A stretch of DNA of 64,000 nt, taken from contig OV884060.1 in NCBI GenBank assembly GCA_930367215.1, positions 175,223,253-175,287,252 on the forward strand, in the 5' to 3' direction. The translations under genes and the position numbers were made by a program. How positions within the stretch are numbered: the stretch's first letter is position 1; each line of letters begins with the position of its first letter. The notes beneath the pieces are model-generated. The model ran no database searches and was not told the origin of the DNA. It saw only the letters and a program-made list of their open reading frames with translations. This DNA comes from Pollenia angustigena. Lineage: Eukaryota > Arthropoda > Insecta > Diptera > Polleniidae. Below are positions 1 to 64,000 of the stretch, piece after piece.

Positions 1-1255
1 ACAACTTTAATATAATTTTGATAAAAAATATTTTTCTTTAGAGGTCCATTAAATATTTCTCCAGGGTTTGATTTCCCTAAATCCAAACAAAAAATGCTCG
101 GTGAAATGTTTTGTTGTATTTATGTAAGTTCATGTGTATGAAGCAGTGATAACCAAGCCCCGAACTAACCAAGCCCCGAACGCTCGCACACAAAGATATT
201 ATGTACTTGGGTGCGGTCGCAGAGACTGATGATAGCCTGATGTTTTGAAACGAAAAAAGTTGTTGTATACATGTGAATTGCCGACCGTGGCTGTGTGAAA
301 ACTACGATTATTGACTTACTCGCGAGCCTATGGAGTGGTTATCACTGATTTAGGGCAATCAATCTCAAAGTCGACCATTGCCTATGACTACATTTTAACA
401 TTTAGCGCATAAGACAACTCATCATACAGCCATACATACATGTATGATACTTATGAACATCATAAGCCAAACCAAAAACAAAAAAAACAACAAGTCAACA
501 AATTGTCTAACTAAAATATTGTAACTTTTTTTCTAAAACTGTCATATCAATTGATAGTACACATACACACAATAATTTTACCCTCTTACAGTCCTCTCTG
601 ACTACTTACCCCAATACTTAACTTAAGTACTTTGGAGTGAGTTTGGGTCACTCTATATGATTGTCTTGGCAATTTAGGATTTAAGAATCATATAGAAATT
701 GTTATCAGATTTGTTTCTTTTACTATTTTTTTTTTATTATAATTTTTGTACTTTTTATTAGCAAGTGGTCAGTCAGCGTTTATCGTCTTCTTCTTTTTTA
801 AAGGGCTTGCAAAACTAGACATGTAAAACTTATGATATGGCAATGAAATAAAAAAAAAAAAATTGATATTAAATTTAAGATTTTAGCCCATTAATATGTT
901 AAGCCTTTTATTTATTTATATATTTTTATATAATATTCCCTTTTATACACGAAGAGATAAATACAAATTGATCATTTAAGTGGGTTATTTTGTTGTAAGT
1001 AAATAGTCAATTTGAAAAATTGTTTTTTTTTCGAAGCGGTTTAAGTAGCAGTAAATCATGATTTAACATACAAATTGGTCAAATGAATTCTGTTTAAAAA
1101 CAGTTTATAAAAAAATTATTCTTATATGATTTTTCTAAAGTGACCATTAGAGACGAAATAATCTTTAATAATTCAAAAATTGTTACTTCTTTTTGGCAAA
1201 TTTAAAACCTATATGAATCTCAAAAAAAAAAAAACTACCTACGTCAGTGTGGAAG
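1..1255. other. AT-rich non-coding stretch
   Basis: No convincing coding frame or RNA gene is visible on either strand. The only local structure is a 15-bp phrase (aaccaagccccgaac) present twice head to tail at 151-165 and 167-181, plus several A/T homopolymer runs. It could be intergenic DNA, an intron or an old element beyond recognition. Confidence 0.6.
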
Positions 1256-2508
1256 GTTAAATTTTAAGGGCCTATGTTGAATGTGAACCACACCTAAACT
1301 TCAAGATTTTTTCAGCCTTCCATTTGACATTTCTCAATTTCAGTCTACTCAATTTGAACCATGGAAAGATACACATTCGAGCAACGCGTTAAAGTTATAC
1401 AAGCTTGTGATGAAAATAGGCGTTCAAATCAAAATGCATATCGTGCACTTCGTGATTTTTTCGGTCAATTAATCGTCCAAATGTGCTTACAATCGGAAAA
1501 ACCGTTCAAAAATTTGAGCAAACCGGGTCTGTAGGAGATGTGAAAACACGAGTGCATGCTCGTACAGCTCGTCCTGCAGAAAACATTGCATTTTTCGCGA
1601 TAGTGTGGATGAAGAGCCGTCCACCTCAAGTCGTCGTCGTGCTCAACAATTTTACTCTCTCACGCTCGTCGTAAATGAGCATAATGCATAAAGACTTGCA
1701 TTTACAGGCTTAAAAGGTGCAATTGACTCAAGAGCTAAAGTCTCTTGACCATTCCAAACGTCGTCAATGGTCAGAAAGGTGGCAAGAAATAGCAACAGTG
1801 GATGATTAATTTTCGAAGAAAATCATCTTCAATGATGAGGCACATTTTCACCTCAGTAGATTCGTCAATAAGCAGAATTGCCGCATTTGGGCAAATGATA
1901 ATCCAAGAGTGATTGTCGAAAAACCAATTCACCCACAAAGAGTGACTGTTTGGTGCGGTTTATGGGATGTCGGCATCATCGGGCAGTATTTTGTCCAAAA
2001 TGAGGCCAGTCAGGCAGTTACTGTGAATGGTGTTCGCTACCGTGAGATGATAACGAACGTTTTATAACCTGAATTGGAAGATATGGATGTGCCACGCAGC
2101 TAACGAAATAATGGCTCTTTTGCGCTACAAATTCAATGGTCATGTTCTCACGTGGGGGCGATGTCAATTGGCCGCCAAGATCATGTGATTTGACACCGTT
2201 GGACTTCTTTCTTTGGGGTTATTTGAAAGAAAAGGTGTACGTCGATAAGCCAGCAACAATTCAAGTACTAAAGGATGAGATCATTCTTATTAACGGCATA
2301 GAACCTTAATTCTGCCTCAGCGTCATCGAAAATTGGGACCATCAGCCGGAGGTGTAACGCCGATGTCGGCCGCCGCGACCGATATTTTGTTCCATACATA
2401 ATTGAACCATACCAATATTATCATAATAAAAAAAAATTACAATAATTTCCTAAATAATTTGTGTTTTATTCAAAATCAACATAGACCCCTAAAATTTAAC
2501 TGCCCTTT
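1256..2508 (+). mobile_element. Mariner-like element, copy 1 (decayed, near full length)
   Basis: Inverted ends are visible: gttaaattttaagggcc starts at 1256 and its complement ends at 2500, possibly extending to the ttta at about 2508. The 1.25-kb length is usual for mariner. Two other copies of the same subfamily lie on the minus strand at 40.4-42.6 and 42.9-50.0 kb. Those copies are interrupted while this one is not, so this copy serves as the empty-site reference for reading their insertions. Confidence 0.8.
1361..2401 (+). pseudogene. Mariner transposase pseudogene (DD41D group)
   Basis: The product would be a cut-and-paste DNA transposase of the Tc1/mariner superfamily. Reading starts at MERYTFEQRVKVIQA and runs through an N-terminal helix-turn-helix region. 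It then reaches FNDEAHFHLSRFVNKQNC (first catalytic Asp region), HPQRVTVWCGLW, GVRYREMITN and, in another frame, DVNWPPRSCDLTPLDFFLWG, where the last Asp is the third acidic residue. At least four frameshifts and several stops break the frame, including one near 1801 and another after GVRYREMITNVL, so it cannot make an active enzyme. In better preserved relatives in this window the second and third Asp are 41 residues apart, hence the DD41D label. The N-terminal ATG at 1361 matches the start inferred for the minus-strand copy near 49.95 kb. Confidence 0.8.
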
Positions 2509-3299
2509 ATTATGCTTCAGTTCAGAAGTCAGAGGCCATCAAAAAGGTTCGTTACTTTTTCTTAAAAAAACCTACGCAGTCCAACAAAAGTCCCTTTTTT
2601 TTGTAAATGTTAAAGAAAACTTTTAAAATTTTTTTTCTTAAACGACTTAAAAGAATGCAATAATTTTGATGTCAAATTATTTCTAGTTTTCCCAAGCAGT
2701 TTGTATTGAAATCGATCTCATTTGATTCACTAAGAAAAAAATTTTTGAACCCAAGGGTGTAATAACCAACCTAAAACTATGTATGTATCTGTTACAAAAA
2801 TTAGCGGCAGAATGCACCGACTGTTATTTGCACAAACTCGTTTTATATGACTAGAAATCATACCATACGATTTCGTGAAGATCAGTCCAAAATTATAATT
2901 AACCATGGACCCCACAAAAAAGCCACTCACGGAGAATATTTAAGTTTGCCCAAAACCGTAACGAATAATGGTATTGTAGTAAATCTTGATCTGTCATAGT
3001 TTTACTAGTCCAAAAAGCTCACCATTATAGGCCCCTTTAAAAATCCCCTCCTGAAAGTCCATTTATTATGCCGAAAAAGGAAGCGAAAATAATATTTTAT
3101 TTAAATTAGGTCAAATTAAGTTTGAAATGACTAGAAATATAATCATTAAACTTCGTGATGATCCTCAACTCATGATGCGTACTTTTGGAGCAGACTTTAT
3201 TTGATACTCAAAAAACCGGAACGAATTATAGTACTGTGTGGTTATAAAGAGTAGCTTAGAATTTATAGATACCATATAAAGCCCATTCGTTTTTACAGA
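2509..3299 (+). repeat. Degenerate dispersed repeat, phrase family of the 7.6-8.2 kb region
   Basis: No gene is seen. Around 2850-2890 and 3125-3165 are diverged versions of the phrase tgactagaaat...ttcgtgaagatc, followed by a 'cccataaa/cccaaaaccgtaacgaataatg' type segment. The same phrase occurs four times at 7.6-8.2 kb. This is an old, non-coding interspersed repeat; the superfamily is not evident. Confidence 0.45.
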
Positions 3300-4115
3300 T
3301 GTTGTGTATTAATAATCATGATATTTGTACTAAATTTGATTACTTTAGCTCTTACCGTTCTCTAGATATACAGAAATCTCTTTTTCTTTATACATGGGAG
3401 GGGCAACGCCTACCTTACCCCTCCCACCTACTTCTTGATAGATGTTGTGTATTTAGACCCAAAGTATTTGTACCAGTTATGGAAACTGTAGCTGTAGCCG
3501 TTTTGCAGACATATAGAATTCTATTTTGTGGAACGCCCACTTACTATTTTTATGGGAGGTGCCACTCCCACTTCTCCAATTACCGTAACCGTTTTGCAGA
3601 TATACAGAATTGTATTTTGTTGCACGTCCACCCTTTGCCAGATGTCATGCATTGACATCGAAGCTATTTGTATCAAATTTCGAAACTTTTACGGCTAACA
3701 ATCTCCAGATATACAAAAATCTATTTTGTATTTGTATGGGAGGTGCCACTCCCCCTTCTTAAATTACGCCTACCTTTTGCCGGTTGTTGTATATTGAGTA
3801 CAAAAATGCTTGTTCCTAATTTTTTAACGTTGGCTCTTGTCAAGATCTAGACATACAAAAAATCTATAATTTCTTTGTATTGGATGTGCCACGCTCACTT
3901 CTGTAAGCCCACCCATTTTTAAAAGAGGCTATGCATTGATACGCCAAGCTATCTGTACTTAATTTTAGTAATTTTTCTCTTACCGTTCTCCAGATATAAA
4001 TAAGTTTATTTTGTGCTGCATCCACTATAACATTCCCGCCCATATTTTGCCGGATGTTGCATATTGGTAACCAATATATTTGTACCAAACTTGGAAACTT
4101 TAGCTCTTGCCGATG
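3300..4115 (+). repeat. Degenerate tandem repeat with 'ttctccagatatac' units
   Basis: A block built on the phrase 'cttaccgttctccagatatacaaaaatctattttgt...gggaggtgccactcccacttct' recurs with indels at about 3362, 3500, 3595, 3710, 3845 and 3990. Open frames here are chance products of the repeat. Related single phrases recur at 19665 and, inverted, at 23555, so it is a dispersed family. Confidence 0.5.
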
Positions 4116-4368
4116 TTCTATTCATGGCAATAACACTTCAAAATAATATTGGGCACCGCTGCTCTTCTTCAAGAAGTGCACCCTGGGCATCCAATTTGGG
4201 CAACTTTTTGAGCACTGATGGCCGTACCTCTATAGAAAATAATCGAGAGGTATCAAAGCACTCAAACTTGGAGGGAAATTGGCAGATCATCTACTTGAAA
4301 TCGACTAATCGCCAAATTTGTGTTTCAATTTATATGACTGTATGGCAAATAAATGCCATGTACATTTT

Positions 4369-4915
4369 CATAATAACGGCTATGAAACTTAAAGCAGCTC
4401 AACTACATTGGCTTCTCGGTCAAAACTCAAACTTGTCCTTAGACAAAAAAATTCTCTTATACAAGTCCATCATAAAACCAATATGGACATATGGCATCCA
4501 ATTATGGGGTACTGCATGCGCATCTAACATCCAAAAGCTTCAAAGAAGACAGTCTAGAATATTACGACAAATTGTCTGCGCCCCATGGTATATACGTAAT
4601 GATATTATCCACAGAGATCTCAACGTCCCCACTATCCAGGAGGAAATTAAAAAATATTCAATAAGTTACATCGATAAACTAATGGCCCACCCTAACTACC
4701 TCACTCGGGGTCTGCTTCAGTTCGAAGGTCACCAGAGGCTAAAAAGAACCGATACTTTGAGCCTAACTAGAAGACATTTTTAAAATTTGAATACAGCAGT
4801 TAGTGGTTACACTGGTAACAACTAATAAACAACAAGTAGAATTAAGATTTGAATACATATTGTAAATTTCGATAAGAAAGATTCAATAATAAAAATAAAT
4901 TAAAAAAAAAAAAAT
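4369..4915 (+). mobile_element. 5'-truncated jockey-clade LINE copy
   Basis: This is the last ~540 bp of the LINE whose long copy lies at 45506-49888: the end of ORF2, the same short 3' UTR and an A-rich tail. It is bracketed by an 11-bp direct duplication, atgtacatttt, at 4358-4368 and 4916-4926. That is the expected signature of target-primed reverse transcription that stopped early. High similarity to the long copy suggests a fairly recent insertion. Confidence 0.88.
4380..4783 (+). pseudogene. Jockey ORF2 C-terminal fragment (about 133 aa)
   Basis: Begins MKLKAAQLHWLLGQNSNLSL and ends SLTRRHF; it differs from the C-terminus of the long ORF2 at about seven positions (for example Gln for Arg in LLGQNS, His-Phe for Gln-Ser at the end). 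It corresponds to the region after the reverse-transcriptase domain and carries no catalytic motif. The open frame runs upstream into unrelated repeat sequence by chance, so an upstream ATG at 4064 is not a real start. Confidence 0.85.
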
Positions 4916-4924
4916 ATGTACATT

Positions 4925-5150
4925 TTTAAACAAAAAATCATCGATCATGGCGCGGTATCGATCTTCATTGGCTGTAACGCGAGCTTCGTCTTATTTTTTG
5001 TAGAATTAAGCTCCTATAATGCCACCAGCGTATAAACGGCATCAAATGGTGTAGTTTTCTGGATGTTAGGGAATCTGTACAGTCTCTTCTGGATTTTCAA
5101 TCATTGAACACAATTTTGCGATAAAACATCGATGACTTATTATTATACCT
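4925..5150 (-). pseudogene. Mariner-like transposase scrap
   Basis: On the minus strand the sequence reads, with frameshifts, QNC...HPE then YAGGIIGA-FYKK and DEARVTANEDRYRAMIDD. This matches the conserved mariner stretch GLWAGGIIGPYFF...EAG..VTVNGERYRAMI seen elsewhere in the window. Only this central part is recognised; no ends were found. The flanking stretch to 5480 has short open frames with no recognisable content. Confidence 0.55.
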
Positions 5151-7250
5151 TTGAGGCATTGTTCAACCGTGAATCTATTAATAATGATTTATCAGAGTAT
5201 ACTGTAAAAAAAAAATTTCAAAAACCGATGACAGCAGGATAGTTCGTTTAATAGTCGAAAATGTAATTTCCTTCACTGTCGAGAAATGGTATACGCCATC
5301 TTTAACGGATTGTGTGATATCTCTGGCGCTGAATTGGAGCGCATTTTAAACTTTGTAAGAAGATCGGGTTGGTTATTCGGCTGGAGTTCTGCACTGCTGT
5401 GTAACTCCATGGTATCACAATGGTTGATTGGGTCTAAGAGAGCAGACGTATTGCCATTTCTACCTAACTTAACATAAAATTATTCTTTAAAAAAGTATTT
5501 AATTTATTAATAAGTAATAAAATTATTACATTAATTGTCATAGATATATTAATAAATTAAAGAGAATACAACTTAACAATTTAAAAGTGAAAATAATTAT
5601 ATTTTTTAAACTTTGCCAAAGCCTTTTAATCTCCAATCTTATATATAAATGCAAATATAAATTTTCCAAAACATTGATTCCAAAAATGAGAATCTAATTA
5701 CAATTAAAAGCTTACATTACAAAAAAAAAAAAAAAACATCATAAATAAACACAAATTAATCCCATATAACTCGGAACCATTCAATAGTATTTTTCGTAAG
5801 AAGAAATAACAAAAAAGCCTATAAAAAAATAATAATAACCCATTCACTTCGCTGAATAACTTATGCCTGTTACTCCTTTACGTCATGCTTTTTTGTTGAG
5901 AAATGGGGTGAAGGGAAAACCAGCAAAAGACAATCAAAGTCATTTAAACGCTGAGTCGGTGAAGCTACCAGAAATTATTTGCTTCTTAAGACTATAAATG
6001 AAATGACCGTCACGAAATAAATACATATTTAATTGTTCTATAAGTTTGGAAAATTTTCTACGAGTATTAAAATGCTGATGTTGATGACGAAGAGAGAATT
6101 GACAAACGTTTGCCAAACAGCGTTTTTCAGCATTTGAAATAGCGATTGCTAAGAAGACATTTGTTTAAAATAAAAGAAGAGGAATTAAAATCAAGAAAAC
6201 AAAACAAAAGGAACAAAATTAAATATCTTGATAAAGAAAAAGAGAGCAGAGAAGCTTTGAAAGGATTTTCTTAAAAAAAAAGATTTCACATCCACGGTAG
6301 TGGAGATTTTCTAATTAAATTCGGGTTTTCTGTTTTCATGTTAATTTTTTGTCAGTAAATGTTTTTTTTATTATATTTTATTTATTTTTAGAAATTTTAA
6401 AAATTCTAAAAGCATTTTAGTTTTTAAAGAAGAGCATTGTTTTATTGTTCTTTGTAATTTTTTCCATTTTCTTTGCAGTATTATTCTACGAGTATGAGGA
6501 CTTGACTATGTTATAAGCACATTTGAAATGTTAAAACAAGTTGAATATTTTAAATAAAGAGTTAAGGTATATTCAGACTGATGAAATATTTGATAGCAAT
6601 ATCAAATATTTCTCTACCGTAGTCTGAACACAAAATATTTTTTATTGTCAAATAAAATAACAGCTGATTTTGAGAAAATAAAAGTATTTGCCGGCAAACA
6701 AATATTTGTCCAATGTGAACATAGTGTGAACACAAAAAATCAAATATTTTAGTAGTTTTTGAGCAAACATTTATTTGATATTACAAAAAATTGTAGGAGC
6801 AAACAACGACAAATAATTTTAGCCATGTTACTTATAGAAGTAATTTTTCTTGTAAGTTTTACAGTTTTAAAGATTTTTTTAATTATTAGACTTTGCAATC
6901 ATGCCGCTATTAGCAAATTTTTGCGAATTTCCGCTAATTAGAAATTTTTAAAGAATTTTTGCCATTTCTTATAGTTTTAGGCACTTTTAATAAATGTTAT
7001 GGTTTTATTTCAAATTTAAATTTATTGCGAAGTTATGAAGTCTAACTAGTGGTTTTCATACGGGATTTCCCGGGACAAAAATCCCGGAATCCCGCACATT
7101 TTTCAAGATAAAAATCCCGGGAAATTTGTGCGGGAATTACCGGTTTTTTTAATTTCATTTTGTCATCTTTACTGCTGATATAATAAGTATATTTTAGCCG
7201 TTAGGTCTTAAATCAAAGACGCATTTTGAGTTTTTGATTGGCTTTAATTA
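5151..7250. other. AT-rich non-coding stretch with small inverted repeats
   Basis: No gene is supported. At 6572-6628 an imperfect hairpin (ttcagact...tttgata / tatcaaa...agtctgaa) suggests a small element end. At 7050-7145 the phrase aatcccggg is repeated four times in both orientations, a short GC-rich island. The rest is A/T-rich with homopolymers. Confidence 0.5.
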
Positions 7251-7254
7251 ATTT

Positions 7255-8345
7255 TTATACCCGCTAAAACAATTAGTTGTGAAGAGGGTATATTAAGTTT
7301 GTCATTCCGTGTGAAACTTTTTTATTATTCATCTCAGACCCCATAAAGTATATATATTCTGGGTCCTTGAGTAATTCTAAGTCGATTTAGCCATGTCCGT
7401 CTGTCCGTCTGTTGAAAACACGTTCACTTTCGAACAACTCAAAACAAATGAACAAACATGGCGCCAAATTGCTTGTAGTTATCCTAAGCAGTTTGGGATT
7501 GAAATCCAGCAAAATCGGTTCTGTAGGAACAGAGCTTTGAATCAAAATGTGGAACCACCACCTAAAAAAAATTGATAATTTTGTTACAAAAAATAACACA
7601 AATGCTGCAACAAGGCACGGAATGAGATAAGATTTTGCAAAAATTTGTTTTATTTGCCTGGAAATCATGCTGTTAAATTTCGTGAAGATCCGTCTATAAT
7701 TTACCCTAAGCCCCATATAAACAATACTCCCGGAAAACAGTTTAGTACGCCTAAAACCGTTAAAAATAACGCTAGCGTAACAAAATTTGGAACGTCACAG
7801 TTTTTTATAACTAGAAATAACACTGTGAAATTTCGTGACGATCGGTCCATAAATTAGCTTAGGCCCCATATAAGCCCTACTACCGGAAAACAGTTTAGTA
7901 CGCCTAAAACCGAAAAAAATAATGCAATCATAACAAATTTTGGCTCGTCACAGTTTTATAGGACTATAAATGATACTGTGAAATTTCGTGAAGATCGGTA
8001 CATAATTTACCCTAGGCCCCATAGAAACCCTACTCCCGGAAAACAGTTTAGTACACCTAAAACCATAACTGCTAATGCTAGCATAACAGAAATTGGTACG
8101 TCACAGTTTTAAAGGACTAGAAATGACGCTGTGAAATTTCGTGATGATCGGTCCATAATTTAGCTTAGGCCCCATATAAACCCTACTACCGGAAAACAGT
8201 TTAGTCGCCTAAAATCATAATTAATAACAAATCGTCACAGTTTAAGATAATAATAACATCATACAGATATTACTCCTTAAACATTTGAACTGTCGGTGGA
8301 GGGTATCAAAGATTCGGCACAGCCGAATATAGCACTCTAACTTGT
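7255..8345 (+). repeat. Dispersed non-coding repeat with four 153-bp units
   Basis: Starts with an 'atacccgctaaaaca' type head and a gtccgtctgtccgtctg motif (7397), a phrase common in fly interspersed repeats. It ends with gattcggcacagccgaatat (8310-8329), a palindrome-bearing tail. Between them four units share ctgtgaaatttcgtgaagatcgg...ccggaaaacagtttagtacg. The anchor cgtga falls at 7681, 7834, 7987 and 8140, an exact 153-bp spacing. No transposase is encoded; the open frames on both strands here are by-products. Confidence 0.65.
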
Positions 8346-8475
8346 TTTTTTCTCTTTTTGTTGTTTTAACTCACTTCAGTCTCATAACTCAGCATAACTC
8401 CTTCTTATCGTAATTATCTGCTCTTAGGAAAAAAGCCCAAATAAATATTTTTCCATTTAACATAACGAAAAACTA

Positions 8476-8917
8476 CACGCAGAGAAAAAATATGTTTAAA
8501 AATGGTCACCTCCAACAAAACTATTTTTAAAGAAAAAATTTAACAATATTACTGTCACCTACAACCATATTATGGTTGAATAAGTCCTCCATCAAGAAGC
8601 CACAACCATATTATGGTTGTCATGATTAAATATGACAATAATTTGTTTTAAAATTAACAATAGTATTTTCCTCTTTTCCAAGAGCAACATGCTATGGTTG
8701 AAAACCAACCATGCTATTATAATTGTTAAACATGTTTTAGTTATTATTGACCATAACATGTTCGGAGGCAACCATAATATGGTTGGGGACTAATTCAACC
8801 ATAATATGGTTGTCGGTGACAATAATATTGTTAAATGAATCATAATATGTTTAAAATTTTCTTTAAAAATAGTATTGTTGGAGGTGACCATATTTAAACA
8901 TGTTTTTTCTCTGGATG
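8476..8917. mobile_element. TIR element (MITE), CACGCAGAG family, copy 1
   Basis: A nearly palindromic 442-bp element: the left end cacgcagagaaaaaatatg and right end catgttttttctctggatg are inverted repeats. Inside, accatattatggttg and its complement recur many times, so the whole unit can fold back. The left flank is TA; the right flank reads tt, a likely mutated TA. It lacks a transposase. The copy at 53705-55287 is its closest relative and is interrupted by another element. Confidence 0.75.
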
Positions 8918-9114
8918 TTCATTTTCTGACTTAAGACAGTTTTGCCAAAGAAATGCCAATTCATAAATGATAAGGAAACATTAAAATCTTCTTGAATTGA
9001 AAAAGTCCGGGAAAAGAAAAACTCTTAGTCTACCGCAATATTAAATTTAAATGAAATTAATAAACCGAAAAAAATCTCAATTAGAACAATTTTAAATAAA
9101 AGTAAAATTCATTG

Positions 9115-9235
9115 CACTGAAATAATTTTCTTCATAGATCCAACGAAAAAGTACATTAAAATACAACCTAATTATGTATCGGTTCATTGGATTAATGAAG
9201 AATGTCTTATAAGCCCCCCAGTAAATGAAATGTTA
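9115..9235 (+). mobile_element. Fragment of the CACTGAAAG MITE family
   Basis: The stretch cactgaaataattttcttc...gatcc...ttaatgaagaatg matches the left half of the copies at 58714 and 63752. The right half is absent, so this is a truncated copy. Confidence 0.6.
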
Positions 9236-9311
9236 AAATCGATGATAGCACAAATATCTAAAACTCTGAGCAGATCCAACTAACTGTAAGTACTTGGATG
9301 CACTTCATCCA

Positions 9312-9433
9312 AATCTAAGGTCCGTTTGGCCTGTACACTCAACAAAAATGCGAAAAACTGTCGTGTTTCTCGATTTGTGACGCATTATCGCGATTTAATT
9401 TTTCGGGCTTGCGCGCCAAACGGACCCCAGATT
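9312..9433. repeat. Short inverted-repeat unit
   Basis: Arms aatctaaggtccgtttggc (9312-9330) and gccaaacggaccccagatt (9415-9433) are complementary at 17 of 19 positions. They enclose about 84 bp containing tcgcgatttaat-type palindromic phrases. It may be a very small MITE. Confidence 0.5.
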
Positions 9434-10067
9434 CGGATTTAGGGCAACAAAATACTTACAGCTTGGTAAGTCTTTTCAAATTTACAGACTACTTTTTTTC
9501 ACAGCGTAGAGGGTCTACCAATAAAAGTGGGTGGACCACGCCTTTTTTCTGCAAAGCTTTTCTTGTATGGACATTAAACATACCAAATACTCAAATGTGA
9601 ACAGCTACCAAGCAAAAACAAATAATTTTTAATCGTTGTAACGTTATTTATTTTTTATCTTTGGCAAAAAAACTAAGTCTGATTTGTGTCACGAAAACAG
9701 TGTGAAGGTATGAACACTATTTTAATTATATTTAAAACAATATTGCATTTTTTTTTTTTTTTTTTTGATAAATTTAAATTAGTATAATAAAAAGCGTATC
9801 CGAATAACTCACAGACAAAAAAAAAGGAAAATTACTTACATAAAAAATAATAAAAGTATAAAATTGACCGTACTCGTTTGAGTATACTGACAACATGCAT
9901 AAGTAAAAATTAAGTTTTTTTTAGATTTTAACTATGAGTGGAGAATATTGTAAAGCCCAAAAGTGATCAAAAGCCTTCAAAAAGCTTTTGAAAACATATC
10001 ATGTGATGAAGAAGGAGGTGTTTAGGAACATATAACGATTTCAAGCCTACCAAAAAACAACCCTGTA
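9434..10067. other. AT-rich non-coding stretch
   Basis: Homopolymer runs (for example T16 near 9750) and no recognisable gene. A short open frame at 9409-9600 has no recognisable content. Confidence 0.5.
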
Positions 10068-10224
10068 CTCGCAAAGAAAAAACATGGTTGTGGTAAACAT
10101 ATTCTAAGAGCAACATATTATGACAAAATTCATGATTGTAGTCACCATATTAAGATTATTATTGAATCATATAGTGTCTTAATATATTCGTAATATTACA
10201 TCATAATATTTTTCCCTTAATCAT

Positions 10225-10432
10225 GATATTATTCTGTTAATCATAATAAGTTAAGAAGGAATAATATTATTGTCATGTAAATCATAATAAGTTAAAAAGC
10301 AATCATATTATTATCATGTTAATCATAATAGGTTAAGAAATTAATCATATTATTGTCATGTTAATCATAATAAGGTAAGAAGTAATCATATTATCATCAT
10401 GTTAATCAAAATAAATTTAAAAGCAATCATTT
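10225..10432 (+). repeat. About five tandem ~41-bp AT-rich units
   Basis: The phrase atcataataagttaagaag...attattgtcatgtta repeats with 38-44 bp spacing from about 10240 to 10430. It lies inside the TIR element and resembles the internal attatgg/ccataat phrases of that family. Confidence 0.65.
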
Positions 10433-10760
10433 TATGATACAGCTCCTTTAATAACTGTCATAACAATACAAAATAAATTAAAATTTGTATGTATCGATAT
10501 TTTTTTGTGACTTTTTACAATTTGTCTTGATGTAAATAAAATAGCGGAGTTCAATATTTGTTGTTGGATTTTTTTGCTACGATATTTTGCACTATTAATT
10601 ATTAATTTTTTTAAATTATTATTTTTTATGGTAATTTATCTTGTTTAACCGCTCACATATAAAACAAACGTCACAACTGATTCAAAATAATTTTACAAAT
10701 GGCGCTAGCATAATATTATTGGAGTAAAAAAATAGTTTGATTGCATCTTAAACATAATAT

Positions 10761-11016
10761 GAGGGGCTTAAAGCACAAGGGGTTCAAGTGACTTATTATA
10801 AATAATGAGACAGAAGCGGTTGTTTCGCTTGTGCTCCAAGCGTAGCAGGTATTTTAATGTCAAGTGCTTGAATTGTTCACTATATCTAGCGTCCGGATGA
10901 GAATCCTACAGTCACCTCTTGTGCTCTGAACAACTTTTCCGAACTATATCTATAATTCCATATGCAAACTAAATTTTAGAAAAAGGCACTTAAACCCCTT
11001 GTGCTCTAAGCCCCTC
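10761..11016. mobile_element. 256-bp MITE with 30-bp inverted ends
   Basis: The left end gaggggcttaaagcacaagg and the 30-bp right end (10987-11016) are complementary at 28 of 30 positions. Both sides show ATAT next to the G-rich terminus, either a target duplication or part of the inverted repeat. There is no open frame. It interrupts the surrounding TIR element. Confidence 0.75.
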
Positions 11017-11339
11017 ATATGATAAATGTATAGAAAGTTATCATGTTATGGCTATTAAATATCATGATATGGTTGTGGGCAATATAACATGTTTTGAAAG
11101 TTATCATAATTTAGTTGTTAGAAAAATAAATATTTTTCGGCCAACAATACACATATTTATAATTGCGAAAAACATTGATATGTTTACAGTAACAATAATA
11201 TTGTTGATATTAAATAAAAATAATTAAATAAAATGAATTGGCAAATTGGTTTTTTTTTTTGTTGTTTTCTTACGAAGACAACAGAATGAAGCAGTTTGTT
11301 TATTCTTTTAACCCACTTACAACTACAATTCGAGTCGGA

Positions 11340-11600
11340 AAGAACCCAACCAATTGTACGGGGATGTAAGAAAGGATAAACTCACTGTTTATTGTTGGTC
11401 TTTTGTTTAATCTTTGATATTGTTACAAGTAAGACTTAAGAGTGTTTATTATTCTTATTCGCTTTAGGGTTTTATTTGTTTAATATTTTTGGCTTTTCTA
11501 AAATCTTTGGAAAAGGTTTCCTGATGATCTGGCCGAAGCAACCAGAAGCTAGCTTTCCCTCAACAATAAATTTCAGTGTATTTATCAAATATAAAAAATT
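11340..11600 (+). repeat. Diverged copy of the 475-bp dispersed repeat
   Basis: Contains the hallmark phrases tttgatattgttacaagta, tttcctgatgatctggcc and caacaataaatttcagtgta in the same order as the tandem copies at 20.5-21.6 kb. It shows more differences than those copies. Confidence 0.65.
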
Positions 11601-11774
11601 GGGAATTTAGCACGTCATACGGATATCGTATTAATAAAAATATAACAATTATTTGTGTACGACAACAATATATTGTTAAAATAAACATAGTGTTGTTGCC
11701 GTAACCATGCCCAACCATATTTTTTCTCCGCGTGTAGTTTTTTCGTGACAATTTACCCCAAAAGTGGCAGTACT

Positions 11775-11885
11775 ATACACTTTAGACTGGTTATAAAACT
11801 ATCCACATTGATATACTCTGAATACTGGTTATAAAACTATCCACATTGATACTATACTCGGAAGACTGGTTCTAAAACTGTGGAA
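11775..11885 (+). repeat. Two to three tandem ~50-bp units
   Basis: The phrase actggttataaaactatcca(cattgatact) occurs at about 11786, 11825 and, shortened, 11865. It is non-coding. Confidence 0.6.
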
Positions 11886-12059
11886 AATTTTACTGTCACT
11901 TTGTGCTGGCACTTAGCTGTCTTTTTGTGTCACAGATGGTGGATAGGAAAAAATATATGTCATTGAGCATTTGGTTAATTTTATGAGAGAGAGAGAGAGA
12001 AACTGAACGTATGACAACACAATCTGAAAAGCAGATTTATGGTTGGTATACGGAGACAG

Positions 12060-12640
12060 CTAAGGGTAAGCCAAGAAGAACCGGCTTATGAACTGTCTTT
12101 TTGTGGCCTCTTAGTGACAATATACCCCCTCGTAGGACATCCCCTTGTTAAAGTGGCCAGCATTCGGTCTGATTGTGTCATAAAAGGGCTAGTATTATAA
12201 CCAGCTCGGAGACAGCCACATTAACTGCAGGGAAACCAGGTACTATTGAAGTTTTCGTAAATCTTGAAATCATTGACAACGACGTCAGTGACGATAGTGA
12301 TGATGAACCGTTCGCACCAAAGAAAACTCGCCAAGACTGCGCAAAGCAAATAAATCCTATTTGGAAATGATTTACATCGCAGAGCACAACCCCTCAGCAG
12401 AATTCTGTAGTTCAGGAAAGAATAAATAGTGTACGTGAAGAAATATTTGAAAAATCTTTGATGGTGGCCAAAATATTCCTAAAGATGAGTCAATGGTAAA
12501 ATATTTTGACTACCACCCCGGTCAGCAACTCATTCGATAAAATCAAGTTCAGTTCGGCTTCAAACACTGGATAGCAGCATTTGCTGCCATCTAGATTTGA
12601 ACTCCAATCAAAATCGCATGTAAAGTCTTCTGATCCATTT
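12060..12640 (+). pseudogene. piggyBac/PGBD-type transposase remnant
   Basis: Two pieces look protein-derived. At 12190-12370 an acidic stretch reads NDVSDDSDDEPFAPKKTR, like the acidic N-terminal region of piggyBac-family transposases. At about 12475-12600, in another frame, IPKDESMVKYFDYHPGQQLI is followed, after one stop, by NQVQFGFKHWIAAFA. This parallels the piggyBac block DE-x-MV-x-YFGRH...Q-x-I...P-x-x-FGYK-x-W around the second catalytic Asp; the first piece has an Asp-Glu/Ser in the right place. Stops and frame changes show the gene is dead. The C-terminal cysteine-rich domain is not seen. No inverted ends were found nearby, though a TTAA-bounded interval starts 1.9 kb downstream. 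Confidence 0.55.
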
Positions 12641-12649
12641 GTTTCACGT

Positions 12650-14509
12650 GTTGTTAAAAATTTGTTGTAGTAGTTGAACTACACTGTACGAAATTATCGT
12701 GTGTTGTAAAACATTTTTAAGATACAATCTTTATGTTGATCGTAGAAATTTATAGTAACGTCTGGGCCAATGTTTGCAGATTAATCTCAAGATGGGGATG
12801 GACACTATCGTACTAAACTTTAAAACCATCTGCGGTCCATTTTATATTTTTATATTTATTTTACTTTTTTCATATAAAAGTTCGTTGGCAGTTTAAAAAG
12901 TGCTTTCAACACTTGGCATTGAAAAACAATGTTCTGAAAATTTTCATACATAAGAGGTCAGTGTACTCAGTTGAGTACAACCCAAAAACTCAGGTAAAAT
13001 TTTTATTTTTTATTTTTTCGATTTTATGTTTTTTTTTTATTACTTATTTTAATCAATAAATTAAGTTGAACTTAAACAATTGTGGCCAGTTTTTGTGTGA
13101 CCTTCAATGGGTTAAGCTGTTGCTGTTCTCCAGACACACAAATATCAATCCAGTGCACATTTTATCTCAAGCGTTAAATTTCTAACAACTCTGAATTAAT
13201 TTTTTTACACAATTTCAGTTATGAAATTTCGCATATTTCTGCCGACATACATAGCTAAAAAATCGTGGTTTTTGAATTATAGCACTATTTAAGCAAATGA
13301 GCGGATTAGATCACGTAATCTTTCAGGAAAAATAATATCAATAATTTTTATAATTTCAAAAACATACTGCATACATACTGGCGCTTTTATATCGTTGATT
13401 GATTCCCAAATTAATTACTTTTTTTCAAATAATTATGTCCATTAATGATAGATACTTTAAAACTTTTTTTATTTTAAATTTTCTTGCATTTCTTTTTGCT
13501 CAACTCTTGTTAATCTTTACTTTTAATATGCTTAATTTTTACTTTGATGTCCGATTTTTTTTCTTCTTATTTCTTTTCATTTCATTTCATTTTTTTTCTC
13601 GATTTCTTATTTTCAAAGTTTATTTATTTAAAAAATTAAGTGACACGAGTTTCAGAGAAAATAATCACAGAATTTTATCAACTGGAAAAAAGTAAAAAAA
13701 AAAACAATCATAATTAGTCATTAAATAAGAAGGAAAATGAAGAAAATTGTTTTCCATTTGGGGGTTTTTTTGCAGCTTTATACATAAATACGATTATTCT
13801 ACACAAAATGTCTTTGTCTATTACAAATATAATCAAATACGAGTATATAAACAGACAAAAAAAAAAAACACACACACACTTTAGACTTCCAAACTATTTT
13901 CTAAAAAGAAAATAATTCCACTTATAGCAAATAGTAAGACAAAGAGGAAAATATTAAAGTGGCATAAGGAATAGTTATGGTAATTGCCACCATCAGCATC
14001 AAAGTCATCATCATCATCATCGTCATTCAATATCTTTTTGTCTTTATAATATCAGTAAAAGTTACATCAGTTGCCCAAGTATTGAACGACTAATGGAATA
14101 TTGGGCTGGTGGAGGAGAAGGGGGTAAATGGGTTGCCTGTCTATTTGCCAGTTGAAGTAGGTTTTTTCCTTTCAGTTAAATAGCAGTTCTTAAATGCATT
14201 TACCATTTAGACTTGTATAATCATATTGTTTTAAGATTGAACATCAAACGAATCCTTTCTGACTCTATTTTGCTTTACATAGAGTTTTAAAATTACTTGA
14301 TAACTTTTTATTAAGTTTTCTAAAGTTTTCATTCCAAAAGGATGTGCTTGTATGAGAATTTTTAATTTTTGGTCTGTCTTAATATCGAATTTATGCATAA
14401 ATATTTATTATTAAAAAGTCAACAAATGAAGAAGCGAAAGAAATGGCAGTTTTTCTACTGTGACTGCAGTTTTTTAAGCGCCGATTCGAATGCATTTAAC
14501 AATATTTGT
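12650..14509. other. AT-rich non-coding stretch with microsatellites
   Basis: No gene is supported. There is an (AC)n run at about 13868-13879 and an ATC-rich run at about 13998-14025. The open frame at 13399-13695 is Phe/Leu-rich low-complexity translation of T-rich DNA. Confidence 0.5.
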
Positions 14510-14967
14510 TTAACCCTTATGTGAATGGCAAAAAAACACCTTTAATAGCACTGCAAGGTACCCGGGTACCTTTTTGGAAATATCATTGGAAACTAATTAA
14601 TTTTTCCGGAAATATATGGGCATTTCCCCAGAATGGTCTACCAGGATGAAAAAATAAAATGTTGATTATCATCGTCTTTTATTGTTTATTATTAAAGAAT
14701 GGTTTCCTAGCATATCCGAGCTGTTTTACTTGAGGAAATTGGGCTGGAAACTGGGAAATTTTATAATTTTCTGTATTTTGTACTTTTAAAGACATTTTTA
14801 TATTCTTATTTTACATGCAAGAAATATGTTATGTTTACACTCTTTCTTCATAATCTCTCCATTACAATCAATTGTAAAAGGAGTATTAAGTTTTTTTGTT
14901 AAGCAAATTTTAAGACATTTTTGGGAAAATGCGTGGTAATAATAATAAAAAAAATATATGGAAAAAT

Positions 14968-15311
14968 CGTACGTTCGCGACCGGTGCATAAGCCAATTAA
15001 ACAAAAACCAAGAGAGATATTTTATTTTGTAAAAACTGAATGGAGACCTACACTAAAACACTTTTAAAATATATTAATCACTTTTGAATATTCCGTTCCA
15101 TTTTCAAGATTTTTAGATTTCACTACTGTCAGCCAAAGTTGACTTCTATTTTGCGTACGTTCGTGACCACATGTTTATAGCTATTATTATGAAAACTTAA
15201 ACTCGATGAAATCCATCTTTTGTACTAAACATAGAGCTACCCAAATGCTATCGAATCGCAAAAAAAAAATGCTAGCAAAAGTTTTGTTTTCAATATCGTA
15301 CGTTCGTGACC
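14968..15311 (+). repeat. Three copies of cgtacgttcgtgacc
   Basis: The 15-bp phrase occurs at 14968-14982 (one mismatch, cgcgacc), 15154-15168 and 15297-15311, all on the same strand, separated by about 186 and 143 bp. The surrounding bases do not align well, so the motif is better conserved than its context. Confidence 0.6.
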
Positions 15312-16802
15312 CCAGGAAATGCCCATATGCATTATCACGGAAAATAATATGAGACTTGCAATAGATGTTCCTTTTCAGAAAAATTTCAATATCTTGGAAA
15401 CGCCGTGGTTATGCAACGTTCTCTCTAACATTTTTTTTTTGCATATCAAAGTTAATAAATGTGAAACGGTGATTTTCGTTATTTAAAAGATACACAAGTT
15501 AAACATTTTTATGTGTATTTTTACCCTGAAGGGAAGAAAATACAAATTATAACATCACGGCTCCGATTCGTATAGAAGAATCAGATGTTTTTATAGAAAT
15601 TCTTATTCACGCAGGCGTCCACAAGTCAAATAGAGAACACATAACAGAGTTGCGGAAACTCACTTGGCGTTATTTTTGGCAGCAATGTCTATCTGCAGAT
15701 TCAAAATGATGTTATACCGTGTTCAGATATGCACCTTAATTGAGTTTTACGCAATAAATGCTATTATTGAGCTCAATTTTCCATACAAAATTGCAATTTA
15801 GTTATTGCTCAATTAATACGAAATTGTTATAAATATTGAGTAAAATTAAAATGCGACACTGTTAATTAAGCAAAACACAACTTACTAAACAGTGTTTTGA
15901 CATTTGGCAATTGAAATTACAACAAAAAAAAAAAAGGCCCATCCATTTGGTCTGCGCAAAAACCAGATGTTTATTCCTTAAAGATGCCAAAAGTTGTTTA
16001 CATTTTCTTATACATAACGAGCAAGATATTTTGACGATGGTGAATGAGAATTTACATCAGAATTATAAACCTTCTTTGACTTGCGATGCAATAAGCTCTA
16101 CATGGAAAGTATAGGCCAAATAACGCTTTTAGATCTATCTCTTCCAAACTCAGGAAGAAATTTAACTACTGGCACTTTTTTCCATATCTCCCAATCATAA
16201 GTCGAATCTGCAATACAGAGTGTGCTCGGGAATGATTTTGAAGTCAAACTTTTCCGGTTCGCAAAAAAAGAATATGAGCGGCCGTACTCCCGTAGTAGGG
16301 AGTTGTCACGACGCTCAGTGCTTTGTCCCCATATAACGAAGGGACATAAATAGAAGGAGTTGTCAGAAATTTTTGAAATTTGGTACACAAGCATAGAATA
16401 GCTTAGTTAAGAAAAATGTGAATTTTTGGACAAATCGGTCCAAGGACACGCCTACCTCCCATGTGTCCTGAAATGGAAAAATGTAATTTTAGCTTCAATA
16501 ATGCCCACAAAACTTTAAAAAATTGTCATACTAATACACACACAACTAGCAACGTATGTGCAAATTTTCTCTTAAATCTGAACAAGGACTCAAGGTCCTG
16601 CCATATATCTTTTTTCTTAAAAATGTTATAACACTTCCAAAAATTATCCGATCGTAATAAAATTTGGTATGAAAATTGATATTTGTTAGATATATATGTG
16701 TGCCAAATTTTGGTAGAATCGGATTGTAAATGTGAAAAATACAAAAACATCATTTAATGAAAAATGAGTTAAAAACGCTTAAAATGCGCGTGCAAAAATA
16801 AC
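15312..16802. other. AT-rich non-coding stretch
   Basis: No gene is recognised. Minus-strand frames at 16098-16394 and 16526-16753 and a plus-strand frame at 15911-16114 show no motif I know. 16370-16500 has the 'cacgcctacctcccatg' style phrase of fly interspersed repeats. Confidence 0.45.
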
Positions 16803-17040
16803 AAGTAAGAAAGTATAATCGGTCAAGCCCGACCATGTGATATCCTATAGCATAGTATTTAAAAACAAAGTTCCTAGATTGTAATCTATTTGGGACCCAT
16901 GGGCAATCATGGACCCACCAGAACAAAATTATGTTATGAGGTTAAGATTCGTTTCAAAGTTCTTTCTGCCGAATATTATTTAGATATCTTCAACTTCATA
17001 TATGGGTTTTTTGGATGAGGGTTTATATGTAACCTATGGC
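16803..17040 (+). repeat. Dispersed repeat with 'gtataatcggtcaagcccga' head
   Basis: The order gtataatcggtcaagcccga, agattgtaatctatttggg, cccatgggcaatcatgga, aacaaaattatgtt is matched on the opposite strand at about 29530-29655. It is an interspersed, apparently non-coding family. Confidence 0.6.
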
Positions 17041-17479
17041 TTATATTGGTATGTTACTACATATATTTTTAAGGAAGCTGGCATTAAAAGCTATTTTCGT
17101 GAGAATGATTTGTATGGGAGCTATGTTCAAAAATAGAAAGATTCCAATAAAATTTGATAAGCTGATTTTGATTGCAATAAAATTGATTAGAGATGTGCAC
17201 GTTCATTTTTTGAACCACGCGCCCTCACTTTTACTCGTTTGTAAAAGTAAGTATTTATTAAATATATAAATTGATTTAACATTTTAATAGAAAATTTTTA
17301 TTTTCTTTTAAATTGAAAACCCTGTATGCAATATTTTCGAAAACTCCACAATAGAATTGCTCTTACTACAAACAAAGGCTGTTACCAAAAAAAAAACTTC
17401 TGTCACGTAACCATCTTCAATTTAAATAAAAAATAACGGCACTAAGTCACATTTCGAAAACATTCTTTATACGATGAAA

Positions 17480-18620
17480 AACCAACGTCACCTGGGAATT
17501 TAGCGCCATCTTGTGTCGACAAAAAGAAACAGACACAACTGTTATACTAATTTTTTTTAATTTATCTTGTCAATTTTTCTAATTCAATAGTATATATATT
17601 TGGATTTTTTCTTATTATGTTCCTAGTTTATTTTTTTTTTACTAATTCAATCTATGAAAGTTTGAGCAAAAATCACGAAAATAGCATTTTTTTTAAATAA
17701 ATTTTTTTTTAAGTTGTGGAAAAATTTTTTCAATTTTTTTTTGTAGTTATTAGAAAACAGTTTAAATATTCGAAATCAGAAAAAAACCCATAGACCATGT
17801 TTTTCTTTTTTTTTTAATATTCCATCAAAGTTAAGAAATTTTTAGAGCTTAACTAAATAATAAGCATTTTTCAAACCATTAAAAAATATGTATAGGAGCA
17901 TAATTCCAGTAAAAATTTTTTATAGATGCTTTAGAATATAGTTAGCTGTTACAGAAAAAAATTTGAATCTCGTAATCCAAAAAATTAATTGTTTACAATT
18001 ATTTTCTTGAAACAATAAAAAACCAAGGGCATTTGTGATTTCAGCGCCCTCTTATGCCGTAAAATGCAGACAAACACAAAAAATGTTTTATAACTATTTT
18101 GATTTTTGTTGTTTTTTATTGAATGGTATAAGTTTGAATTAATATTTCACAGTATTTGTAGTTAATTGTCTTTTAAACTCCTGAAAACTATCAAAATTTG
18201 ATCAAAAATCATGAAAATAGCCATTTAAAAAAAGTTTTTTTTTTCAAGTTGTTGTAAAATTTTTTAAATTTTTTTTTTTGTAGTTATTAGAAAACAGTCT
18301 AAATATTCGAAATCAGGAAAAAATCCATAGACCATATTTTCCATTTTTTTTTAATATTCCATCAAAGTTAGAAAATTTTTAGAGCTTAAGTAAATAATAA
18401 GCATTTTTCAAACCAATAAAAAAACACTTATGAGAAAATAAATCAATAAAAATTTTTTACAGTTAGTTCTAAATATAGTAAACTACTGCAGAAAAAAATT
18501 TCAATCTCGTGCTTTAAAAAACTACAGTTTTACAACAGTTTTCCTAAAGCATGTAAAACTCAAGTAGTTGTTTGGCCATTTTTACTATAAATTCTCAAAC
18601 TTTGGCGCCCTCTAGCGCCG
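17480..18620 (+). repeat. Tandem ~540-bp repeat, two units plus start of a third
   Basis: The anchor tagcgcc/cagcgcc/ggcgccctc falls at about 17503, 18043 and 18603. A second anchor, gtagttattagaaaacagt, falls at about 17743 and 18280. Shared internal phrases include tattccatcaaagtta and aataataagcatttttcaaa. There is no coding content. Confidence 0.75.
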
Positions 18621-19248
18621 CCAAAAAGAGTTAAATCTTAAAAATTCTTCAAAATTCATTTTAATTATTTTGTTATCTATCGATCTGTACATTTTTAAGC
18701 ACAATATAAGACTTGTTTTTTTTTTTTGATTTATGTCTATGGGCCCAAGCACTGTGCGACGTGTGCTCCCAACTACGTATGAAGCAAAAAAAAAAACACG
18801 TAAAGCTTGCATTAAATGTTCAAACCGATTGCTAATAGGCATTCAACAAATTGTCCAATATGCAGCTAAGTGTTTATGAAAAAAAATTATATTTTTTGTT
18901 TGTTATTTAGTTTAAGTTTTAATCTAAACTATTCATAAGAACTTTCTTTAATTGTATTTTAATAGCATTTCACTAAAAATATACTTTCAATAATCGTTTT
19001 TTTTTTGATATTAAATGTATGAAGGTGCCCCGGTACCTTGCCATACCGTTGAGGGCGTACGATGAAAATTAGTCTACCACGCCCTTTCGAAATTATTTTT
19101 ATGCAAAAAAATAATAATAATTTAAAGTTTATTAATAGCAAGGAGTTCTCAATAAGTTTAAGCAATATAGATCACCTGTTTCCATAAAAAAAATTTAACT
19201 GAAAACGCCAAAGGTACCCGGGTACCTTGAAATTCACATTAGGGTTAA

Positions 19249-20341
19249 AAATCAGATAATAATCAGAACAATTTTTATGTAAAAATTGGCATAGAGGTCT
19301 AGTCGATTAAACTTTGCTATTACATTTGTAATTGTCTTGCAAACACAAAAAATCTTAAAAATTTGATTTATAGAGTTGCAAGTTTAAAGCTTTTAAAAAA
19401 AAAAACATAAATCTCACTCATTTTAATATCATTTGTCATAAAACTTTAGATTTATTTTATCCCTTTTTTAAAAAGCTTAGCTTCTTCTGTAGAAATTTTT
19501 AAAAATTTAAATAAACTGGTTGAATAGTTTCAAAGTTACATAAATAGTTTGTAATTGTATACAGGCAATACAACAAACATTATTATTGTATCGCCTTTTA
19601 AAATCAACACTTTCACTGAAATATTCGTTGATATTTTTGGTATAAATATCAACGAATATTTTGGCTCTTACCGTTCTCCAGATATGTATAAAAAAGGAAT
19701 AAACAAAAGAAAACAACAAAAGATTTATAGGTAAAATTAGAGGCAGTCGTGGTTTTTTGTTTATAACTCAGCCATTTATGGTCCGATCTGGCTGAATTTG
19801 AAAAAAAAAAAGTTAAACGAAGTATATGTGGCATAAATATACAACAACTTAGTCCCCATCATTTGTGGGGTTCTCGGAAAACCATGGACAAACGGCTCCT
19901 CATAACTTCTTATGTCGAGATAAGATACCAAAAAGGTTTTTAAAAAAAAACTTGGCGAAAAAATCATTTTTATTAAATAATAAAATAAACCAAAATGAAA
20001 GAAAAATCTCGTTTATAATACAACGTAAACAAAACTGTTTTTTTTTAATGAAAACTTGTATGATTAACAACATTTTTTCAACTCTTTAAATTTGACTAAA
20101 GATGTTTTGTCAAAAAGATTTGTGGAAAACACAAATGCTAATAGTGTTTGTGTAGTAAATCATTAAAAAAATTACGCTTCCCAGTTTGTCTATAATCATA
20201 AGCCGACAATTTAAACTCATTGCGTAAAATGACAATAGAAATAACGTTTTAAAACCTTAAATACTTTAAAATTTTTCTTTTAATAAAATTTTTGAATTTC
20301 CCAGAAATGAAGTTATTTCTTAATTTAACTTTATTTAAACC
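19249..20341. other. AT-rich non-coding stretch
   Basis: No gene is supported. 19595-19660 contains an inverted phrase (tattcgttgatatttttgg / tatcaacgaatattttgg), and 19660 has a stray cttaccgttctccagatat phrase of the repeat seen at 3.3-4.1 kb. Short open frames here are A/T-rich and unrecognised. Confidence 0.5.
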
Positions 20342-20343
20342 TA

Positions 20344-22197
20344 CACAGAAAAAAATATCTCAAGAAAATTTTTAACAACACAGTTTGTTAAAAATATAAT
20401 TTTTGTTCAACAAACTTTGTGTTTGATTCAATGAAAAAATTTATCAAATATACACTTTACAAAATAGCACTCAATAAAACATATTTAATAATTAAGCAAC
20501 CAGTGAAATGCATAGGAATAGCTTATCCCATCAACAATAAATTTCAAGTGTTTTTATCAATAATAAAAACTGGGAATTAAGCACGAATAACAAAATCTTT
20601 TGAAATTAAAATTTTGTATTCCCAAAAATTTAAATTACTTTTTGATAATAAACAGGCAGTGCACGGCCTAAAAAACACTTAATTGACAACATCTTTTGTA
20701 AGTTGTTGTTTTTTTTTTTTTTTTTTTTTCATTTTGTTTTTCTTAACCTACTTACAACTACAATTAATGTTGAGAGAATTTCAACTAATTGTAGTGGGGA
20801 AATGTAAGATGAGATGAACCCACTGTTGTTTATTGTTGATGTGTTTTGTTTAAACTTTGATATTGTTACAAGTAGAACTGTTGCTATAATTCTTATACGT
20901 TTAACAGTTTTATTTGGTTTAATATCTTTAGTTTGTCTAAAACCTTTATGGATGAAGTTTCCTGATGATCTGGCCTAAGCAACCAGTGAAATGCATAGGA
21001 ATAGCTTATCCCATCAACAATAAATTTCAAGTGTTTTTATCAATAATAAAAACTGGGAATTAAGCACGAATAACAAAATCTTTTGAAATTAAAATTTTGT
21101 ATTCCCAAAAATTGAAATTACTTTTTGATAATAAACAGGCAGTGCACGGCCTAAAAAACACTTAATTGACAACATCTTTTGTAAGTTGTTGTTTTTTTTT
21201 CAGTTTGTTTTTCTTAACCTACTTACAACTACAATTAATGTTGAGAGGATTTCAACTAATTGTAGTGGGGAAATGTAAGATGAGATGAACCCACTGTTGT
21301 TTATTGTTTATGTGTTTTGTTTAAACTTTGATATTGTTACAAGTAGAACTGTTGCTATAATTCTTATACGTTTAACAGTTTTATTTGGTTTAATATCTTT
21401 AGTTTGTCTAAAACCTTTATGGATGAAGTTTCCTGATGATCTGGCCTAAGCAACCAGTGAAATGCATAGGAATAGCTTATCCCATCAACAATAAATTTCA
21501 AGTGTTTTTATCAATAATAAAAACTGGGAATTAAGCACGAATAACAAAATCTTTTGAAATTAAAATTTTGTATTCCCAAAAATTTAAATTACTTTTTGAT
21601 TTAATAATGAAATATTTAAATATTTCTTGATGTTCAATAAAACAAATATTTGAATCAACGTTAAAACAGTATTTTTACAACTCTTGTTCATTTTATAATA
21701 GGTAATAATTCTCATTCGCTTAACAGTTTTATTTGGTTAACTATCTTTAGTTTTGCCAAAGTCTTTAGAAAAAGGTTTCCTGATGATCTGGCTTAAGCAA
21801 CCAGCGAAATGCACATAGGAACTAGCTTATCCCCCCATAATAAATTTCTGTGTATTTTTTTATAATGGAAAAAATTGGCAATTAAGCACGTCACCATTAA
21901 TAAATAAAGATTCGAAAAAATTTAATTTATTTGATTCGATAAACATTTTATTTGATTTATTCAATATTTCCAACAATTTATTTTAACAAATCAAGCAAAC
22001 ATTTTTGAAAAAAATTATTTTGGGCAACAACTTTTTTTATTGATTCAATAAACTTGGTTGTTGACTAAAAATTCAATAGCTATACCTACAAACTTTTTTA
22101 TCAATAATGCAAAAATCGTCATCGCAGAAAATTCAAAAATTTTTTTTATCAAATATGCGATTTTCGTATTCAAATATGAAAATTATTTTTTTCTGTG
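20344..22197. mobile_element. TIR element, CACAGAAAAA family, 1.85 kb
   Basis: Left end cacagaaaaaaata and right end ttatttttttctgtg are inverted repeats flanked by TA (20342-20343; 22198-22199). Subterminal palindromic phrases such as caacaaactttgtg follow. The interior is largely the 475-bp tandem repeat listed separately; no transposase is seen. The copy at 43827-44848 has the same ends and the same TA duplication. Confidence 0.7.
20494..21600 (+). repeat. Tandem ~475-bp repeat, 2.3 units
   Basis: The anchor aagcaaccagtgaaatgcat occurs at 20494, 20977 and 21448, periods of 483 and 471 bp. The copies are nearly identical apart from a poly-T run (T20 at about 20710 in the first unit), so the duplication is recent relative to the dispersed relatives at 11.4, 21.7, 28.5 and 56.8 kb. 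The third unit breaks off near 21600 after actttttgat. Confidence 0.85.
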
Positions 22198-22199
22198 TA

Positions 22200-23020
22200 C
22201 CAGGTAGGATGGTGCTCACTTTAGTGAAAAGCAAACCGTAATAGAAAAAAATTTAATAAGCGTATTACAAACTCGTAACTGTAACTAAGGGCAAGTTGTA
22301 ATAATGGTCCTAAGTCTTAGTCCATATTATAAAACATTTGCTGCGAAACATTTGATAGCGGAAAGACGAGTGGAAATGTGTACTTTGTTTAATGTACAAG
22401 TAGTTTTTGTGAGTTTGTTATTGACAGAAAATGAAAAGGCATACTAAATGATTTTATGCTGCGAAACAAAAGTTTTATTGCATGGACAAGAAAGCAGTTT
22501 CAAAAGAGAATTGAAGAAAGTTTCTGCAGTAAATGTTTCATAATATGGAAGAGCACTTAGTAATATTAATAAGACATTTTTGATTCTATTTCGTAAAAAA
22601 TCGAGTCAAAATGTAAACAAAACTGTTTTTCTTGGGATTCAAAAAATTAATTAACAAGGTTTCGTTTAAATGAGCTAAACTCCTATTTCATACTATTGAT
22701 TAACTGAAATTTATTGTTGATAGGATAAGCGACTATTTTTGCACTGCACACCACTTTAAAAATAAGCTTGATACCATTCTTCTGCAATCTCCAATAGCAA
22801 AACATGTCTTTGAAATATTACTTACCTCGGTTAAAACGGTTAGCCTCGTTAATTGCCTCTTAGTCACCTAATGTAGGATGGTAGACGCTTGCCTTTTTAA
22901 GAGAGCTGATTTTCAAGTACATATATAACTACTGGATATTGCAGTAGAGCTTAGTATATAGGATACGACAACTTGTTACCTGAATCTGGAAGATATCAGG
23001 CATATTAGAGTTAAAACACG
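22200..23020. other. Non-coding stretch, no gene seen
   Basis: No recognisable gene. 22690-22740 contains a partial copy of the ttattgttgataggataagc phrase in inverse orientation, from the dispersed repeat family. Confidence 0.45.
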
Positions 23021-23886
23021 TCAAACCATCACGAAAAAATGACATTTTCGGCATCATCACCTCCGATTTGAATGAAATTCAACACAAATGTTGTATGTAA
23101 TTGGACTTTAACAAAACATAAATTTCAGACCCCACATTCTTTCGGCATCCGAAATATGACTTCATAAAAGATGCGTAAAATGTTAAAAAACACAAAAGTC
23201 TCCTTACAAAAGGGGATAGAACTCTTGAACTACGCAAGATAATTTAGTTTTTTTTAGTGAAAGTAATTTTAAAGGTGAAAGTGCACCCTTTAAAATGATA
23301 GGCATATTGTGTTTTTTTAAGAAGAGGTCAAAGGTAAATTTTTGGGGTCTTGAGTTCAAAGGTCCATATCTGGAAAAGTATATTTTTTAAAATTCTTAAA
23401 AAAATATATGTTAAGTATTATACCCTCTTCAACATTTGCATAAAATTTGAAGGTGGAGACTCGATTGGTGTCAGTGTTATATACCAGAACGTGATTCTAA
23501 GTATGTTTTGTGTTAAAAAATCCCTTGTTGTTGTTGTATTTTAATTGTTTTTTTCAGTATATCTGGAGAACAGCAAGAGCCAAAGTTTCCAAATTAGGTA
23601 CACACATTTAGGTTATCAATACGCACCATCCCACAAAATGTGGGCGGGATTGGAGAAGTGGGCGTGGTACCTCCCGTACAAAAAATATCAAGAGTTCTAT
23701 CCCCTTTTGTAAGGAGACTTTTGTGTTTTTTTCACATTTTTCACATCTTTTATGACGTCATATTTCGGAATCCGAAAGAATCTGGGACTGAAAATGTATG
23801 TTTTGTTAAAGTCCAATAACATATAGCTTTTGTGTTGAATTTCATTCAAATCGGAGGTGATGATGCCGAACGACTTAATGGTTTGA
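23021..23886. repeat. Long inverted repeat, arms ~200 bp
   Basis: The left arm 23021-23228 (tcaaaccatc...ggggatagaactcttga) is mirrored by the right arm 23688-23886 (tcaagagttctatcccctttt...atggtttga), with a few indels. The ~460-bp spacer contains an inverted copy of the 'ctggagaac' phrase and a gtgggcgtgg block. It could form a large hairpin when transcribed; no terminal duplication was identified. Confidence 0.75.
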
Positions 23887-24164
23887 CATGGATTCACTCA
23901 TTAGTCAAAAATACTACGATTTGTTATTTATTTCCATTTCAATTATGATTATGTTGTGTTATGTAGGTTTCTTTTATTAGTATAATAACTATTATTTAAT
24001 GAAATTTTTTCAATTTAAAATTAATATTTCTTATGGGTCGATAACGGAAGGCAACACAACTGAAGGTGAGTTGCCAGAGCGAAATCAGACAACGCCGCAC
24101 ACTGGGAATTTTTGTATGGAGGTGAGGAAAAAAATATATTTGTCAAAAAATATAATGATTTCAT

Positions 24165-24381
24165 CACAAATTTAGTTTTATTTTATACAAAAGTAATCAA
24201 AATAAAGAAAGTTAGAGAAATGTATATCGTTACCTACAATGTAAAAAGCCCTAACTAACAAACGGTAGGCCAGCTGGTAGTAAGCTAGTCTATCAGCACC
24301 GGGGTTGTGGGTTCGATTCCCACCAGAGACTCTGGTTTCTTTCCTGCAGACAAGCGAAAAGCTTCGCGGGATTAGCTTAGG

Positions 24382-24419
<38 letters not shown>

Positions 24420-24662
24420 AATGGCCAAAAAAAAAAAACGGCAATGTCCATTGGACAGTTTGTTAAACTCTTTGAAAAAAAAAAAAAAAAAAAAAAAAAA
24501 ATGATTTTTTAATTTTTAATTCATTATTTATTTTAAATCTATTTTTTATTTAATCACAAACTTAGTTTTATTTATACAGCTATACACAAAAGTAATCAAA
24601 ATAAAGAAAGCTAGAAAAATTTACATATATCGTTACCTACAATGTAAAAAGCCCTAACTAAC
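24165..24662 (+). repeat. Direct ~100-bp repeats flanking a SINE
   Basis: 24165-24259 and 24546-24662 share tagttttattt, aaagtaatcaaaataaagaa and tatcgttacctacaatgtaaaaagccctaactaac, with a 20-bp length difference. The shared end resembles the inverted ends of the element at 62375-63215. They are too long for a target duplication, so this is either a segmental duplication or two copies of one element with the SINE between. Confidence 0.65.
24263..24502 (+). mobile_element. tRNA-derived SINE, copy 1
   Basis: The head has an A-box-like stretch taggccagctgg (24266-24277) and a perfect B box ggttcgattcc (24310-24320), spaced as in a tRNA gene, so RNA polymerase III could transcribe it. A ~65-bp body follows, then two long A runs (about 24386-24416 and 24475-24501) separated by a short unique piece, which may be a tail plus a second tail. 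A minus-strand relative lies at 58985-59080. The parent tRNA is not identified because the anticodon arm is altered. Confidence 0.7.
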
Positions 24663-24721
24663 AAAAAAATTTAAATGATTTTTTTAATTTATTATTTATT
24701 TTAAATCTACTTTTTAATTTA

Positions 24722-25295
24722 TTATTCCAAAAGAGCCTTAACTTTGTCGCTTATATCACTATGCTTTTTCTGGCTTAATGAAGGAGTCAAGTGTGAGATC
24801 ATGGAATCTGATGTTACCATCATTCGGTGCATAATATCTTCGTTCGTGGCAATTCGACTGCATTTTCTGGAGTGTCTAAGGCGATATTTTTTATAGTCTT
24901 TGTTACGACTTTCCTGAGCCTCTTCGGATAATAAGCCTACAGGAAAAATACACTTTTCAATTATATATTTTCCATGAATCAGAATTTTGTGGAGTGTTGA
25001 GTTGTGTATGGTACGAGTATGTTATATCCTTCATTTTGTAACCAATGCATTAGATACTCGTATTTTTCTTTTGTAAGTTCAAGCTTAGTAAACGTCCCCA
25101 AAGTTTTTAATGTACAAATTTTGTGGTTGGTTTTTGAAATACTAGAAGAAAAATCCATTACTTCTTGAGGAAACATAGCACGTACTTCATCCCTTTTGTA
25201 TCGTTTGGGGCGATCACAGCACTCCCCAAACGATTTGCGTGGCCGACCAAGTGCAGAACTGGTAGAACATTCAGCCTCAGTAAACTTAATTGTAA
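24722..25295 (-). pseudogene. Unrecognised protein gene, 3' part
   Basis: Read on the minus strand from 25295, the frame gives a basic stretch GRPRKSFGECCDRPKRYKRD, then KTLGTFTKLELTKEKYEYLM, to about 25020. After one frameshift it continues STLHKILIHGKYIIEKCIFP-VGLLSEEAQESRNKDYKKYR, RKCSRIATNEDIMHRMMV and ends KALLE at the stop 24722. Codon choice and composition look protein-coding, unlike neighbouring AT-rich noise. I recall similar unnamed proteins in invertebrate genomes but cannot place a domain or function. It continues at 26456-26870 beyond a plus-strand LINE fragment. The frameshift near 25005 and the insertion make it a pseudogene. Confidence 0.6.
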
Positions 25296-26455
25296 ATGTG
25301 CCTTCAAGCCAATATTGGTCTTGTTGATGATATGTGTTATAAACTTAATGAGGACCTAAAAGCTCTTTATAAGTGGGCTATAGCTAACAACCTTATGCTG
25401 AATCCCGTAAAATCAGTTTTATTACCCATCAGCAGGATGAAACTTGATTTTAATCAGCTTCCAATTGTTAGCTTAGGCGACACACCACTTGCATATGTGG
25501 AAAAAGTAAAGTACCTTGGCTTTCACATCAACTCTGCCCTGTCATGCAGTGATCATATTAATAATGTAGTACGCAGCGTGTATATGACACTACGCAACCT
25601 GCGAATAACCTCTAGTTACACACCGACAGAGATCAAGAAATGTCTTATTTTACAGTTAATTCTGCCCCTTATTGCTACTTCGGCGGTGGTGTATAGCAAA
25701 TTGGACTCGTGCAATCTTCATAAATTACAAGTATCTTTTAACAATGCAACTCGTTATGTATACGGTATTCACAGATTTAGTAGTGTCTCATCCTGGAGAA
25801 CCATGATTCTTGGTTGTGACTTAGTGGACTACCTTCGCATGCGAAACCTACTATTTTTACACAAATTGTTAACTGATCGCTCACCGACATACCTGTTTGA
25901 CAAAATTTCATTCGGTAGGTCGGCCAGGGGTGTGACCTTAATACCCCCTCGTTACAACTATTTAAATTCAAGCAGATTTTTCTTTATCAATGCCATAAAG
26001 CTTTGGAACTCGTTGCCCTCAAATATAAAACTAATTGTTGACAGACAGAGATTCAAGCAAACTCTTATGGATTATGTCTTACAAAATGGCTAGCCTTTAA
26101 CTTCATCTTTCTCTTTATTATTATTTTTTTTTTTTTATTATTATTATTAATTTTTTCCCCCCACTTTTTCTTTTTTTTTTTTTTAATAATATTATAATTG
26201 CCAATTTATTATTATGTACCATTTAATTTTGCTCTAATTTTTATTTTCTTTTGGTTTAATTACTAATTGTTTTGTTCAAAACTTAATTTTATAATTATAT
26301 TATTATTCAATTGTTGTTATTATTACTATTATTATTGTTATTATAATTATTATTATTACTATTGGTGTTCAGTATGTTATCCTCTGGACTATAAAAGAAT
26401 TTAATTCTTAAGGTCCTTATAGCTGAAATAAATAAAAATAAAATTAAAAATAAAT
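25290..26455 (+). mobile_element. 5'-truncated non-LTR retrotransposon
   Basis: Contains the 3' portion of a LINE: the end of the reverse-transcriptase frame, then an ATT-rich 3' region (26100-26360) and an A-rich tail (aataaataaaaataaaattaaaaataaa region, 26425-26455). It lies antisense within the unrecognised gene. A possible imperfect target duplication is aaatgtgcc at 25295 versus aaatttgca at 26451. It is a different lineage from the jockey at 45.5 kb. Confidence 0.75.
25296..26093 (+). pseudogene. LINE reverse-transcriptase C-terminal fragment
   Basis: About 265 residues are open. The piece begins just downstream of where the Y/FADD catalytic box would sit: ANIGLVDDMCYKLNEDLKAL, then KWAIANNLMLNPVKS and YVEKVKYLGFHI (the YLG palm/thumb motif). 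It ends with a C-terminal block containing AIKLWNSLPSNIKL, a common motif near the C-terminus of several LINE clades (CR1/L2/LOA-like). Catalytic palm residues and any endonuclease are missing, so it is inactive. The exact clade is not assigned. Confidence 0.78.
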
Positions 26456-26870
26456 TTGCATTCTTTTTTTCAAATCGCGACTTCGTACGGTTAGAATCCT
26501 GCCATCTTTGTTTAAAGTTATAGTAAAAGCTTTTATATATTGTATCCAAAATTTCAGATGCTCTAGTATAGTTTAAGCCAACGTGCAATTGTTGCAAAAA
26601 CTGTTTTAATTTTGTTCTGTCTTTGTCAAACTCCAGAAGCTTCGAGCATAAAACCCCATGAGAAATAGAAAAACTTTCCATTGCCGTAAAACTCTTGGGC
26701 CTTAGTTTCAGTTATAATTAAAAAACCGGAGAAAAATTGGTTGTACTTTTCGCGTTCGTCAGCACTTGTTGAATGACAAAAATCGATCAATATTTTACTG
26801 AGAGGTACATACGTTCCAACTATGGGCACTAATAGATGTGGGTGGAATTTCTATAAAAAAATCATACAGG
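26456..26870 (-). pseudogene. Unrecognised protein gene, 5' part
   Basis: On the minus strand one frame reads MPIVGTYVPLSKILIDFCHS and continues to about 26630; a second, overlapping frame starts at 26681 and reads LEFDKDRTKLKQFLQQLHVG, NYTRASEILDTIYKSFYYNF, KQRWQDSNRTKSRFEKKNAN up to the LINE boundary at 26456. It is lysine- and aromatic-rich and looks like real protein. I infer that it is the upstream part of the gene whose 3' part lies at 24722-25295, because both are on the same strand and meet exactly at the two sides of the LINE insertion. Two frames imply at least one frameshift. Confidence 0.55.
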
Positions 26871-27984
26871 TAGCCAACGGAAAACCCCAAATAATTAAAA
26901 AAGTGCACTTTGGTGCATTGTCCACGCACATTTATTACCGCTTATAACTTTGCTACCGCAATCATAAAAATCAAAAGGTTATTGTTTATTGCTTTTATTT
27001 TTAATTCTGAGAATCATAAAAAAAGTCATATATGTTTTTGCAAAGAATTTTGTGCATATCTCGAGCAAATTTTTGAAATGCATACCTTCACTTAATTGTG
27101 AATAAAAGCGAAACGCGTTCATCGATTTTCATGATTTATGTCTCATTTTTTTCATAGGTTATGCGACTTTACGTGAAAGGAACAGGTTTTGAAACTTTTT
27201 TTTACTATTTTGGATTTTTTATGAATTAAAAATAAAAAATTTCAATTTTTTGGGCAAAAAATATTTTTTTTCTTCATACATTTATTTATAACTGCGAAAC
27301 TGTTGCTTATGTAGCAAAATGTTATATAAACAGATGAAAGTAATTGTAATTCTTGATTTTTCCAAATTGGTTTCAGCAAAATCCGATTAGTGGTTCTCGA
27401 GTTATGTTAATCAAAAGAGCCTTATCAGAATTGAATCCCGAATCAATCAGCTAAAAAATGTTGTACTGTGTAATGCAACAAATTGAGAGGTGGCACCTGG
27501 TGGCACTTGAAATTGATTAAAAATTTAAAAAAAGATATAAGACAATGTATTAATAGTGATTTCCAACTGTGGAAAAGTAAGAATAAAATTGCAGGTCCAA
27601 ATGTTTGGAGAAAAAAGGGATATTTAGATATTTGTTATATGTTCATAAAAATACACAAAAGATTTTTTTTTTCAATTTTAGTATACTGAAATATACTACT
27701 TTAAATAGAAAAAAAAAAGAAAAACGTTAGCTCACATAGTAAAATAATATTCGTTTTTAAATTCTTAGGTTTAAATTAAGTTGGTTCGGTAAAACATACA
27801 AGTTCTGAATTTGAGATGGATATAAAAAAAAACTGCCAGTCAGATCGGAGTAATTCTTTTTGATTTGATTGTACCATTTAGTATAAAATTTCAACATATC
27901 ACTGCATATTGCATGAAGAGTATGTTGTCAATTTGACTTTTTTCCGTGAAATCCCCAGCGTACGCCGCTCATGTTGTAATATGA
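26871..27984. other. Non-coding stretch, no gene seen
   Basis: No recognisable gene or element ends. It contains interspersed-repeat style phrases such as ctcgagcaaatttttgaaatg. AT-rich. Confidence 0.45.
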
Positions 27985-29135
27985 GAGAGTGTTAACGGCA
28001 AAACCGTCTGAAGAGATTTAGTGGTTGCAATTGAAATATGGAAGGGTAACCTGTCCGTAAAAGCCTGGTTTCGATTCTCGCAGCAGTCAAGAATAAAAAA
28101 TGATCGATGAATTTTAATTAATTTAATGTTGTAAAATTCCTTTCTTCATAAAAATAATTTAATGAAAATTAAATTTGATGAACTTTAGCTTGATTAAAAT
28201 ATCAAAATTTGGATTTAAAACCATAAACAGTTCAAGAAAATAACCACAATACTTGTTATTGTTAAAATCTACCTTTTTTTTAATTTGATTTCGCTGTTGG
28301 CAACTCAACTTCAGTTCCGTTGCTATGCGTAATCGATACATTAATTTCATTTGCATTATTTTTTTTTTATAAATTCAATTTAAAATTCCTCAATTTCATT
28401 TTGAATTTTCTTAATTTCAAATTAAAATTTCTCAATATCTTGTCAACGTAATTTTCGGGAACACAAAATTGTATTTATTTATTAATTATAATGTGCTTAA
28501 TTCCCAATATTTATTGACAAATACACTGAAATTTATTGTTGAGTTTATGCGCATTTCACTGGTTGCTTAAGCCACATCATCAGAAAACCTTTTTTCAAAT
28601 ATTTTGAAAAAGCTGAAGATATTATAAAAATAAAACTGCGAAGCGAATGAGAATTACAAATTTCATTTTGAATTTTCTCAACTTAAGATCAAACTTTCTC
28701 AATTTAATTTTAAGTTTTCTCATATTCAAGTTAAAATTTCCAAATTTTATTGGAATTTTCTCAGTTTCAAATTGAAATTCTCAATTTGAATTGGAATTTT
28801 CTCAATTTCGAATTGAAATTCTCAATATTAAATATTAAAATTCCTATTTAATAATCAGTTTTGTGGTTATTTTGTTGACCTATTTATGGTTTTTAATCCA
28901 AATTTTTCAATATTTTTAATTAGGCTAAAGGTCATCAAATTTAATTTTCATTATATTATTTTTATGAAGAAAGGAATTTTACAACATGAAATTAATTAAA
29001 ATTTATTGATAATTTTTCATTCTTGACTGAAGCTGGGCTCGGACAGGTTACCCTTACATGTTTCGATTGCAATCACTTAATGTCCTCAGAGGGCTTGCCG
29101 TTTAACACTCGCAGCCATCGACGACTGCTGACGTC
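27985..29135. mobile_element. Foldback element, arms ~280 bp
   Basis: The left arm 27985-28262 (gttaacggcaaaaccgtc...gggtaacctgtccg...ttcctttcttcat...) is mirrored by the right arm 28855-29135 in inverse order with modest divergence. The spacer holds a ~25-bp minisatellite and an inverse copy of the dispersed 475-bp repeat (28480-28640). No transposase frame. Exact termini and target duplication are not resolved. Confidence 0.65.
28375..28850. repeat. Degenerate ~25-bp AT-rich minisatellite
   Basis: Repeats of the kind tcaatttcaaattgaaattc / aattttctcaatttcatttt alternate in both senses, split by the dispersed repeat at 28480-28640. Each unit is close to palindromic (aatttcaaattgaaatt). Confidence 0.6.
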
Positions 29136-29375
29136 AATAGTAATACGTCAATCCTTAAACCAAATTGTATTTTAATCTTTGGTAGATCGAAATTTGCTTT
29201 TTGAATGATTATCTATTTTAATTTATTTTTACATGTTTTTTCCTTACTTCTGCTTACTTACTTTAATAATTCTGATAAAGTAGTTTTAAACCTGCATACT
29301 CATTTGGGTTGGAGCCATATGCCCGAAGATTAAAATCGTGGATCCAAAGTTCCGAATATCCAAATTCAGACTCGC

Positions 29376-29655
29376 CACCTAAAGCTTCTCGCCATAGCCG
29401 GCCTTCGGCCGTGCGCAAGGATTATTCTCCTCTATGCTATAACAAGCACTGGCCTCCCTAACACACGCCTTTCTGCATAGCCGGCATGCGGCACAAATAA
29501 CTCTTTAATGAATCTTATCCTCAGAACATAATTTTGTTTTGCAGGATCCATGATTAGCCATGGGACCCAAACAGGTTACAATCTCGAAAATGTGTCTTTA
29601 TATACTGAAGTGTAAGCAATGAAATAGTCGGACTTGACCGGCTATTATTTCATAC
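29376..29655 (-). repeat. Solo GC-rich foldback unit joined to a dispersed repeat
   Basis: 29380-29500 carries the phrase agccggccttcggccg followed by gcgcaaggattattctcctc and a degraded second unit, matching the ~81-bp units inside the foldback elements at 41.3-41.7 and 43.1-43.5 kb. 29530-29655 is an inverse copy of the repeat at 16803. No coding content. Confidence 0.65.
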
Positions 29656-29683
29656 TTTTTTTCCATTTTTGTTCACTTAACCA

Positions 29684-30378
29684 GTGCCCATGTTCTATAA
29701 CTCTCGCGTCGAGAAAGTTTTCGATTGAAATGTGTGAAATGAAACAAAAATGCCATAAATTGAAACAAACAGCTGTTTTTCTCACTTAACTGTGTCTGTA
29801 ACTTTTTTTGGCGAGTACAAGCTGTCACGTAAGGAAATTACTCGCCAATTTACAGAATGTGTGTCTGTAACATTTTGGTGAGAAAAGTTCCCGCTTTGAA
29901 CTGTCAAATAAACTCACGAATAAAAATGGGGCGAGAAAAAATTTGAACACTAAAAAACAATTAAAAATGCAAAATGCAAAGAATAATAATAATAATAACA
30001 TTTTGTTTTTGGCACATTTTTCATTTTTATTATTTTTCTTTTAACATTTTTATAAAATATACGAATGTCTACAAAGCTCGTTTGCAAACAACAAACATTA
30101 AAGTCGCTCTTTACACAATTTGGCATAGCCGACGGTTGTGTTTTCGCCGCCGTCGTTGAAAAATTTTCATTTTAAGTAAATTTTGGTTGCCGTCAACGAT
30201 ATGTGTTACTGGAGTGCAATATTATGACATTTATAACGTAACGACGTAATCTCTTTTGATAGTTTTCGACATGAGTTACAGACACACATTTTTCTCACTT
30301 TTCGAGAAACGATGGAATATTTTGCTTCACATCTTTTCGATGCAAGAAGTTCTCACTAAAGTTACAGAACATGGGCAC
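29684..30378. mobile_element. TIR element, ~695 bp
   Basis: Left end gtgcccatgttctataact and right end gttacagaacatgggcac are inverted (one or two mismatches). Further inside, subterminal phrases (tctcac, ctcgcc, gtgtctgtaac) occur in both orientations. No transposase and no clear target duplication were seen. An A/T-rich open frame at 29974-30159 is not recognisable. Confidence 0.6.
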
Positions 30379-32240
30379 AGGCTACGATATTCACCAAAAA
30401 AATTTGATTTTTTTAACGAATGTTAACATTTTCATTTTGAGCCAGTTCAAAAATAACAAAAAAGAATAAATTTATTTTTTCTATTTGACATAGCACAATC
30501 TTTAGTTGTCATCTTTTCCGTTACGAATTGTAATCTAAACAAAATAAGCGTGTTAAACCGCAAAAATATCTATGAATAAATTTAATTTTTAACAATAAGA
30601 AAAAAAAAAAAACACAATGGATTTCTATATAAAACAAAACAAAAAATAACACTTAAAAGGGTCACTCTCTATATTTACAAGGACTTGATATTTTCAAATA
30701 ACAAAAAAAATCATATTTCATTTTAAAAAAATAATATTTTAAAACAACAAAAAATCTAAAGAAAATTTCATGATTCTGTTTAAATGACTTGTTTACACAC
30801 ATAATCGCTAAAAAATTAAGTTTTCTTCGCCAAAGTTACACAAACTCTATTAAATTAGCTGCTTACAAAAGGATACTCAACGTCAGGACTCAAGCAACAA
30901 AACGTGCTGTATGTGTAAGTGTGTAAGTTTTAGGGTGGACCATCTATAGAATAAAAAGAAAAAAAATTATGCTTAATTTAAGGGAGAATACGAAAGGAAA
31001 ACAAAGAAAAATTATGATTTTTTTTTTATTCTAAATCGAAAATAAAAAAATAAAACAACAGCTTCTTCCTTTGGAAATAAACGAATATATTATTCTCCTT
31101 TTAATAGGAGGGATTAAGCAACACGCTTAGAATATTAAAGTGGGCGTGAAATATTTAGCAGTAAAATCACAAACGTCTGATATAAAAAAACACAAAAAGC
31201 GGAAGAATAAAAAAAATTAATGTATAAATAAATTGGCCGAAATAAACGGAAAAGAAATTATAAAATAATGTTGAAAAAAGCATTTAAAAACTGAAGGTTT
31301 TATTTTAAATTAAATAAATGTCTTAAAAGATGTGGCAAAAGAAAACGAATAAGAGAAAAAATAAACGCTGGAATTACTTACAAATGTAATCAAGTACGTG
31401 ACCCCAAGAATTAAATGGTATTAAAGGATTCTTTTATTTTCATTATTCCTGAAAAAAAAAATTAGGAAAAGGGTAAAAATTTCAACAAAATTTTAGATAA
31501 TTAGAAAGGAAAGAGGAAGGTATTAAAAATCGCTAAATTAAAAAACATATTTTGCACTACTTTTTTTGTAATTCCCATGATATTAAGGCTTTTCTGGATC
31601 TGGCTTTGAGGCATTTTTTATTTTAGAAAGTTTAAAGGAGCCAATTTGCCTTCACACAAGGCCCAGTATGAGTCCTCTTAAAAAAATAACCTATTTTAAT
31701 TTTTTGTCTCCTTCCATTATATTCAATTATAAACATAAAATTTACATAAATACTTTTCAACTGTTTGCTTTTTTTTCTTGTTTTTTGTAATTCCAAAAAT
31801 AATGTTTTTAATTCCTTTTTTTAAGTAGGTTTATATATTTTGATGCTTAGAAATGAAAAATCAACGAAAAAGAAAAATATGAGCGTCAAATAAAACAATG
31901 GAATAAGAATTAAAAATAAAGAAGACAACAACAAAAATAAATACCGCGATGAAAAAAAGGAATCTTTTTTAAACAAAAAATCTTATATTTAGAAACACAA
32001 ATCCTTTTTAGTCATGGTTCAATGATGATGGTTTTAAGGATGATGGCAGGGTTTCAAAAAAAAAATGTGAATCATGAAATAGATGAATTTAAAATTTAGT
32101 TTTGGTAATAAACGAATTTAATTAACGCTGCCGAAACCGATAATACAAAAAATAGGCTGTTATGATACGATTTTTTGACGATACGATACCGGTACCGTTA
32201 CTCAAAAAGAAATGTAGAAGATAAAAAAAACTCAAGTAAA
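30379..32240. other. AT-rich non-coding stretch
   Basis: Long A-rich stretch with no gene, element end or tandem structure that I can support. Confidence 0.5.
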
Positions 32241-32412
32241 CAGGGGTCCAACCAAAATGCACGATGTTAATTGTAAATAAAACAAAAAGTTTTCAGAGAA
32301 TTATCTTAATATTTTTTTTTTATCTTTTTGGCAGCACTGGTTTAAACAGCTGGCGCAAGTTTCGTGTTTTGTTTCACTGTCAAACATCTTCAGTTTGGTC
32401 TATAATTTAACC

Positions 32413-32994
32413 ATGAATCGTCTTACAAACTAACATCGCTTGCAAATTATTGAATTTTATTATCAAAATTCGTGCTTTGTTAAGAAAGTTCATCGCCCGC
32501 TTCTTGTGTTTAGCGACGAAGCTCATTTCTGGCTCCATGGGTACGTTAATAAGCAGAATTGTTGATTTTGGAGTGAAGATCAGCCAGAAGCATTGCAAGA
32601 GCTACCAATGCATCCAGAAAAAGTCACAGTTTGTTGCGGTTTATGGGCTGGTGGCATCATTGGACCGTACTTCTTCAAAGATGATGCGAATCGTAACGTA
32701 GCTGAGAATGGTGAGCGCTACCGTCAGATGATATCCAACTTTTTTTTGCCCAAAATGCAAGAGCTTGACTTGCATGACATGTGGTTTCAACAAAACGGTG
32801 CCAAATGCCACACACATAAGAATGGACTTATTGAGAGGAGTGTTCGGTGAACATTTAATTTCACGTTCGGGACCGGTCAGTTGGCAGCCTAGATCTTGCG
32901 ATTTAAACCTTTAGACCATTTTTCGTGGGGCTATGTTAAAGCTCATGTCTATACACACATGCCCGCTTCAATTGACGCATTGGAAGACTACATT
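32413..32994 (+). pseudogene. Array unit 1 (A type, founder-like mariner 5' end)
   Basis: Begins with ATG at 32413 (MNRLTN...) and the best preserved upstream flank, which looks like a mariner 5' UTR. After the internal deletion it reads ELPMHPEKVTVCCGLWAGGI, GPYFFKDDANRNVAENGERY and HDMWFQQNGAKCHTH, then stops. Asn replaces the catalytic Asp in QQNG, and a 6-7-bp loss shifts the frame. Confidence 0.8.
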
Positions 32995-33565
32995 ATGCTT
33001 CAACGAACAACGCTTGCAAATTATTGAATTATTATCAAAATGAGTGCTCTGTTAAGAAAGTTCATCGCGTGCTTCTTCCATTTTAGACGAAGCTTATTTC
33101 TGGCTCAATGGGTACGTTAATAAGCAGAATTGTGGATTTTGGAGTGAAGATCAGCCAGAAGCATTGCAAGAGCTACCAATGCATCCAGAAAAAGTCACAG
33201 TTTGTTGCGGTTTATGGGCTGGTGGCATCATTGAACCGTACTTCTTCAAAGATGATGCGAATCGTAACGTAGCTGAGAATGGTGAGCGCTACCGTCAGAT
33301 GATATCCAACTTTTTTTTGCCCAAAATGCAAGAGCTTGACTTGCATGACATGTGGTTTCAACAAAACGGTGCCAAATGCCACACACATAACAATGGACTT
33401 ATTGAGAGGAGTGTTCGGTGAACATTTAATTTCACGTTCGGGACCGGTCAGTTGGCAGCCTAGATCTTGCGATTTAAACCTTTAGACCATTTTTCGTGGG
33501 GCTATGTTAAAGCTCATGTCTATACACACATGCCCGCTTCAATTGACGCATTGGAAGACTACATT
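32995..33565 (+). pseudogene. Array unit 2 (A type)
   Basis: 571 bp, nearly identical to units 4 and 6. Same QQNGAKCHTHNNGLIERSVR ending with an early stop. The A-A adjacency of units 1 and 2 breaks the later A-B alternation. Confidence 0.8.
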
Positions 33566-34143
33566 ATGCTTCAACGAACAACGCTTGCAAATTATTGAAT
33601 TATTATCAAAATGAGTGCTCTGTTAAGAAAGTTCATCGCGCGCTTCTTCCATTTTAGACGAAGCTCATTTTTGGCTCAATGGGTACGTTAATAAGCAGAA
33701 TTGTTGATTTTGGAGTGAAGATCAGCCAGAAGCATTGCAAGAGCTACCAATGCACCCAGAAAAAGTCACAGTTTGTTGCGGTTTATGGGCTGGTGGCATC
33801 ATTGGACCGAACTTCTTCAAAGATGATGCGAATCGTAACGTAGCTGAGAATGGTGAGCGCTACCGTCAGATGATATCCAACTTTTTTTTTGCCCAAAATG
33901 CAAGAGCTTGACTTGCATGACATGTGGTTTCAACAAGACGGTGTCACATGCCACACAGCACGCTTAACAATGGACTTATTGAAAGGCGAGTTCAGTGAAT
34001 ATTTTATTTCACGTTCGGGACCGGTCAATTGGCCGCCTAGATCGTGCGATTTAACGCATTTAGACTATTTTTTGTGGGGCTATGTTAAAGCTCATGTCTA
34101 TACACACATGCCCGCTTCAATTGACGCATTGGAAGACTACATT
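33566..34143 (+). pseudogene. Array unit 3 (B type)
   Basis: 578 bp; an extra T in the run before gcccaaaatgcaag (33881-33889) breaks the frame that is open in units 5 and 7, so only the part from 33889 is open. Carries QQDGVTCHTARLTMDLLKGE with the Asp intact and RSCDLTHLDYFLWGYVK. Ends in the fused EDYIMLQRTTLANY, which is the junction to the next unit. Confidence 0.8.
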
Positions 34144-34714
34144 ATGCTTCAACGAACAACGCTTGCAAATTATTGAATTATTATCAAAATGAGTGCTCTG
34201 TTAAGAAAGTTCATCGCGTGCTTCTTCCATTTTAGACGAAGCTCATTTCTGGCTCAATGGGTACGTTAATAAGCAGAATTGTTGATTTTGGAGTGAAGAT
34301 CAGCCAGAAGCATTGCAAGAGCTACCAATGCATCCAGAAAAAGTCACAGTTTGTTGCGGTTTATGGGCTGGTGGCATCATTGGACCGTACTTCTTCAAAG
34401 ATGATGCGAATCGTAACGTAGCTGAGAATGGTGAGCGCTACCGTCAGATGATATCCAACTTTTTTTTGCCCAAAATGCAAGAGCTTGACTTGCATGACAT
34501 GTGGTTTCAACAAAACGGTGCCAAATGCCACACACATAACAATGGACTTATTGAGAGGAGTGTTCGGTGAACATTTAATTTCACGTTCGGGACCGGTCAG
34601 TTGGCAGCCTAGATCTTGCGATTTAAACCTTTAGACCATTTTTCGTGGGGCTATGTTAAAGCTCATGTCTATACACACATGCCCGCTTCAATTGACGCAT
34701 TGGAAGACTACATT
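34144..34714 (+). pseudogene. Array unit 4 (A type)
   Basis: 571 bp; same sequence features as unit 2, with GPYFF and QQNG. Confidence 0.8.
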
Positions 34715-35291
34715 ATGCTTCAACGAACAACGCTTGCAAATTATTGAATTATTATCAAAATGAGTGCTCTGTTAAGAAAGTTCATCGCGCGCTTCTTCCA
34801 TTTTAGACGAAGCTCATTTTTGGCTCAATGGGTACGTTAATAAGCAGAATTGTTGATTTTGGAGTGAAGATCAGCCAGAAGCATTGCAAGAGCTACCAAT
34901 GCACCCAGAAAAAGTCACAGTTTGTTGCGGTTTATGGGCTGGTGGCATCATTGGACCGAACTTCTTCAAAGATGATGCGAATCGTAACGTAGCTGAGAAT
35001 GGTGAGCGCTACCGTCAGATGATATCCAACTTTTTTTTGCCCAAAATGCAAGAGCTTGACTTGCATGACATGTGGTTTCAACAAGACGGTGTCACATGCC
35101 ACACAGCACGCTTAACAATGGACTTATTGAAAGGCGAGTTCAGTGAATATTTTATTTCACGTTCGGGACCGGTCAATTGGCAGCCTAGATCGTGCGATTT
35201 AACGCATTTAGACTATTTTTTGTGGGGCTATGTTAAAGTTCATGACTATACACACATGCCCGCTTCAATTGACGCATTGGAAGACTACATT
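34715..35291 (+). pseudogene. Array unit 5 (B type)
   Basis: 577 bp; a 146-residue frame is open from 34884 through the unit junction. It has GPNFF, QQDG and LTHLDYFLWG; differs from unit 7 in NWQPRS for NWPPRS and VHDYTH for AHVYTH. Confidence 0.8.
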
Positions 35292-35862
35292 ATGCTTCAA
35301 CGAACAACGCTTGCAAATTATTGAATTATTATCAAAATGAGTGCTCTGTTAAGAAAGTTCATCGCGTGCTTCTTCCATTTTAGACGAAGCTCATTTCTGG
35401 CTCAATGGGTACGTTAATAAGCAGAATTGTTGATTTTGGAGTGAAGATCAGCCAGAAGCATTGCAAGAGCTACCAATGCATCCAGAAAAAGTCACAGTTT
35501 GTTGCGGTTTATGGGCTGGTGGCATCATTGGACCGTACTTCTTCAAAGATGATGCGAATCGTAACGTAGCTGAGAATGGTGAGCGCTACCGTCAGATGAT
35601 ATCCAACTTTTTTTTGCCCAAAATGCAAGAGCTTGACTTGCATGACATGTGGTTTCAACAAAACGGTGCCAAATGCCACACACATAACAATGGACTTATT
35701 GAGAGGAGTGTTCGGTGAACATTTAATTTCACGTTCGGGACCGGTCAGTTGGCAGCCTAGATCTTGCGATTTAAACCTTTAGACCATTTTTCGTGGGGCT
35801 ATGTTAAAGCTCATGTCTATACACACATGCCCGCTTCAATTGACGCATTGGAAGACTACATT
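35292..35862 (+). pseudogene. Array unit 6 (A type)
   Basis: 571 bp; same as units 2 and 4 at the resolution of reading by eye. Confidence 0.8.
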
Positions 35863-36565
35863 ATGCTTCAACGAACAACGCTTGCAAATTATTGAATTAT
35901 TATCAAAATGAGTGCTCTGTTAAGAAAGTTCATCGCGCGCTTCTTCCATTTTAGACGAAGCTCATTTTTGGCTCAATGGGTACGTTAATAAGCAGAATTG
36001 TTGATTTTGGAGTGAAGATCAGCCAGAAGCATTGCAAGAGCTACCAATGCACCCAGAAAAAGTCACAGTTTGTTGCGGTTTATGGGCTGGTGGCATCATT
36101 GGACCGAACTTCTTCAAAGATGATGCGAATCGTAACGTAGCTGAGAATGGTGAGCGCTACCGTCAGATGATATCCAACTTTTTTTTGCCCAAAATGCAAG
36201 AGCTTGACTTGCATGACATGTGGTTTCAACAAGACGGTGTCACATGCCACACAGCACGCTTAACAATGGACTTATTGAAAGGCGAGTTCAGTGAATATTT
36301 TATTTCACGTTCGGGACCGGTCAATTGGCCGCCTAGATCGTGCGATTTAACGCATTTAGACTATTTTTTGTGGGGCTATGTTAAAGCTCATGTCTATACA
36401 CACATGCCCGCTTCAATTGACGCATTGGAAGACAACATTGAAGCATTTATTCATGAGATACCGGCCGAAATGTTGGAAAGAGTATCCCAAAATTGGACTA
36501 AGCGGATGGACCATTTAAGGCGCAGTCACGGTCAACATTTGCATGAAATAATCTTCAAACATTAA
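35863..36565 (+). pseudogene. Array unit 7 (B type, with transposase C-terminus)
   Basis: The only unit reading past ALED into NIEAFIHEIPAEMLERV and ending HLHEIIFKH. The 177-residue frame from 36032 contains the second Asp (QQDG) and third Asp (LTHLD), with 41 residues between them, the basis for the DD41D assignment. The N-terminal DNA-binding region and first catalytic Asp are out of frame, so the product would be inactive. A mariner-like 3' end (ctcttaaaaaatcaccca, to about 36667) follows. Confidence 0.85.
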
Positions 36566-36669
36566 ATTATATGGACCGTACTATCGATTCAAATAAAGAT
36601 TCCGTGAATTTTTCTGAATTTAATGTGTTTTATTTTAAACTTTCATATAGCTCTTAAAAAATCACCCAT

Positions 36670-37787
36670 TATAATAGAAGGGTCAAAGTATTGGCCAAAT
36701 GCTCGTCACGGCATCGGTGCGACCTCTATCCATTGGTCGCTATCACTGATGGGATTTGTGGTACAATTGTACCAAATTTGGTACAGTTGAAACTTTATGG
36801 GTACACTGCACACTGGGAAATTCCGGCCAAAAGTGATATTTTTTTTTTAAATTTTAGTAAAATATTGATGACAAATTATAGCGAACACTTCAAAACATAC
36901 AACTCATATCTAAATTTGACTCTTGGAAAACTATTTTACTGTTAATACTGGAGCAAAGTAAATAATTTTTTTCTTACAAATTTAAGGTTTTCAAAGTTGA
37001 TTTTTGTACTTTGAAATAAAAGTAATCTATGATTTTTCCTTTAAAGTATTCTTTGAAAAAAAGCACGTTATGTTCAAACCGTTTTAGTAATTAATAATTC
37101 CATGTGATAATTGTTATTTTGTGCGCGTTATTTTTTTGGATAAGTGAAGTGATTGTGAGTTACTTTAAAAATAAATAAAACCTAAAGTAAGCCAAATTTA
37201 AAGAGACCATAACAAAAAAGGTTGGGCTAGGGGGGGTTAAGTGATAATTATATCTAGTACTGTAAAGTATCAAAAGTGAGTACTATACATTTCAGTTGCC
37301 ACCATCTGCCACTCTAATAAGCAGATCATTTTTAGTGATTTCATATATTTTCATAAGATTAGCGTGACTGACTGGGTGATCATCGCACAGCCCAAACAAC
37401 TTAAGCCATACACTTGAAACTTTTGTATGTAGACTCCCCTCCCAATGTGTAAATAAAAAAGTAGAGACTTTTGGAAATTCAATTCATAAGGGGTTAGAAA
37501 TGGGTAAAAACTGCTAAAATCGGTAACACTTTATCTTGTGATCTAACAGAGGTAGACGTAAAATTCAAAAAATGTCATTATTGGATCGAAAATTGAACTG
37601 TCATGTGTTTGGTATATTTTTGAAATTTGCACATTTTGGGTATACAAAGGAGCAAAAATATAATTTTGGTACTTTTTTGGTAAAAAATTTGTCTTCTTAA
37701 TTAATAAAGATAAAAATTAAATTTAAATTGTGTTCTATTCTCTTTAAAAGCTCTCATACAAATTTTGGTACCTTTTGGAATTTTGAA
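36670..37787. other. Non-coding stretch, no gene seen
   Basis: No recognisable gene. 36755-36785 contains the palindromic phrase ggtacaattgtacc next to aaatttggtacag. The rest is AT-rich. Confidence 0.45.
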
Positions 37788-38907
37788 TCTATATATATAA
37801 AAAGAAGTGTACACTTTGATGTCACCACTAACTGCGAAAACGGGTAGACCGATTTCAACAAAAACGTTGGGGTACTGTGGGGATAGTCTGTAGATGGTTT
37901 ATGTTAAGTTTGCATGAAATCGGCGCAGTGGTTCCTGAGATATGGCATTTAGATTTTCCTATATATTCCCATACGAATATCAACAAAATGCCCTCCATTT
38001 TCAACTCTTTCGAAACGGTTTGACTGATTTTTATGAAATTTTGTATGTGTTTTTGTTAGGTGTGAGAATAGGTCGTAGAGTATATTTTTAATCGCTAGAG
38101 GGCGCAAAATATGGCACAAGCTCCCCCTTCCTATATCTTATTAGCCAATAAACCAGTTTTCTTAAAATTTGGCATGCAGGCACTGTAACATCTGAAAGAA
38201 AATAGGGAATAGGGCAAGAGGAGTAAAAGCTCCCCCTCCCTATATCTGCTTAACAAATCGACCGATTTTCTTGAAATATTGCAGGGAAATAGTGTAACAT
38301 CTGAAAAGAACCATAGCCCACAATTTTAATTATTTATGGCATGAAATAGGGCAATAGGGCTCCCCAATCTTTTATTAAACTAATCAACCGGGTTTCTTAA
38401 AATTTTGCATGCAGACACTGTAACATCTAAAAGGAAATAGGGAATAGGATGTGAAATAGGGCAAGAAGGGTAAAAGCTTCCCCTCCCAATATCTTCTTGA
38501 AATTTCGCAGCCAAATAGTGTTGCAGCTGGAAAGTACTATAGCCTATAGTTTTAATTATTTAGGGCGTGAAGCAGGAGTGGTAAAAGCTCCCTTCCCTCT
38601 GACTTCTTAACTTATCGACCGGTTTTCTTAAAATTTGCCATGCAGACACTCTAACATCTGAAAGAGAAAGGGCATGAAATACGACAAGAAAAGTAAAAGC
38701 TCCCCCTCCCTATATCTTCTTAACTAATCAACTGATTTTCTTGAAATTTGGTGGGCAAATAGTGTAACTTCTGGAAAGAGCTAAAGCCTATAATTGTTAT
38801 TATCTTCTTAACTAATCAACCGATTTTCTTAAATTTTGGCATGCAGACACTGTAACATCTGAAAGAAATAAGTTATATTGCAAAACAACGTTTGCCGGGC
38901 CAGCTAG
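37788..38907 (+). mobile_element. Non-autonomous Helitron
   Basis: All structural hallmarks are present. The 5' end is TC (TCTATATATATAAAA), the 3' end is CTAG, a short hairpin (gcaaaacaacgtttgc, 38880-38895) sits 8 bp before CTAG, and the element lies between A (37787) and T (38908) with no target duplication. The interior consists of about six diverged ~140-bp units sharing tatcttcttaactaatcaac, cgattttcttaaaatttggc and gcagacactgtaacatctga. No Rep/helicase is encoded, so movement would depend on a related autonomous element. Confidence 0.85.
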
Positions 38908-39950
38908 TTTAACAATAAAATCATAAAATTTGTGTAGTCCATAAAAAAATAAAATTTACCAAATAAATCAATAAAATATGTTAATTTAATAATAATTTTA
39001 TATGACGCCGATTATTTGTTATATATAGTTATGCAGTCGCGAGTACGGGGGAAGAAAAATTAATTGGTAATCATTCCAACCTACCTCAACCCCCACCCAC
39101 CTTAAACGGAAAAATACATACCATTTCTTTGGCCTTTCCAAAAGAAATTTTGCAAAATGGTGTGTTTCAGTTGAAAGTTCCTTAACAATCCCCCCTCATC
39201 CAACCCACAGGAGCTCGAGTTGGAGTCACGTCTGAGTTATGTAAAGATATATACACAATGTTTATGTATATAATCACATTAGTATACATATTATATCATA
39301 ACCAAATATGATCATATCTTCTTTTATTTTCTCAGGTAGCCAAAAAGATGGGGACAGGAGATGATGGCTACAAACGATCTTATTTTATTACGCCTCCAAA
39401 GCCGTTTTTTAATTTTGTTCATACCTTTTCATAATCGAATTCAGGTTTTTAAAAAACAAATTCAGAATTTTCGTAATCCAATTGAGTATTTACAAATCAT
39501 ATTCCGCATTTTTCAAATCAAATTCATTTTAAAAAGCTTGATTTTGATTTTTAAAAGGAATTAGATTTAAATAATTAATAAAAAGAGAAAAGGGCACTAA
39601 CGTTAAATCAACATACGCACAAATGGGCATATGAACACTTTATATGAATTTTATAATCAATTTATTTAATTTTTCTTTAAAAAAAAATTTAAAAATTATA
39701 CCATCTTTGTATAAATGAATATAAAGAAAAAACCCACTTGGGTTTTTTAAAACAAAATACCCATTAAAACCCGGGTGGTTTTTCTTGGTTACCCAGCCAA
39801 CCCTGATTTTTACTCGTATCCCTGTAGGAAGCCTGCGATCATGTATATCCAAATCGCAACATTTGTCGATTATTTTGACGACACTGTCAACGTAGCGTAT
39901 ATACGTTTGTCTGCCTTTGGGAAAAAAGAGAAATTTTTGCTTCTTCTTTA
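38908..39950. other. Non-coding stretch, no gene seen
   Basis: No gene or element ends recognised. 39060-39230 is unusually C-rich (runs of cccccaccc and cccccctc) for this window. Overlapping plus- and minus-strand open frames at 39640-39990 are unrecognised. Confidence 0.45.
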
Positions 39951-40442
39951 TTTTGTATACCCACACCACAATAGTGGAGAGGGTTGGTGCTGATATGTGT
40001 AACGCTGAAATATATTGGTCCTTGACCCAACTTTTAGTATACCGATTGACTTAAAGTCACTTTCTGAGTCGATTTATCGATGTCCCTCCGTCCGGCAGAC
40101 TGGCTCGTTGTATGTCCATGTAACCTTGTGCGCAAAGTACAGGTAGCAATATTAAAGGTAATTTGATTTAATGTACAACATTTATAGGTTTCAATTCATA
40201 AGCATGAAGAATATTAAAAATGGTGAGATGCGGTCCATTATTTCACATGGCCCCCGCACAAACTACTTTTCGGAATAGTGTCAGGCACAGACACCTGTTG
40301 GTAGGTCCAAAATTAACCAAAGGTCTCATAAAAGCCCCCTTCAAGTAAGGGGAAACATATATCATATAGATGAAGGTATCTAAATAATATTCAACAGTGG
40401 TCCCTTTTAACAATAACTCTGAGACATAATTGAGGTTCAATA
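39951..40442 (+). repeat. Dispersed fly repeat with 'tgtccctccgtccgg' motif
   Basis: Starts tgtatacccacaccacaatagtgga and carries gagtcgatttatcgatgtccctccgtccgg and ttgtatgtccatgtaacctt. A related piece lies at 57885-58130. It is non-coding and abuts the broken 3' side of mariner copy 2. Confidence 0.6.
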
Positions 40443-40564
40443 TCGTGAATGTGCCGAATTATCTCATCCTTTAGCTCTTGAATTGTTCTTGGCTTATTGA
40501 CGTTTTTTTTTAAATATCCAAAAGAAAGAAGTCCAACGTTGTCGAATCACATGATCGTGGTGCA

Positions 40565-40786
40565 CAAACTGAAATTGATTTCAATTAAAAAAATTAAATT
40601 AATAGAATCAATTAAACGTTTAATAAACTTGTTAAAACGCTAAATTCACTTTAATTAACGTTTAATTCACTTTAATTAACGTTTAATTCACTTTAATTAA
40701 CGTTTCATTCACTTGATTAAATTTTAAATTAAAACTGATGTCATTTTTGATTAAGGCTTTAATTGGTAAAAAAAAAATTTCTGTGC
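40565..40786. mobile_element. Small AT-rich insert with 22-bp tandem units
   Basis: Compared with copies 1 and 3, about 220 bp interrupt the mariner between 'atgatcgtg' and 'cggtcacatcgcc'. The ends gcacaaactgaaatt and aatttctgtgc are roughly inverted, suggesting a MITE. Inside, cactttaattaacgtttaatt is repeated three times from about 40648 to 40712. Confidence 0.6.
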
Positions 40787-40813
40787 GGTCACATCGCCAC
40801 GACGTAAGATAAC

Positions 40814-42197
40814 GGCTGTAGGAAATATCGCCCAAAGAAAAATGCCCCAAAAAAAAAAATGAAAAATCGCCCAAATGAAGAATCGCCCAAGCGAACATGA
40901 AAAATGACCCAAAAAGGTAAATATGAAATTTTGCCCAAAAAAAACGAAAAAGGGCCCAAAAAGAAAATGAAAATGACCCAAAAAGCAAAAGCGAATTGTT
41001 TCCCAAAAAAAAAAAAAAAAAAAAGTGTCATAATGTCCATCGAAGACGAGGACGAGGACGTTATGACACTTTGCAACGTCCGCAACTTAACTTATAATCA
41101 AAAATGTGTAAATTTTTTTTTAAAATACCGTTAAAATTTCAAGTGATTTTTTTAAAGATACTTATTTAACCATAATATGGTTGTCGGTGACAATGATTTG
41201 GTTAAATTAAACCTAATATGGATAAAATATTTTTATAGCTTTTACTCCGGGTGTATATATTAAAAATAACTATCCAAAATAAGGATTTCATCTTCTATGG
41301 TATAACAAATACTGGCTTCGCTAACTAAAGCTTCTCTGTATAGCCGGCCTTCGGCCGGGCGCAAGGATTTTCTCCTCTATGGTATAACAAAGACCGGCTT
41401 CGCTAACTAAAGCTTCTCTGTATAGCCGGCCTTCGGCCGGGCGCAAGGATTTTCTCCTTTATGGTCTAACAAAAACCGGTTTCGCTAAGTAAAGCTTCGA
41501 AAAACTGCCTTGTTTCCGAACAAGGCCGACTACGCAGATAAGCTTTAGTTAGCGAAGCCGGTGTTTGTTATACCATAGAGGAGAAAATCCTTGCGCCCGG
41601 CCGAAGGCCGGCTATACAGAGAAGCTTTAGTAAGCGAAGCCGGTCTTTGTTATACCATAGAGGAGAAAATCCTTGCGCCCGGCCGAAGGCCGGCGATACA
41701 GAGAAGCTTTAGTTAGCGAAGACAGTATTTGTTATACCATAGAAGAGAAAATCCTTATTTTCGATATATATGTATATATTTAATATATACACCCAGAGAA
41801 AAAGCTACAAAACCACTTTTAAGAAAATTCTACCGATATTATGTTTAATTTAACCAAATCATTATCGCCGACAACCATATAATGGTTAAATGAGTTTCTT
41901 GAAAAATAGTTTTGTTGTTTGCAACCATAATAAAACATGGTTTTCTCTGCTATGTAAGATTATGGTAGAATTTTAAAAATAGCCCATTTTTTTGGGCCAT
42001 TTTTCATACAACATTTTTGGGTGATTTTTCATTATGAATTTAAAAAACGAAAAATCACCCAACAATAACGATAAATAGCCCAAAAATGTTGGGCCATTTT
42101 TCATATGAAATCAGGCCCAATTTTACATGCAATTTTTTTGGGCGATTTTTCATTTTTTTTTTGGGCGGTTTTTCTTTGGGCGATATTTCCTACAGCC
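40814..42197. mobile_element. Foldback element A, 1384 bp, 9-bp target duplication
   Basis: The termini ggctgtaggaaatatcgccc and the perfect inverse (ending 42197) are flanked by taagataac at 40805-40813 and 42198-42206. From outside in: tandem gccc-A(n)-tgaaaaatc phrases, a hairpin gtgtcataatgtcc/ggacgttatgacac (41025-41069), a block with ccataatatggttgtcgg phrases (41157-41241, mirrored 41789-41945), and inverted arms of ~81-bp GC-rich units. The whole element can fold on itself. Copies 1 and 3 of the host mariner show the uninterrupted site with a single 9-mer. The 9-bp duplication and repeat-built arms recall Drosophila FB elements; MULEs also make 9-bp duplications, so the superfamily is open. 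No transposase is seen. Confidence 0.85.
41281..41760. repeat. GC-rich ~81-bp units in inverted arms (element A)
   Basis: The left arm carries units starting aaggatttt at 41281, 41363 and 41444 (periods 82 and 81 bp); the right arm carries the same units inverted up to about 41760. Each contains the hairpin ccggccttcggccgg and the phrases ctcctctatggtataacaaa and ccggcttcgctaactaaagc. The arms meet around gccttgtttccgaacaaggc (about 41508-41527), itself a hairpin. Confidence 0.9.
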
Positions 42198-42640
42198 TAA
42201 GATAACACGTCCGTTAAATTTCTCGCGCAAAAGAGCCATTGTTTCGTTGGCTTTGTGGATATGTGGTACCATCCTGTTGGAACCGTATATTGTCAAGTTC
42301 CATATCCTCAATCCGTCCGTTATCAACTCGCGATAGCAAACACCAATTACGAGTCGAGGTTGACGGCTTATCTGCCACACTATCGTGAACAATAGCAATC
42401 TTTTTCGCAGAACGAACTGAACACATTTGGTCGATTATGCTGGTCAAGAAAATCACGAAATGCATTTTGAATTGAACGAATATTTTGGTAAAAGGCTTCA
42501 ACAATCCTAACTCAATTGTGAACCTCTCCGTACACTTGTCAAACTCTGAAAAAAAGAAATGTCAAATTAATTGAGGCAAAAAACTTGACGTTAAGTTGTG
42601 ACTCACAATTAACACCGTGCATTATGGTTGGACCATTCTT

Positions 42641-42876
42641 AAAATAGATTAAAAGTCAAGAGAACTGTCCAAAACACAAGCTTTTTCGAATGGCTCATCA
42701 TTAAAAAAATACGATAATTGTTTTCTTCTTCTTTAATAAAAGTTTATATTCATATTCGATACCATGATATTAATCCAGGTATGGGAGTGTTAATTTAAAT
42801 TGAAATGGTAATAAATATTAATTGATAAACAATTTTAATTTAATTTGTTTAAAAATAATTTAAACTGATTGAAACA
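42641..42876. other. Spacer between mariner copies 2 and 3
   Basis: About 235 bp of AT-rich sequence with no recognised feature. Confidence 0.5.
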
Positions 42877-42916
42877 TAAATGGTGTTTATAATTTAAGGG
42901 CCGATGTTGATTTTGA

Positions 42917-43771
42917 GGCTGTAGGAAAAATCGCCCAAAGAAAAATGGCCCAAAAAATAATGAAAAATCGCCCAAAAAAATTCCATGTAAAATTAGGCCT
43001 TTATGACACTTTTAAGTGTCATAATGCCCATCAGAGCAGTGTCGTAAAGTCCGTGGACGTTATGTCACTTAGTAGAGTGTCATAATGTCCACAACATGCT
43101 TACAAACTCGAAAGCATAGCCGACCTTCGGCCGGTCGCAAGGATTTTCTCCTCTTTGATTGAACAAGTACCGGCTTCGCTAACTTAAGCTTCTGTGCACA
43201 GCCGGTCTTCGGCCGGTAGCAAGGATTTTCTCCTCTATGGTATAACAAAGACCGGCTTCGCTAACTAAAGCTACTCTGCGAAGTCGGCCTTCGTTCGGAA
43301 ACAAAGCAGATTTTAGAAGCTTTACTTAGAGAAACCGGTACTTGGTATACCATAAAGGAAAAAATTCTTGCGCCCGCCCAAGGCCATCTGCGCAGAGAAG
43401 CTTTAGTTAGCGAAGCTGGTCTTTGTTATACCATAGAGGAGAAAATCCTTTGGCCCGGCCGAAGGCCGGCTATGCAGAGAAGCTTTAGTTAGCGAAACCG
43501 GTTTTTGTTTTGGTAAATTAAGTTTTTTTAAAAATAGTTTTGTTGGTTTTTCCCAAATTGGGTAATTTTTTTTTTTTTTGGAAAAAAATCGTTTTTGCTT
43601 TTTGGGTCATTTTTCAGTTTTTTGGGCCCTTTTTCGTTTTGTTTGGGCAAAATTTCATATTTAACTGTTTGGGTAATTTTTCATATTCTTTTGAGCGATT
43701 CTTCATTTGGGCGATTTTTCATTTTTTTTTTTTTTTGAGCCATTTTTCTTCGGGCGATATTTCCTACAGCC
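42917..43771. mobile_element. Foldback element B, 855 bp, 9-bp target duplication
   Basis: The same ends as element A (ggctgtaggaaaaatcgccc; inverse ending 43771) are flanked by tgattttga at 42908-42916 and 43772-43780. Mariner copy 1 has the single, uninterrupted tgattttga at the corresponding place near its 3' end. It shares the gccc-A(n) phrases, the gtgtcataatgtcca hairpin phrases (43015-43095) and ~81-bp GC-rich units (43109-43505, partly inverted) but is shorter and more rearranged than A. No coding sequence. Confidence 0.87.
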
Positions 43772-43826
43772 TGATTTTGATTAAAACACAATTTATTTAG
43801 GAAATTATTGTCATTTCTTTTTATTA

Positions 43827-44848
43827 CACAGAAAAAATTATTGCCGAATTATTTTCAAACAAACGCTTGTTTGAAAATTTTTTTAATTTCTACAAATTTT
43901 TTTACTGATTCAATTAAAATTTTTGTTTGATTTTTATTTAACCAACAAAAATGTTGACAACCATTCAAAAATATAATACACGCGTTATTGGTTTCAAGTT
44001 TTCATAATTTTGTATGAAATATTTAACGCTTTTTAATGTTGTCGTCTTTTTGCATTTTTTTATTTGATCGTAAGCAACACTTCCTAATGTGAAATATAAG
44101 AACTACAACAAAAAACACATACAGTCTATTTTTGGACACTTTAAAAAAGTACAGCAGTAAGAAAGATGAAGAGGTTTGAAGTAAAAAAAAAAAAAAAAAA
44201 TAGCAGGTAAAAAAAAGTTTCACTCTTTTTAAACAACAGAAACAACAACAACAACATTATAAGAAACAAAATAAATTTTTGGTTGGTTTCAAAGTTGGTT
44301 AAAAAAACCAAAATCCCGTATTCAATTTTTTCAAACTGTTTGCTTAAATACATCAAATACAAAAATATAATGATGACGAAAAACATATCGAGTCGGTCTG
44401 TCGCCGTTTTTGGGTTACATATCTTCTTCATTAGCAAAGGAAAGGATACAGCAACAGTGAGTGATGACGAAAAACATTGTGTGTATAAAAAAAGAACTTC
44501 GTTCAAAAATTATTCCAACAAAAAAATGTGTCTCAAAGCCAGCCGGCCGGGCCGCTCTGCTCTCTCTGCCATCATCTTCTAATAAAGTGCCTGCTTGTGT
44601 GCGCATCATTGCTTATGCAAAAACCTGTTTTTTTTTTTTTGATTTTGAAATTTAGTATATGAATTTCAGTAAACTTTTTGTTTGATTCAGTTAAATTATT
44701 TGTTTGAAAAAATCAGTGTTTTTTTCAATAAACAAAATGCAAATAAATTGTTTGAATATGCGAATTTGTTTATAGGACCGATTTCAGACAAAAAATTGTT
44801 TGATTCTACAAATTTTTTGTTTGAATTGGAAAAATAATTTTTTCTGTG
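43827..44848. mobile_element. TIR element, CACAGAAAAA family, 1022 bp
   Basis: Ends cacagaaaaaattatt and aataattttttctgtg are inverted and flanked by TA (43825-43826; 44849-44850). The uninterrupted site is visible in mariner copy 1 near 2420-2435 (inverse), where a single TA stands, so the 2-bp duplication is directly supported. Internal open frames on both strands are T/A-rich and show no transposase motif. Confidence 0.82.
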
Positions 44849-44872
44849 TATGATAATATTGGTATGGTTCAA

Positions 44873-45480
44873 TTATGTATGGAACAAAATATCGGCCAAA
44901 TGGCCGCCGCGACCTCGGCGGCACACCACCATCCGATGGTCCAAATTTTGGATGACGCTGAGGAAAAATTTAGGTTCTATGACGTCAATGTGCCGAATTA
45001 CATCATCCTTTAGCTCTTGAATTGTTGCTGGCTTATCGACGTACACCATTTCTTTCAAATAACCCCAAAGAAAGAAGTCCAACGTGGTCAAATCACACGA
45101 TCTTCGCGGCCAATTGACATCGCCATCACGTGAGATAACAAGGCCATTGAATTTGTCGCGCAATAGAGCAATTGTTTCGTTAGCTGTGTGTCAAGTGGCA
45201 CCGTCCTGTTGAAATCAAATATCGTCCACATACATATCTTCCAATTTCAGCCATAAAAAGTTCGTTATCATCTCATGATAGCGGGCACTATTCACAGTAA
45301 ATGGCTGCCCAGCCTCATTTTGGAAGAAATACGGCGCGATGATGCCGCCTGCCCATAAACCGCCCTAAACAGTCACTCTTTGTGGGTGCATTGGTTTTTC
45401 GACAATCACTTTTGGATTATCATTCGCCCAAATGCGGCAATTCTGCTTATTGACGAATATGCCTCATCACTGAATTACAA
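44873..45480 (-). pseudogene. Mariner transposase, copy 3 C-terminal half
   Basis: Reading leftward on the minus strand: KQNCRIW, IVEKPMHPQRVTV, LWAGGIIAPYFFQNEAG then, after frame changes, FQQDGAT and the open stretch RDKFNGLVISRDGDVNWPRR, CDLTTLDFFLWGYLKEMVY, ending HLADILFHT at 44873. Second and third Asp are 41 residues apart. Stops and an internal deletion next to 45470 leave no active enzyme. Confidence 0.82.
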
Positions 45481-45532
45481 AGTGCATGATATGCATTTTG
45501 ATTTGCACTAGTGTGCCCGAAGAGATTTGTGA

Positions 45533-47092
45533 ATGAGCCTCACAAATACTCCCAATAAGGAGAGTAGGCCCAGCACAAATAGCAGAAATGCGTATATTGT
45601 GGTAAGCTCCCCGAGCGTGAGCAATGAAAACATTCGATACCCTGAATTAAACAAACATCTTTTAAGTGCAAAAATTGCCAGCGCAACTGGTTTTCCATAC
45701 AGAAATTTAAGTTCAAGTGTGCCCAACCTGAGCAAGTGTGTTGATCCGACCGTAAATGTGGTTCAAAGTGTGAAGCCGTCTGACCAGAGGAATAATAACG
45801 AAAAACCTGGAACATCACGATTTGCATTAACAAATACAGGAGCTGTACCAAAAAGTACTAAAGTGCAAACAGGCATGGACAGATATATAACAATAACTAA
45901 GAGAAAGGCTAGCCCTAGGTCCACCCAACAGGAACGCGTGGCCAAACAATACAAAGGCTCTAACGTAGTCTCTTTGCCAACAAATGGTAACAGATTCTCT
46001 GTACTATCCATACCTGACGATGAAGAAGCAGAATTAGCTAATGGGACAGCCACTAAAGAAGTTAAACCGCCACCTATCTATCTGCGGGAGCAAACATCAA
46101 ATAGCATAGTCAACATGTTGACTCAACTTGTAGGTAAGAACAATTTCTACGTCGTTTCTATACGACGCGGACAAATTCAAGAGACCAAAATTCAAGCCAG
46201 TACAGAAACGAACTTTCGTATTATATCAAGACACCTGGACGCAGAAAATAAAAGCTACTATACATACCAATTAAAAAGTGCTAAGGGATTGATTATTGTC
46301 ATAAAAGGCATAGATAGTTCCGTTCCTACAGATGAAATAAAATCTGCCGTAGAGCAAGAGGGGTACGAGGTAAAATCGGTTCATAACATTTTGAACAGGA
46401 ACAAAGTTCCCCAACCACTGCACCGCATTGAGATATCGTTTGATTCATCGGTTCTCAAAACCAAAAATTCAGTTCATCCCATATACAACTTGCGCTACCT
46501 ACTCAACAGAAGAATAACTGTTGAGGAGCCAATAAAACGAAAGGGTCCCTCCCAATGCACAAACTGTCAGGAATATGGGCATACAAAATCATATTGTAAA
46601 TTGCCTCACGTATGTGTGGTTTGTGGCGACGCTCATAAAACCGCCGAATGTAATCGTTCTAAAGTTGACCCAAATGTCAAGAAATGCAGCAACTGTGGCG
46701 AAAATCACACGGCAAACTATAGGGGTTGTAAAGTCTTCTTGCATTTAAAAAAACCAGCTTTAGTTCAAAAATATACTCACTCCCAATATGGTCCATCACA
46801 TGCGCCCAGCCAAGCCGCTGGCTCTATTGCTAGTACTACACAAACAAACAAACAAAACCAATCATATGCCCAAGTCCTAAAAGGAAACCCTAATGCGAAA
46901 AATCCCCCGAGTACTTCCAACGCAAAGCAACCTCCATACGCTAATGTTCCTAGGGAAGGTCTACAAATGCCTACCTCAATTGAAAATTTAATTCAAACTA
47001 TGAATAACTTCATGGCCACTATGCAGAGCATGTTTCAGGAAATGATGCGAAACCAGAACATGCTCCTGCAAGTTCTACTCAACAAAAAATGA
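45533..47092 (+). CDS. Jockey ORF1, Gag-like nucleic-acid-binding protein (519 aa)
   Basis: ORF1 proteins of jockey-clade LINEs bind the element RNA and form the ribonucleoprotein moved to the nucleus for integration. The first ~190 residues are polar, with basic patches such as TKRKASPRSTQQERVAKQYK. Residues ~240-335 form a pre-zinc-knuckle domain of the PRE_C2HC type (GLIIVIKGIDSSVPTDEIKS...). Three zinc knuckles follow from residue 342: CTNCQEYGHTKSYC, CVVCGDAHKTAEC and CSNCGENHTANYRGC. The C-terminus is Gln/Asn-rich and ends near a Met-rich helix (TMNNFMATMQSMFQEMMRNQ). The start at 45533 is the first Met in the open frame. The stop overlaps the ORF2 start in ATGA. No disruption is seen. 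Confidence 0.93.
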   Translation: MSLTNTPNKESRPSTNSRNAYIVVSSPSVSNENIRYPELNKHLLSAKIASATGFPYRNLSSSVPNLSKCVDPTVNVVQSVKPSDQRNNNEKPGTSRFALTNTGAVPKSTKVQTGMDRYITITKRKASPRSTQQERVAKQYKGSNVVSLPTNGNRFSVLSIPDDEEAELANGTATKEVKPPPIYLREQTSNSIVNMLTQLVGKNNFYVVSIRRGQIQETKIQASTETNFRIISRHLDAENKSYYTYQLKSAKGLIIVIKGIDSSVPTDEIKSAVEQEGYEVKSVHNILNRNKVPQPLHRIEISFDSSVLKTKNSVHPIYNLRYLLNRRITVEEPIKRKGPSQCTNCQEYGHTKSYCKLPHVCVVCGDAHKTAECNRSKVDPNVKKCSNCGENHTANYRGCKVFLHLKKPALVQKYTHSQYGPSHAPSQAAGSIASTTQTNKQNQSYAQVLKGNPNAKNPPSTSNAKQPPYANVPREGLQMPTSIENLIQTMNNFMATMQSMFQEMMRNQNMLLQVLLNKK

Positions 47093-49749
47093 ACCAGTTA
47101 AAAATATGTTTCTGGAATGCAAACGGGTTATCCCAACATAAACACGAAGTTGCAAACTTTCTTCATAGGCATGAAATCAACGTACTTCTTGTCTCTGAAA
47201 CACACTTTACTCATAAAAACTGCTTTAGGGTAAATGGTTACCTTACGTATGACACAAAACATCCCAGCGGACGAGCTTGTGGTGGCACAGCCATAATTGT
47301 GCACAAACACATCAGACACTTACCATTGCCAGAGTTCGAAGAAGATTGTATCCAGGCCACATCTATAAATCTGACTGATTTCAAACTAACGTTAACATCC
47401 GTTTATTGTCCCCCGAGGCACAAAATTCTACACGATAAATTTCTCAACTTCTTCTCCACATTGGGCCAGAAATTCATTGCTGCTGGCGACTACAACGCTA
47501 AACATACATATTGGGGCTCCAGACTTATTAGTCCTAGAGGTAATCAGCTATATAATACCGTAACTTCAAATAACTTTGATGTGGTATCGAGTGGTGAGCC
47601 TACCTATTGGCCAACCGACTTCAACAAGCTACCAGACCTTATTGACTTTGCTGTAATCAAAAACATCAAGCGCGATCAGGTACTAGTTAGTTCCTCCTAT
47701 GATCTTTCGTCTGATCATTCACCTTCAATCCTCATTTTAAAATGTAACTCTGACGCCGCAGCTGCAAACTGGTTTTCCTATCCAAACAGAAACACAAATT
47801 GGTTAAAGTATAAAATGTATGTGAGCTCTCACCTATCACAGTGCATTCCCCTAAAAAATTCATCTGACATCCAAATAGCTGTCGACCGATTTACAGAAGT
47901 CTTGGATGCTGCAGCAAGAAATGCAACCCCAATCAAGCGGACAATTAAACGTGCTCCTTACAATACATCGACGGATATAGAGACCCTTATCAGAGAAAAA
48001 AGGAAGTTAAGAAGACAATGGCAAAACAGTCGTTCCCCAACCACTAAGGCCCAACTACAATTATGCCTGACAACTCTTCGCAACAAATTGAGACAGAACC
48101 ACGAGTCTGCAATAGAAGGCTATCTAAACAGCCTAGATGCCACAAAAAACTCCAATTATAGCTTACGGAAGGCTGTACGGCATATGAAATGCCCTATAAC
48201 CCAAGAATCTCCATTAAGACTGGAAAACCGCACTTGGGCGAAAAACACAGATGAAAAATTAAACGCTTTCGCGGGCCATCTTGAGAAAGTTTTCACGCCA
48301 CATGATACACATACTTGTTCCTGTCGTCCAACCATTCCTGATAAGGTAAACCATCCATTAAAATTTAACATTACTCAAGTAAAATCTGCAATAGAAAAAG
48401 TGAATATTAGAAAATCTCCCGGACTTGACCGTATCACAGGGTCAATGATAAGAAACTTACCTTCGTCTGCTTCCAGAATCTTGCTGTTCATTTTTAACGC
48501 TATATTAAGAGTCGGATACTTCCCATCCTCATGGAAGAAGTCTATAATTGTTATGATTCCCAAGCCAGGAAAAGATGCTAGCCAGGTTGCGTCGTACAGA
48601 CCGATAAGCTTATTATCAATCCTATCAAAGCTTTTCGAAAAAATATTCATTTTAAGTATAACTCCTCATCTAAATGAACACGACATCATCCCGGATCACC
48701 AGTTCGGATTCAGAGCGAAACATGGTACAATAGAGCAAGTGCATAGAATTGTCACCCTTATTAGATCGGCGTTTGAGAAAAAGCAATACTGCTCAGCCCT
48801 GTTTATAGACATTTCCCAAGCATTTGACAAAGTTTGGCATGATGGGCTACTCATCAAAATAACACGAATGCTTCCTCAAAACACTCACAAGCTTCTGGAG
48901 AGCTATCTAACAGGCAGAACATTCATAGTAAGGTCGCAAGATAAATACTACCCCCTCAAGAAAATTACTGCTGGTGTTCCCCAAGGCAGCATATTAGGAC
49001 CGCTTCTATATATAATATACACAGCGGATATGCCAACAAACCTGAGCACGCATACCTCTACATTTGCAGACGACACAGCATTTATTAGCGTTAACCATGA
49101 CCCAAAAGTCGCATCGCAAAATCTGCAGTCCCACATCAATGAACTAGAGGCATGGCTAGAAAAATGGAGAATAAAGGTTAACCCGGCTAAATGTGCTCAC
49201 TTAACTTTCACGCTCAGAAGACAAACGTGCCCAGCAGTAAAAATAAATAACATCACTGTTCCGGTAGAAAACCATGTAAAGTACTTGGGAGTTCATATAG
49301 ATAGACGTTTGACCTGGTCTCGTCATATCGAAGCGAAAATAACGGCTATGAAACTTAAAGCAGCTCAACTACATTGGCTTCTCGGTAGAAACTCAAACTT
49401 GTCTTTAGACAACAAAGTTCTTCTATACAAGTCCATCATAAAACCAATATGGACATATGGCATCCAATTATGGGGTACTGCATGCGCATCTAACATCCAA
49501 AAGCTTCAAAGAAGACAGTCTAGAATATTACGACAAATTGTCTGCGCCCCATGGTATATACGTAATGATATTATCCACAGAGATCTCAACGTCCCCACTA
49601 TCCAGGAGGAAATTAAAAAATATTCAATAAGCTACATCGATAAACTAATGGTTCACCCTAACTACCTCGCTCGGGGTTTGCTTCAGTTTGAAGGTCACCA
49701 GAGGCTAAAAAGAACCGATACTTTGAGCCTTACTAGAAGACAGTCTTAA
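47089..49749 (+). CDS. Jockey ORF2, endonuclease and reverse transcriptase (886 aa)
   Basis: This enzyme nicks the target DNA and copies the element RNA onto the nick. The N-terminal ~225 residues are an apurinic-type endonuclease: KICFWNANGL, LLVSETHFT, AAGDYNAKH and SSDHSPSIL hold the expected Asn, Glu, Asp/Asn and Asp-His catalytic residues. The reverse transcriptase spans about 440-720: SPGLDRITGSMI, ASYRPISLLSILSKLFEKI, FGFRAKHGTIEQV, ALFIDISQAFDKVWH (first Asp), GVPQGSILGPLLY, and FADD at residues 659-662 (catalytic pair). KYLGVHIDRRLTW follows. The C-terminus ends RTDTLSLTRRQS. No RNase H motif is evident. Length and order fit the jockey clade. Translation probably uses reinitiation at the ATGA overlap with ORF1. 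No stop or frameshift is present. Confidence 0.95.
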   Translation: MNQLKICFWNANGLSQHKHEVANFLHRHEINVLLVSETHFTHKNCFRVNGYLTYDTKHPSGRACGGTAIIVHKHIRHLPLPEFEEDCIQATSINLTDFKLTLTSVYCPPRHKILHDKFLNFFSTLGQKFIAAGDYNAKHTYWGSRLISPRGNQLYNTVTSNNFDVVSSGEPTYWPTDFNKLPDLIDFAVIKNIKRDQVLVSSSYDLSSDHSPSILILKCNSDAAAANWFSYPNRNTNWLKYKMYVSSHLSQCIPLKNSSDIQIAVDRFTEVLDAAARNATPIKRTIKRAPYNTSTDIETLIREKRKLRRQWQNSRSPTTKAQLQLCLTTLRNKLRQNHESAIEGYLNSLDATKNSNYSLRKAVRHMKCPITQESPLRLENRTWAKNTDEKLNAFAGHLEKVFTPHDTHTCSCRPTIPDKVNHPLKFNITQVKSAIEKVNIRKSPGLDRITGSMIRNLPSSASRILLFIFNAILRVGYFPSSWKKSIIVMIPKPGKDASQVASYRPISLLSILSKLFEKIFILSITPHLNEHDIIPDHQFGFRAKHGTIEQVHRIVTLIRSAFEKKQYCSALFIDISQAFDKVWHDGLLIKITRMLPQNTHKLLESYLTGRTFIVRSQDKYYPLKKITAGVPQGSILGPLLYIIYTADMPTNLSTHTSTFADDTAFISVNHDPKVASQNLQSHINELEAWLEKWRIKVNPAKCAHLTFTLRRQTCPAVKINNITVPVENHVKYLGVHIDRRLTWSRHIEAKITAMKLKAAQLHWLLGRNSNLSLDNKVLLYKSIIKPIWTYGIQLWGTACASNIQKLQRRQSRILRQIVCAPWYIRNDIIHRDLNVPTIQEEIKKYSISYIDKLMVHPNYLARGLLQFEGHQRLKRTDTLSLTRRQS

Positions 49750-50035
49750 AAATTTGAATACAGCAGTTAGTGGTTACACAGGTAACAACTAATAAACAAC
49801 AAGTAGAATTAAGATTTGAATACATATTGTAAATTTCGATAAGAAAGATTCAATAATAAAAATAAATTATTAAAAAAAAAAAAAAAAATTTTCATAATAA
49901 GCCTGAATAACTTTTATGCGTTGCTAGATTGTGTATCTTTCCATGGTTCAAATTGAGAAATGTCGAAAGAGATGCAGAAAAACATTTGACGTTTAGGTGT
50001 GGTTCACATTCAACATCAGCCCTTAACATTTAACC

Positions 50036-50530
50036 ACCCTTTATATAACACTGTGCTAGAACTTGACATTTTTTTGCGGCAAGTCGGCCACCTGCCATTT
50101 TAACATAATACGGGTACAATCCAATGGTGCTAGCCGTTTTTTTTTTTTGATGTTGGCTCTGGTTTTTGAGATGTACTGTTATTTCAAGAAATGGAGGAGG
50201 TTGCACAACTTATATTAGCGTAACTCAATAGTCGTTTAGTTTATTGAAATTGCTAAAAAAAACCGAAATTCCACAATAAATTTTTCTTTAAGTAAAAATA
50301 AACGTTCTTCTAATATGCTGAACAGTTTTAGAAGCATATTTTTTTTTTTTGGGAAAAATAAATAATTTTGAAGCAAAATTGGAAAATGCAGCTCAAGCTT
50401 CTAAGTTTTTCCAGACATATAAAAAACGAAGTTGCAAAAAAACAAATAATAAATATATAAAATCTGTTAACAACTTTTGATTTTATTCACAAATATTTTT
50501 CATTAAATAAATTAAGGAATTTCATAAAAC
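50036..50530. other. Non-coding stretch, no gene seen
   Basis: AT-rich sequence directly after the mariner 5' end, with no feature I can support. Confidence 0.45.
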
Positions 50531-50533
50531 GCC

Positions 50534-51003
50534 ATAATTATATAGGAAACCCCCTAAGGGGTGGTGATAAAGGGCAAGTATGTTTGTAGAAAATGTTTAG
50601 GACAAAAGAATAATGGGGGTCGGTCATACAGCTTATGCCCCCTAGGGGAGGCTCCTAGGCAGCTATGGAACTTTTTCTTAAATATATTTCAACCTGCATT
50701 GAAAATGTTGTATAGGAGCCCCCTTAAGAAATGGAGATAGCGAGTAGGTATGTGAAAAACAAATTATGGGGTGAAAATAAAGTGGGTTTGGTCATATATT
50801 TGACCAATCTAGAGGAATCATAGGCATTGCAGGGGCAAAATTTTGAGAATTTTATTAAACTGCAATAATTGTATGGAAGCCCCCCTAATGGATGGTGCTA
50901 AGGGGCAAGTATGTTTTAAGAAAATATTAAGGACAAAAAAAACTAATGGAGATCGGTCATACATTTGATCCCCCTAGCGGCAACTCCTTGGCAGTTATGG
51001 AAC
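50534..51003 (+). repeat. Three tandem ~168-bp units
   Basis: The phrase aattatataggaaaccccct / gttgtataggagccccctta / aattgtatggaagccccccta starts at about 50534, 50704 and 50869. Each is followed by gggcaagtatgt, ggtcggtcata and a ccccctag...aggc block. Units are well diverged. No coding content. Confidence 0.7.
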
Positions 51004-52652
51004 AACAGCAAAATAAGTCGCGATGATACAACCCGTAGTCACGGTACCAAGCTTGGATGCGATTGGCCTCTCACCAAATTATCTTAAAATCCTCCGTTAA
51101 CTGAAGGCTTATGGCTCTTGTTCCACCTGGGAACCACAGGAATCGATATATGGTGCATTTATATGTTATGTATCTCCTTATCTAATGTAGTGAATTAATC
51201 ATTTGTGCATAAAAACCTACTTAAAAAATAAAACAGGATTCAATTTATTTCCCAAAATTAACTAACAAATTCTTTTTCACAAAAAATAAAGTATTCTCAT
51301 ATCGGACAGAAAAAAAAATCCTCTATTTATTTTACAAGTGTGCACTTGAGAATTAAGTTGGTCGGTCGTTTGTTGGGTTTTTTTGGGCTCATTATCATTT
51401 TGGTGGCGAGTGTACAAATTTATTTTCTAAAATTTATTCAAGTTTTAATATTTTCATGCTCCTCTTGGTTTTTATTCTCTCCTTATTAAAAGGATAATGA
51501 TAAATGATGTGCCGAAAAGAGAAAAATTTAAATTTTTTTTTAAAAACCATAGAAAACATATTTTTTTTAAATAAATATTTCTATTGTCTTGATAATCTGT
51601 AATCCTGGCATTGTTTACTTTTTTGACAGTCATAATAATTGCCCAACGTCAAGTGGGTGGGTTGAGGGTGTATTTGTCTAACGGTGAAAGAAAAGGTGGT
51701 TAGTGAGTTTTTATAGAGTTTCGCTTAAAAATGTATTTATTTTCCTATTTTTGAGGAGCTTTATTATTTAAGGATTTATTTCATAATTAATGATGATAAT
51801 AAGACTATTATTATTTGTATTTTATTTAAGTATTTTCAAGTAAATGACCTCGTATAAGCAAAAGCTAATTTTTAACATAAATTTTAATATTTTTTCAAGG
51901 ATTTTTTTTTTTTTTTTGGAGAACTGCAAAGTCTGCTATCATTTTTACTAAATGAGGCTTTCATACGCTTAATTTATCACAAGGTTTAATGAGTCTACGT
52001 GCAGTGCATATCGATTTCGTAAAAAAAAATCTGCTTAATTTAAGGTGTTGCAAACCTTTAAAATAACAGGAGAATTTTGTAATTTTTTTTATAGAATATC
52101 ACGTGCTGTTAGATGAAGCTTAAAAATTACCTAGAACATGTTAATTACATGGTCAAGTTGTTAAAAGAAATTGAAAGGGAAAGACAGAAAAAAAGATAAG
52201 CACACGAAAAAATAAATTGTTTCAACATTTTCATTAGATTGGAAAAATAAATCTAGTATACTCGGAAGCTGAACTGTTAAAGTTCTAATATTCCCAGACT
52301 TTTTCTATTCCCACGAACTTCTAAAACTTTTTTTTCATTACCGAGGATTTGCTTTTTTTAATAATATAAAAAAACCGATAATATTGTTAATAATCAATAG
52401 TCCTGGTTTATAAAAAAAAACGAATAACAATCCTTAATAAGACTGCGCCGAATCTTTAATACCCTTCCCGAAGAATAAGAATATTTTACTAGAAGCTTTT
52501 TGTGGTATCAACATATAAATTACGAAGCAATCTTTATGAAAACTGACGTCAAAGAATTATCATACTTTGCTATTTTAGGCGTATTTAAGTCTTTTCCAAA
52601 AGAACAATTAATATGTGGCCCATTATAAATTATGGACCGAACTTTACGACAT
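51004..52652. other. Non-coding stretch with a weak protein-like trace
   Basis: Mostly AT-rich with no gene. On the minus strand at about 51155-51030 a short run reads YRFLWFPGGTRAISLQLTED, more protein-like than its surroundings, but it is too short to assign. 52440-52650 is an ordinary interspersed-repeat style stretch. Confidence 0.4.
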
Positions 52653-52655
52653 TAA

Positions 52656-52874
52656 GGTCCGTTTTCACAACTTACCGATAGCTTAAAGTATACTTTAAAT
52701 GGCCCGTTAAAAAGTGTTCCATTATAAAAACTGTACTTTAACCTAAAGTGAGCGATAAAGTAGATTAAGGTTAAACCTACCTGGTAGGTTAAAGTAAAGT
52801 TGTTATAATGGAACACTTTTTATACGGCCTATAAAATCTTACCTTTAGCTATCGCTAAGTTGTGAAAACGGGCC
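52656..52874. mobile_element. 219-bp MITE, TAA target duplication (Harbinger-like)
   Basis: Inverted ends ggtccgttttcacaactta and the inverse of ggcccgttttcacaactta are flanked by TAA (52653-52655; 52875-52877). A 3-bp TWA duplication with GG-starting ends is typical of PIF/Harbinger MITEs. Inside, aaagtgttccattata and its complement extend the palindrome. The gttttcaca phrase recurs in the ends of the larger element at 61674-63472. Confidence 0.78.
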
Positions 52875-52877
52875 TAA

Positions 52878-53702
52878 GTGTTGTATTTTCTTGTCTTACG
52901 GATAATTTGTAGTCATATTAAGCGAGTTTGTGCAAAATAACATAACAAGCAGTACATTTCGCCATATTTTTATGTTAGTTTTTGAGGCGAATACAAATGT
53001 GAGCTCGTTTCCAACTTAATCGATTGTGGTGGACTTCAATTACAACCTGCTTCGTGAGCTAAAGGAATTTAACTCCAATTCTTAATGAGCATGAACGGAT
53101 GGACACTGAATCGGTTTTGCTGGACTTAAATCCACACTGATTAGGATAACTAGAAGCAACTTGATACCAATATCTTTTGAGTTGTTCGAAGGTGAGCGTG
53201 TTTTCAACAGACGGTCAGAAAGGCGCACATTGTTTTAGGACTAGGGTTTCTAATTAACCGGACTTTCTCCAAATCGAGAGAGTACAATGAACCAATAAGT
53301 GTTCATAATATTAACAAACAGGGTTTAATAAAATAATTTATTTAAAATAATATTCGTTAATATAATGAAAAATAAAGTTATCCATGTACGTATTTAAATT
53401 TACGAGTTCTTCATGAGCATGAATTTATTAAATATTTAGTTAACATGGATTTATAATGAAAAATGTATAATTCGTTATAATAATTAACATACATACAAAT
53501 TAATAAAATTTTCATTTGGCAAAGGAATAGTTCAATGAAATGAACATAATCATATATTGCCTCAATTAAAATGTACGTTAAATCTTCGTTGAGCTAACGA
53601 AACAATTATTTAGGGTTAATAAATCAGTGCAACTTAAACTCCCTTTTTGGTTCAAAATGTGTTTAAGCCCATATCTATAAATCAGTTTATATATAAACTA
53701 TC
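52878..53702. other. Non-coding stretch, no gene seen
   Basis: No gene or element ends recognised; AT-rich throughout. Confidence 0.45.
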
Positions 53703-53976
53703 TACACGCTGAGAAAAAACATGCTTAAATATGGTCACCTCCAACAATACTTTGTTTAAAAAAAATTTTAACCATATTATGTTTAATTTAACCATATTAT
53801 TGTCACCGACAACCATATTATGGCTAAATTAGTCCCCTATTAAGAAGCAACAACCATATTATGGTTGACTCTTAACATGTTATGGTTAAATATGACAGTT
53901 ATTTATTTTAAATTAACAATAGTATTTTCCTCTTTTTAAGGAACAACATGCTATGGTTGAAAACCAACCATGTTAT

Positions 53977-55071
53977 CACGCAGAGAAAAAACATGGTTAC
54001 TGAGTGGTCACTACCACCATTTTTATTCATATTTGCCTTATATTTATGTTTACCCTAATAATTTTATTATAGTCCTAACATAACTTGAAAAAATATTTTT
54101 TGTCCTTAACATTTTTAAAATCACTATAATAATATTATATGGTGTTTTACACCTAAAAAGTTACTCTGATCTAGCTAAACATATCAAATTATGTGAAATG
54201 TTTGCTACTATAATAAATATATTTTCAACTATACATTTAAAATCGTAATTCTAGTTGCACACAAAAGGTATGTTTAATACCATAATTTTTGTTTGCTTTA
54301 AAATACATTATCTAAATGAACAGACATTTATTGTTAGAACCAACAGTGTGTGTTTATAAAGAAACAAAATTGCTTCCGTCCGCGAGCATCAGTTAATCGG
54401 CAAACATGGATGATTACAAAATAATTAAGAAGTTTTTCGGGAGAAAAAGGCCATGCTGCGATGCAAAACTTACAAAATAAATTAGTTTATTGAAACAGGT
54501 AAGTTATTAATATAAAATTATAATCAAGTATAAATATGCAATAACGTTGCCTTTCTAACAGCCAAGAAAACCTACAACATTGAAACCGCCTTGGAAATTA
54601 TTTCAATTGCTGTTCCAGAGTGTATTAATAGTGGATTTTATAATAGAAAAAAAGGAAGTTTGTCTTTACTTTATTTTTACAAGTGCTAAATTTATGTATT
54701 TAATGTTATTTTTTAATGTATGTATAATATACATACATTGTATATACTTTATATGTATTTGAATTATATTTGTGTTTTTAATAAAAAAATTATTCTTGAT
54801 ATTAAATATTTTATTGGTTTTATTGTGACAACCATATAACATGTTAAAATAGACATGTTGCATGGTGTTAGGAAATATAGAAACATGGTTTGAATAATCG
54901 TTTGCGTTTCTCTTCTGAGAATAATAATATGTTTGAGACAATAATTAGCTATAACATTATGTCTGAACATATGTATATTGTTTCTTAAGACGTGTTTGAC
55001 ACAATCATAACCACAAACATTAATGATAGTTTGCGATTCTGATTGTATCAACCATGTTTTTTCTTTGCGTG
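53977..55071. mobile_element. Nested TIR element inside its relative, 1095 bp
   Basis: Ends cacgcagagaaaaaacatgg and ccatgttttttctttgcgtg are inverted. The flanks read AT on both sides (53975-53976; 55072-55073). The uninterrupted sequence in the 8476-8917 copy has a single AT at this point, so a 2-bp duplication is supported. The interior is unlike the host element and contains the mini-gene listed next. Confidence 0.8.
54406..54770 (+). other. Putative two-exon mini-gene inside a TIR element
   Basis: An ATG at 54406 opens MDDYKIIKKFFGRKRPCCDA and stops at 54478-54480. Just after, a textbook intron fits: donor cag|gtaagt at 54499 and acceptor ctttctaacag| ending 54561, 63 nt long, the common size in flies. 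Downstream is an A/T-rich frame to 54762. The stop before the donor means the intron would be in a 3' UTR, or the first exon has a frameshift. It may be a relic of the element's own gene. I do not recognise the product. Confidence 0.35.
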
Positions 55072-55289
55072 ATTATAATTGCAAAACATATTTTAGTTAT
55101 TATTAACCATAATATGTTCGAAGGCAACCATAATTTGGTTGCGGCTTCTTGATGGAGGACTATTTTAACTATAATATGGTTGTCATTGACAATCATATGG
55201 TTAAATTAAACATAATATGGCTAAGATTTTCTTTTAACATAGTATTGTTGGAGGTGACCATATTTAAATATGCTTTTTCTCTGGGTGTA

Positions 55290-57151
55290 TATCGCATGAA
55301 ATTGGGCGTTTAAACTGCCAATAAAAACTATATGAATTTGACAGCATTTATCGTAGTGCTGAGACATTATTTTTTCTTGAACTACATATTATGTTTATGG
55401 CACTGATTTGCAGCTGTTGAGTTTAAACTACACATAAATTTAAGTTAAGTACAAAAATTTATGAAGTTTTTATTCATTATTGAGTTTTCGTTTATTTAAC
55501 GAAATCTTTTTAACATGAACGCGCGTAAATTCTACGAATTGTTCGCTATCATAACAAACACGTACGTTAAAGTTAATGAAGTTTTTTTTCCTTTACTATG
55601 AGTTTTTGTTCACTTAACGAAACCTTCATTAAAAATTATCTCCACGCATAGAACTTGCAATTGATTCGTTGGTATTTAAAAGAGTTTAAGTTTACCATTT
55701 TGTTTTGGCATTTTTCTTGTTATAATTCTTTTCGAACTAGTTCTTTATAAAATATCATTTAAACAAATACAAAAGCGCAGTTTAATTTTATTAAAAATAA
55801 GCTTAGAAGTGTATTCTTAAGTAAAATTGATTCAGTAAAATGATTTTCTATCTGTGTAAAATAAAATTCTTTAATTCTTTGTATCCATTTTAGATTAAGA
55901 TGCCGAAAAAAGAGCTTTAAAATTTATGGAAAGCCATCATTTAAACACAAAATTAATGTGCTTACCATTTAAAAGAATGGAGAGAAAGCATTGGAAAACC
56001 TTTAGAGGCACTTTGTTGTCAACAAATTCCTCATTCTTCTCTGCCATACGGAATTTCATCCAGATCCAACCTGTATGTGTTAATCCAAGTGTTTGTACAC
56101 CGACAACAGCAAAATCTGCCACCAAACCAAATTTTTACAACAATTACACTCTGCTTGTTGAAAAAACAGTTAAGCAGGGCAACCAGCACCATTTTTTTTT
56201 ACGACAGCCCTTGTTTTTGAAATATACCATTGCACTATATTTCTGTAACTTAAAAACTGTATAGTTATGTTTTGCAAGGATATCTAAATTTTTAGAGCAA
56301 CTTTTTTTTTTGAAAAATAAAGCTAAAATTTATTAATTTTTTTTAACACAAATAATACAATTTAAAAAATATTATTTGATTATATTTTTCCATTAGACCC
56401 CACCCAGAAATAGTAAAAAAATAATAAAAAACTACAAAAAATGTATTATTAAACAAAACTCCATTTAGCACTTGAAATAATTAACATTAGTAAACTAATA
56501 AAAGACCAAAATGGAAAAAAACGAACAAAGTTTTAACACAATTTCATACCGACTTAATTGATTTATCTGATAGTGTTTTTTCTGTAAATTGATAGAAATA
56601 CACCCATAATGACAGATAGAAAATGTTTTTATAAAAAACTCTTATACACTTGAAAATCAAAACAAGAACATTATATTTATCAGCAGAGTTATCAGCGAAT
56701 CATTTCACCTCCACATTTGAGTTATTTTTCGGATTGCATTGAATACGAAAAACGATGTCAACGATAATGATGGAAATATACAAAAGAAAGAGAAATTACA
56801 ATTACCGGATAGAGATGTGAAATGCGCATAGGAATAGCTTATCCCATCAACAATAAATTTCAAGTGTTTTTATCAATAATAAAAACTGGGAATTAAGCAC
56901 GAATAACAAAATCTTTTGAAATTAAAATTTTGTATTCCCAAAAATTGAAATTACTTTTTTAAATTTTTTATATTATATTTTTTTTTTAATTCGGAATCAA
57001 TCTAAGGGGTTTACCAAGTGAAAATACGAAAAAAAATTGTCCATATAACTTGCGGCCACACTACCTCTTCCATTTTCGAAATTACAGTATATCTCGAAAA
57101 CAAGAGCTAACTTAAAAAAAAAAATTATGGTTATCACCACTGAATTCAGTG
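55290..57151. other. AT-rich non-coding stretch
   Basis: No supported gene. Overlapping frames at 55926-56264 (+) and 55937-56125 (-) have more balanced composition than most, and the minus one reads VGVQTLGLTHTGWIWMKFRM, but I cannot assign either. Confidence 0.4.
56816..56960 (+). repeat. Partial copy of the 475-bp dispersed repeat
   Basis: gtgaaatgcgcataggaatagc through tattcccaaaaattgaaatt matches the first 140 bp of the tandem units at 20.5 kb almost exactly, then diverges after actttttt. Confidence 0.8.
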
Positions 57152-57153
57152 TA

Positions 57154-58491
57154 CAGTATTCCACGGATAATTACCTCGACAAAAATGCCAATATTTTTGG
57201 GTAATTATGCGGGGTAAGCATTTAAACGAATACGCTTAACTACCTCGTTGAGGTAATTATAAGAATACGTTTAACTACCTCATTGAGGTAATTAAGCGAA
57301 TTCGTTTAAATACCTCAGTGAGGTAATTAGACGTATTTATTTACAAGATAACTTAACTTTGATGTATGAAAAAATTTAAGACAGGAATTTTTACATGCAT
57401 CAGCTAAATCTTAAGAGATAGCAAGTAAAAACAATGGGATTTGTTGTCTTATATTTTTTCTGTAGTGCTTTTTGAGATACCCTGTCATACCCTACTACTA
57501 CTCACGGAACCCGTAAATATTCAATTGCATGGTTTTTCTAGTGCGACCAATGAATGCAGAAACAATATATTCATGCGTTTAGAGCTTTTAATAAATTTTG
57601 GTATCGATTTGTTTGTAAATAATTTAGTACATGTTTTAGCCATTGCTGCATTTTTATTGCAGACATATTTTAAGTTATTAAAACATATAAAAAAAAATTG
57701 CTTAAAATTCTAGTTAACAGATGAATTTTCTGTTGCTTTAATTTCGCCAACCACATTAAATTTGTACAATTTTAAACCAAAGCAAGTTTTTGTTGAAAAT
57801 AAATGTTTTTCGCAACTTATAACATAGAAACCTAGACGCATCGTTTAGTAAACGATCGAATCAGAAACACTTTTTTAAGTAATCTTTTCGTGTCCGTCCC
57901 TCCTTCTTACTGGTTGTATGTCCATGTAAACCTTTTGCGAAAAGTAAAAGTAGCAGTTTTTAATTGTCATAGGAACGAAACCTATGTAAATTGTAAGAAT
58001 CGGTCTATAATATCACATAGTCCCCATGCAAACTTCAAACTTTAATCTCTTTAAGACAAAATATCTCATAAATTTGGTGTATCTAGATAATATATAACTC
58101 TTATATGAATCTTGACCTCATAACATAACTTTTAATGCAAATATTAATTTGTTAAATATTTTGTTTTAATCAAGCCATATTTTGTTTTTAGGCATATTTT
58201 AAAAAAAAAAATTTAGTGCATATTTTCAAATTATTAACATGTAAAACTTGGTAACATTACTTGCTGGGTTTTTGTGAAATAGTACTGAGGCAATTAAACG
58301 AATGAAATTTAGGTATAATTTTGTTTTGGAAGTTGCATTTTTAAGGCAATTATCCGAATCGGGTAATTAAGCGTATGGCAATTAAACGTGGATTTTTGTT
58401 TAAAAAATGGAAAAAAAAACGGGGATTTAAAACTCTAGGTAAATAAGCGTGAAAGGCATTTAAGCGTGGGGTAATTAAGCGGGTTATACTG
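57154..58491. mobile_element. pogo-like TIR element, 1.34 kb, TA-flanked
   Basis: Left end cagtattccacggataatta and right end (taattaagcgggttatactg) are imperfect inverted repeats flanked by TA (57152-57153; 58492-58493). Terminal CAGTAT with TA duplication and ggtaattaagcg phrases are pogo/Tigger-like. The left part has three ~42-bp units around ctacctcattgaggtaatta (57228-57330). A copy of the tgtccgtccc repeat lies at 57885-58130. No DDE transposase frame is visible. Confidence 0.6.
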
Positions 58492-58713
58492 TACTCGAAT
58501 TAGTTTAACCCCTGCTAGTCAGTTTTGTTTCAACTAGCACAGTGTTATTAACAGTACCTGAAAAAATATACGAAAAACGAATAGATTTGTGCTCAGAATC
58601 GATGGATCGATCTTTCAGTATTTGGAGAAATAATGTTTTTGATATTTTTCCAGCTTTTTAAGTAATTAGAAACTCTTATCGGTATTGCCGTTATTTCTTT
58701 TTGTGCGTCGGTA

Positions 58714-59654
58714 CACTGAAAGAATTTTCTTCGCAATACCAATGAATTTTGACATTAATCCCATGAAAAATTGCATTAAAAAGGAACTTATGCAGCGCTT
58801 CGTTGGATCAATGAAACCTGTTTCATTAAAAGGATTTAATGAAACATTACATTAGATCTATGAATATTATTCATTGGATGAATACTTTCAATAAAGTAAA
58901 AAAAAAATTTTTTAATTATTTTTATTTTTTTATTTTTTTAAATTATTTTTTTTATGTTTTTTTATTTTATTTTTTACTTTATTTTATTTTTTTTCTGTCT
59001 CTGGCGGGATTGGATCGCGCAACCTCGGTGCTGAGAGACTAGCTCACTACCAGCTAGTCTACCGGGGCATTGCAGTTTTTGGATAAAAAAACTATGTTTT
59101 TTATTCAATTTAGAGCTTAACTATGAGATTAAATTATCCATATTAACAATAACAACGTTGATTGAAAGTGGATTGAAAGTTTTTGTTTCATTACTATAAT
59201 GACATTTTTATTGTCATAATGAAAATTTAAATTTATGAAGGCAATTATTGAAATATGTTGCTTTTATAAAAGAATTTTTTGATTTCATAAAGTTAATGGC
59301 ATACATGTAACATTAGATGTATGAAATTATTAAATCTTACATTTTTTAATTAACAATTAAACATTTTTTTAAGGAAACTATAATTTTTGTATTAATTTAT
59401 GAATATAGTTATGTTTGTATATTGTTTTTTTATGTTCCCAATTAGAATTTTTTGTTTCACTTGGACAAACTTAAGTTTTCATATATCCAATGAAAATTTT
59501 TAACGTAATTGCAAAATCCAATGAAGCGATTTTAACGAAAATACTTCATTATAACTATGAAATTCCATTTAAATAATGAAAATTTTCATTTACCCAAGGA
59601 AAATTTTTTTATGAAAATGATTCATTAAATATATGAAGCATTTTTCTTTCAGTG
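58714..59654. mobile_element. MITE, CACTGAAAG family, 941 bp including a SINE
   Basis: Ends cactgaaagaattttcttc and the inverse (catttttctttcagtg) are flanked by TA (58712-58713; 59655-59656). Subterminal phrases ccaatgaattttgacattaa and tgaaaatttttaacg-type inversions follow. A minus-strand SINE with a T-rich side interrupts it near 58890-59080. Relatives: 63752-64000 and the fragment at 9115. Confidence 0.75.
58890..59080 (-). mobile_element. tRNA-derived SINE, copy 2
   Basis: On the minus strand the head reads gcccyggtagactagctgg, agtgagctagtctctcagca and ccgaggttgcgcgatccaat, close to copy 1 at 24263 in the same order, followed by cccgccagagac and an A-rich tail (T-rich at 58893-58996 on the plus strand). 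The B box is mutated (gcgatccaatcc), so transcription is less likely. A short open frame here (58839-59042) is accidental. Confidence 0.7.
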
Positions 59655-59656
59655 TA

Positions 59657-60174
59657 TCGTTTTGGAAAAAAGGCGTATCCTTACATCCCTATTTTAGCGA
59701 ACATTTTTTTTTTTAAATGAGCTATATTCCTGATAGTTAATACTTAATCGTTGAAAAGGCATTATAGCATTTGAAATTTTCTAAAATTTGATTTTAGATT
59801 GAAATCGTTGGTGATAAATTTTTTTTCGGAAAATTTATTTACACCAGAAAAAATGTTCATACTAAATATAAATCGATAAACACGTGCCTTCATTTAGCAT
59901 TATAGATATTATAGCGACATGTAAATGATTTCTTATGAAATTGTTTTTTGAAATTTTTTATAATATATAATTACGCTTGTTTTAAAGTTCAGATTTGTAT
60001 ATTTTTAAGATAAGAATTGAAAATGTGATAACGATTTTTTAAGTGTTCTACTTGTATTTTTACAGATCTCTTTAAAAACTTTTTTTTTCTATTAAAAAGA
60101 AGATAGAAAAAACCAAAACATGCGAATGCACATATACATATAAGCAAAATGTGTACTTACCCAGTTGGCCAGAT
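59657..60174. other. AT-rich non-coding stretch
   Basis: No gene or element ends recognised. Confidence 0.45.
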
Positions 60175-60182
60175 TGCCGCTG

Positions 60183-61115
60183 TAGTGCTGGGAAACTACC
60201 GATAGTCTGAAAATATAGAAAACATCGATAGGAAAATATCGTTATCGATATTATTAAAATTTAAAATACAGCTATGAAAAAATGTAACAGCAGCTATACA
60301 CACAATGTTTTTTGTTGCAAATTTTACTTGCTATTAATTCGTGCTGGATTACAGTAACAACAAGAATTGCAGGTGGTACTGATTGCTTAGCTAAGCTGTT
60401 TTTACTGCTAATTATAGGCCTTTGTTTCGAAATTGTTATATGTGTACATAGGGACTGAAATTTCAAATGTTTTTGTAACATTGTAAAAACAATGCAAATT
60501 CAATTCGAGCATATGACAATACAATGAACGACCAGTAGAGGAAAAGTCCGGTAGATTAATTACTTTTTGGGTTGAGAATCAAAACCTATTTAGAACAATA
60601 TCGAAATTTGCAATAAAATGTCATATTGGTCCTGCTATTTCGGTGCCTTCAGAGAGGTGCTTATCAGCAGCACAATTTGTCAAGAACTGTTATCTAAAAT
60701 AAAGTACGTGCATACGTCCAATACGTTCAATAAAGTGATAAAAACAACAAAATGTAGCCTGGTGCCTAATTCTGGCAGTCGTGATTTAGTAGCTTCTCGA
60801 AAGCAATTTTATTTCTAATTCTTTCAGTCGATACTGAACGAATCGAAATTATTTTTTCAGTATTGTGAAACACAAATTAATGCTTTAAAAGACTGGAAAA
60901 ATAATTCCGATTGGTTCAGTATTGATTGAAATAATTTAAAATTAAATTGCCTTCGAATCGAGGAAGTACTCGATCAGGATTGCCAGAATCAGGCCCATGA
61001 TAAAAAACTAGTGAAAGTTTCCTTCTAAAGTACAAACATTCAGTCAATAGTAATATCGATAATATCGATAGTGAAATCTGAACTATCGATAAATATCGAT
61101 AGCTTCCCAGCACTA
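60183..61115. mobile_element. hAT-like element remnant, 8-bp target duplication
   Basis: Inverted ends tagtgctgggaaactaccga and the inverse of the ctatcgat-agcttcccagcacta side are flanked by TGCCGCTG (60175-60182) and TGCCGTTG (61116-61123), an 8-bp duplication with one change, as hAT elements make. Several atatcgata palindromes lie just inside both ends. A transposase C-terminal exon fragment on the plus strand at 60541 supports the assignment. Most of the coding region is gone. Confidence 0.8.
60541..60702 (+). pseudogene. hAT transposase C-terminal (dimerisation) fragment
   Basis: An uninterrupted 53-codon stretch reads LITFWVENQNLFRTISKFAI then IGPAISVPSERCLSAAQFVK and ends at the stop 60700-60702. 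It matches the hAT C-terminal signature W...N...P.LS..A...L..PA.SVPSER.FS.AG, here with Cys-Leu for Val/Phe in SERCLSAA. Catalytic Asp residues lie upstream in the family and are absent, so no activity is expected. Confidence 0.78.
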
Positions 61116-61123
61116 TGCCGTTG

Positions 61124-61670
61124 AAGACATCGTCGTCAATGATGTATGCACGACTTGTAACCTATCGTTAAGGCTTCTTAGAAGAACATTTAGAAGAAAT
61201 CGTCATGCACTACAGTATCAAAATCTATGTGGGACAATATAAGTGACATTGTCTTATAAGTTGTCTTGCATAAAAAGCTTTCGACGAAAAACTATTCTTC
61301 TGTCGTAGTTGAATGATTTGCAATCACTTGGCTTGGTTTGCTTAAAATTTGCACATTCTTTTTTTTAACTGCTGATACCTGCATACAATTTAGAAATAAG
61401 CACAAATTAGTAAAACCGAAATCATGCTGATAAAGGCAGTCGCCAGCAAGAAAATCGATTACATGCTGCATATACGTCACTGTCAATTTAAGAATTGCTA
61501 TTGCTTTATTATAATAAAAGTCGAATACATTAATAACCTGCACAATTATAAATAAAAACTCCTCGGAAGTATTTTCGCTTTTTCCATATTTACAATTGAA
61601 TATAAATAGGAAAAATGGGGAAGGGAAAGAAACTCCGGTTGAATTTTTATTAATAATTGGTTTGAACATG
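61124..61670. other. Non-coding stretch, no gene seen
   Basis: A 125-residue minus-strand frame at 61292-61669 has no recognisable motif and A/T-rich codon use. No element ends seen. Confidence 0.4.
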
Positions 61671-62487
61671 TAATAGCGTTTTCACACTTAATGTGTTAAT
61701 ACAAAATTTTGGTTTTAACGATAAAACCAATCATTAAAACCTGGTTTTACCATACAAAATAAATTTTTTAAAACCATTTTAAAACCTCTTTTGATTTGGT
61801 TTTAAGTAGATTTTATAAAATACAACCATGTTTTCGTTGTACTAAATTCATTACTACCAAGTTATAAAGATTGAAAACAGCTGATAATGTTTAATCCCAG
61901 CTAGCATTTTATATCACAATACAATACTTGAGAAATCAGCTGCACATAATCGCAAATGAGCTAATTTTTTCGATCATAAATGATACTCTTGTCGTGAGAA
62001 ACTACTACACTACCGATGAATTACCTCAAAGAATCATTTTTGATGCAATTTTCTGATTCTTTTTTGAGCAACTTAATGGTAGTTATTCTAATCATTAGTT
62101 AGTATTTATCGTCTCATTTTTTAATCGTAAATTATATAGTTTTTTTATATTTCAAATAATTTTTTTTAATTGTCAACTTTATTTTGAACAAAACAAAAGA
62201 TATTGGGTTCTCGTAAAGGAAAAAGAAACCATTCGCACTGACACTTATTTTATTTTTATTTGTTTGGCAGACAAGAAAATTACTTTTTTTCTCTTTTAAT
62301 TTGACGACACGAATGGGCAAAAATACATAATATTTAAAAATGTTTAGAAATCATTACGAATCGACGGATCTAATCGTTACCTAAAACGCAAAAGGCTCTA
62401 CCTAACATTTTGTAAAGAAGACTGGAGAAGCAAAAAACTTTTTTAAATGATAAATTGCCTGTAACTGTTTATAATTTAGTTTTCTTA

Positions 62488-63007
62488 GGGCACTGCTACA
62501 CGTTAAATAAATATCGTGATATTTGGATCGCGATCCATTTTAAAATATTGATGGATCACGGGCGTATGCTACATGTTCAATATTTATTGCGTCAGTATTA
62601 ATGTTATTTTTGTGCTGTGCGGGTCGTTGAACAATGTCGCGAGAAACCCAAAAGAAAGCCTATTTAGCTATTTTGCTTGCTTTTTCATTGAAGAACAAAG
62701 TGGAAAGAAAAATTTGGAGCAAAAAATACACAAATTTTGTCAATTGTGTTTTACTATTCATTTGTTTAATTTTTTCCACTGCGTATTTTCTTTATTTGCC
62801 AGTTTTTACTGACGTATCCTGATTAAATATTATGAAAATGCTACACGTTCAATATTTATCACGCGATCCACGATCCGCGATCTGGATTTCATGTTTTAGG
62901 CCATTCTGCGATATGGAATGCGATCCATGAATATTGCATGCTACACGTTCAATAAATATCGTGATACTATAAATATCACGATATTTATTGAACGTGTAGC
63001 AGTGCCC
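62488..63007. mobile_element. Inner MITE, 520 bp, TTA target duplication
   Basis: Ends gggcactgctacacgttaaa and the inverse of ttgaacgtgtagcagtgccc are flanked by TTA on both sides, a Harbinger-type pattern. The subterminal phrase gctacacgttcaataaatat recurs inside at about 62570, 62845 and 62939. A 63-residue frame (62634-62822) starts MSRETQKKAYLAILLAFSLK and includes KVERKIWSKKYTNF, faintly like the basic/aromatic start of Harbinger nucleases; this is weak evidence. Confidence 0.75.
62939..63001. repeat. Perfect 27-bp hairpin at the element end
   Basis: tgctacacgttcaataaata(tcgtgat) at 62939-62965 and its exact complement at 62975-63001 are separated by 9 nt. The right terminus of the inner MITE is therefore a self-complementary duplication of its own inverted repeat. 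Confidence 0.92.
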
Positions 63008-63751
63008 TTATAAAAAACCTACAAGTTTTGTTTTGACAATTGACAATGTTGCATATTATGCACACGATTAGTTTGGCTTTAAGCGTTTATCATTTAATGT
63101 TTTGTAGATTTTTTTGTTTCTCAAAATATTGCTGACATTTCTGTTGATGCAATACATCAGAACCAACGAAAAACACGATTTTTGGTTAGTAAGGGCCTTT
63201 ACGTTTTAGGTAACGATATATAATTTCTTTTTTCAATCGCTTAATTGAAAATTCATCAAATGGGATCTTAGAAGACCCAGAAGCATTTTCCTGCATTCTT
63301 TTCTTATTCAAATGAAATTATTTCTTCGAGAAATGAATTTCATTTTGCACAAAACTATTAGGAAAACTATCAGTTAAAACCGGATTTAAAAAACATGTAA
63401 TGTGAACACAAAATCAGCTGCTAATAGTTTTAATGTTAAAACCAGGTTTTAACGTTAGGTGTGAAAACACTATAACAGAAATAAAACAAGCGAAATAAAA
63501 TTGCAGCTATACAAAAGAAGCCCATGAAAAAATTGTCCGAAATAAATAACCATGTAATAATTTTTTTTTTTTTTTTTTTTGTAAATTCCCTAAGCTAATT
63601 TTGTCTTTTATATAGCATAGAATATATTGATATTCTCTTTTATATAGTCGTCAACGATAATATTCAAGACTTTATCGCTTATCTCGTCTTTTGTGACCTC
63701 GCCGACATTTGTATACAAATTTCGTCGACGACTTTTATTGGGCTGTCATCA

Positions 63752-64000
63752 CACTGAAAGAATTTTCTTCACAGATCCAATGGATTTTGACATTAATGTA
63801 ATGAAAAATTACATTAAAATTCAACCTATGTAATCCTTCATTGGAATAATGAAGAATGTTATATTTAAATAACGCAAAATTTTCATTGATTTTATGAAAC
63901 ATTTCGTTAACGGGGGGCTAGTTAATGAAATCTTTCATAAAATCAATGAAAATTTTGCATTATTTTAATGTCAAACGCTATAAGAAATTTTTTATTATTT
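63752..64000 (+). mobile_element. MITE, CACTGAAAG family, cut by the window end
   Basis: cactgaaagaattttcttca, ccaatggattttgacattaa and gaaaaattacattaaaa match the copy at 58714. An inner inverted pair, aaaattttcattgattttat at about 63874 and its complement at about 63940, brackets ttaacggggggctagttaa. The right end lies outside the window. Confidence 0.7.

What the first reader, a model, noticed from the sequence alone, without database searches (positions are those of the whole stretch)
40814..43771. Two related foldback elements with 9-bp target duplications and modular repeat-built arms
Elements A (1384 bp) and B (855 bp) share identical 20-bp termini (ggctgtaggaaatatcgccc type), each with a different, perfect 9-bp duplication (taagataac; tgattttga). 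From the ends inward both have gccc-A(n) phrases, a gtgtcataatgtcc hairpin, and ~81-bp GC-rich units with a ccggccttcggccgg hairpin in inverted arms. FB elements of Drosophila and MULEs both make 9-bp duplications; the layout with several nested repeat layers does not match a family I can name. The GC-rich units stand out strongly in an AT-rich genome.
Basis: partly seen in the sequence, partly recalled or inferred. Interest (0 to 1): 0.87.

Follow-up and report, generated by a model that had tools for sequence, protein, structure and literature searches.

The report
Jumping gene nested in jumping gene
Two short repeat elements in a large, probably insect, genome are stripped-down copies of a Mutator-type jumping gene that each carry part of a second, likely also Mutator-type, jumping gene inside them, and two such one-inside-the-other junctions occur more than a thousand times each in the genome, likely spread by the outer element's enzyme.

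Summary
A (40814-42197) and B (42917-43771) share termini, have perfect 9-bp duplications, and related repeats in the window give unoccupied sites for both. The host genome (1.37 Gb) settles the family. The 20-bp terminus occurs 7,268 times (reversed control 0). The six best Mutator-transposase (PF10551) loci carry it, five have both ends, and four of those five have perfect 9-bp duplications. A and B are internal-deletion derivatives of this family ("Y"). The layered look comes from nesting. The gtgtcataatgtcc hairpins and GC-richer palindrome belong to another foldback family ("X": ends GGTGGCATGTCATAACGTCC, 8,374 places, 8-9-bp duplications). X also lives on its own (10 of 10 sampled copies hold the GC units) and has jumped into Y at three sites, two of them with clear unoccupied counterparts. 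Two Y|X junctions recur 1,177 and 1,571 times, against about 20 background hits, so the composites multiplied as units. X is probably Mutator-type too: a decayed MULE has X-like ends. This is a new variant of type-2 foldback MULEs. No transposition was tested, and the transposase that moves X was not found.

The parts
40805..40813 (.). Target duplication of A, left copy (TAAGATAAC)
   Evidence: present once, with one mismatch, at the related empty site 45117-45241
40814..42197 (-). Element A: deletion derivative of MULE family Y holding X remnants (Y reads on the minus strand)
40814..41024 (-). A: Y 3'-end arm with 13-bp subterminal motifs
   Evidence: matches Y copy M58 2541-2334 at 93.75% and M54 3700-3490
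41022..41950 (-). A: nested X segment (hairpin motif, flanking arms, 82-bp unit palindrome); X's own termini lost
   Evidence: A 262-1016 matches X of M54 at 91.7% over 771 bp; free X copies match A up to position 1137
41025..41069 (.). A: GTGTCATAATGTCC / GGACGTTATGACAC hairpin = X subterminal repeat
41261..41776 (.). A: GC-richer palindrome, arms 41261-41497 and 41540-41776, 94% complementary
   Evidence: units
41952..42197 (-). A: Y 5'-end arm
   Evidence: matches M54 259-1 (89.2%) and M58 182-1 (93.4%)
42198..42206 (.). Target duplication of A, right copy (TAAGATAAC)
42908..42916 (.). Target duplication of B, left copy (TGATTTTGA)
   Evidence: present once at 2424-2510
42917..43771 (+). 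Element B: second Y derivative with X core, in the opposite orientation to A
42917..43000 (+). B: Y 5'-end arm
   Evidence: matches M58 1-86 at 93%
43015..43509 (.). B: nested X segment (hairpin repeats, then GC-unit palindrome)
   Evidence: B 198-585 matches X57 at 87.9%; B 99-593 matches it at 78.7% in the other orientation
43547..43771 (+). B: Y 3'-end arm
   Evidence: matches M58 2315-2541 at 87.8%
43772..43780 (.). Target duplication of B, right copy (TGATTTTGA)
29372..29492 (+). Lone decayed fragment of about 1.5 GC-units; the nearest Y termini in the window (at most 3 mismatches) are those of A
   Evidence: 82.6% to A over 121 bp; terminus scan

Best explanation
A and B are non-autonomous, internally deleted members of a Mutator-like (MULE) DNA transposon family, Y, that carry remnants of a second foldback family, X, which inserted into Y copies and was then copied along with them, likely by Y's transposase acting in trans. 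Shown by sequence: long Y copies with the same ends encode MULE and RING domains and a weak FLYWCH match; X is a separate family with its own ends and 8-9-bp duplications; X sits in Y at three sites, one in an inferred intron of the transposase gene, one on the 3' side and one on the 5' side, and Y copies without X at the intron and 3' sites exist; the 3'- and 5'-side Y|X junctions recur more than a thousand times each. Inferred: the path of events was Y with X inside, then deletion of the transposase gene (and often one X end), then cut-and-paste amplification by Y transposase binding the 20-bp terminus and the repeated GAAAAATCGCCCA motifs. X is probably moved by a related MULE transposase. 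Neither enzyme was tested.
For: Y is a MULE: of 38 PF10551 matches in the host genome, 30 came with loci; the top six by score, and none of the other 24 loci, carry the terminus within about 1.5 kb. M58 is 2541 bp with duplication TAAACAAAC. A's left arm matches its right end (93.75% over 208 bp) and A's right arm its left end (93.4% over 182). M54, M56 and M57 (3700, 3287, 3491 bp) also have perfect 9-bp duplications and M55 (3697 bp) an 8-bp one; M53 has one end. Pfam: MULE 1.7e-11, RING zf-C3HC4_3 1.9e-11, FLYWCH 1.2e-4, just under its cut-off. M57 has four open exon-like frames. Family size: 3652+3616 termini, reversed control 0. Sampled pairs: 17 of 20 perfect duplications of exactly 9 bp, 0 of 380 cross-pairs; 20 of 20 hold GC-units. 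Nesting: M56 and M57 hold X between copies of TTATTTTA where M53, M54 and M55 have one copy; M54 holds X between copies of TAAATTTA where M56 and M57 have one; L048 holds a 979-bp X between copies of TTGCAAAAA and L033 has an X at the same site. Free X: 10 of 10 sampled pairs hold GC-units; 7 have 8-bp and 2 have 9-bp perfect duplications, 1 has one mismatch in 9; 0 of 90 cross-pairs; the nearest exact Y terminus of the list is 15 to 397 kb away. X termini 4216+4158, reversed control 0. Amplified junctions: 3' type 603+574, 5' type 778+793; the intron-type pattern gives 22 in all, 19 of them at 2-3 mismatches, which I take as background.
Against: The two Y ends are near-identical for only about 62 bp, short of the >100-bp inverted repeats typical of MULEs, although related repeats continue. 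No copy was shown to be active. X's transposase is not identified: the MULE with X-like ends (L070) is decayed and differs at 3 of 20 terminal positions. Junction counts come from patterns; only 15 (13 of the 3' type, 2 of the 5' type) were read in the 20 sampled copies. In 5 of the 20, and in A and B, the X junction itself is gone, so their nesting is inferred from homology. The right X end in M54 has diverged, so its 8-bp duplication rests on aligning that end; in M55 the same duplication has one mismatch. For the 5'-side insertion the Y references align across the site at only 73.5-81%. Three of the 20 sampled Y pairs lack a perfect duplication (1, 3 and 7 mismatches). The intron-type composite did not amplify: three places at 0-1 mismatch. 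One search listed only exact termini, so a diverged Y end near a sampled X is not excluded; 20-bp flanks of six of the ten X copies have loose matches (up to 4 of 20 differing) in held Y copies, four have none. The samples come from the first 21 Mb (Y) and 15 Mb (X) of one contig.
Confidence: 0.92

Rival explanations
1. One foldback family whose arms grew their own layers (subterminal repeats, hairpins, GC units) by tandem expansion, as proposed for Tetris; no nesting.
For: The GC-unit layer recurs in A, B and all 20 sampled copies; growth by duplication within the arm is the published suggestion for Tetris (passages of PMC4079207).
Against: The inner layers have their own termini and duplications, occur alone in 10 of 10 sampled X copies, and are absent from Y copies at two sites where the unoccupied sequence is intact.
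Confidence: 0.04
2. P-superfamily foldback (Galileo-like, THAP transposase).
For: Long repeat-built arms in a likely insect genome.
Against: Long copies with both ends encode a MULE domain, and Pfam scans of three frames each of M58 and M57 list no THAP or P-element family. Duplications are 9 bp in 17 of 20.
Confidence: 0.01
3. The GC palindrome is a passively captured genomic segment (Pack-MULE-like capture) taken up independently by X and Y.
For: MULE derivatives often hold foreign interiors (passages of PMC5225508); a lone unit fragment exists at 29372-29492.
Against: In Y the palindrome comes together with X's arms and terminus: 13 of 20 sampled copies have the same Y|X junction and 2 have the 5'-side one. 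How X itself acquired the palindrome is not explained and may be a capture.
Confidence: 0.05

Closest known systems
Muta1/Muta5 and their non-autonomous derivatives, Aedes aegypti (PMC5225508; passages read)
   Same: MULE with FLYWCH domain, 8-9-bp duplications, arms made of a short terminal motif plus 12-15-bp subterminal repeats (Muta1 is called a type-2 foldback there), many derivatives with foreign interiors.
   Different: Here a C-terminal RING finger is fused to the transposase, and the interior is a second foldback transposon with its own ends and duplications; terminus counts are in the thousands, against over 300 (Muta1) and over 200 (Muta5) derivatives.
Tm1 Mutator/Foldback family, root-knot nematodes (PMC3169594; passages and first part of the Discussion read)
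   Same: Composite repeat-built arms, mostly 9-bp duplications, a single transposase-coding copy and many MITE-like ones; a nested unrelated element was reported at one locus.
   Different: Tm1 has asymmetric terminal motifs and about 14-bp repeats; no amplified nested composite was described in the passages read.
Plant MULEs with multiple TIRs (PMC3310237; passages read)
   Same: Elements with extra internal inverted repeats that amplified.
   Different: [quoted passage not shown] here the inner element has its own duplication and unoccupied counterparts, and belongs to another family.
Tetris, Drosophila virilis (PMC4079207; passages read)
   Same: Foldback element with tandem repeats in the arms, 8-10-bp duplications, placed by its authors in the Mutator superfamily.
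   Different: No transposase was found for Tetris; here long copies encode one. Tetris repeats are explained there by duplication within the arm, not by nesting.

Membership tests
Mutator-like (MULE) superfamily | Full-length copy with both termini encodes a MULE transposase | tested here: met
   Five copies with both ends and the MULE frame; PF10551 E 1.7e-11 for M58's frame
Mutator-like (MULE) superfamily | Target duplications of 8-11 bp (range from a passage of PMC6446971) | tested here: met
   Exactly 9 bp in 17 of 20 sampled pairs, and in A and B
Mutator-like (MULE) superfamily | Long terminal inverted repeats, typically >100 bp | tested here: inconclusive
   About 62 bp near-identical between the two ends, then related repeats out of register
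Phantom clade of MULEs | FLYWCH N-terminal domain and MULE domain; clade placement by phylogeny | tested here: inconclusive
   FLYWCH 22.7 and 22.0 bits, below the 23.6 cut-off; no tree was built
Type-2 foldback MULE (Muta1-like) | Arms = terminal motif + short subterminal tandem repeats | tested here: met
   20-bp terminus plus 3 to 9 copies of a 13-bp motif (at most 3 mismatches) per arm
Type-2 foldback MULE (Muta1-like) | Imperfectly palindromic 10-bp terminal motif, as in Muta1 | tested here: not met
   By eye, the first 10 bases GGCTGTAGGA pair at only two of four positions (sequence)
P superfamily (Galileo-type foldback) | P-element transposase with THAP domain | tested here: not met
   Frames of full-length copies give MULE, RING and weak FLYWCH, no THAP; genome-wide THAP search not done
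Drosophila FB / FB-NOF | Sequence homology to FB arms or NOF protein | not tested
   No FB or NOF sequence was fetched; resemblance is recalled only
Pack-MULE | Interior holds a host gene fragment | tested here: inconclusive
   The interior of A and B matches X, another mobile family; one 75-aa frame across the units found no protein relative, other frames were not searched

The most novel reading that the evidence does not exclude
X is a hyperparasite of Y: a foldback transposon that repeatedly lands in harmless spots of another transposon (intron, 3' side, 5' side) and thereby gains thousands of extra copies, and whose palindrome or extra transposase-binding repeats make its carrier a better substrate, so that nested composites rather than plain deletion derivatives dominate the family.
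Probability: 0.25. Interest if true: 0.72.

Novelty: new variant of a known kind. Interest (0 to 1): 0.56.

Why it matters
Foldback elements with layered arms have been explained by arm growth within one family. Here the layers come apart into two families with separate ends, duplications and unoccupied sites. This shows that nesting of one foldback element in another, followed by amplification of the composite, can build such layered elements. The plant work on multi-TIR MULEs left nested insertion with later loss of the inner duplication as one possibility (PMC3310237). The three insertion sites and the two junctions counted above a thousand times give a natural data set for asking whether a nested transposon helps its carrier spread. 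The RING finger fused to these transposases is a further testable oddity.

Tried and rejected
Viral contigs with the terminus and with a GC-unit 28-mer: 0 hits. Bacterial genome contigs with the terminus: 2 hits, a planctomycete MAG and a Defluviimonas, taken as chance. Protein search with a 75-aa frame across the GC units: nothing. Rfam over the window: 0 matches. tRNA scan: 0. Protein search with the window's retroelement ORF1 to place the host: the few named hits are Drosophila, Bactrocera and a moth (Eumeta), so an insect host is likely but unnamed. Protein search with the last transposase exon: 5 unnamed relatives at 46-67% identity, all with a RING domain. Literature searches; in their listings I saw no description of this nested pair. 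Papers opened: the five cited here (passages, plus one Discussion section) and PMC8277862 (outline and abstract only). A pattern for the palindrome centre counted 1,140 places but fits A-type centres only, so it was not used as a copy number. B could not be assigned firmly to one nested type: it shares a 23-bp X segment exactly with the 5'-type copies L041 and L048, but that segment also occurs exactly in one free X copy (L096) and with 2-3 mismatches in two more. 'Mariner-like' for the repeats around A is a label from memory; Pfam gave no match for the related frame at 36005-36565.

Full report
1. The observation. One search places A at 40814-42197 and B at 42917-43771, with perfect 9-bp duplications TAAGATAAC and TGATTTTGA. 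Three of four 20-bp ends are identical and the fourth (B left) has one mismatch. Unoccupied counterparts of both insertion sites exist in the same window. The joined flanks of A align across the junction to related repeats at 45117-45241 (98 of 126) and 2092-2164 (60 of 75, with a 2-bp gap at the site). Those of B align to 2424-2510 (74 of 87, no gap). So A and B are separate insertions and not a segmental duplication. The repeats around A look mariner-like, a label from memory that Pfam did not confirm.

2. Anatomy. B is in the opposite orientation to A: A's left arm against B's right arm gives 186 identities, 16 mismatches and 10 gaps, and the asymmetric centre of the palindrome matches in that orientation; A's right arm matches B's left arm for about 85 bp (42113-42197). 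Each arm repeats a 13-bp motif near GAAAAATCGCCCA (7, 6, 9 and 3 copies with at most 3 mismatches; 14 of 14 window hits with at most 1 mismatch are inside A or B, 25 of 28 with at most 2). Inside lie GTGTCATAATGTCC hairpins (one side only) and 81-82-bp units in inverted arms (237-bp arms, 94% complementary in A). A decayed lone piece of the units sits at 29372-29492.

3. Family Y is a MULE. The host genome (1,370,458,813 bases, 31 contigs) has 3652 + 3616 termini with at most 2 mismatches; the reversed pattern gives 0 and 0. I fetched 20 opposed pairs from among the first 100 listed places, all in the first 21 Mb of contig C1; further pairs in that list were not fetched, and one fetched stretch (L033) held its pair further in than listed. 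Of the 20, 17 have a perfect duplication of exactly 9 bp (none at 7, 8, 10 or 11), and three have 1, 3 and 7 mismatches; 0 of 380 left-right cross-combinations match. The MULE domain search gave 38 matches; 30 came with loci of about 3.2 kb, and the six top-scoring ones, and none of the other 24, contain the Y terminus. Extended, five of these six have both ends (2541, 3287, 3491, 3697 and 3700 bp): four with perfect 9-bp duplications, one with an 8-bp one; the sixth has one end. A's two arms match the two ends of M58 at 93.8% and 93.4%. A is, in M54 coordinates, 1-259 plus parts of 2553-3700: the transposase gene is deleted. The frames give FLYWCH (just below cut-off), MULE and a C-terminal RING finger in the same frame as the end of the transposase.

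4. The inner layers are family X. Comparing long Y copies shows a second element with ends GGTGGCATGTCATAACGTCC. In M56 and M57 it lies between two copies of TTATTTTA, between exon-like frames; M53, M54 and M55 have that stretch once and no insert. In M54 it lies beyond the last exon between two copies of TAAATTTA (one mismatch in M55); M56 and M57 have it once. In L048 a 979-bp X lies between two copies of TTGCAAAAA near Y's 5' end. L033 has an X at that site with both copies, and L041 the left side of it. X also lives alone: I took the first ten exact opposed X pairs up to about 1.3 kb apart on C1. All ten contain the GC units and no Y terminus within the stretch fetched (20 bp of flank each side); seven have perfect 8-bp duplications, two perfect 9-bp ones, one a single mismatch in 9; 0 of 90 cross-combinations match. 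The nearest exact Y terminus in the list is 15 to 397 kb away; diverged Y ends were not listed there. X termini number 4216 + 4158, some of them inside Y. The hairpin motif is X's subterminal repeat.

5. The composites multiplied. The Y|X junction of the 3' insertion occurs 603 + 574 times and that of the 5' insertion 778 + 793 times, with at most 3 mismatches over 29-30 bases and reversed controls 0. The equally strict pattern for the intron insertion gives 22: M56, M57, one more at one mismatch, and 19 at 2-3 mismatches, which I read as unrelated X copies and use as the background; that composite itself did not amplify. The empty 3' site occurs 818 + 826 times. Among the 20 sampled copies 13 have the 3' junction, 2 the 5' junction and 5 neither, although all 20 hold GC units. 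A matches a 3'-type copy (L036) at 96.8% over 1189 bp but has lost the junction through a deletion of about 90 bp. B is an X-bearing derivative whose insertion site can no longer be read.

6. How it likely works. Y's transposase, encoded by a few long copies, would bind the terminus and the subterminal motifs and cut and paste any DNA between two Y ends; derivatives without the gene depend on it. X entered Y copies by its own transposition (duplications seen) and then travelled as cargo. A decayed MULE (L070, 2436 bp, duplication TTTAAAAAT, X-like ends, RING and partial MULE frames) suggests X's mover is also a MULE. Enzyme action is inferred, not tested.

7. Relation to the known. Y fits type-2 foldback MULEs such as Muta1 (passages of PMC5225508) and the Mutator/Foldback family Tm1 (PMC3169594). 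The strict Muta1 trait of a palindromic 10-bp end is not met, and Phantom placement was not tested by a tree. Multi-TIR plant MULEs lack inner duplications (passages of PMC3310237); here they are present. The passages of PMC6446971 that I saw mention RING fingers for two MULEs only: a separate frame in one aphid element, and one oomycete element.

8. Limits. One genome, samples from one end of one contig, pattern counts not read copy by copy, no expression or activity data, host species unnamed. Whether X helps Y spread was not tested: X-free Y derivatives were not counted. How X gained its GC palindrome is unexplained.

Noticed in passing
L053-L058 and other MULE loci (e.g. L066, L069, L076, L077); L070: The MULE transposases carry a C-terminal C3HC4 RING finger (Pfam in M58, M57 and L070 frames). 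tblastn with that exon matches other MULE families in this genome down to about 25% identity; a genome search with it gave 159 matches from 150 scored of 1,998 candidates.
   Followed up: partly
L059-L064 (six loci on C2, C4, C5): A different MULE family: five loci are 99.7-99.9% identical to the sixth over about 2.93 kb, ending at nearly the same points, without X or Y termini in the stretch held: looks recently active.
   Followed up: partly
window 32428-36439: About seven units of about 571 bp in tandem (92-98% alike), several with a piece of what looks like a mariner-type transposase frame (label recalled; no Pfam match).
   Followed up: no
window 8475-8917 and 53703-55289: Another inverted-repeat family (ends near CACGCAGAGAAAAA) whose arms resemble the stretch flanking the GC palindrome in A; one copy appears nested in another at 53979-55070.
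   Followed up: partly
window 45533-49749: Non-LTR retrotransposon with PRE_C2HC ORF1 and endonuclease/reverse transcriptase ORF2; a piece of its 3' part recurs at 4372-4914.
   Followed up: partly
L034 100-8308: An 8208-bp Y element with perfect duplication ATTTTAAAT has about 6.8 kb of other DNA inside its GC palindrome; not examined.
   Followed up: no
L067 near 1287: A short X-like element (about 100 bp, GGTGGC...GCCACC) lies inside another MULE, possibly in an intron.
   Followed up: no
L091: The flank of this free X copy resembles X subterminal sequence, so it may be an X inserted in another X (reading by eye).
   Followed up: no
window 20493-21607: 471-bp tandem repeat, 2.3 copies, part of which recurs at 56817-56959.
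   Followed up: no
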